Assembly: GCA_005239475.1 (NCBI GenBank)
Contig: SPAX01000007.1
Location: forward strand, 9,254 to 50,140
Reading direction: 5' to 3'
Length of the DNA: 40,887 bases
Source of the DNA: Nitrospira sp.
Lineage (GTDB): Bacteria > Nitrospirota > Nitrospiria > Nitrospirales > Nitrospiraceae
Below, in pieces: positions 1 through 40,887 of this stretch. Each line of letters begins with the position of its first letter. Position 1 is the stretch's first letter. The notes under the pieces are model-generated. The model saw nothing but the letters and a program-made list of their open reading frames with translations, had not been told where the DNA came from and did not search any database. The translations under genes were made by a program, and so were the position numbers.

Positions 1-329
1 CCAGGATTCGGCCCGCTCATTAGCACGGTGTCTCCGGGCTCCCGGTCATGGAGATACTTCGAAATCGCGCCGGTTTCGTACCGCTTGACCGTCAAGTCGA
101 AGTACCCCGTGGTGCCGGGCATCGACGACGGCGTGTAGGGCCGTTTTAGCGGTTTTCCGTCGATCGTCGCGTGGACGTACAGATGATCGCCGGGCAGCCT
201 GTCCAACGTGGCGTCGTCAGGCAGGGCAAAGCAAAACGTCTTCGTGTCGTGGGTATCGTGATGAATAGCCGTGAGCTCGTAGGGCATGGGCGTCTTCGAC
301 TTGATGCGCGTGACAGGTCCCGACATCAT
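1..329 (-). CDS. FAD/NAD(P)-binding oxidoreductase (ferredoxin/cytochrome-b5 reductase-like), N-terminal part, truncated by window edge
   Basis: Manual minus-strand translation from ATG at 329: MMSGPVTRIKSKTPMPYELTAIHHDTHDTKTFCFALPDDATLDRLPGDHLYVHATIDGKPLKRPYTPSSMPGTTGYFDLTVKRYETGAISKYLHDREPGDTVLMSGPNPG; RPYTPSS and G..S.YL motifs of the FAD-binding fold. Confidence 0.75.
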   Translation of the reverse strand, partial: MMSGPVTRIKSKTPMPYELTAIHHDTHDTKTFCFALPDDATLDRLPGDHLYVHATIDGKPLKRPYTPSSMPGTTGYFDLTVKRYETGAISKYLHDREPGDTVLMSGPNP

Positions 330-672
330 AGCTCTATCATGCGAGCCTGAGGGAACACTCGCAACTGAGAAAACGAGCGAGTAGTGGGTCAGTTTGAAGA
401 CAAGCGAGTTAAGATTTTACTCAGATACCTAACCATTGTCGCTAATACGATCAGGATTGTGAAGATTAAGACCAACGATTGCACCTAAAAATATCATTTC
501 CACGGTTTACTTTTGGTTGTTCTAATAGATCATGAGTGGGTCAGTTTCAATCATAACGGAAGGCCGGGACGAGGGATAATCGTTCTCGACATCGCAATCT
601 GGCGCCTCGCAAAAAAATGTCCAGTTTTCCCATATCCTAGATTCCACTGCCTTGCAGCGGCAAGCTTAACCA

Positions 673-692
673 CTGAGCAATATTGACCAGAC
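673..692 (+). promoter_or_regulatory. Dyad motif site A (CTGAGCAATATTGACCAGAC)
   Basis: Matches CTGNNCAANNTTGNNCAG; about 100 bp upstream of the gene starting at 793. Confidence 0.6.
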
Positions 693-792
693 CCGCTCCG
701 GTCTCATCAGCCATACTGTGACAGTCAACTGATAGTGATGCAGCGCATCACGCGAGACCGCAATGCTTCAAACTCTTACCTGGGAGGTTCCT

Positions 793-1068
793 GTGCGAAC
801 ATTCACGATTGTCGCCATGGCGTTTCTGTTTGTGTTCGTTGGCATTCAACATGTTGCTCAAGCCGATGAGGTAAAAGCCGCTGTTGAGGACATGAAGGGA
901 AAAGCGAACGCGAATGCTGAGAAGGCCAAGGGGGAAGCGAAAGCCCTCACGGAGGAGGCCAAAGGGAATAAAGTGCGCGGCGCGATGGAACGGGCGAAGG
1001 GGAAAACCAAAGCAGCCGGAGAACGAATCAAAGGCGAGGCGAAAGAACTGAAAGCCAAGACAGAGTAA
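793..1068 (+). CDS. Small secreted Lys/Ala/Glu-rich protein (CsbD/LEA-like repeats)
   Basis: ORF 763-1068; GTG at 793 follows GGAGG; signal peptide then amphipathic KGKANANAEKAKGEAK repeats. Confidence 0.6.
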   Translation: MRTFTIVAMAFLFVFVGIQHVAQADEVKAAVEDMKGKANANAEKAKGEAKALTEEAKGNKVRGAMERAKGKTKAAGERIKGEAKELKAKTE

Positions 1069-1240
1069 ATCAGTTGAGCGTCTGTCTGCGAACACCCAGC
1101 GTCGAGGTGCCTCTCCACTGGGTGCTTCTATTGGAGAGGCTCTCGCGAAGAGAACACAGGTTGAAACGGCATTAGGATCATCTTTTTCACGGACCTTCGC
1201 GCAGAGTCAGCTTCACGCGGCCTGCCTCTTCCCTTCCGAA

Positions 1241-1260
1241 CTGAGCAATTGTGACCAGAC
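1241..1260 (+). promoter_or_regulatory. Dyad motif site B (CTGAGCAATTGTGACCAGAC)
   Basis: Same dyad, upstream of the Crp/Fnr gene. Confidence 0.6.
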
Positions 1261-1431
1261 TACACATAATGGAACCGTTTATCCTGGCCAAGGATCAACA
1301 TTTTGAGGTCGTGAATGGCCGAGGTCCGGGACCTCATGACCAGTACCCAAGCATCCTGGACCAACTGGCATGCGACGGAATAGTATTGCTGAGCCTGGGA
1401 GTAAAGACTGCGCAGAGAACTTGGAGCAAGT

Positions 1432-2165
1432 ATGAACAGAATGCAAACGACATCGCGAACAGAGACAGGCACTGTCGTCGGGCTCCTTCCTGACAAGAAA
1501 ATAAGAAGGCCCGCGGCCGGAACACTAGCCACACCGTACAATCCCCAGACCTTTCTTGCCAAAGTTGGCCACGGCAAGACGACGTTGCAGGCTCCCAAGG
1601 AGCGGCTGATTTTTTCGCAAGGGGATGCGGCCGATGCCGTGTTTTATGTCCAGGCGGGCCGGGTCAAGCTCACCGTGCTCTCGCGGCAGGGCAAAGAAGC
1701 CGTCGTCGGGATTCTGGATCACGGCAGCTTCTTTGGTGAAGGGTGCCTCGTCGGGCAATTGGTACGCATGGCGACCGCCACCGCACTGGACGCATCCACG
1801 ATCGTGCGTATTGAGAAGGCGGCCATGATCCGTGTGCTCCACGATGAGTCCAGCTTCTCCGCGCTGTTTATGGCCTATCTGCTGTCTCGCAATGTTCGTA
1901 TCCAAGCGGACTTAGTTGATCATCTCTTCAATTCGGCCGAGAAGCGGCTGGCGCGGATCCTCCTGTTGCTGGCCCACTATGGGAAAGAAGGCAAGCCGGA
2001 GCCGGTCATTCCGAAAATCAGCCAGGCCAGGCTGGCTGATATAGTCGGCACCACGCGTCGCGCGTCAGTTCATTTCTGAATAAATTTAAAAAGCTGGGCT
2101 TCATTACGTACAACGGCAAAATGGAAGTGCACAGTTCACTCCTCAATATTGTCTTGCACGGCTAG
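1432..2165 (+). pseudogene. Crp/Fnr-family transcriptional regulator, frameshifted in the HTH
   Basis: ORF 1432-2079 has a cNMP-binding fold (LIFSQGDAADAVFYVQAGRVKLTVLSRQGKEAVVGIL..GSFFGEGCLVG) and HTH start ISQARLADIVGTTRR, then stops. The conserved C-terminus RVSSFLNKFKKLGFITYNGKMEVHSSLLNIVLHG* continues in another frame (2061-2165). Confidence 0.8.
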
Positions 2166-2238
2166 CATGCTCTCAATTAAACATCGTTGATTTCGAGCCG
2201 GGCGAGGTGAAGGTATTGCCAGATCAATTCTTCAAATG

Positions 2239-2256
2239 TGAGCAATTTTGGACAGA
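2239..2256 (+). promoter_or_regulatory. Degenerate dyad motif site C (TGAGCAATTTTGGACAGA)
   Basis: Two mismatches to the common form; also preceded by GATCAATTC, as at sites D, F and J. Confidence 0.4.
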
Positions 2257-2332
2257 TTGCAGTCTGATTATTGGATAGATTTAACCCGAATTTGCACACG
2301 AATAGGCGTGTGTCCATCCACAGGAGGAAAAT

Positions 2333-2686
2333 ATGAGATATTCTGCTATGGCGATGCTCGTGTGTGTCATGGGAGTTGCCGCTGGCTGCACAATAACCGA
2401 TACCGCTGGTGATTTGCGCGGTATAAAAGGGGTTGACGGCGACAAGCTGACGCACATCAACACGAGGAGCTACGCGATAAACCTGTTCATGGAGAAACCG
2501 ATCGTGGGAGACGCCACACTGAACGCGACAGTCCAGCGTTTCGCCGATGAGGCCAAAAAAGTCGGTGCAACGAAGGTGCGGATTGTGCAATCAGACACGT
2601 CGGTCATGTGGTGGTTCCCCCCGCTCTTGGGGTTCATTTTGACCCCGGTGTACACGAACGTAGCGGGAGATGCGATTCTTCCCTAG
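2333..2686 (+). CDS. Small lipoprotein
   Basis: MRYSAMAMLVCVMGVAAGC lipobox; AGGAGG upstream of ATG. Confidence 0.7.
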   Translation: MRYSAMAMLVCVMGVAAGCTITDTAGDLRGIKGVDGDKLTHINTRSYAINLFMEKPIVGDATLNATVQRFADEAKKVGATKVRIVQSDTSVMWWFPPLLGFILTPVYTNVAGDAILP

Positions 2687-2865
2687 CGCAGGGGTACCGT
2701 ACGCTGGCCCAGTTCAAAGATACCGCGAGTCAGATGTCCTATTGCGAAGCTGTGCAGGCTGCCCTATCGACGCCGAGACGAACGCAGAGGAATCCCTTCT
2801 GCGAGGTGACCGAGGTCAATAATGACACGGTGAACTCGGTGGCTTCGTTGCTGCGTTGACTACAA

Positions 2866-4065
2866 GTGGAGATCAGCAGTATGAGCCGAACCAAGTCAAA
2901 CCAGTGCGTGGTGGAGCGGGGCGTTGGGTTGCCATCGGTGACCTCCGCTCCACGTATCCCGCGGTCCAATGTCCATGCTTTCAGCACGGAGTATGTGAAG
3001 ACTGCACGGCTCGAAACACTTCTGAAGGCCTCGCCATCCAACTTCCTGGGTATCGTCCGTTATGGCCGGAGTCCCCGGGACTCTAGTGGCTTTGCTGCCT
3101 GTCCGGTTGTCTGCCTCGATCTGCCGCAATTCATCGGGCCTCCGTTGGCCGAGGTGTGGACAAGCACCCTGCCTGTTACCTATCACCAGGCCGAGGGTTT
3201 CCACTGCGCAATGAACGATGAGGTGCTCTTTGGCGCGTTGCAAGAGGAAGAACGCCCGGGCACGCGGCTGGATATCCTGACCTACAACACCTATCGACGC
3301 CTGCTCGTCCAGGCTCGTGCCCTGGGCTACCCACATCTGTTGCGAGCATGGAATTACTTCCCCCACATCAACCGTAAATCCGAGGGGCTGGAACGGTACC
3401 AGCATTTTTGCGCGGGCCGACACCAGGCCCTGGTCGAGGACCCTTCGGACTTCCCTCGAACCCTGCCTGCGGGGACTGCCGTTGGGACAATGTCCGGCCC
3501 GCTGAACATCCATTTCCTGGCGGCGAGACTGCCCGGAACGCACGTCGAGAATCCGCGGCAGGTGAGCGCGTACGAGTATCCTCGTGTCTATGGTCCGCGC
3601 AGCCCGTCGTTCGCGAGAGCCACCCTGCGGCCATCCATCTCGGGGGCCCACCTGCTCATCGCTGGCACGGCGAGCGTGGTCGGTCATGTGAGTGAGCACA
3701 TCGGCGAGCCGCATCAACAGACCCTGGAAACAATCCACAACCTCAATGCACTGATCGCACAGACTGAGCAGCTCCACGGAATCACTCGCGGACAGTGGTA
3801 TGGCCAGACCCTCTTCAAGATTTACATTCGACACCCAGAACACCTCGCGACGATCCGCGACATCCTCAAGGACCAACTGCCTTCACATACTCAGGTTCTG
3901 TACCTTCAAGGAGAGATGTGCCGAAGCGAGTTATTACTGGAGATCGAAGGCGTGCTGGTCCATGAAAAGACCATTGACGTAAGCCATACGGTGTCGGGAA
4001 GCTCTATTCGTTTCCAACAGCCTGCGGTAACCCAGCATGAGTCGGATAATTTCAACAGAGCGTAA
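2866..4065 (+). CDS. Chorismatase / 3-hydroxybenzoate synthase-like (XanB2/FkbO/Hyg5 superfamily)
   Basis: RAWNYFPHINR..GLERYQHFCAGRHQAL, LPAGTAVGT..GPLNIHFLA, VENPRQVSAYEYPRVYGPRSPSFARATL, LLIAGTASVVGH. Confidence 0.75.
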   Translation: MEISSMSRTKSNQCVVERGVGLPSVTSAPRIPRSNVHAFSTEYVKTARLETLLKASPSNFLGIVRYGRSPRDSSGFAACPVVCLDLPQFIGPPLAEVWTSTLPVTYHQAEGFHCAMNDEVLFGALQEEERPGTRLDILTYNTYRRLLVQARALGYPHLLRAWNYFPHINRKSEGLERYQHFCAGRHQALVEDPSDFPRTLPAGTAVGTMSGPLNIHFLAARLPGTHVENPRQVSAYEYPRVYGPRSPSFARATLRPSISGAHLLIAGTASVVGHVSEHIGEPHQQTLETIHNLNALIAQTEQLHGITRGQWYGQTLFKIYIRHPEHLATIRDILKDQLPSHTQVLYLQGEMCRSELLLEIEGVLVHEKTIDVSHTVSGSSIRFQQPAVTQHESDNFNRA

Positions 4066-4945
4066 TTTCGATCGGGTTGGGAATGCGAGGACCGCGGTTC
4101 CTGGCCTCGCTGGTGCCATGCCGTCAGGAAGTACGCAAGACGCGACGCGCCCGGCCATTGCTACCGTCAACCGAGACTTCTACGACTCTCTCTGGTCGGC
4201 GAGTGATGTGACCCTGCCGCAGCGCTTCAACACCTGGCCGCTGCTCTCCGCACTTGCAGCTTCAGCACCGGCGAGACTCGAAATCGGCCCAGGCCTGCGC
4301 CCAAGACTTCCCATCGCCGGCACGAACTTCGTCGAAATCAGCCAACCATCTCTGTCTCCCTTGAGGGCCCGTGGCGGCCTTGCGACGCTCGGCGAGATTA
4401 CCGCCCTGCCATTCCCCGACTGCAGCTTTGACCTGGTCTGCGCCTTCGACATCGTCGAGCACATCGAGGATGATCGGCAGGCCTTTCGCGAGCTCCGCCG
4501 GGTTGCGAAGGACGATGCGACAGTCATCTTTTCGGTACCTCTGCATCCAGCGCGTTGGAGCGCCTTCGACGCCCTTGTGGGTCACGCTCGACGCTATGAC
4601 CCTGACGATCTCCTGGCCATCCTCGGAGAGCATGCCTTCGTGCTGGAGCAGAGCGCCGCCTTCGGCATGCAGCCCCGGAGCGGCTGGCTCCTCGACTTCG
4701 CCGTGTGGGGCCTGACTCACCGGCGGGTACAGGCGATGCGCTGGTACAACGGGCTCTTTCTACCCCTCGGGCTGTTCCTACAGAAGCGCCTGGCCTGGGT
4801 GTCTGGCCTGATCGACGTCTCAAACGTAGACGAACTCCTGCTCGTCTGCCGGCGTGGTGGCCGGCAGAAATGTAAGGTTTCCAGTGAGGACCTCAGGAAT
4901 GAGTCTAAGGAGGCGCCTGACATGGCCAAGAAATATACGGTGTAG
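4037..4945 (+). CDS. Class I SAM-dependent methyltransferase
   Basis: ARLEIGPGLRPRLP, ALPFPDCSFDLVCAFDIVEHIEDDRQAFRELRRV; overlaps the preceding ORF by 29 nt. Confidence 0.75.
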   Translation: MSRIISTERNFDRVGNARTAVPGLAGAMPSGSTQDATRPAIATVNRDFYDSLWSASDVTLPQRFNTWPLLSALAASAPARLEIGPGLRPRLPIAGTNFVEISQPSLSPLRARGGLATLGEITALPFPDCSFDLVCAFDIVEHIEDDRQAFRELRRVAKDDATVIFSVPLHPARWSAFDALVGHARRYDPDDLLAILGEHAFVLEQSAAFGMQPRSGWLLDFAVWGLTHRRVQAMRWYNGLFLPLGLFLQKRLAWVSGLIDVSNVDELLLVCRRGGRQKCKVSSEDLRNESKEAPDMAKKYTV

Positions 4946-4963
4946 AAGAAAGAGAGCTTAAAA

Positions 4964-6166
4964 ATGCCTGTTGAACTGGGTGAGATGCAAGCCAAGATTA
5001 AGAAATTGAAGTCGAAGGCGAGTGACACGTCAGGTATGGCGGAGACCGAGATGCACCGGAAGGCCGAGGACCTAAAAAAGCAACATAAGCACTGGGTTTT
5101 GTCACGATCTCCCTCTGAGCAGTCGAATGGATCGCTATTCCTCCGCCACATGCGTGCACAAACCGCCCTGCAGTGGCACTTCACTATCGATGTGGACTGG
5201 GTCCCCGGGTCCGAGGTCGGGCTGGAACGCTTGCTGGATTTCTGTGATCGGTGGAAGCTGAAGGCCACGATTTTTGTTGCCGGACGGTTTGCGGAAACCT
5301 ATGCGGATCTGATCAGAGATTGTCGGCGGCGAGGGCACGAACTCGGCACGCATGGCTGGGAACACGGTGGCCTCGAGAAGGACGAGGATTTCAGGTCGGC
5401 CAGTTATGACCAGCAGCGAGCATGGATCCGGCTGGCCACGGAGGCCGTGGAGAACGCCTCAGGGGTTCGCCCCGTCATCTTCCGCGCACCGAGCTTGTGG
5501 ATCGGCGAAACGACCTTGCGCGCGCTCGAAGACGAGGGATACCTCTACGACTCATCCGTGCCGGCACGGCGATTTGATTGCGGCTTCGGTCGGGTGCATT
5601 ACCTGAAATACTTTCGTGCTCCGAGTGAGCCGTACCGCCTCTCGTCATCCCACCTGCGCCTGCCGGGACACAGTTCGCTCATCGAGATGGCCCCCTCAGC
5701 GTTCCTGTTCCCCATCAACATGGCTACGCTTCGAGTACTCGGTCTATCAGTGATGAAGTGGATGGTTCGCCGGATCTCCCGACGTGCTTCGCGGCTGGTG
5801 TTCTATTGCCACCCGCACGAATTCGTGCATGCCCATCGGCAATCCTTCCCATGCAACATGTCCAAATGGAATATGCAAGGCATGGGGCCGGAGAATTTCT
5901 CTCCCCTTGACGCATTCGTCGAACACATGATGCGGCAAGGATGTTCTGCCAGCCTGTTTGCGGACTCGTTTAGCAACGCGCGTGGTTTATGGTCTAACGC
6001 GCCTGCGGATACGCGACTTCCGTCCGATGCGATCGATGCCGTCCATGCGCACGGGACCTCACTCCCGCAAGGGCTGTCGCGGAGACCCATGCCGGCACAC
6101 ATGTCTTCAGGCACCGATGGGGCGACACGTCGATCGATTCATTGTGAGGTCCCCAGTCAGCTTTGA
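4964..6166 (+). CDS. Polysaccharide deacetylase (NodB-like), with an atypical charged N-terminal extension
   Basis: FTIDVDW..KATIFVAGRFAE..GHELGTHGWEH..RPVIFRAPSLWIGETTLRALEDEGYLYDSSV; the core domain begins around residue 60. Confidence 0.75.
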   Translation: MPVELGEMQAKIKKLKSKASDTSGMAETEMHRKAEDLKKQHKHWVLSRSPSEQSNGSLFLRHMRAQTALQWHFTIDVDWVPGSEVGLERLLDFCDRWKLKATIFVAGRFAETYADLIRDCRRRGHELGTHGWEHGGLEKDEDFRSASYDQQRAWIRLATEAVENASGVRPVIFRAPSLWIGETTLRALEDEGYLYDSSVPARRFDCGFGRVHYLKYFRAPSEPYRLSSSHLRLPGHSSLIEMAPSAFLFPINMATLRVLGLSVMKWMVRRISRRASRLVFYCHPHEFVHAHRQSFPCNMSKWNMQGMGPENFSPLDAFVEHMMRQGCSASLFADSFSNARGLWSNAPADTRLPSDAIDAVHAHGTSLPQGLSRRPMPAHMSSGTDGATRRSIHCEVPSQL

Positions 6167-6297
6167 GACCTCGCCTGTCTGTACATGGTAAACTAAAGTG
6201 CCTTCACCGCCTGCCAGAATGATCGACCAGAGCTGATCCGCTGTGCTGTTGAGATTCTTGATTCCCATCCTCCCCGATTGTCACAGCCAAGAACCAC

Positions 6298-6540
6298 TTA
6301 CCGAGTCATGCTTGTCCCCACTCTGTGCGGCCGTCCGGTGTATTGAGGCCCTGTCGGTGGCCTTGCGCGCGGCCGTGCCGACCCAGGGCCCCTCCCTCGG
6401 TTGGCCAGGATGTCGCGATCCACGCAGTCGCCGCAGTTGACACAACGCCACAGCGTCACCGGATTGCCGGCGACGTCCCGCTCCAGGGACGCCATGTAGC
6501 TGAGGACCAGTAACCCGCCGCAGCGCAGGCAGGATGCATC
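6298..6540 (-). CDS. Small zinc-ribbon-like protein; 5' end approximate
   Basis: Upstream-extended frame reads DASCLRCGGLLVLSYMASLERDVAGNPVTLWRCVNCGDCVDRDILANR: paired CxxC motifs. Confidence 0.5.
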   Translation of the reverse strand, partial: DASCLRCGGLLVLSYMASLERDVAGNPVTLWRCVNCGDCVDRDILANRGRGPGSARPRARPPTGPQYTGRPHRVGTSMTR

Positions 6541-6652
6541 AGGCGGAGTCCACGACTGGTTGCGCGGTTTCCTCTCCCGGTCCGGTGTTCGACGGGAAGC
6601 GTCGGGCAGAACGGGGGAGAGAAGTCGATGTTCAGAGAACAGGCGAACAGGA

Positions 6653-6946
6653 TCATGGCGACGTTCCGATCTCCCGGAAGTACTGCCTCGTCGTTTCCTG
6701 GGCCTTCGTGAAACATGTCAGACAGTAGGTGTGTGTGTGAGCGATCTCGGTCGGATTCACGCCATGAGTCGTGCGATACGTCCGCGGCGTGACCCAGCGT
6801 TCACGATCAGGGGAAGATCCGGTCTCGTCTCGAATGAGCCCGCAGACGCAACAGACAGGGAGCATTGTCGGTGCGATGAACGTCTCCCTCATCGGAGGGG
6901 AAAGCGACTCACGAGTTGTCTGAGCGACTACGTTTCCAAGAGCCAT
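6653..6946 (-). CDS. Small Cys-rich protein, paralogue 1
   Basis: MRETFIAPTMLPVCCVCGLIRDETGSSPDRERWVTPRTYRTTHGVNP..YCLTCF; strongly similar to 7397-7729. Confidence 0.6.
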   Translation of the reverse strand: MALGNVVAQTTRESLSPPMRETFIAPTMLPVCCVCGLIRDETGSSPDRERWVTPRTYRTTHGVNPTEIAHTHTYCLTCFTKAQETTRQYFREIGTSP

Positions 6947-7043
6947 ACGCCACCTCTTTTATTTTTATTTATCTGCCAGACAAGCCCTTCCTGAGGATCG
7001 AGCAGGTACTCATGGACTACAAGGCCGTCATAGCGTGGGCAGG

Positions 7044-7400
7044 TCATCGTCGAGACTCCACAGGCATTGACTGAGGGGCTTGTGAGGGACGGCTGTTCAC
7101 CCGAGCCGGGGTCGTGAGCGGGGCCGGACCCAGCCCTTCCATACGAGTCGTGCCACGGGAAGTTGAAGCGCTGAGGCGGAGGAGGGCTTGTCCATCCTCG
7201 AGACCGCATTGATAGCGGGTAAACTGAGACCGGTGTTCTCCTCGCATGAAATCTATCCGATCTCTGCAACCCAAGGCATCCACGAGACCGGCTTCCTCTG
7301 CCCGCCAGCCTGCGCGTTCATCCGGCGTGACCGATTGGAGTTGTTGCTGAAGCCGGCACCATTGGATGCGTGAGATGATCTGGGTGAATGCGTACTTCAT
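7044..7400 (-). CDS. Hypothetical protein
   Basis: MKYAFTQIISRIQWCRLQQQLQSVTPDERAGWRAEEAGLVDALGCRDRIDF; ATG at 7400 with upstream GGAGG. Confidence 0.5.
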   Translation of the reverse strand: MKYAFTQIISRIQWCRLQQQLQSVTPDERAGWRAEEAGLVDALGCRDRIDFMRGEHRSQFTRYQCGLEDGQALLRLSASTSRGTTRMEGLGPAPLTTPARVNSRPSQAPQSMPVESRR

Positions 7401-7729
7401 GGTTCCCTCCTGTGCACGGTGTGGCGTCTCGGGTATTGGCGAGAAGCGGTAACTCTTCCAGAGGTACTGCTCACTGTACCCATGACCTTCGTAAAACATT
7501 TCTGACAGTAGCTGTGCGTGAGAGCGACCTTGTCCGGATTCACGCCATGGGTCTGTCGATAGGTCTGCGGCGTCACCCAGCGCTCGCGATCAGGGGAGGA
7601 TCCGGTCTCGTTTCGAATGAGCCCGCAGACACAACAGATGGGGAGCAGTGTCGGTGCGATGAACGTCTCCCTCATCGGAGGGGAAAACGCCTCACGAGTT
7701 GTCTGAGCGGCCAGTGTTTCAAGAGTCAT
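7397..7729 (-). CDS. Small Cys-rich protein, paralogue 2
   Basis: MRETFIAPTLLPICCVCGLIRNETGSSPDRERWVTPQTYRQTHGVNP..YCQKCF. Confidence 0.6.
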   Translation of the reverse strand: MTLETLAAQTTREAFSPPMRETFIAPTLLPICCVCGLIRNETGSSPDRERWVTPQTYRQTHGVNPDKVALTHSYCQKCFTKVMGTVSSTSGRVTASRQYPRRHTVHRREP

Positions 7730-7948
7730 ATGCCACCTCTTTCATTTTCCACGTATCTGAGAAACAGGGAATAGCAACGAAGCGACGTGCTGATCCCGAT
7801 GATGCATAGTTATAAGAAAACGCAGCCCTGAGTGGAACTAGGGAACCCCTGGTTCCACTCGGATAACGCACTAGCGTCAACTACATGCAGGCTGTGGAAA
7901 AACGATACCGGCCCGCCGGAATCCACTGGTTTGCGCGTCTTGGACAAC

Positions 7949-8045
7949 GGTGGTTTGTCTGGTTCATCTGTATGTCCTGGTTTATCCGGTGAGACTGGTT
8001 CAACCAAACAAACGAGACAAACCAGAGCAACCAGATGTGACAAAT
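7949..8045. repeat. GT-rich/AC-rich imperfect palindrome, copy 1
   Basis: gtggtttgtctggttcatctg...gagactggttcAACCAAACAAACgagacaaaccagagcaaccag. Confidence 0.55.
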
Positions 8046-8111
8046 AGAAGCGCGCCTGTTGATGCGCTCGATCGGGATTCAGATCGGCGTCACGTGGCGT
8101 GCCTCGGGGGA

Positions 8112-8318
8112 TTAACGCGGTGCGAGTGAGAGGATGTAGTCTGACGAGTCCGGACGTTGGAGGGTGACGGTGCCTGCTCGACTGAGCCGGTCCACCGCGG
8201 AAAACACCTGGTTCCATGAATAGTAGGGGACCCTCTCGTTAAGTTCTTCGAGCGTGCAGGTGCCGACCCGAGCGAGTTCCTGGCGGATGGCCGATTCAAG
8301 AGCGTCTGTCCGAAGCAT
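8112..8318 (-). CDS. Small winged-helix-like DNA-binding protein
   Basis: MLRTDALESAIRQELARVGTCTLEELNERVPYYSWNQVFSAVDRLSRAGTVTLQRPDSSDYILSLA. Confidence 0.55.
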   Translation of the reverse strand: MLRTDALESAIRQELARVGTCTLEELNERVPYYSWNQVFSAVDRLSRAGTVTLQRPDSSDYILSLAPR

Positions 8319-8703
8319 AGGGTCCTCCCAAGCAATCTAGTGTGATGCCGCTCACAGTAATAGGGCAAACGCTTGATTCAGGAAACTAGGAAGACCCCTA
8401 GTCCTGGCAGGAGACTTTACTAATGTCTGTCAGGCAGTGATGGTCCTGCTTGTTAGGAAGGGGGGAATAGGCTTAGACTCTGACTCTTGATCAGCCCGTC
8501 AGCCGCGTGCAACGACTGCTCAATGCTGCGGTCTCAGCCATCCCGAGGAGAAGATTCTGTGGCCGCGGCACGAAAGACTACGAGAAGAACAGTTTCCTCC
8601 AAGACCGGCGCCAAGAGTTGCGCCACGCAGCCTGCCGGTAGCGTCCACTCACGTCCCGCCATCAAACGGATTTTCCAAACTTTCTCCTGAAACGAGGAAC
8701 GAC

Positions 8704-11700
8704 ATGAACGACACAACGACGCTCCCCTCCCGCAAAAAGTCACCGTCCTCGGCCACGCTGAGCCATGGCAAGCCCGCCAGGCGGAAAGCGGTGCGCGTTT
8801 CCGCAGAGGATACCGCGCAGGTTCGTTCGCGGATGATTCTCGCGGCGATGACGGCGTATCGCGATGGAGATTTCTCGGTGCGGTTGCCGGCGGCTGATTG
8901 GGCGGAGACGGATGGGCAGATTGCGGAGGCGTTCAATCAGACCATCGCGCATACGCGGCGCATCTCGGGGGAGGTCACGCGGCTGAGCGAGACGGTGGGC
9001 AAGGAGGGGCGGCTGAAGCAGCGCATGTCGATGCCGGGGGCGCGCGGCGGGTGGGCGGAGTCGGTGGTTTCCATCAATACGCTCGTCGACGATCTGGTGC
9101 GGCCGACAACGGAAATCGCGCGGACCATCGGCGCCGTAGCCAAGGGCGACCTCGGACAGTCGATGGAGCTGGAAGTAGATGGGCACGAGCTCAAGGGCGA
9201 GTTTTTGCGCTCCGCGAAGCTGGTGAACGCGATGGTCGATCAGCTCAACAGTTTCGCCTCGGAAGTGACGCGCGTGGCGCGCGAGGTCGGCACCGAAGGC
9301 AAGCTCGGCGGCCAGGCGCAGGTGCCCGGTGCCGCCGGCACGTGGAAGGGTCTCACCGAATCGGTGAACTTCATGGCTTCCAACCTGACCGGCCAGGTGC
9401 GCAACATCGCGGTCATCACGACGGCGGTGGCCAACGGCGATCTGTCCAAGAAGATCACCGTCGACGTGAAGGGGGAGATGCTCGAACTGAAGAACACCGT
9501 CAACACGATGGTGGATCAACTGTCGTCGTTCGCCGGCGAGGTGACGCGCGTGGCGCGCGAAGTCGGCACTGAAGGCAAGCTGGGACCTGACCGGCCAGGT
9601 GCGCAACATCGCGGTCATCACGACGGCGGTGGCCAACGGCGATCTGTCCAAGAAGATCACCGTCGACGTGAAGGGGGAGATGCTCGAACTGAAGAACACC
9701 GTCAACACGATGGTGGATCAACTCAACGGCTTTTCCGCTGAAGTCACGCGCGTGGCGCGCGAAGTCGGTACCGAAGGCAAGCTCGGCGGCCAGGCGCAGG
9801 TGCCCGGTGCCGCCGGCACGTGGAAGGATCTCACCGACAACGTCAACCTACTCGCCGCCAACCTCACCACACAGGTGCGCGCCATCGCCGAGGTCGCCAC
9901 CGCCGTGACCAAGGGTGACCTCACGCGCTCCATCCAGGTGGAGACCCGCGGCGAGGTGGCCGAGCTGAAGGACAACATCAACACGATGATTTTCAACCTG
10001 TGGCAAACCACCGAGAGCAACCGCGAGCAGGACTGGCTCAAGACCAACCTCGCTAAATTTGCCGGCATGCTCCAGGGCCAGCGTGAGCTGAACACCGTGG
10101 GGCAGATGCTCCTCACCGAGCTGGCGCCGCTGCTCAATGCCCACCAGGGCACCATCTACCATCTCACCGGCAGCACCGGCGATTCCACGCTCACGTTGCT
10201 CGCGAGCTACGCGCACGGCGGAGGCGGGCCACTCATCGAGAAGATCCGCCTCGGCGAGGGCCTCGTCGGCCAGTGCGCGGTGGACAAGAAGCGCGTCCTG
10301 CTCACCAATGTGCCGCCTGATTTTCTCTCGATCTCCTCCAGTCTCGGCGAAGCGCGGCAGATGAGCATCATCGTGCTGCCCGTGCTCTTCGAGGGGCAGA
10401 CCAAGGCCGTCATCGAGCTGGCCTCGCTCCAGAGCTTCGGCGCCGGTTCTCTCGCATTCCTCGAACTGCTCACCCAGAGCATCGGCACGGTCTTCAATAC
10501 CATCGAGGCGACGATGCGCACCGAGAGCTTGCTCGAGCAATCGCAGCAGCTCACCGTCGAGCTGCAGTCTCGCCAGAGCGAGCTCCAGCAGACCAATGAG
10601 CAGCTGGGCACCAAGGCCAAGCTGCTCGCAGAGCAGAACGCCGAGGTCGAGCGCAAGAACGCCGAGGTCGAGCAGGCCCGCCTCGCGCTCGAGGGAAAAG
10701 CCGCCGAACTGGCGCTCACTTCCAAATACAAGTCCGAGTTCCTCGCGAACATGTCCCACGAGCTGCGCACGCCGCTCAATTCCATCCTCATCCTCAGCCA
10801 GCAGCTCGCCGGCAACGCCGGGGGCAACCTCTCGGACAAGCAGGTCGAGTTTTCCCAAAACATCAACTCCTCCGGCTCCGACCTCCTCGACCTCATCAAC
10901 GACATCCTCGATCTCTCGAAAATTGAGTCCGGCACCGTCACCGTCGACGTCGAGGAAATCCTCTTCACCGGCCTGCGCGACACCATCGACCGCAACTTCC
11001 GGCACGTGGCCGAGGCCAAGAACCTGCCGTTCGACGTGCAGTTCGCCGAGGACCTGCCGCGCTCCCTGGACAGCGATCCGAAGCGCCTCCAGCAAATCCT
11101 CAAAAATCTCCTGTCCAACGCCGTCAAGTTCACCACCCACGGCCACGTCAAGGTTCGCGTCAGTCTCGCCACGCAGGGCTGGAGCCTCGATCACCCGGTG
11201 CTCAGCGGTGCGCAACAGGTGATTGCCTTTGCCGTCGAGGACACAGGCATCGGTATCGCGCCGGAGAAGCGGCGGCTCATCTTCGAGGCCTTCCAACAGG
11301 CCGACGTCGGCACGTCCCGCAAATACGGCGGCACCGGACTCGGGCTCCCCATCAGCCGTGAGTTGGCCATGCTGCTCGGTGGCGAAATCAAGCTCGCGAC
11401 CGTCTACGGGCAGGGCAGCACGTTCACGCTCTTTCTGCCGCAGTACTACCCCGACCCCGACAGTAAGAGGGCCTTCAGGACCGCCGGTACCGTGGGCGAG
11501 TCGCCGAGGGTCCAGGCGCTCACGGTCCTGCCCGTCGCGCACGAAGAGCACATCGAGGACGATCGCCACGCCATCAAGGAGGGCGACCGAGTGCTGCTCA
11601 TTATCGAGAACCACGCGCATTACGCCCGCATTCTCCTCAACCTGGGGCGCGCCAAGGGCTTCAAGGGCATCGTCGCCACCAGAGGCGCGGCGGGCCTTAC

Positions 11701-12757
11701 CCTCGCCAGGCAGTTCTATCCCACGGCCATCTCGCTCGATATTTTTCTCCCCGACATGCACGGCTGGACGGTGCTCCACCGGCTCAAGCGCGACCTGGCC
11801 ATGCGTCACATCCCGGTGCAAATCGTCACCGTGGAAGATAAACGCAATCAGGGCCTCGCGCACGGCGCCTTCGCCTACATCGTCAAGTCGCCCACCACCG
11901 AGGACTTGGAAATGGCGTTCGACCGGATCAAGGACTTTACCGCTCCACGCACGAAGCGGCTCCTGATCGTCGAGGACAACGACATCGAGCGGCAGGCCAT
12001 CGTCGAACTGCTCGGATATACAGACATCGAGACGGTGGCCGTCGCCACCGGCAGCGAGGCGCTGGAGGCGCTGCTCGACAAATCGTTCGACTGCGTGGTG
12101 CTCGATCTGCGCCTGCCGGACATGACCGGCTTCGAGCTGCTGGAGAAAGTGCATGCCAACCCGGCCCTGGTGGACATACCAGTGATCGTGTTCACCGGGA
12201 AGGAGCTGAACGCCGAGGAGCAGATGCGGCTCAAGACGATAGCCAAGAGCATCGTCCTCAAAGACGTCCGGTCACCCGAGCGCCTCTTGGACGAGACGGC
12301 CCTCTTCCTCCACCGCGTCATCACCGACCTGCCGCTGGAGAAGCAGAAGATGATCGAGCAGATCCATTCCTCCAACGAAGTCTTGCGCGGCCGCAAAGTC
12401 CTCGTGGTCGATGACGACGCGCGCAACATCTTCGCCCTGACCTCGCTGCTCGAGAATCAGGATATGGACGTGCTCACCGCAACCAATGGCCGCAGCGCCA
12501 TCGACATCATCCAGCGCACGCCCGATCTGAGCATGGTGCTCATGGACATCATGATGCCCGATATGGATGGCTACGAGACCATGCGCGAAATCCGCAAAGC
12601 CCACGAATTCCTTACCCTCCCGATCCTCGCGCTCACGGCGAAAGCGATGAAAGGCGACCGCGAGAAGTGCCTCGACGCCGGCGCGAGCGACTACATCGCC
12701 AAGCCGGTGGATACGGACCAGCTCCTGTCGCTTATGCGGGTGTGGCTTTTTCGATGA
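8704..12757 (+). pseudogene. HAMP-array/GAF/HisKA/HATPase/multi-receiver hybrid histidine kinase, reading frame split near 9581
   Basis: ORFs 8704-9741 and 9599-12757 are two halves of one protein: HAMP repeats, FLANMSHELRTPLNSILIL H-box, DTGIGIAPEKR / GGTGLGLPIS ATPase motifs, then receiver domains (IVEDNDIERQAI, LVVDDDARNIFALTSLLE). Confidence 0.8.
9383..9521 (+). repeat. 139-bp perfect direct repeat, copy 1 (copy 2 at 9585-9723)
   Basis: acctgaccggccaggtgcgcaacatc...atggtggatcaact identical in both copies by direct comparison. Confidence 0.9.
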
Positions 12758-13995
12758 ACGAGATCACGAAACAAGGGAGCCACCCCATAAACAGTGACAT
12801 CCTCCCTGCGTCGACCGACGGCCAGGCGCAAGACCCGCCACCACAGCATCGTTCCGCTGCCGCGGCTCCAACGTCCACTTTTCACGGCGGACCCATCAAC
12901 ATCCTGATCGTGGACGATGATCCGAGAAACCTCCTCGTGCTCGAAACCGTCCTGGACGACCCCGGTTACCGGCTGATCCGGGCTGAATCCGCAGACCAGG
13001 CGTTGCTTGCGCTCGTCGTGGAGGAATTCGCCCTCCTCATCCTGGACATCCGGATGCCTGGCATGACCGGCTTCGAGCTGGCCCAGATGATCAAGGAGCG
13101 GAAGAAAACCGCCCAGGTGCCGATCATCTTTCTCACCGCCTACTACAACGAAGACAAGCACATGCTCGAAGGTTACGGCACCGGCGCGGTGGACTACCTC
13201 CACAAGCCAGTGAACCCGGCCATCCTCCGCTCGAAGGTCGCCGTCTTCGCCGAGCTGCACCGCAAGAACCGCGAGTGCGGGATGGCCAATCGCGCCCTGC
13301 TTGCCGAAGTGATTGAGCGCCGCCGGGCCGAGGAGGAGTTGAAATTCCTGACGGGGAAGCTGATCCAGGCGCAAGAAGAGGAGCGCCGCCGGATCGCGCG
13401 TGAACTGCACGACGACTTCAATCAACGATTGGCGTCTTTGTCTATGGAGTTGGCGATCATCGAACACTCTCCGGTCGCCTCCCCTGAGCCGATCCCGCGA
13501 CAACTCGCGGTGATTCATGGCCAGATCGTGCAGCTCTCCAATGATCTGCACGATCTGGCGTACAAGCTGCATCCGTCGTTGCTTGAGCACGTTGGCTTGG
13601 AGATCGCCATTCGAGACCACGTCGCCGAGTTCACGAAACAGACCGGGCTGCCCGTGACTTGTATCGTCCGTGAGGTGCCAGAGACGCTCCCGCCGGAGAT
13701 CGCCACCGCGCTGTTTCGCGTGATGCAAGAGAGTCTGCAGAATGTGTTCAAGCATGCCCAGGCCACCGACGTGACGGTCAGGCTGAGCGGCTCGTCTAAA
13801 GGGATCGGTGTGTCGGTACGCGATAACGGCAAGGGGTTCGAGGTGGAGAGCCAGTCTGCGCAACGAGCAGGAATCGGATTGGTGAGTATGCAGGAGCGTG
13901 CGCGCCTGCTGGGCGGATTTTCCAGGATCCGTTCCTGTTCAGAGCATGGTACCAGGGTCTGTGCCTGGGTTCCTCTTTCTCAGGAGGGTGTATGA
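12754..13995 (+). CDS. Receiver domain fused to NarX-type (HisKA_3) histidine kinase
   Basis: NILIVDDDPRNLLVLETVLDD..LLILDIRMPGMTGFE; RRIARELHDDFNQRLASLSMEL; ALFRVMQESLQNVFKHAQA. Confidence 0.85.
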   Translation: MNEITKQGSHPINSDILPASTDGQAQDPPPQHRSAAAAPTSTFHGGPINILIVDDDPRNLLVLETVLDDPGYRLIRAESADQALLALVVEEFALLILDIRMPGMTGFELAQMIKERKKTAQVPIIFLTAYYNEDKHMLEGYGTGAVDYLHKPVNPAILRSKVAVFAELHRKNRECGMANRALLAEVIERRRAEEELKFLTGKLIQAQEEERRRIARELHDDFNQRLASLSMELAIIEHSPVASPEPIPRQLAVIHGQIVQLSNDLHDLAYKLHPSLLEHVGLEIAIRDHVAEFTKQTGLPVTCIVREVPETLPPEIATALFRVMQESLQNVFKHAQATDVTVRLSGSSKGIGVSVRDNGKGFEVESQSAQRAGIGLVSMQERARLLGGFSRIRSCSEHGTRVCAWVPLSQEGV

Positions 13996-14633
13996 ATAAG
14001 CCGAGCGTGCTGATGGCCGATGACCATTCGCTGATTCTCGCCGGCTTGCGGAAGCTGGTGGAGGGAGAGTGCGAGGTGGTGGGCACGGTGGAAGACGGGC
14101 GGGCACTGGTGGAGGCGGCGCAGAGGCTGCGGCCTGACCTGATTCTCCTGGACATCTCGATGCCGCTCTTGAATGGGCTCGAAGCGGCCAGGCAGCTCCG
14201 CACCCTGGTGCCGGACAGCAAACTCATCTTCCTCACCATGCATGCCAGCCCGACCTATGCGACCGAGGCCTTTCAGGCCGGGGCCTCCGGGTATCTCCTC
14301 AAACACTCCGCGGCGGAGGAACTCAGCCAGGCGATCAAGTCCATCCTCCAAGGCCGACACTATCTCACGCCGCTGCTCACGAAAGAGGTGATGGACTCGG
14401 TCCTCACGCCCTCTACCGGGGAGCGAGGCAAGGCTACGGCGCTCACCGCGCGTCAGCGGGAAGTCTTGCAGCTCGTCGCCGAGGGCAAAGGCACGAAGGA
14501 GATCGCCACGATCCTCAGCCTGTCGGTGAAAACGGTGGAGTTCCATAAGGCCCGACTTATGCAGCAGTTGGACCTTCACACCATTGCCGATTTGACCAAG
14601 TACGCCATCACTCAGGGGATCACCAGCCTCTAA
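13992..14633 (+). CDS. NarL/LuxR-family response regulator
   Basis: VLMADDHSLILAGLRKLVEG..LILLDISMPLLNGLEA; LTARQREVLQLVAEGKGTKEIATILSLSVKTVEFHKARLMQQL. Confidence 0.9.
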   Translation: MNKPSVLMADDHSLILAGLRKLVEGECEVVGTVEDGRALVEAAQRLRPDLILLDISMPLLNGLEAARQLRTLVPDSKLIFLTMHASPTYATEAFQAGASGYLLKHSAAEELSQAIKSILQGRHYLTPLLTKEVMDSVLTPSTGERGKATALTARQREVLQLVAEGKGTKEIATILSLSVKTVEFHKARLMQQLDLHTIADLTKYAITQGITSL

Positions 14634-14901
14634 CAGGATGCTGAAAAGAGCATATGGCTTATGGCCGATAGCATGCCCGTAGAACAAGTACAGGATGGTC
14701 TTAGTCCGAGCTATAAGCCATAAGCTATCAGCTCCCCCTCCCACGAGATTCGTTTCACGTTTCACGAGGGACGCTTCACGTCTCACGCCCTTCCCGACCT
14801 CTCGTAAGATTGCCACTCAATACCAGGGTCCTCCCTAGTTCCGCAGTCACTCCTAAACATCTAGGATCACGCTATTGATCCTGAGAGAAGAGAGAGGTGA
14901 C

Positions 14902-15333
14902 ATGACGAAGCCCAGAATCTTAATTGCCGACGATCACCCCGTCATGCTGGCCGCTTCAGGAGGCATCTTGGACGAATTGGGTGATGTGGTGGGTATGGTG
15001 GCAGACGGCCAAGCGCTCGTGGAGGCCGCGCGGCGGTTGCAGCCTGACCTTATTATCTCGGATATCTCGATGCCTAGGCTGAACGGCCTCGATGCCACTC
15101 GAGAGATACAGATGTATGCGCCGCAGAGCAAGGTGATCATGCTGACGATCCATCGAGCGGCGGTCTACGTGTCCATGGCCTTCCGTGCGGGAGCCCGAGG
15201 TTATCTCCTGAAACAATCCGCTGTGGCAGAACTACCGCAAGCTGTCCTGCGCGTCCTCGAAGGCGAGCGTTATATCGGGGCGGATGTGGCTGGGAGAGAA
15301 GAGTGGATGTCTGCCCCGATGCGCCAGCCCTGA
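14902..15333 (+). CDS. Stand-alone receiver domain (NarL-type, lacking the LuxR HTH)
   Basis: MTKPRILIADDHPVMLAASGGILDELGD..LIISDISMPRLNGLDATREI..GYLLKQSA..YIGADVAGREEWMSAPMRQP*. Confidence 0.75.
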   Translation: MTKPRILIADDHPVMLAASGGILDELGDVVGMVADGQALVEAARRLQPDLIISDISMPRLNGLDATREIQMYAPQSKVIMLTIHRAAVYVSMAFRAGARGYLLKQSAVAELPQAVLRVLEGERYIGADVAGREEWMSAPMRQP

Positions 15334-15459
15334 TTCCGAGTGTCTCGTCTTTCCCGCCCGCCTCTCGTGTTTCATGCTGCTATGTTGCGGAACGGTTGTC
15401 CTGTTGTGCCGCACATGCGGACGACGAGAATCCGTTTGTCGGTGCAGCAGCCGTCGGCG

Positions 15460-16953
15460 TCACTCACGCCATTCGACGGCGCCGAACCCGGTGCTTCCGA
15501 TGAAGGTGTAGGCAAGGGTGACGGTTCCCACCGTCTGGTGCCTGTCGGGCAGGTCGGGATACTGCGCATCCCGCTGCGACGCGACGTACTTGAGCGCGAT
15601 GGCATGGTGGTCATACACACGCAGGGTGAACGATGCCGTCCCGCGGGCGATGGTCTCCGATCCTCGACTCTCGGTGGACCCCACGCCGCTGACGTAGTAC
15701 TCCTGTGCTGTCACGTTGACCATGGCCCTGTCGGCGAGAATGAGACGGAGTTCAAGGAGCGCCTGCGGGGTGGCCCCGTAGTGATAGTCCCGTTCACCCG
15801 AGCCGTGGATGGTGCCAGCCGCGCCGTAGCCGACGCCGCCGAGGGCCGTGCCCTGGAGCGCCACCGCCTGCGAGAGCCACCACTGGGCGGTGGTACCGAG
15901 GTTGAGGGCCGTGCTCGAGACGCGGAAGACCTGCGGCGCGATGTAGTCGTAGGACCCGAAGAGGCCCCACACTCCGCGATAGGAGTCGCCTGCACTGTAC
16001 GGCGCTCCTACAAGGAGGCCACGGATGATGATGTTCTCGAAGGTGGAGGCGGTGGAGGCGGTGAATTGGAAGTTAAAATAATCAAATGGACGTGTGTAGC
16101 TATAGCCGGGCTTCCCGGGCAGCCCATAGGCCAGTTGGAAGTCTACGGTCGCCTCATTCTCTCTGAAGCGCGAAACGACTCCTTGGCCCCTCAAGACCGT
16201 ATTCAAGCTCGTGCCGAGCTGAAACCGCGTGGAGATGACCGGAGCGTGGCTCGGGAACACGGCGTCGAACCGGTTGCCGAAGACGAGGCGATTGAAGCCG
16301 GTGGGGGGCGAGAGCGCCGCTGCGCCCAGCTCTCGCCAGAACCCGGGCGGGCCGCCGTCATTCTCGAGCAACAGGCTGGCCATCCGGAAGAGCGGTTCTC
16401 CCAAGAAACTTCCCGCGATAGGAGTCGTGATCTGGTCGTTGATGGAGGGAGGCCCGGTCTCGCCCCCCAGCTCCCAGAGAACGCTGCCGGCGGTGGCATA
16501 CCCGAACGATTCCCAGAAGCTGAGGCCGGTCGATCGCGCTAATCCATAATAGATCGACCCCCCATAGGGATGCAGGAACTGGTTCGTGCCGAACGGGTCC
16601 TCGTCGATCACCCATTTGGAATCGGTCAAGTTCTTCCAGAACGACCCGGTGCCGGTACGGTACACGTCCTTTGGCTCGACGAAGTGCCGGTCAAACTGAT
16701 TCAACAGCAAGAGGTACCCCGTGACCTCGAAGGCCGGGATGATATAACTCCTGCCTGCCCCCGTTTCCCAATTCAGACGCTGTTTCGGCCCCTCGGGGGC
16801 GGGCGGGCCGATGGGAGCAGCCTGCGGCGGTGCCGGCGATGTAAGCTCGTCGGTGGAGGTGCGCTCCTCCTGTGCGAAGCCCGCACCCGGTGCCACGAGG
16901 GCGAGGGAGAGGAGCGCCCAAAGGAATTCGCCGGCATGCTGACATCTGCTCAC
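15460..16953 (-). CDS. DUF3943-like outer-membrane-associated protein; probable GTG start at 16953
   Basis: Signal peptide EFLWALLSLALVAPGAGFAQ; WELGGETGPPSINDQITTPIAGSFLGEPLFRMASLLLE..NRLVFGNRFD. Confidence 0.65.
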   Translation of the reverse strand: MSRCQHAGEFLWALLSLALVAPGAGFAQEERTSTDELTSPAPPQAAPIGPPAPEGPKQRLNWETGAGRSYIIPAFEVTGYLLLLNQFDRHFVEPKDVYRTGTGSFWKNLTDSKWVIDEDPFGTNQFLHPYGGSIYYGLARSTGLSFWESFGYATAGSVLWELGGETGPPSINDQITTPIAGSFLGEPLFRMASLLLENDGGPPGFWRELGAAALSPPTGFNRLVFGNRFDAVFPSHAPVISTRFQLGTSLNTVLRGQGVVSRFRENEATVDFQLAYGLPGKPGYSYTRPFDYFNFQFTASTASTFENIIIRGLLVGAPYSAGDSYRGVWGLFGSYDYIAPQVFRVSSTALNLGTTAQWWLSQAVALQGTALGGVGYGAAGTIHGSGERDYHYGATPQALLELRLILADRAMVNVTAQEYYVSGVGSTESRGSETIARGTASFTLRVYDHHAIALKYVASQRDAQYPDLPDRHQTVGTVTLAYTFIGSTGFGAVEWRE

Positions 16954-17403
16954 CCCCGGCGCGTTGCCGAACCGGCCACCGGGGACCGCCTGTGTCTCGA
17001 CTACTGGATGCGGCTGACCAATGAAATAGCGCCACGGAATAGCTCCGGACGAGACAGGCTCACGTTCAGGCTGACCTGTTCGCCCAATAGACACAGTCTG
17101 AACCGATCCTCCTGAGCAAGGCCTTGATATGCGTGAGGCTAGATCATGTGTGACCGCTTGTGACGGATAGTCAGACTCAACCTGGCCTACCGCGAGAGGT
17201 TTATTAGAGTCTTGTACGTATCTGGCCATCTGTTCCCCAATCTCAACGCCCCTCAATGGCACCGTGATCTCTTGCTTCGCGTCAGGAAAGGAGGTCTCGA
17301 GCGCGAGGTCACGATGCAGGAGTGTATCCCATCACCACGCTGACACTTCTTAAGAACGAACGTATGCAGTGTGCGAGCCTCCCGTTCTCATCTCACGGAC
17401 CCG

Positions 17404-17676
17404 TTATTTCTTCTGTGGGAGGACGTCATTTCTATTCGTATTCTTGGCTCTTTCAATCTCGCATTCACCCTTCTCGCAGACCTTCGCTTGGGCCTCTTGT
17501 CTCTCCGCACAAGACTTCTTATCCTCTTGGCTAATGGCACTATCGAGGCATTGTTTCAGCTGGCTCTGAGCTGCTTCGAGACAGTCTAGGCAAAGGCTTT
17601 GTGGGTCAATTTGTGCGTAGACAGGCGAGCCAAGAAACAGGAATGAGAGCAACGCGAATGCGAGTGTGACATTCAT
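17404..17676 (-). CDS. Small secreted Cys-containing protein
   Basis: MNVTLAFALLSFLFLGSPVYAQ signal peptide; GGAGG upstream. Confidence 0.55.
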   Translation of the reverse strand: MNVTLAFALLSFLFLGSPVYAQIDPQSLCLDCLEAAQSQLKQCLDSAISQEDKKSCAERQEAQAKVCEKGECEIERAKNTNRNDVLPQKK

Positions 17677-17828
17677 GACAGGACCTCCCGTGAAACGTAC
17701 CGAAGACATATGCACCGCACGCCGATGATGCCTTGCGTCGGCAGACCAAGTCCCTCTCGATAGATCGTCGGCGATCGTTCCACATCGTCCACCCCGACGA
17801 TCATCACGGTGATGCGTGGTTTCATCAT
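17673..17828 (-). pseudogene. Truncated VOC (glyoxalase/bleomycin-resistance) family N-terminus
   Basis: MMKPRITVMIVGVDDVERSPTIYREGLGLPTQGIIG matches the start of a VOC domain, then the similarity is lost. Confidence 0.55.
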
Positions 17829-18046
17829 TATCCCCACGGTCCCGCCCACGCGCATGCAGAACAAGAGAGTTGAGAGCGGTGCCTATGCATAACACGATGC
17901 CTCGGCATGAGGATCGTCTGCCACACACGAACTGATTTTCCATCGAATCTATCCTGACGGTCACACCATTCACGCTCATGCCGTGATCAATCGGCGAGGA
18001 CTTGACGGCGCGTTACAGGCTAGAGGGTATGCCTCTGATAGATGGC

Positions 18047-18067
18047 AGTCTGGTCAAAAATGCTCAG
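18047..18067 (-). promoter_or_regulatory. Dyad motif site D (plus strand AGTCTGGTCAAAAATGCTCAG)
   Basis: Motif plus downstream GGTTGGGAGAATTGATC shared with sites F and J. Confidence 0.5.
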
Positions 18068-18168
18068 GTTGGGAGAATTGATCAGGCCGCACACGTAACC
18101 CCTGCCCCTGCGCAACGATCGTGCAGATGACGATGGAGAAGGACTCGGTGAACGTACCTCTCCGCGTA

Positions 18169-18702
18169 TCAGCCGCGATCAACCGACTTGATGGCAGCTT
18201 GGATCTCTGCGAGGACGCTCAATTTTTGTGTCATGTCGAGGCCCTGAGATTCCGCAAGATCGTGGGCACAGAACTGCAGGAAGGGGATCAGCATGCGGCA
18301 CTCATCCCGCAGATGTCGATCGAAGGTGAAGCGCCGCAGGGTGGGCTCAACCATCTTGCGGGCCTCGCTCTCATATAGAGGATCGGCATGATCGAGCCGG
18401 CGCAGCATCTCCACTTCCTGCTCCAACGAGATCCCAAGTTTTTTGATCAGTGCCAGAAGGAAGTCCAACCGTAGGCGGCCTTCAGTCCATTGGGTGGCGA
18501 TGTGCCCGTCAAGAGACGAATCGGGCACGACCGCCCTGCGGATCGTGCCGTTGGCGGCACGATTCCATCGTCCCAACCATTGACGGGCGAACCCGAATGA
18601 ATAATAGATCGCGGCGACGCCGGCAACAGTGCCCAATAACAAGAGAAGGGAGGAAATGTCCAGATTCTGCATAATGACTGGTCCGTGACCGCTGCCATTC
18701 AT
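18169..18702 (-). CDS. Hypothetical membrane-anchored protein
   Basis: One N-terminal TM segment (ISSLLLLLGTVAGVAAIYYSFGFA) and helical cytosolic region. Confidence 0.55.
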   Translation of the reverse strand: MNGSGHGPVIMQNLDISSLLLLLGTVAGVAAIYYSFGFARQWLGRWNRAANGTIRRAVVPDSSLDGHIATQWTEGRLRLDFLLALIKKLGISLEQEVEMLRRLDHADPLYESEARKMVEPTLRRFTFDRHLRDECRMLIPFLQFCAHDLAESQGLDMTQKLSVLAEIQAAIKSVDRG

Positions 18703-18718
18703 TCAGGAGAGTGTCCGG

Positions 18719-19252
18719 TCAAACTCCTGCGTACAGCACAATCTCGACGCGTCGATTCAGTTGCCGCCCGTCTTCAGTCTCATTGCTCGCGATCGGCCGG
18801 ATGTCCCCATACCATTCGACAATAAAGCTCTGCGAATCCATTCCATTCCCCCTGAGTACACGTACCGTTTGAGTCGCTCGTGCTTTGGATAAGGCCAACT
18901 TCTCAAAATACTGGTTGGAGCCATCAGAGGCCGAGGCCTTGTCAGCGTGCCCAGCCACTCGGATTTCCTTGAAAGGAGCCGTCTTAAAGAGCACTCCCAT
19001 CTGCTTCAACACTTCGATGCCACCCGGCTTGAGCTCATAGCTCCCGGCATCGAAGAGCAACCGTTCAGCAATCACGACGGTAAGATGGTCGCTGGCCCGT
19101 TGCATCCTGATGTCACCATCGCGCAATGCCGTTCGAAGCACCTGCGCCAACTCATTCTGCACCTGCCTCAGCCGTTGCTCAGTGCTGTCTGCACAGCCGA
19201 TCACCAGAGCCAGGCTCAGCAGAACACTCGCAAGGAACGTCACAGTCTTCAC
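18719..19252 (-). CDS. OmpA-family lipoprotein
   Basis: Lipobox LVIGC; FDAGSYELKPGGIEVL..IRVAGHADKASASDGSNQYFEKLALSKARATQTVRVLRGNGMD..NRRVEIVL. Confidence 0.85.
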   Translation of the reverse strand: MKTVTFLASVLLSLALVIGCADSTEQRLRQVQNELAQVLRTALRDGDIRMQRASDHLTVVIAERLLFDAGSYELKPGGIEVLKQMGVLFKTAPFKEIRVAGHADKASASDGSNQYFEKLALSKARATQTVRVLRGNGMDSQSFIVEWYGDIRPIASNETEDGRQLNRRVEIVLYAGV

Positions 19253-19272
19253 GGTCTCTCTCTCCCGCTTCT

Positions 19273-19469
19273 AACAGGCTGCGGGAAAACCATTTTGCTA
19301 CACGAGAACTTCGATGGTCCGCACGTCTGGAACAAGCCCGGTCTGTCTGGTTATCTGGTCTGCCTGGTCCATCTGGTTCGTCTCATGCAACCAAACAAAC
19401 CAGACAGACCGAACAGACCAAATGAACAAGACAGGCTGGCGGACTTTTTCGGCATCCTGCTCACGCGTG
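19273..19469. repeat. Composite repeat: degenerate terminal inverted repeats around a GT/AC-rich palindrome, copy 2
   Basis: Left end aacaggctgcgggaaaa; internal ctgtctggttatctggtctgcctgg...caaccaaacaaaccagacagaccg; right end ggctggcggactttttcggcatcctg. Confidence 0.55.
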
Positions 19470-19604
19470 TCACCGAACCGATCATGCCCTGCCACATCCA
19501 TGACGAGAACCGGACACATCCGCTACAATGCCTGAGCATGGAGACTGATCCCATGATTTGTACTATCGCCCGCGGCCTATCACCTGCCACTATGCACTCC
19601 GCCG

Positions 19605-19925
19605 TCAGGCCGTCTTCACGCCAGACAGCCGATCACGCTCCCGCTGCATGGCGGTGCGCCCGGCCTCGACCGCCTCGGTCACGACCGCCTGCTTGTCTTT
19701 AATGAACTCGCGGCCCTTGTCCACCGCCTGGTCCATGAGTTCGATGGCCTTATCGGCCAGCTCATGGACATGCTCTTCAGCTCGCCGCGCATACCCGCGC
19801 AACTGCTCCCGTGACTCACGGCCCGATTGCGTCGCCAGCAACAGCGCCACCGCGGTCCCCACCAACCCTCCGCCCACAAACGCCAATCCCACCGCTCCCA
19901 ATGAACACCCTCTGTCATCCGCCAT
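19605..19925 (-). CDS. YtxH-like protein, copy 1
   Basis: MADDRGCSLGAVGLAFVGGGLVGTAVALLLATQSGRESREQLRGYARRAEEHVHELADKAIELMDQAVDKGREFIKDK. Confidence 0.75.
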   Translation of the reverse strand: MADDRGCSLGAVGLAFVGGGLVGTAVALLLATQSGRESREQLRGYARRAEEHVHELADKAIELMDQAVDKGREFIKDKQAVVTEAVEAGRTAMQRERDRLSGVKTA

Positions 19926-20319
19926 TGTTCGTCCCTCCTTCTCGATGAATGTGTGCCTTGACGACGCCCCTCGTGGCCCTGAACCCTGCCACCATACTGG
20001 CCAGGTTGACCAGGAACGATCGGCTCGAACCCTGCACCGTCTCATGGACCCGTTGCACGGTGTCGCCCAGTGCCCCCGCCGCATGCAGCAGCACTGCCGC
20101 ATGCTCGACCCCACCCCGCGCATGCTCGACGAGCGCGTTCAGATTCTCCGTCGTCGCCCGCATCTCCTTGAGCAACAACGGCAGCTCGGCGTTCATGCGG
20201 ACCAATAGGTATTCCGATTCCGCCACCGGTTTCCTGAGTTGTATCAACAGAGGAGCCAGCAAGCCGACCAGCACCGCCAACGCCCCTGCCCCCACACACA
20301 GGGCAATCTCGACAATCAT
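19915..20319 (-). CDS. DUF948-like membrane protein
   Basis: MIVEIALCVGAGALAVLVGLLAPLLIQLRKPVAESEYLLVRMNAELPLLLKEMRATTENLNALVEHARGG. Confidence 0.65.
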   Translation of the reverse strand: MIVEIALCVGAGALAVLVGLLAPLLIQLRKPVAESEYLLVRMNAELPLLLKEMRATTENLNALVEHARGGVEHAAVLLHAAGALGDTVQRVHETVQGSSRSFLVNLASMVAGFRATRGVVKAHIHREGGTNNGG

Positions 20320-20365
20320 AAGACTCCTCCTCCGCTATCAGGTGTCAGGCCCTCCACGTGCCGTC

Positions 20366-20449
20366 TTATCGAAGGACACCGAATGCCCAGAGGACGACGA
20401 GCAACGTGAGCGGAACTCCCAGCAGCCAGAGAATGAACGCTTTTCCCAT
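20366..20449 (-). CDS. 27-aa predicted membrane microprotein
   Basis: MGKAFILWLLGVPLTLLVVLWAFGVLR*, preceded by AGGAGG; below the ORF-track cutoff. Confidence 0.5.
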   Translation of the reverse strand: MGKAFILWLLGVPLTLLVVLWAFGVLR

Positions 20450-20474
20450 AATGGCACCTCCTAATCCTGCCCGG

Positions 20475-21110
20475 CTAACAACCTGGATCATGAGCATGCT
20501 GCGGGCCTAGCTCCTTCAGGAGGCTGGCCAGGTCCTCTGCATGCTCTTCTTCTTGCGCAAGGATCCCCTCCAATACTTTACGAGTCGTGGGATCATCAGT
20601 GCCGACATAGGTGACCATTTCACGATAGCTGTCGATCGCGATCCGTTCGGCAATTAGGTCTTCCGTGATCATCTCCACCAATGAATCCCCTTCGACATAT
20701 TCCGAGTGGCTCCGGCTCAGAAGCCCTTCAGGGGACAGATTCGGCTCCCCCCCCAGTTGGACAATGCGTTCGGCCAATTGATCGGCATGGACTTGTTCCT
20801 CAGTGGCATGTTGGAGAAACTCGCCTTTCACGCTGAGGGAACTGAGCCCGGTGGCCATGAAGTAATGGCGCTTATAGCGAAGGACGCACACGATTTCTGT
20901 GGCGAGGGCGTCATTCAGCAGCTTGACCACCGTCTCCGCTTTGGCCTTGTACCCCGCTGTCATGGCACCGTCCTCAATCCCTTGTCGTGCACGAGCCCGG
21001 AGCGTCTTCACATCAGTCAGACCGATGGCTTCTTTTATGATCTCTTCCTTTCGGGGGGTGCGTGGCGCCGTTGTTCCAGGTTGCACCGTTATCGCTGTGG
21101 CTGCTTTCAT
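20475..21110 (-). CDS. Ferritin-like / bacterioferritin-type protein
   Basis: LLNDALATEIVCVLRYKRHYFMA..EEQVHADQLAERIVQLGGEPN..AERIAIDSYREMV..LEGILAQEEEHAEDLASLL. Confidence 0.85.
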   Translation of the reverse strand: MKAATAITVQPGTTAPRTPRKEEIIKEAIGLTDVKTLRARARQGIEDGAMTAGYKAKAETVVKLLNDALATEIVCVLRYKRHYFMATGLSSLSVKGEFLQHATEEQVHADQLAERIVQLGGEPNLSPEGLLSRSHSEYVEGDSLVEMITEDLIAERIAIDSYREMVTYVGTDDPTTRKVLEGILAQEEEHAEDLASLLKELGPQHAHDPGC

Positions 21111-21178
21111 GATGTCCTCCTGTCGGGGAGTGCCCCCGTTTCTATTGTGTCGAGCACGAGTCGCCCGGGGCTTTCCTG

Positions 21179-21820
21179 TCATCCTCGGGCGGCTTCCATC
21201 AAAGCCGGCTCGCAGAGCTGCAGCCGCTTTTCCACTGACTTCCAATCGATGTTGGCGAAGAACGCCTCGATGTAGGATGCCCTCTCTGAAGGCTTATAAT
21301 CGAGGAGATACGCATGTTCCCACACATCCATGACCAGAGCTGGAATGAAGCCGGCTATATTTCCATTTTCATGCAAACTGATCCAATGATTGGAGAGTCG
21401 GCCGCTGCGTGGATTCAAATAACAAATGGCCCAGCCCACGCCTCGCATCTTCCCCACGCTGGAAAAGTCCAATTTCCACATGTCATAGGTGCCGAAACTG
21501 TCTTCTGCGGCTCTCATAAAAGCAGAGCCTTGATCGGGCTTCTTGGCTCCGCCTTTGTGCAAATTCTCAAAGTAATATTCGTGCAAGACCATCCCGTTGT
21601 ATTCAAACCCTAAGCGTCGCGACAGTTCCGAATAGGCAGGCATTTCCTCCTGATCAATCCGTCCGTCCTTGAGCATCTCTCCAATCTGGGCCGTGAGCTG
21701 GTTCGCGGCCTTCACATATCCCTCATACAGTTTTATATGCATTTCGAGCGTTCGGTCCGAAATCCCGACCAGCCCGTGTAAGTTAAACGGCTTGACGTCG
21801 TAGGAACCTCCCATTGTCAT
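21179..21820 (-). CDS. Fe/Mn superoxide dismutase
   Basis: GFEYNGMVLHEYYFENL; GVGWAICYLNP; PALVMDVWEHAYLLDYKPSERASYIEAFFANIDW. Confidence 0.9.
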   Translation of the reverse strand: MTMGGSYDVKPFNLHGLVGISDRTLEMHIKLYEGYVKAANQLTAQIGEMLKDGRIDQEEMPAYSELSRRLGFEYNGMVLHEYYFENLHKGGAKKPDQGSAFMRAAEDSFGTYDMWKLDFSSVGKMRGVGWAICYLNPRSGRLSNHWISLHENGNIAGFIPALVMDVWEHAYLLDYKPSERASYIEAFFANIDWKSVEKRLQLCEPALMEAARG

Positions 21821-21923
21821 ATGCCATCTCCTGTGTTCCTTTGATTTTTCAGAAGGTCTATCGCCATTTCTTTATGGTCTTCCCTCTATGCCAGAATGTG
21901 TAAACGGCTTCTCCGTCATGACA

Positions 21924-23357
21924 TTAAAGAACGCGTAGAAAGGCCACCAGGTCCTGTTTCTCTTCAGTCGTCAACTGGGTCCCTAACACAACGTTGAAGA
22001 ACTCCACGGTATCCTCTAACGTCAGCAACCTCCCATCATGCAAGTAAGGAGACGAATCCTTGATGCCCCGCAAGGGAAACGTCTTGATGGGGCCATCGGC
22101 GCTCGCCATACGTCCATTGATCATCCGCGGCGTGTAAAAGCGCTCTACTTTCAGGTTGTGCATGGAATTGTCCGTGTAATAGGGCGCCTGATGGCAACCA
22201 GCGCAGGTTGCTTTGCCAAAGAACAGGTCCTGCCCGCGCTTCTCAGCCGCGGTAGATTTTTTGGGATTCAACTTGCCGTCAATCCCCAGCTTGGGTGCCG
22301 GCGGGAAGTCCATGAGCTCCTGGAACTCTGCCATAAAGTGCACCTGGCTACCCCGTTCGAGAATGTTGGCCCCCTTTTTTGTCCCGATCACATGATCGCC
22401 GTCAAAGTAGGCACCGCGCTGCTCAAACTCAGTAAAATCCTCCACGCTCTTCAGCGCCCTCTGCGAGCCGAACAGCCGCTGGATGTACAAGCCGCGCAAC
22501 GTGGGGGTATCAATTCGATGACGGAACTCCTGCGGGCGGATGTCTCCGGCCAAATGGGTACTGGCATTCGTGTGGCCGTTCGCATGACACTCAAAGCAGG
22601 TGACGCCACGGCTAGGACGCACGGTACGACGGTCTTCCGTCTGGTTGAACTGCTGTTGCGGGAAAGTCGTGACGAGCAACCGCAAGCCCTCGAGCTGTTT
22701 TGGATTCAGAATCCCGTTGAAGATTTCATAATAGTTGTCGATGGTCACCAATTTGCCTTGGGACACGTCACCGAGATCGGGCCGTGTCGTCAGGTAGATG
22801 GGGGGCGGGAACTCAGGTAAAAAATGGGCCGGCAGGTCGAATTCCAGGTCGAAGCGAGTGAGATCACGGCCCTCCTGCTTCTGAATTTCCTCGATGTGAA
22901 ACGTGGGGAACACCATCCCACCTTCCGGGTGGTTGGGGTGCGGCAGCGGAAAGAATCCCGCCGGAAACGAATCCGTCCCCCGGATCTCGTCGGGACTCAT
23001 GGCTTGAAGTTTGTCCCAGGTCACTCCATGGGGAAGTGTGACTCGTATCCCTTCCTGGATAGGCTTACCGTTGGACATCGTGACATCTTTGGCCGGGCGG
23101 TTTGCGAGGTCGTACCGCTCCTTGAGTAAATCCATTTGCCGCTTCATGACCTCTGGCTTTGCGGCTGTCATGCGAGCGATGACTACGGCAATGTCCTCCT
23201 TGAGATCAACAGGAGCATAGCTCGTCCCCTTCTGTTGTAATTCTTGCGCGTTCGGTGTCTTCTCTGTGGCCTTGCCAGAAACGGTCACCGGTGCCGCGAT
23301 GAGCGTGGCTCCGACAACCAGAACGGCGCCGAGTGCCATTAGATAGTGAGCCTTCAT
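21924..23357 (-). CDS. Di-haem cytochrome c peroxidase / MauG-like protein
   Basis: Two CxxCH motifs (CFECHANGH, CAGCHQAPYYTDNSMHNL); LRGIKDSSPYLHDGRLLTLEDTVEFFN. Confidence 0.85.
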   Translation of the reverse strand: MKAHYLMALGAVLVVGATLIAAPVTVSGKATEKTPNAQELQQKGTSYAPVDLKEDIAVVIARMTAAKPEVMKRQMDLLKERYDLANRPAKDVTMSNGKPIQEGIRVTLPHGVTWDKLQAMSPDEIRGTDSFPAGFFPLPHPNHPEGGMVFPTFHIEEIQKQEGRDLTRFDLEFDLPAHFLPEFPPPIYLTTRPDLGDVSQGKLVTIDNYYEIFNGILNPKQLEGLRLLVTTFPQQQFNQTEDRRTVRPSRGVTCFECHANGHTNASTHLAGDIRPQEFRHRIDTPTLRGLYIQRLFGSQRALKSVEDFTEFEQRGAYFDGDHVIGTKKGANILERGSQVHFMAEFQELMDFPPAPKLGIDGKLNPKKSTAAEKRGQDLFFGKATCAGCHQAPYYTDNSMHNLKVERFYTPRMINGRMASADGPIKTFPLRGIKDSSPYLHDGRLLTLEDTVEFFNVVLGTQLTTEEKQDLVAFLRVL

Positions 23358-23428
23358 GATCCCCCTCCTCGGCCGTTTACAGCCGCAACATGCGAGTCTA
23401 TGCCCAAGCTAACGATTCCATCCTGTGT

Positions 23429-23450
23429 AGTCTGGTCACAATTGATCAGA
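23429..23450 (-). promoter_or_regulatory. Dyad motif site E (plus strand AGTCTGGTCACAATTGATCAGA)
   Basis: About 70 bp upstream of the peroxidase start. Confidence 0.55.
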
Positions 23451-23688
23451 TGCTCAGAATATTTTTTAAAAATCCCAGTCGTCTGGTCAGTTCGGAACAG
23501 GCCGGCATTTCCTCATGATCCACCTTGCCATCCTTTACGAGATCGAAAATATGTTCATTCAACTTATTTGGTGGCGGTGACATACTCTGCATAGAGGGCC
23601 ATATGCATGTCGACGGTCCGGTCGGAGATCCCTCTCAGTCCATGCAAACTAAACATGTGGGACTTCTTCGTTTCGGGGGCTTAACCAT
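23446..23688 (-). pseudogene. Truncated superoxide dismutase remnant
   Basis: Minus-strand segments FSLHGLRGISDRTVDMHMALYAEYVTAT and LVKDGKVDHEEMPACSELTRRLGF match the intact SOD (FNLHGLVGISDRTLEMHIKLYEGYVKAA / LKDGRIDQEEMPAYSELSRRLGF) across a broken frame. Confidence 0.8.
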
Positions 23689-23700
23689 GATGTCTCCTTG

Positions 23701-23935
23701 TCATAGCCTTTTGGCTATGCCCGCACCCATGTGATCCGATCGTCGGTCGCAGGATGCATGGCGAAGAACCCTCCGGTCCCCACCCCTTAGGCCTGCATCA
23801 GCCACGTCAGCGTGGCCGCCATGATCCGTGTACCATCGCGCCCGATGACCTGGGCGGCGCCTGCGGGCTGTGCTTCGGACAGCCTGCCAGCACAAGGGCC
23901 AGGCAAAGCGCAGGGGCAACGGGGTGCCATGAGAT
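23701..23935 (-). pseudogene. Possible M48-type lipoprotein metalloprotease remnant
   Basis: One frame has lipoprotein-like LALVLAGC; another has MAATLTWLMQA*GVGTGGFFAMHPATDDRITWVRA*, resembling an M48 C-terminus with an in-frame stop. Confidence 0.35.
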
Positions 23936-23977
23936 GGAGGGTTGATTCAGAGGTATGGTCGTGTTTCTCCCCACGGC

Positions 23978-24553
23978 TTAGGATTTCTCCTTCACCGTGA
24001 GATCGTTCTTCACAGACTTCACGCCGGGGACTTGCCAGGTTGTCCAGGACGCTTGGGCACTGGTCGTGATGTCTGCAACCTCACCGGTCAGCGTGACAAC
24101 GCCCGCGTTGGTCTGAACATTAATATCGGCCTCCTTGAGACGCGAGTCCTTCATCAGATGCGAATCCTTCGAGATGTGCTCTTTGACGCGTGCCGTAATG
24201 GCCTCATCCTTCTCCTCCACCGCGTCGCGTGTAGACGGGGCGACGACTTGGAGTTCGTTTTTCACCGTCTTGACGCCATCGAGTCCTGCGGTGATCCCCT
24301 CCGCCGCACGCTTCGCCGTGTCGGAATCGACCTTCCCGCGGAGCACCACCCGACCCTCTGTGGTCTCGACTTCGATCTGTCTTCCTTTGACCCGGGAGTC
24401 GGCAGCGAGGGCGATCTTGGTTTTCGCCGTCAGCCACGAGTCGTTGACCAGCGCCTTCTCTTTGGATACGTCAAGGGCAGTGGCCGGCACTGCGATGAGT
24501 ACTGCTCCGACAACCAAAGCGGTGCAGAGCGTGACCGAATAGTGTGTCTTCAT
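23978..24553 (-). CDS. Secreted double-BON-domain protein
   Basis: NDSWLTAKTKIALAADSRVKGRQIEVETTEGRVVLRGKVDSDTAKRAAEGI; second BON INVQTNAGVVTLTGEVADI. Confidence 0.85.
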   Translation of the reverse strand: MKTHYSVTLCTALVVGAVLIAVPATALDVSKEKALVNDSWLTAKTKIALAADSRVKGRQIEVETTEGRVVLRGKVDSDTAKRAAEGITAGLDGVKTVKNELQVVAPSTRDAVEEKDEAITARVKEHISKDSHLMKDSRLKEADINVQTNAGVVTLTGEVADITTSAQASWTTWQVPGVKSVKNDLTVKEKS

Positions 24554-24616
24554 GATCTTCTCCTTAACTGAATTGTGAACTTACTCAGTGATCCATCTCT
24601 TCTTGATGACTTTTCC

Positions 24617-24880
24617 TCAGCGCGTCTTTTCCTTCGTGGCTTCCAGCTGGGACCGCTGCTGCCACTGGTCCGCCCACTTCATGAGTTCCTCTTTCTTCTC
24701 GCCGTACCGCTCCCGGGCCAAGCTGACACAGTTACCACCGTACCGTTCCTGAAGCATGCCGATAATCTTGTCGAAGCTCCCTTCGATTTGCTGCAAGTCA
24801 TTATCGACGAACTTCCCCCATTGCTGCTTCAGTTCGCCTTTGAACTGCATCCATTTCCCCTTGAGTTAATCCACATTCAT
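24617..24880 (-). pseudogene. CsbD-family protein with TAA at codon 5 and a 13-aa in-frame insertion
   Basis: Minus strand ATG AAT GTG GAT TAA CTC AAG GGG AAA TGG ATG (MNVD*LKGKWM); intact paralogue at 29658-29885 reads MNADQLKGKWM. Confidence 0.75.
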
Positions 24881-24990
24881 GGGTTCCTCCTCCTGTGTGA
24901 GATGGCCCCACCTCACTCCTCGTACCGATCTGGCTCCATCATTCAAAAATTCCCCCCAGTGCGAGCCAGTATGGCGAGAAGACCGGCAGC

Positions 24991-25012
24991 GGTCTGGTCA
25001 AAATTGCTCAGG
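24991..25012 (-). promoter_or_regulatory. Dyad motif site F (plus strand GGTCTGGTCAAAATTGCTCAGG)
   Basis: About 110 bp upstream of CsbD copy 1. Confidence 0.6.
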
Positions 25013-25848
25013 GTGGGAGAATTAATGAGGGATGAGCCGGACAAGCGGTGTCATATCTGCCGGCTCTATTCAACGAAGAGAACCCGTCCGACATTGCACT
25101 CCGGCGGTGGTTCTGGTCACTGCCGAGTCGCAATCGAGGTCATATCATCAGAAACATTTCAAAAGAGCAGCTCACAGACTGGAGCAGAATGAATGGCCGC
25201 CGCGCGAAGCTGTTGGTCCGACAGGTCCAGAGTTGGGTCTCACCCTGTACTCTTGCCGCACCGGAACCCGCGAAACCAATCGGCACCACCGACCAGATTC
25301 AATCCATGATCGACCGAGCCTTCCACCGAAGACCTCCGCATCATCGTTGCTATGCATGTCGACAAATTGGTCCTTGCAGGTCTGTGGGTCCCATGCATTC
25401 TGAACAATCTCCGGAAACCAAACCCGGCGACGGCACTTCTCCAGGCGTACAAACCCTATCCGTGGGGAATCCGTGACATCCATGATAAGATTGGAATCTG
25501 CATCGACAGGAACACTGTCCCCAAATGAGAGAATTTCTGGGTCTATCACGTAGGCCGCGCGTTGGAGCAACAGGTGCTAGGACGAGATGTTCTATCGGTA
25601 TAGGAGGATTTTCTTGGGCAAGCTCACAGTGCCTCTGTTAGCGAGCGGCCTATTCTCAATAGGATTCGGCAGCGAATCGCCCAACCTCGTGCCCACTTCA
25701 CGCCGCAAGACCGAGGGGTCAGTGTGGCGCCGGTTTCCTCAAGCGCACAATCCACCGTGCCTAAAGACGCCTACTAAATTCCCACTCACCCGCTCGTCTC
25801 GTTCCTAGCCTAGGGGCTCGTCGCCAGAAAAACAAAGAAATTTCCGCG

Positions 25849-25868
25849 GTCTGGTCAAAATTGCTCAG
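25849..25868 (+). promoter_or_regulatory. Dyad motif site G (GTCTGGTCAAAATTGCTCAG)
   Basis: 68 bp upstream of the ATG at 25936; duplicated at +1159 and +2318. Confidence 0.6.
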
Positions 25869-25935
25869 ATCGCAAGACTCCGGAGAGCGTACATTTACTT
25901 GTATACGTGTTTTACATCTAACCGAGGAGGCTCCC

Positions 25936-26298
25936 ATGGTATCTATTTCCAAAATTGTCGGTGTCCTGTCGTGTGGTTTCTTGCTGTGCCTGGGTCTGTC
26001 GAATGTCGCGTCGTCTGCAGACGAGCTCAACACTGGCCAATCTGATAAGAAGATGTTTGCCGTGTCGGATAAAGACGACTTTCAAGCCGGCAAGGAGGTC
26101 AAGGGCGAAGTGATGCGCGTCGATGGTGAGAACTATGTCGTCAGAGAGGGCACTGGAAATGAGGTGCGCATTCATGTTGACGCCACAACTGAAACGAGAT
26201 CAACATTAAAGGCTAAACCGGGAGATCGTGTTATTGCGAAAGTGAACGCAAAGGGTCACGCAATTTCGTTTCTAACGGACCAACCTATCGCCCACTGA
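25936..26298 (+). CDS. Small secreted protein, copy A1
   Basis: MVSISKIVGVLSCGFLLCLGLSNVASSADE; GAGGAGG RBS; mature region VKGEVMRVDGENYVVREGTGNEVRIHVDATT. Confidence 0.75.
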   Translation: MVSISKIVGVLSCGFLLCLGLSNVASSADELNTGQSDKKMFAVSDKDDFQAGKEVKGEVMRVDGENYVVREGTGNEVRIHVDATTETRSTLKAKPGDRVIAKVNAKGHAISFLTDQPIAH

Positions 26299-26358
26299 CG
26301 CTCCTCTCGAATCAGCAAGAGGGCCCAACGGGGTAGTAGCAGGTAATTGTCTTAGTGA

Positions 26359-26399
26359 GAGTCGGCAGGATGGTTCTGCATTGGACCATCTGCCGACTC
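26359..26399 (+). terminator. Strong hairpin downstream of copy A1 (possible terminator, no clear T tract)
   Basis: GAGTCGGCAGGATGGT-tctgcattgg-ACCATCTGCCGACTC; same structure in the second unit at about 27518-27558. Confidence 0.5.
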
Positions 26400-27007
26400 C
26401 GACTAGGTGCCGTTCTGATACACACGAGTCAGAGGCCATCGCTGCCGGTGTGCCGGAGAGGTTCAAGCAGCGGGAGTGATAGATTTAGTGGCGCGAGCGG
26501 TGCGCCTCCAGGTGCTAGCCGGTCGATCAATGCCGAGGCTACGACACGAATACGACCGCATACAGCACAAATTGTTTTCTCCAGAACTTTGAACTATCCG
26601 CGTCATAGAAGTGAACTTGGAGTGATCGAATTGGTGGGTGACTAGCTGCGATCGCCTGGGTCCGCTCCTTCAATTGACGATTAGGGGACGAGTCGGGGTC
26701 GCCATACAGACTCACGAAGAGCTGTGAACGGGGACTCTTTTCAATCAGGCGCAAGACATGTTCATCATGGCGTACAGTTCCGTCGCGCCCTGGGTGTCTC
26801 GCATGCGGCACGAAATTGGGTGATTCGCTGCCGAATCTTATTGAGAAAGGACCAACTCACGTCGCAGGACCGAGGGGTCAGTGTGGCGCCGGTTTCCTCA
26901 AGCGCACAATCCACCGTGCCTAAAGACGCCTACTAAATTCCCACTCACCCGCTCGTCTCGTTCCTAGCCTAGGGGCTCGTCGCCAGAAAAACAAAGAAAT
27001 TTCCGCG

Positions 27008-27027
27008 GTCTGGTCAAAATTGCTCAG
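27008..27027 (+). promoter_or_regulatory. Dyad motif site H (GTCTGGTCAAAATTGCTCAG)
   Basis: Duplicate of site G. Confidence 0.6.
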
Positions 27028-27094
27028 ATCGCAAGACTCCGGAGAGCGTACATTTACTTGTATACGTGTTTTACATCTAACCGAGGAGGCTCCC

Positions 27095-27457
27095 ATGGTA
27101 TCTATTTCCAAAATTGTCGGTGTCCTGTCGTGTGGTTTCTTGCTGTGCCTGGGTCTGTCGAATGTCGCGTCGTCTGCAGACGAGCTCAACACTGGCCAAT
27201 CTGATAAGAAGATGTTTGCCGTGTCGGATAAAGACGACTTTCAAGCCGGCAAGGAGGTCAAGGGCGAAGTGATGCGCGTCGATGGTGAGAACTATGTCGT
27301 CAGAGAGGGCACTGGAAATGAGGTGCGCATTCATGTTGACGCCACAACTGAAACGAGATCAACATTAAAGGCTAAACCGGGAGATCGTGTTATTGCGAAA
27401 GTGAACGCAAAGGGTCACGCAATTTCGTTTCTAACGGACCAACCTATCGCCCACTGA
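27095..27457 (+). CDS. Small secreted protein, copy A2 (identical to A1)
   Basis: Identical translation, offset 1159. Confidence 0.75.
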   Translation: MVSISKIVGVLSCGFLLCLGLSNVASSADELNTGQSDKKMFAVSDKDDFQAGKEVKGEVMRVDGENYVVREGTGNEVRIHVDATTETRSTLKAKPGDRVIAKVNAKGHAISFLTDQPIAH

Positions 27458-28166
27458 CGCTCCTCTCGAATCAGCAAGAGGGCCCAACGGGGTAGTAGCA
27501 GGTAATTGTCTTAGTGAGAGTCGGCAGGATGGTTCTGCATTGGACCATCTGCCGACTCCGACTAGGTGCCGTTCTGATACACACGAGTCAGAGGCCATCG
27601 CTGCCGGTGTGCCGGAGAGGTTCAAGCAGCGGGAGTGATAGATTTAGTGGCGCGAGCGGTGCGCCTCCAGGTGCTAGCCGGTCGATCAATGCCGAGGCTA
27701 CGACACGAATACGACCGCATACAGCACAAATTGTTTTCTCCAGAACTTTGAACTATCCGCGTCATAGAAGTGAACTTGGAGTGATCGAATTGGTGGGTGA
27801 CTAGCTGCGATCGCCTGGGTCCGCTCCTTCAATTGACGATTAGGGGACGAGTCGGGGTCGCCATACAGACTCACGAAGAGCTGTGAACGGGGACTCTTTT
27901 CAATCAGGCGCAAGACATGTTCATCATGGCGTACAGTTCCGTCGCGCCCTGGGTGTCTCGCATGCGGCACGAAATTGGGTGATTCGCTGCCGAATCTTAT
28001 TGAGAAAGGACCAACTCACGTCGCAGGACCGAGGGGTCAGTGTGGCGCCGGTTTCCTCAAGCGCACAATCCACCGTGCCTAAAGACGCCTACTAAATTCC
28101 CACTCACCCGCTCGTCTCGTTCCTAGCCTAGGGGCTCGTCGCCAGAAAAACAAAGAAATTTCCGCG

Positions 28167-28186
28167 GTCTGGTCAAAATTGCTCAG
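28167..28186 (+). promoter_or_regulatory. Dyad motif site I (GTCTGGTCAAAATTGCTCAG)
   Basis: 68 bp upstream of the ATG at 28254. Confidence 0.6.
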
Positions 28187-28253
28187 ATTGCAAGACACCG
28201 GAGAGCGTACATTTACCTGTATACGTATTTTACATCTAACCGAGGAGGCTCCC

Positions 28254-28652
28254 ATGGTATCTATTTCCAAAATTGTCGGTGTCCTGTCGTGTGGTTTCTT
28301 GCTGTGCCTGGGGCTGTCCAACGCGGCGCAGGCGGAGCATGCGCCCGGGCCCTCAGACGTTATGAAAACTGATTCCGTAACCGACCGGCAAGGTTTTCAA
28401 TCTGATGATGACAAGCAAAAGAACGTGGACAATGAGAAGGGAAGTAATAGCACAGAAGGCGCCAAGACGATCAAGGGCGAACTGTTCCGCGTCGAAGACG
28501 GGAACTATTTCGTCAAGGTGAAGGGCGGCAAGGAAATACGTATGCATACAGATAAAACTACCCAGATGATAGGAGAAATCAAGAAGGGTGATCGTATTGA
28601 GGCGAAGGTGAACGAGCAGAATCACGCGCTGTCGATCCGCTCGGCGAAATGA
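28254..28652 (+). CDS. Small secreted protein B, divergent paralogue with near-identical leader
   Basis: Same signal peptide MVSISKIVGVLSCGFLLCLGLSN; divergent mature part IKGELFRVEDGNYFVKVKGGKEIRMHTDKTTQ. Confidence 0.75.
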   Translation: MVSISKIVGVLSCGFLLCLGLSNAAQAEHAPGPSDVMKTDSVTDRQGFQSDDDKQKNVDNEKGSNSTEGAKTIKGELFRVEDGNYFVKVKGGKEIRMHTDKTTQMIGEIKKGDRIEAKVNEQNHALSIRSAK

Positions 28653-28873
28653 AGGACTGATGCCGGTCACGGAAATGAAGCCGGTCGTACGACTGACTCC
28701 ACTCTCGAATCAAGCAAGACCTGTTTGATGGGACAGTAGTCATTGTCTCAGTGAACGCCTGCAGGACGCTAGGTCATATGGAGCGACCTGCCAACTCTTT
28801 GAGCCATGCCGTGGAAACGGATCACACAGAAATCTCTATCCCGCCATTACAAGACAAGGAGAGCGGAATACCC

Positions 28874-29407
28874 ATGACCGGTCAAACGCAGACTCCTGAC
28901 CGCGTATGGTCGATCGTCTTGGCAGGGAGTAAGGGACATGCCCCTCTCCTTCTCGCCTGCGCATTGCTCGCAGCAGCTTGCGCCAAGCCGGCGGATCATC
29001 GAGATGTGTCGATGGATTCTCTTCATCCATCGATGGCGTTTCAGGCCGGAGACCGCCATGTTCTCGCCGGTGAGTGGGAATATGTTGACGGCGCTGCTGT
29101 CCTGCTGATACTCGACGAGCAGGGCAACGGTCACTATGATTGGAAAGACGGGCGATTCGAGACGCACACGCTCATCGGTCAGACCTGGCAGGGCATGTGG
29201 TTTCAGAAGGAGAATGATCGAGATGGTAGATTTACGGTCGAGTTCTCGCCGGATTTTTCAGACGGGGAGGGGCGCTGGTGGGTCAGCCGCATCGGAGCCG
29301 ACCATGCACCCGCGCAAAAGGGCGGAACGTTTCATCTCTCCAAGAAGACTGCTCTTATAAACCTCAGCGATACTTCACCGGTACCATGGAAGCTTCTCAC
29401 GCCATAA
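28874..29407 (+). CDS. Putative lipoprotein
   Basis: APLLLACALLAAAC lipobox; LAGEWEYVDGAAVLLILDEQGNGHYDWKDGRFET. Confidence 0.6.
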   Translation: MTGQTQTPDRVWSIVLAGSKGHAPLLLACALLAAACAKPADHRDVSMDSLHPSMAFQAGDRHVLAGEWEYVDGAAVLLILDEQGNGHYDWKDGRFETHTLIGQTWQGMWFQKENDRDGRFTVEFSPDFSDGEGRWWVSRIGADHAPAQKGGTFHLSKKTALINLSDTSPVPWKLLTP

Positions 29408-29595
29408 CCAATGATCGGCAGGGAACCTCTGACTCGACCATCGGCAGCGAGGGCGATCTTGGTGTTCGCCGTGAGCCACGTGTCGTTGTTCGGGGTCTTT
29501 TCGTCGGCGTTGCCCAGCGCGTGCACCGATCCGGTGAGGAGTGCCCCACCGACAACCAGAGCCGTGCAGAGTGTCAGTACATAGCGTGTGTTCAT
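29332..29595 (-). pseudogene. Truncated BON-domain protein
   Basis: MNTRYVLTLCTALVVGGALLTG..NDTWLTANTKIALAADGRVRG matches the intact BON protein to AADSRVKG, then runs into unrelated sequence antisense to the 28874-29407 gene. Confidence 0.8.
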
Positions 29596-29657
29596 ACTCG
29601 TCTCCTTACCCGAAATGTAAAAGTATGTCGTCAGACGTCTTCGTGAGTTGCATCTAT

Positions 29658-29885
29658 TCAGTGGGGCTTCTTATCCACGGCTTTCGGCGCTAACTGCTGA
29701 TACCACTGGTCCGCCCATTTCATGAGCTCATCCATATTATCGCCATGCCGTTTCTGGGCTTTGCCGAGAAACTTGTCATAATTCCCTTCGATCTGCTGCA
29801 AGTCGTCATCGGTAAACTTGCCATACTTCTCTTTCAGTTCGCCTTTGAACGGCATCCATTTCCCCTTGAGTTGATCCGCATTCAT
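29658..29885 (-). CDS. CsbD-family stress protein (intact copy)
   Basis: MNADQLKGKWMPFKGELKEKYGKFTDDDLQQIEGNYDKFLGKAQKRHGDNMDELMKWADQW. Confidence 0.85.
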   Translation of the reverse strand: MNADQLKGKWMPFKGELKEKYGKFTDDDLQQIEGNYDKFLGKAQKRHGDNMDELMKWADQWYQQLAPKAVDKKPH

Positions 29886-29994
29886 GGATTCCTCCTCCTG
29901 TGTGAGATGGCGCCGCCTCACTCCTCGTACCGATCTGGCCTCGTCATTCATCATCTTCCCCCTACGAGCCTGTATGGCGGGCGGACCGGCAGCG

Positions 29995-30015
29995 GTCTGG
30001 TCAGAATTGCTCAGG
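29995..30015 (-). promoter_or_regulatory. Dyad motif site J (plus strand GTCTGGTCAGAATTGCTCAGG)
   Basis: About 110 bp upstream of CsbD copy 2, matching the site F geometry. Confidence 0.6.
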
Positions 30016-30184
30016 TGGGGAGAATTGATCCGGTAGCAGCTTGGCGCCGCCTACTCGCTTGTGCGACTAGATTGGATCCTAGGCCTCACTCTTTCAGAAA
30101 TGTTGGCAGGATCTTCTGCTGGAGAGGGTGGGTGGTGCGTGACGCTAGCGGGCTTCGAAAGAACTATGTTGGCACCTAGACGGG

Positions 30185-30345
30185 CGGGACGGGTTCATCT
30201 GGTTTGGTTTGTTTCGTTCATTTGGTTTGTCTCGTTCAACCAAACAAACCAAATAGACTAGATAAACAAGAGAAACCATCCGGGTCTCGCGCTTCAGCGC
30301 CACGGTCTGTGGCGCTGACGAACTTTTTCAGCATTCTTCGGGGAC
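30185..30345. repeat. GT/AC-rich palindrome copy 3 with adjacent right-end-like sequence
   Basis: ggttcatctggtttggtttgtttcgttc...ctcgttcAACCAAACAAACCaaatagac; followed by gacgaactttttcagcattctt. Confidence 0.55.
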
Positions 30346-30423
30346 ATCGAGATTCTCGCTCCCGCTAGGGCTGGCAGTGTGGGTGTGGTCTTGAGACCAC
30401 CGGGCGACTCGGCAGGTCGTCAT
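30328..30423 (-). CDS. Candidate 31-aa microprotein
   Basis: MTTCRVARWSQDHTHTASPSGSENLDVPEEC* with AGAAGGAGG upstream and motif site K about 82 bp further upstream. Confidence 0.3.
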   Translation of the reverse strand: MTTCRVARWSQDHTHTASPSGSENLDVPEEC

Positions 30424-30504
30424 GGTGCCACCTCCTTCTAGCTCAGGGTGACGGCCGGGAAGAGTGTCAGACTCTGGTCTCAGTATGGCGAGAAGACAGC
30501 GTGT

Positions 30505-30525
30505 AGTCTGGTCAAAATTGCTTGG
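30505..30525 (-). promoter_or_regulatory. Dyad motif site K (plus strand AGTCTGGTCAAAATTGCTTGG)
   Basis: One half matches fully, the other is degenerate. Confidence 0.45.
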
Positions 30526-30564
30526 CGTTGAGAAATGTAATGAATTGTGGCGTGTCCTTCTGTG

Positions 30565-33500
30565 TTAACTGTTTGCGGCCTGTATCTTCACTTCAACCGT
30601 GTGCTCCTGATGGTCGTCCACAAGAGGAATAGTCTTATCGTGTTGCTCGACGCCATCGACAGTCACGCTCGTCTCGCCGTTCCCGGCGCTGACTTGTAGG
30701 ACGTTGATATGGTAGAGCGTTTCCCGGTATCGGTAGTGCAGCGTGAACCCCTTCCAATTCGCAGGGAGGCACGGAGCCACGCGTAGCTTGTCTACTTCCA
30801 GCCTCAACCCGAGGAGTGATTCTACAATAAGCCGGTACATCCAGCCTGCCGAGCCCGTATACCACGTCCATCCCCCGCGGCCGGTGTGCGGCGAAAGCGC
30901 GTAGACATCGGCTGCGATCACGTACGGTTCTACTTTGTAGGTCTCGATCCCCTCCGGAGATCTCGCATGGTTTACCGGGTTGATCATGGCCAACAGTTCC
31001 CACGCACGTTGTCTGTCTCCTAATGCGGCGAACGCCATCGCCGCCCAGATTGCCGCATGCGTATACTGCCCCCCATTTTCTCGCACCCCCGGGACGTACC
31101 CTTTGATATAGCCAGGATTCAAATTTGACTTATCGAACGGTGGATCCAACAGTTGGATCAGCGCATGGTCCCGGCGAACAAGGCGCCGATCCACCGCGTC
31201 CATGGCCATGCGTGAGCGCGTGGCATCCCCCGCCCCGGAGAGAACCGACCAGCTTTGCGCAATCGAATCGATCTGGCATTCGGGATTACTTGCCGACCCA
31301 AGTGGCGAGCCATCGTCGAAGTAGGCCCGGCGATACCACTCTCCATCCCAGCCATGCTGCTCGATATTCTGGCGCACGTCAGCCGCCTCCCTCTGACAAC
31401 GTTCAGCGAAGGACAGGTCGCCTCGCATGCGTGCAACCTTCGTAAACTGCATGAGCACGTCATACAGGAAAAATCCCAACCAGATGCTCTCGCCTTTGCC
31501 TTCTTCGCCGACCATATTCATGCCGTCGTTCCAGTCACCGGAGCCGATGAGTGGGAGGCCGTGCTCCCCACGTGTGAGGCCCTTCAGGATGGCTCGCACA
31601 CAGTGTTCGTACAAACTGGCCGCTTTTTCAGACCGGCCGGGCAGATCGTAATACGCGTCCTCCTCCTGGTTGACCGGACGGCCTTCGACGAAGTGGATGG
31701 GTTCATCCAAGACCCCGCTATCCCCTGTGCTCAGTACGTAGCGGCATGTCGCCAGGGGCAGCCAGAGGTAATCATCCGAACAGTGCGTACGCACGCCCCG
31801 GCCTGAGGGGGGATGCCACCAGTGCTGGACATCGCCTTCCTGAAACTGTCGGGCTGCGGACATCAGAAGATGCTTGCGCACAAGATGCGGCTCGGTGTGG
31901 ATGAGCGCCATCGAATCTTGCAGTTGATCGCGGAAACCGAAGGCGCCCCCCGATTGATAGTATCCGCTCCGCGCCCACAGACGGCACGCGAGCGTTTGGT
32001 ACAAGAGCCAGCCGTTGGTCAGCATGTTCAGTGACTGGTCTGGCGTCTCCACATATACGGCACCGAGTGTGTGCTTCCAGTACTGCCACACCGCTTCGAG
32101 CGCGCCGCGTGCGGCAGCAGATCCTCGGAAGCGATGTATCGACTGTCTGGCCTCATCGACGTTTCGCCCGACACCGAGCCTAAAGATCATCTCACGCTCT
32201 TGTCCGGCGGCCAGTTCGAATGGAACGTGGATTGCGGTGCAGGGATCGAGACCGGCCCCCACTTTGCCCGACAGCCGCAACCGGCTCATCGCGGCCGGAT
32301 TGCGAAGCGTGCCGTTGCGCCCGATAAACTCAGTCCGGTCGCCGCTGATGGTCCGAGTCGTCTCGTCCACGTCAAAGAAGGCCATCCGCCCGGCGAACTC
32401 CGTGTGATAGGGATTTCTCGCGAAGACCGCACCGCTCTTGGGGTCCAGTTCGGTCACGACGTGCATCACCGATTTTGGCCGCAGATCTCCCAGCACCCAT
32501 TCCACGTAACCCGTCGCGGACAGCTTGCGCGATCGGCCTGACTCGTTCCGCACCTTGAGCACCATGAACTTAATCGGTGCATCCAAGGCCACATACACCC
32601 ACAGCTCTGAGTGGATGCCGCGCTCCGTATGCTCGAAGACGCTATAGCCGAAGCCGTGCCGGCTGACGTACGGTGTCGTGCCGCGGCTGGGCAGTGGCGT
32701 GGGGGACCAGAAGTGGCCCCTTTCTTCGTCACGAAGGTACAAGGCTTCTCCGCTCGTATCGCTCACCGGGTCGTTGTGCCACGGAGTGAGGCGGAATTCG
32801 TGGGCGTTCTCGCTCCAGGTGTAGGCCTGACCGTTCTCCGAGATGACGGTGCCAAAGTGCGGATTCGCCAGTACGTTCACCCACGGTGCCGGCGTCACAT
32901 GCCCCTGTGCGGTCGTGATGACATACTCGCGGCCATCAGGCGTGAATCCTCCCAGCCCGTTGAAGAACCTAAGATCGTGGCGCGGCAACGCAGCGGATGG
33001 CAAGGGTTCGGCGCGGCGGGTTCGGGTTGGCGTCAGGCGCGGCACGGTGACGTCCACATGGCCGCGGCGGGTGATCTGGTCCGCCAGCGATCCCCGATTG
33101 TCGGTGAGAATGGCACGGGCGACCGATTGCAGCAGAATGCGGTCCTCGTTCGATATCTGGTCCGAAGGACGCACGAAGATGCCGCCCGGTCGATCCATCA
33201 CGTGTGCTTCGAGGCCCGCGGCAATCAACCCCATGATTTGTTCGTGGAGTAATTGCCGATAACCGGCGTGATCTTCGTTCCAGATCACCAGGTCCACGGC
33301 CAACCCCTTGGAGCGCCAGTACGCGTGGGCCTGTACGAGCTGGCGCACCAGATCGATATTGGCCAGATCGCCGATCTGCAGCAGCACGATCGGCAAATCG
33401 CCGGAAATGGCGTAGCCCCAGAGCCCGGATTGCCCGCGGCGGTTTTTGATCAGATCGCTCGGATCAGCCCGCAGAGAGGAATTGGCGTAGAGGACAGAGC

Positions 33501-36500
33501 TGGCCAGGCGGCCATAGAGTTGCGCGTCGGCCTCGGTGGCATTCAGCTGCCGCATGACCACCTGGCTATGGGTCCATGCCAGATCGAAGACACGATCGGC
33601 GAGACGCCGATCCTGGTATTTCTCGACCAGGCCCAGGCAGACGTCGCGGGTGTCGCCGATGCCGGACACCATATCAATCGTGGCCGATTCTTCCGGATCG
33701 AGCGTGATCCGACACCGGATGGCGACAATCGGATCGAGCACAGAGCCCTCGCTGCCAGAAAGCGCTGCAGCATCGTGCGTCCCTTGTCGCGCGCCGGAGC
33801 CGCTCATGGCTTGTGGATCGGCGGCGGTGCGACCACGACCAATGAACGGTAGGCGGTCCGTCTCGTAGGACATCGTTCCGATGTCCGCTCCATGCACGGT
33901 CATGAGATGACACATCCATGGCGAGGGCTCGTCGAGGGAGCGGGGCCGGCGAGTACAGAGAATCGCTTGCCGCTCGGGAATGATCTCGGTCTGCACAAAG
34001 AGATTGCTGAACGCCGGATGCAGCGCGTCCGCTGCAGAGGAGGCGAGCACGACTTCCGCGTAACTCGTGATCTCGATCGTTCGGCTGGTCCGCGAGCCGT
34101 TGGTGATACGGGTTCGACGCAGTTCGATGTCATCTTCCGGCGACACCACGATCTCGGTATACGTCTCGATATCGTGGTCACGCCGGCGAAACTCAGCCCG
34201 TCCCTCAGAAAAGATGACTTCGTAGTTCTCCGGCGGCTGTAGCGTGGGCTGATAGGCCGTGGACCAGAACTCTCCGCTCCTCACGTCGCGTATGTAACAG
34301 AACGTGCCCCAGTTGTCGCGGGTACTGTCTTCGCGCCAGCGTGTGACGGCGAAGTCTTTCCAACGACTGTACCCACCGCCCGCGTTCGTGATCATCACGT
34401 GGTATCGGCCGTTCGACAACAACTGTACCTCCGGTATCGGAGTGTGAGGGCTGCTGAACTGACGTACCGGCATCTCTGCATCACCAAAGGTCGTAGGTAA
34501 GTCGGAGAGCTCCGCGGTGTGCGCATAGAATGCCGTAGTCTTTGGAATCCGCTCTTGAAGCAACAGAGTGGTCGCCTGGAACAACGGATCCGACTCGAAT
34601 CGCTTCTGCATCGGACGGTCCAGGATCAGATAGGCCAGAGAGAGCAAACTCATGCCCTCGTGATGGGCCATGTAGGACCGAACCACCGCGCTCGATTGTC
34701 CGCGTGGGAGACGGGAAGGCGTATAGTCGATCGCTTCATACAAACCGAAGGGGCCTTCGAGCCCCGCCGCAGCGAGTCGCTGCAGATTCAGGCACGCTTC
34801 CTCGGGCGCCACCATCAGCGCGAGCGCCGAGGCATAGGGCGTAATGACCACATCATCGGCAAGGCCGCGTTTGAGTCCCAGACCGGGCACGCCAAATGCG
34901 CGGTATTGGTAGTTAAGATGCACGTCGATCGTGTTGTAGCCGGATTCCGACATGCCCCACGGAACGCCGCGCTGCTTTCCATACTCGATCTGCCTCTCCA
35001 CCGCCGCCTTGCAAGTCTGGTCGAGCAGCGTGTGTTCGTATGTCGGCATCACCAACAGCGGCATGAGGTACTCGAACATCGACCCGCTCCACGAGATGAG
35101 TACCGGCCCTCCACCGGCGGTCGTGAGGAGACGGCCGAGAGCAAACCAGCTCTCTTGCGGCAGTTGTCCCTGTGCAATCGCCACGAAATTGCACAGTCTT
35201 GCTTCCGAAGCCAGCAGATCGTAGTAACTCGTGTCCCGCCGGCGCTCGCCGACGTTGTAGCCGATAGCCAGCAGATGACAGCCCTTGTCGAATAGAAAAT
35301 CATATTCCATGCCGGCGAAGTGACTGGCTTGACGAGCAAGTCCTTCGATGGCCGCGATTCGTTCTCTGGCGCGCCGGCTGGCTTTCGCAATGAGCCGTTG
35401 AAGTCCATCAGCCCATGTGCGCTCCTCGTGCATCGCCTCTGAGCCCAACCGATGTTCGATGGCCGGCAGACAGGCCTCGTCAAGGCGTGCCAATTCGCGC
35501 AGCGTGGGGATCTCATCGATGTCGCCACATTCGCTGAGCCTATTCTGTGAGGCCGACAGCAGGGCCCACGGAGCGAGAAACATGAGGTCGTCGAGGGCGT
35601 CCTGGCATTGTCGGGTGAGTGCGCGCGCCCACCAGGTCGCTTGGCTCTCTGGGGCAGCCTTCAAACTAGCGAGCACCTCCTTGGCGGTCGTCGCCAGCCG
35701 GTCAAGGCAGAGCCGCGCTGCCGTGAGCGTGGTTGGTCGGGATTCGTAGGCCGACTCCAGGTGCTTCTGAAATTGAGCGAATTGGACCGGAGTGGTTTCC
35801 CCTACAGCATCCTCAAGGACCCTGAGTGTGTCGCTGAGCCCGTCAAAGAATCGCGACCCCAGGATCTTCTGATCGGGGAGTGCAAGCAGACCCGGCCGCA
35901 GTGTCAACAGATGGCCCGCAAGGTTTCCGCTGTCCACCGTCGACACATAGGTCGGTAGCAACGGTTTCAGAGATTGCGTGTCGTACCAGTTGTAGAAGTG
36001 GCTTCGGTGACGTTCCAACCCTTCCATCGTGTGGAGCGCATTCGTCGTGCGTTCAATGAATTGTCCGGCCGACATGTAGCCGAAGTCGTACGCGGACAAG
36101 TTTGCGAGCAGCGCGAGTCCCATATTGGTCGGCGACGTGCGATGCGCAACCACGGCAACGGGATGCTCCTGATAGTTATCAGGCGGCAGCCAATGATCTT
36201 CTGGACCGACGAACTCTTCGAAGAACGCCCAGGTTTTTCGGGCAAGCTTCCGGAGAAAGATAGTCTGGTCGCCCGTCAGATACGCTTCGCGCCGAGTAAT
36301 CGGTTGGCTGATCCACCACGCGATCGCGGGGGAGGCGAACCAGAGACCCAGGATGGGCATAGCCACATCTAACGCGCCCGGCTCCGACAGCGTCAGATAG
36401 ATCACCGCGGCAACGGCAAGAACGGGCCCGATCCACATCGTCCGACAGTAGGCGACGAGGTCTGTGCGGCGATCGCGATCCTGATTGCTTGACGGACTCC

Positions 36501-39312
36501 ATTCCAGCAGTCGTGTATTCGTGACCAACATTCGCCAGATTGTGCGCACAATCGCATCGAGACTGAAGAACGCCTCGTAGGGAAGAAACACGACCGTCAA
36601 TACCGTCTGAACGACGTGCCGGCCGGCCGAGCGTAGTACGGCGGCGAAATGCTGCTCCGGCAACACATCCTCCGGCTTCTGAAATAGATCCAGAATAGCG
36701 GCAAGCCACGGAGGAATCAGGATGATTCCGATCACCGACAAGGTCCACAACCAGAACGGTGACAAGACCGTCCAGCCGAGCAGTAACAGGACGGTCAATG
36801 CTGAAGGTACGAGACTACGCCGAAGGTTGTCGAAGAGCTTCCATCGGGACAGTCCAGAGAGCGGATTCTTCTGTCGCCGCGTGCCAGAGCCTGGAACGCT
36901 CGGCAGGAGCCACCCCGCAAGCTGCCAATCCCCACGGATCCAGCGGTGCCTCCGGCGCACATCCACGCTGTAGCAAGAGGGATTCTCCTCGTACAACTGC
37001 ACATCGCTCAACAGCCCCGCCCGGACATAGCACCCTTCCAGAAGATCGTGGCTGAGAATTCGGTTCTCGGGAAAGCGCCCAGTGAGGGCTCGTTCGAACG
37101 CGTCTACCTCATAGATCCCCTTGCCGATGAACGAGCCTTCACTGAACAGGTCCTGGTAGACATCGGAGACGGCGCGCGTATAGGGATCGATGCCCGGCTC
37201 ACTCCCGTTGAGTCGCGCATAGTGCGACCGGTTCGTGCCTGGGAGGCTCACGGCGACGCGTGGCTGCAGGATGCCGTATCCTTCGCAGACCCGCTGCTTG
37301 TGTTCGTCGTACCGCGCACGATTCAGCGGATGCGCCATCGCTCCCACGAACTGCCGCGCCGCATCACGCGGCAGTTGCGTATCCGTGTCAAGGGTGATCA
37401 CGTACTTCACGGTCGACAACACGGCCGTCTCACCGACGATGAGTGAGAAGCAATCCCGTGAGCCGCCTCGCAGAAGTGCATTTAAATCCGCAAGCTTGCC
37501 TCGTTTCCGTTCGTGCCCCATCCAGATCCGCTCCCCAGGATTCCACCGGCGCGGGCGATGAAACAAAAAGAACGCATCGCCGGTCACCTCTCTGTACTTT
37601 CCATTCAGCTCTTCGATCCTCTTCTGGGCCAGCCGCAACAGAGGCTCGTCTTCCAAAAGTGTTTCCTCGTGCGCGTCTCGAAAATCGGTCAACAGGCCGA
37701 AGTGCAGGTGGCCGTCTCGATTGGCCAGGAACCGGACTTCGAGCGCCTCGGTCAGCTCCTCGATGTTTTCAACGCTGCTCAGCATAGTCGGGACCACGAC
37801 CAGGGCGCGCGATTCCGGGGGGATGCCCTTGGAGAAGTCCATTCGCGGCAGCGCATGCGGCGTCACCAACACTGTCGCAAGCCAATTCACCAGCGCGACC
37901 GCCAGTTGACTTGTACAGAGTAGGGACAGGAGACCGACCAGTGCGAGTAACCAACCCTCCTCATCCTCGGCATACGCCAGTGCCAGTAAGCCGCCGGTGA
38001 AGACCCCCGTCATCAAGACGATCGTGCCGACATAGAGGAGCAACGGAAACCGGCCGCTCGTTCGCTGAAGTGCGTCAGATGTGGAGAGGCGCACCTCCGC
38101 CGTTCGTTCGAGCTGGGGTATTCCCTTGTCGATCAGGTAGAAACCAACATGGGCTTCTCGATCGTCGCTGCCGTTCCTGCCCGCACCCTGCTGCGCCAGG
38201 TGAATTGCGTGGCGCGCCACTTCGCGTTCCGAGAGCCGGCTGCTCCTCGCCATCTTCTCCACCTCGTGACGGTAGCGATCGCGAGTGGCAAAATCCATCT
38301 TGCCATAGGCTGCACCGGGATCCTCACGCAGTATCCGCTCGACCGCGCTCATCGTCTCAACGAACTCGCGCCAGTCCATCGCGCCCAGAAATCGGAGACT
38401 GCCGATGCTGTTGCTGATGGAGACCTGGTCGACGGCCTGCTGCTGGTTTTCCGACTGCACCGACTGCTCAATCGTCAGACCCGACTCGGAAAGCCGCTGC
38501 TCGATCCAGGTAAGCGGCAATGCCAAGGCAGGGCTCTGTCCCTGCAACCGGCGCGCGAACTCCGCCACAAACGCACTCGCCATCGGCGGGTTCGACCGCG
38601 CCATGTCCGCGATCACCAGAATCAGACTCTTCGGATCCTTCTCTGCGATTTCCATCATCTGATCCGCCCAGTAGTCGGCGCGATTGCGGTCAATCCTCTG
38701 GGCGGCGATCCGCGTTGCCGCGCGCCGGAGGTTCTCGATCAGCGCCAGGCGGAGCATGATAGGGATGGCCCATAATTCGCCTAGCGTGAGGGCGGTGATC
38801 GTCTGGTAGGCGGCAACAAAACTGCTGAGGCTTCCCGGATCGACTCGTCCATCGCCGTGCGAGATCGTTTCGAGCGCGATGTCGTACACGCGCGGAAGCC
38901 CAGCCGTTGAGCCATTCAGTATGCGAGGCAGCTCACGGCTGTACCCCTTGGGCAAGTGTCTCGTAGCCGTGAGAATCTGTTCTTCGATGAGATAGAAGTT
39001 ATCAAGCAGCCATTCCCCCGCCGGCGTAATCCGGCGGTTCGCCTTCACCGCCTCTGCCAACAGATCGCGGACTCCAATCAGGACGTCTTCATTCTCAGCC
39101 AGCCTGCTCAGAAGCTGGTCCGGATCTTGGCCCGGACTCAACTGGTGCAGGCCAGCCAGGGTTTTGCCGTGTTGCTCCATTTGATCGGCGCTGAAGAGCT
39201 CCGAACGCAACGGTGGTTCGCCGCCGGCGTACTTTTCTGCCAAGTCGTTTTCGGGGAAGCTTGCCCTCAAATGGAGCAAGCTACCGAGATTGATCTTGCT
39301 GCTTACCTTCAT
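30565..39312 (-). CDS. Cyclic beta-1,2-glucan synthase-like giant enzyme (GT84-like + GH94/glycoamylase-type domains), 2915 aa
   Basis: ITLDTDTQLPRDAARQFVGAMAHPLNR, SFIGKGIYEVDAFERAL, NRILSHDLLEGCY, RRRHRWIRGDWQ; C-terminal phosphorylase-type GSGDWNDGMNMVGEEGKGES; multiple TM segments. Confidence 0.9.
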   Translation of the reverse strand: MKVSSKINLGSLLHLRASFPENDLAEKYAGGEPPLRSELFSADQMEQHGKTLAGLHQLSPGQDPDQLLSRLAENEDVLIGVRDLLAEAVKANRRITPAGEWLLDNFYLIEEQILTATRHLPKGYSRELPRILNGSTAGLPRVYDIALETISHGDGRVDPGSLSSFVAAYQTITALTLGELWAIPIMLRLALIENLRRAATRIAAQRIDRNRADYWADQMMEIAEKDPKSLILVIADMARSNPPMASAFVAEFARRLQGQSPALALPLTWIEQRLSESGLTIEQSVQSENQQQAVDQVSISNSIGSLRFLGAMDWREFVETMSAVERILREDPGAAYGKMDFATRDRYRHEVEKMARSSRLSEREVARHAIHLAQQGAGRNGSDDREAHVGFYLIDKGIPQLERTAEVRLSTSDALQRTSGRFPLLLYVGTIVLMTGVFTGGLLALAYAEDEEGWLLALVGLLSLLCTSQLAVALVNWLATVLVTPHALPRMDFSKGIPPESRALVVVPTMLSSVENIEELTEALEVRFLANRDGHLHFGLLTDFRDAHEETLLEDEPLLRLAQKRIEELNGKYREVTGDAFFLFHRPRRWNPGERIWMGHERKRGKLADLNALLRGGSRDCFSLIVGETAVLSTVKYVITLDTDTQLPRDAARQFVGAMAHPLNRARYDEHKQRVCEGYGILQPRVAVSLPGTNRSHYARLNGSEPGIDPYTRAVSDVYQDLFSEGSFIGKGIYEVDAFERALTGRFPENRILSHDLLEGCYVRAGLLSDVQLYEENPSCYSVDVRRRHRWIRGDWQLAGWLLPSVPGSGTRRQKNPLSGLSRWKLFDNLRRSLVPSALTVLLLLGWTVLSPFWLWTLSVIGIILIPPWLAAILDLFQKPEDVLPEQHFAAVLRSAGRHVVQTVLTVVFLPYEAFFSLDAIVRTIWRMLVTNTRLLEWSPSSNQDRDRRTDLVAYCRTMWIGPVLAVAAVIYLTLSEPGALDVAMPILGLWFASPAIAWWISQPITRREAYLTGDQTIFLRKLARKTWAFFEEFVGPEDHWLPPDNYQEHPVAVVAHRTSPTNMGLALLANLSAYDFGYMSAGQFIERTTNALHTMEGLERHRSHFYNWYDTQSLKPLLPTYVSTVDSGNLAGHLLTLRPGLLALPDQKILGSRFFDGLSDTLRVLEDAVGETTPVQFAQFQKHLESAYESRPTTLTAARLCLDRLATTAKEVLASLKAAPESQATWWARALTRQCQDALDDLMFLAPWALLSASQNRLSECGDIDEIPTLRELARLDEACLPAIEHRLGSEAMHEERTWADGLQRLIAKASRRARERIAAIEGLARQASHFAGMEYDFLFDKGCHLLAIGYNVGERRRDTSYYDLLASEARLCNFVAIAQGQLPQESWFALGRLLTTAGGGPVLISWSGSMFEYLMPLLVMPTYEHTLLDQTCKAAVERQIEYGKQRGVPWGMSESGYNTIDVHLNYQYRAFGVPGLGLKRGLADDVVITPYASALALMVAPEEACLNLQRLAAAGLEGPFGLYEAIDYTPSRLPRGQSSAVVRSYMAHHEGMSLLSLAYLILDRPMQKRFESDPLFQATTLLLQERIPKTTAFYAHTAELSDLPTTFGDAEMPVRQFSSPHTPIPEVQLLSNGRYHVMITNAGGGYSRWKDFAVTRWREDSTRDNWGTFCYIRDVRSGEFWSTAYQPTLQPPENYEVIFSEGRAEFRRRDHDIETYTEIVVSPEDDIELRRTRITNGSRTSRTIEITSYAEVVLASSAADALHPAFSNLFVQTEIIPERQAILCTRRPRSLDEPSPWMCHLMTVHGADIGTMSYETDRLPFIGRGRTAADPQAMSGSGARQGTHDAAALSGSEGSVLDPIVAIRCRITLDPEESATIDMVSGIGDTRDVCLGLVEKYQDRRLADRVFDLAWTHSQVVMRQLNATEADAQLYGRLASSVLYANSSLRADPSDLIKNRRGQSGLWGYAISGDLPIVLLQIGDLANIDLVRQLVQAHAYWRSKGLAVDLVIWNEDHAGYRQLLHEQIMGLIAAGLEAHVMDRPGGIFVRPSDQISNEDRILLQSVARAILTDNRGSLADQITRRGHVDVTVPRLTPTRTRRAEPLPSAALPRHDLRFFNGLGGFTPDGREYVITTAQGHVTPAPWVNVLANPHFGTVISENGQAYTWSENAHEFRLTPWHNDPVSDTSGEALYLRDEERGHFWSPTPLPSRGTTPYVSRHGFGYSVFEHTERGIHSELWVYVALDAPIKFMVLKVRNESGRSRKLSATGYVEWVLGDLRPKSVMHVVTELDPKSGAVFARNPYHTEFAGRMAFFDVDETTRTISGDRTEFIGRNGTLRNPAAMSRLRLSGKVGAGLDPCTAIHVPFELAAGQEREMIFRLGVGRNVDEARQSIHRFRGSAAARGALEAVWQYWKHTLGAVYVETPDQSLNMLTNGWLLYQTLACRLWARSGYYQSGGAFGFRDQLQDSMALIHTEPHLVRKHLLMSAARQFQEGDVQHWWHPPSGRGVRTHCSDDYLWLPLATCRYVLSTGDSGVLDEPIHFVEGRPVNQEEDAYYDLPGRSEKAASLYEHCVRAILKGLTRGEHGLPLIGSGDWNDGMNMVGEEGKGESIWLGFFLYDVLMQFTKVARMRGDLSFAERCQREAADVRQNIEQHGWDGEWYRRAYFDDGSPLGSASNPECQIDSIAQSWSVLSGAGDATRSRMAMDAVDRRLVRRDHALIQLLDPPFDKSNLNPGYIKGYVPGVRENGGQYTHAAIWAAMAFAALGDRQRAWELLAMINPVNHARSPEGIETYKVEPYVIAADVYALSPHTGRGGWTWYTGSAGWMYRLIVESLLGLRLEVDKLRVAPCLPANWKGFTLHYRYRETLYHINVLQVSAGNGETSVTVDGVEQHDKTIPLVDDHQEHTVEVKIQAANS

Positions 39313-39332
39313 GCGTGAGGTCTCTTTCTCAA

Positions 39333-39456
39333 CAGGATGCTGAAAAAGTCCGTCAGCAGCGTTCTCGCATCGTTCAGACCCTCAACGTACCCCAGAGGGT
39401 ACGCCTCGGCCCTTCACTCGCTGCGGCCTTGCTGGACGGTCTTTTTGAGCATCCTG
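39333..39456. repeat. 124-bp MITE/REP-like element with about 22-bp terminal inverted repeats
   Basis: CAGGATGCTGAAAAAGTCCGTC at 39333-39354; reverse complement of 39435-39456 is CAGGATGCTCAAAAAGACCGTC (20/22); internal hairpin cgtacccc-aga-gggtacg. Confidence 0.75.
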
Positions 39457-39854
39457 CGGGAGTGTACTCCTGTTGTGCCACTCGTGCCCGCCATCGAATT
39501 CTTAGCGTGCCAAAATTGTATTTCCGCCTTTTCTAAGAGGCGAGGTCTCGCGAACCAGTTTAGAACCAGGATGGCGGCTGTGGATGGCCTTTCTTCGGCG
39601 CTTCATCCTTAGGTCAACGGTCGGTTCGAGACGAAAGATTCAAAGCCAATCTTTGTGTGTCGACGTCCAATCCGAAACAGAAGATCAAGCGCTGGCGAGT
39701 AGACTGGAATGAGCCGCGGCTGCACCGCTCCCTTGGACAGTTGATCCTGGCGAAACTTGCCCAGCGGCAGATTCAAGTCACACCGTAGGAAGCCAAGAAT
39801 TTCTCGTTCGCCGTGGCCCGGTATAAGAGGAGGTCTCATACCATGTATCTGACT

Positions 39855-39891
39855 GACTGATAGAGTGACACCAGGCGTCACTCTATCAGTC
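39855..39891. other. Perfect 15-bp inverted repeat, 7-nt loop
   Basis: GACTGATAGAGTGAC-accaggc-GTCACTCTATCAGTC. Confidence 0.85.
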
Positions 39892-39938
39892 CAGTCGCGC
39901 AAAATCTTTATTCAACTTCATCCAACTAGACGGAGGGC

Positions 39939-39959
39939 AGTCTGGTCAAAATTGCTCAG
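39939..39959 (-). promoter_or_regulatory. Dyad motif site L (plus strand AGTCTGGTCAAAATTGCTCAG)
   Basis: Exact match to the common form; target gene unclear. Confidence 0.5.
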
Positions 39960-40147
39960 CTTAAAGAATCCAGATGGCAGGCAACTTCACGCTCGCCCTG
40001 GTCGGAACCAGCGAAGTCTCGTGAGGGGGAAGCTACTCGTGAAGGACGATACTGGGGGAGGAGGCCATCCCGCAGGCACAGGACAGCCTCGCATTTATCA
40101 GCAGTTTCGGATGCACCTCCAAGCCCCTTACGATTTCTAGGTTGCCA

Positions 40148-40468
40148 TCACGCCTTCTTCTCGCCAGACAGCCGATCACGCTCCAACTGCATGGCCGTGC
40201 GCCCGGCCTCGACCGCTTCAGTCAGGACCGCCTGCTTGTCTTTGATGAACTCGCGTCCCTTGTCCACCGCCTGGTCCAAGACCTGGGTGGCCGTATCGGC
40301 CAGCTCATGGACATGCTCTTCGGCTCGTCGCCCATACCCGCGCACCTGCTCCCGTGACTCACGACCCGACTGTGGTGCCAGCAACAGCGCCACCGCTGCC
40401 CCCGCCAACCCTCCGGTCACAAAAGCCAATCCCACCGCTCCCAATGAACACCCTCTGTCATCTGCCAT
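40148..40468 (-). CDS. YtxH-like protein, copy 2
   Basis: MADDRGCSLGAVGLAFVTGGLAGAAVALLLAPQSGRESREQVRGYGRRAEEHVHELADTATQVLDQAVDKGREFIKDK. Confidence 0.75.
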   Translation of the reverse strand: MADDRGCSLGAVGLAFVTGGLAGAAVALLLAPQSGRESREQVRGYGRRAEEHVHELADTATQVLDQAVDKGREFIKDKQAVLTEAVEAGRTAMQLERDRLSGEKKA

Positions 40469-40556
40469 TGCTCGTCCCTCCTTCTTGATAAATGTGGGCC
40501 TTGACGACGCCCGTCGTGGCCCTGAACCTGGCCACCATGCTGGCCAGGCTGACCAA
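40458..40556 (-). pseudogene. C-terminal remnant of a DUF948-like gene
   Basis: LVSLASMVARFRATTGVVKAHIYQEGGTSNGR* matches LVNLASMVAGFRATRGVVKAHIHREGGTNNGG* of 19915-20319; no upstream gene body. Confidence 0.75.
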
Positions 40557-40614
40557 CAGTGAACAACGGGGTGAGCACAGACCGTGCTCACCCCGAAGAT
40601 TCCCCTACAAATGG

Positions 40615-40887
40615 CTACTTCCCGCAGGTAATCTTCATCGATTCAATGTGGTTGGACATGTCCAGCTGGGAAAGGTCAGAAATGCGCTGGCCCGGAGCAA
40701 AGGCGATCTCCGTACCCTTAAAATCCTTATCCTTATACGCAAGCACCGTCGCGCTGGATCCGACAATGACACTTTGGATATCATTGTTCCAGTCCCTACC
40801 ACTGAGATTCTTCAGAGAGGCGTACTCTTTGGGGCCATCAACTTTGACATGAGGGTCATCGGCATCGTACTTGGTGTCATCGAACAC
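40615..40887 (-). CDS. Beta/gamma-crystallin-like protein, truncated by window edge
   Basis: YASLKNLSGRDWNNDIQSVIVGSSATVLAYKDKDFKGTEIAFAPGQRISDLSQLDMSNHIESMKITCGK. Confidence 0.65.
   Translation of the reverse strand: MFDDTKYDADDPHVKVDGPKEYASLKNLSGRDWNNDIQSVIVGSSATVLAYKDKDFKGTEIAFAPGQRISDLSQLDMSNHIESMKITCGK

Follow-up and report, generated by a model that had tools for sequence, protein, structure and literature searches.

The window, i.e., the whole stretch of 40,887 bp of Nitrospira sp. DNA that was analysed, contains an array of two identical 1159-bp units, each with a leader, gene A and a spacer, followed by a third leader copy and then by gene B (Table 1). Compared with itself at an offset of 1159, the window has an uninterrupted identical run of 1321 bp (25709-27029), that is, 1159 + 162 bp, and a second run of 85 bp (27069-27153); at an offset of 2318, the identical runs are 162 bp (25709-25870) and 85 bp (25910-25994) long. 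The perfect 1159-bp tandem duplication proposed in an earlier, sequence-only reading of this DNA is borne out, as the units are identical without mismatch over the 1321 bp at that offset. No longer exact repeat occurs in the roughly 930 kb of the genome that were examined (the window and 891 kb of sampled sequence); the second longest measures 624 bp, and an exact repeat of 1321 bp is far beyond chance.

The 162-bp block is exact in all three leaders, and their flanks are shared in two different combinations. To the left of the block, leaders 2 and 3 are identical at 103 of 103 bp, and leader 1 is 38% identical to either; to the right, leaders 1 and 2 are identical, and leader 3 first differs at 25871, 25879, 25899, and 25909. 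With a left side 100% identical to that of B and a right side 100% identical to that of A, leader 2 is a B-left/A-right chimera, as had been recognised earlier. The crossover segment had also been located correctly, its extent being 162 bp (25709-25870) rather than about 157 bp (25711-25867).

Table 1. Features of the A-A-B array and its surroundings (coordinates of the window)
Feature	Position	Strand	Basis or remarks
Protease-TPR 3' remnant upstream of A copy 1	25544..25777	+	last 69 bp inside shared block; stop TAA 25775-25777
Leader block copy 1, A-left/A-right	25709..25870	+	exact self-comparison
Dyad motif TGGTCAAAATTGCTCAG in leader 1	25852..25868	+	
Gene A copy 1, 120-aa predicted secreted protein, signal peptide and predicted OB-fold domain	25936..26298	+	
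Spacer of unit 1	26299..26867	+	dispersed repeat, DUF4917-like remnant, locally inverted protease-TPR fragments
90-aa ORF like C-terminal end of DUF4917	26539..26811	-	Pfam E=3.8e-5, weak, below gathering score
Leader block copy 2, B-left/A-right chimera, duplication junction	26868..27029	+	self-comparison and flank identities
Gene A copy 2, same as copy 1	27095..27457	+	self-comparison
Spacer of unit 2, same as spacer 1	27458..28026	+	exact run reaches 28188 in copy-2 coordinates
Leader block copy 3, B-left/B-right	28027..28188	+	exact self-comparison
Gene B, 132-aa paralogue of A, same signal peptide, diverged mature part	28254..28652	+	
Dyad motif sites	673, 1241, 2238, 18051, 23433, 24995, 25852, 27011, 28170, 29998, 30509, 39943		

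Gene B, thought earlier to have nothing but the leader in common with A, also encodes the same signal peptide (97% identity over 66 nt of this part) and is a paralogue of A (45% amino acid identity), the mature parts being paralogous as well. Pfam and NCBIfam searches with A and B returned no family above cut-off and only weak OB-fold-like matches. A fold model of A, computed from three aligned sequences, had a pLDDT of 62 and included a confident strand-rich domain (approximately 51-116) resembling the OB folds of IF-1 and CusF; this domain may be an OB fold, the name being tentative because the overall confidence of the model is low. Members of the family are found close together in other genomes as well (G030:C226 and G006:C26).

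The leader block is not intergenic throughout. Its first 69 bp (25709-25777, TAA-ended) form the 3' end of a protease-TPR gene that has decayed, and the remainder is intergenic, which leaves the "shared promoter" of the earlier reading incomplete as a description. The remnant upstream of the first A is 74% identical in amino acid sequence to the tail of the intact gene in contig C35 (tblastn). The protease-TPR gene has a longer reading frame in this contig, which belongs to the same genome, and in locus L056; it is intact in locus L034 and decayed in the window. An Rfam search (E<=0.1) over 20000-31000 gave no match.

Several elements were found in the spacers. First, the 90-aa DUF4917-like ORF is a probable pseudogene remnant. 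Second, both spacers hold a copy of a dispersed repeat, about 130 bp long and intergenic (26422-26553 and 27581-27712). Contigs C214, C175, and C190 carry further copies, and so do other genomes, one of which belongs to a different genus of the family. This repeat can fold as a hairpin with almost no covariation and, as only 1 of 28 pairs is compensatory, we make no claim of a structured RNA. Finally, short inverted repeats near the unit edges are locally inverted pieces of the protease-TPR gene.

Each leader carries the dyad motif TGGTCAAAATTGCTCAG, which occurs at 12 sites in the window with up to three mismatches, the reversed control yielding none. At up to one mismatch, 12 of the 14 sites in the whole genome fall on this contig. 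The motif is also present in several genomes of the same genus, often paired on one contig, and it resembles an operator for a local regulon. A Crp/Fnr-like regulator gene with a cyclic-nucleotide domain and a Crp-type HTH (1432-2079, forward strand) is itself flanked by the motif; its reading frame is interrupted within the HTH and resumes in a different frame, which makes the gene either a pseudogene or a sequence error.

The arrangement in related genomes was as predicted by the earlier reading, i.e., A-B without a second A. G007 and G025 have A followed by B, with one A each, and in G027 a single A precedes a spacer 84% identical to the one here and then a truncated B-type leader with a broken gene. 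The single A of these relatives agrees with a recent duplication in the lineage considered here.

The identity of the A and B leaders, which had been taken as given, is itself a product of homogenisation in this lineage. In the tree of mature parts, A of this genome groups with A orthologues (support 100/100) and B falls inside the B-type group (94/96). The tree of the leader and signal-peptide part, on the other hand, pairs A and B of this genome (92/85 with 15 rows, 81/76 with 11 rows), a moderate level of support, and a forced split into A leaders and B leaders was rejected by the AU test (p=0.036). The leader and mature-part trees are thus in the conflict by which converted and unconverted parts of a gene are told apart. 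Identity between the A and B leaders is 26-33% over the first part and 74-75% before the start codon in G007 and G025, compared with 100% and 96% here; given this far lower likeness in the relatives, homogenisation in this lineage would have come first. Up to 26001, A and B differ at six positions, none of which falls within the 162-bp block. With an even spread the chance of this would be 0.0075, a figure that describes the pattern but is no clean test of it, the block having been picked for being identical. By these comparisons, the likeness of the leaders is specific to this lineage and probably arose by gene conversion; it would be explained by conversion before the crossover or by repair during it. 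Alternatively, the stretch of 162 identical bp within flanks of 96-97% identity could reflect the merging of similar repeats by the assembler.

We consider that there is about an even chance of a real duplication by recombination between the A and B leaders. The ancestor would have had leader A, gene A, spacer, leader B, and gene B, like the relatives. Once the two leaders had become nearly identical, probably through the gene conversion to which the trees point, they could have supplied the homology for crossover. The exchange would then have taken place within the identical 162 bp, between leader A on one sister copy and leader B on the second, presumably by recombination of the RecA type, duplicating the 1159-bp A unit and leaving the chimeric leader before the second A. 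Such an event would be recent, since the 1321 bp are free of differences. Chiefly, it would be expected to add a gene copy with an unchanged leader and hence to raise the dosage of this small protein, which is predicted to be secreted and to have an OB fold. With two 1321-bp repeats, the array should also be prone to further gain or loss.

The features by which recombination between direct repeats is recognised are present here, namely, the 162-bp block before both A and B, the chimeric junction, and the unduplicated form in relatives. The locus resembles known cases of unequal homologous recombination between bacterial direct repeats in its flanking repeats, identical units, chimeric junction, and single copy in relatives. 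However, the repeats here lead two paralogous genes rather than being rRNA operons or insertion sequences, and the duplication is a putative one, read from assembled sequence. Similarly, as in the concerted evolution of tandem paralogues, the A and B leaders are closer to each other within the genome than to their orthologues, and the mature parts follow orthology; here, however, the effect is limited to the leader and signal-peptide part, and the tree support is moderate. Literature searches yielded background of a general kind and no account of this locus.

The main competing explanation is an assembly artefact, in which the assembler went twice round a loop formed by the A unit, the cell itself carrying A-B with a single A; it has a considerable probability, which we place below one half. 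Since 162 bp exceeds many assembly word lengths, the leader would have formed a single node with two ways in and out, and the repeat structure is exactly that of a loop walked twice. The genome is a draft of 289 contigs, 90% complete, with N clusters, and the relatives have one A. Exact tandem repeats, surveyed in 891 kb of the genome sampled by region, were found at the start of contig C246 (348 bp), at two other contig starts (295 and 80 bp), beside an N cluster in C255 (347 bp), and in the interior of C57 (601 bp). Two control stretches from G019 and G024 (a small sample of approximately 400 kb) contained two such repeats, 127 and 81 bp long, and none near 1 kb. The C246 repeat is probably an assembly error, and so the assembly can contain false tandem repeats. 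On the same contig as the A duplication, an array of HAMP repeats in a histidine kinase gene is frameshifted at a 139-bp repeat. Yet most of the doubtful repeats in the draft sit at contig ends or at the edges of N clusters, whereas the A duplication, which has the same pattern as the repeat-loop duplications of draft assemblies, is interior, the closest N cluster of its contig being some 13 kb away; this position mildly favours a real duplication. The interior 601-bp duplication in C57 has a shared edge of only 23 bp, which a loop would not easily produce. No fixed contig-end overlap length that would reveal the assembler word size was found.

These and other repeats have some features of their own. 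In C246 of this genome (L085, 1-696), the exact in-frame 348-bp repeat doubles 116 codons within a gene recognised by eye as larB-like. The perfect 601-bp duplication in C57 (L133, 6445-7669) has its edges in repeat-like GC-rich sequence, and the unit is apparently a hicA/hicB-like gene pair, also judged by eye. The end of contig C18 (L074, approximately 4900-7600) folds back in an imperfect inverted repeat, a probable assembly artefact. In the window, the 139-bp exact repeat (9383-9723) lies in the HAMP-repeat part of a hybrid histidine kinase at an offset of 202, which is not a multiple of three and entails a frameshift, making a misassembly possible.

It is improbable that the sample was mixed, with one A unit in some cells and two or more in others, in an array that readily gains and loses units. 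Long direct repeats recombine readily, and the clustering of family members in other genomes fits this explanation, but the single consensus sequence shows no mixture. Least probable is that a mobile element duplicated the unit, or that site-specific recombination acting on the dyad motif did so: the motif in each leader and the short inverted repeats near the unit edges would fit it, but the motif is also found at many unduplicated sites, the inverted repeats are fragments of the protease-TPR gene, and no transposase or recombinase was recognised in the searched ORFs of the unit. A transposon origin of the unit was rejected, with no transposase in these ORFs and with the unit edges lying inside the shared leader.

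Whether real or artefact, the kind of event is ordinary. If real, the A-A-B array is a fresh duplication whose junction can still be read, and it shows how gene amplification can start from leaders that have been homogenised between paralogues; if artefact, it is a clear example of a draft assembly imitating a duplication. The clustering of the dyad motif and, unless the leaders were merged by the assembler, the conflict between leader and mature-part trees do not depend on the reality of the duplication. More broadly, the leader/signal-peptide module of a secreted OB-fold family might be kept alike by recurrent recombination as the mature parts diverge, so that the local dyad-controlled stress-gene cluster could rapidly gain or lose copies of its members; we regard this generalisation as unlikely. 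An A orthologue (78% identity) is also located behind a protease-TPR gene in L056, on a contig titled Pyrinomonadaceae MAG SH2 that is probably mis-binned.
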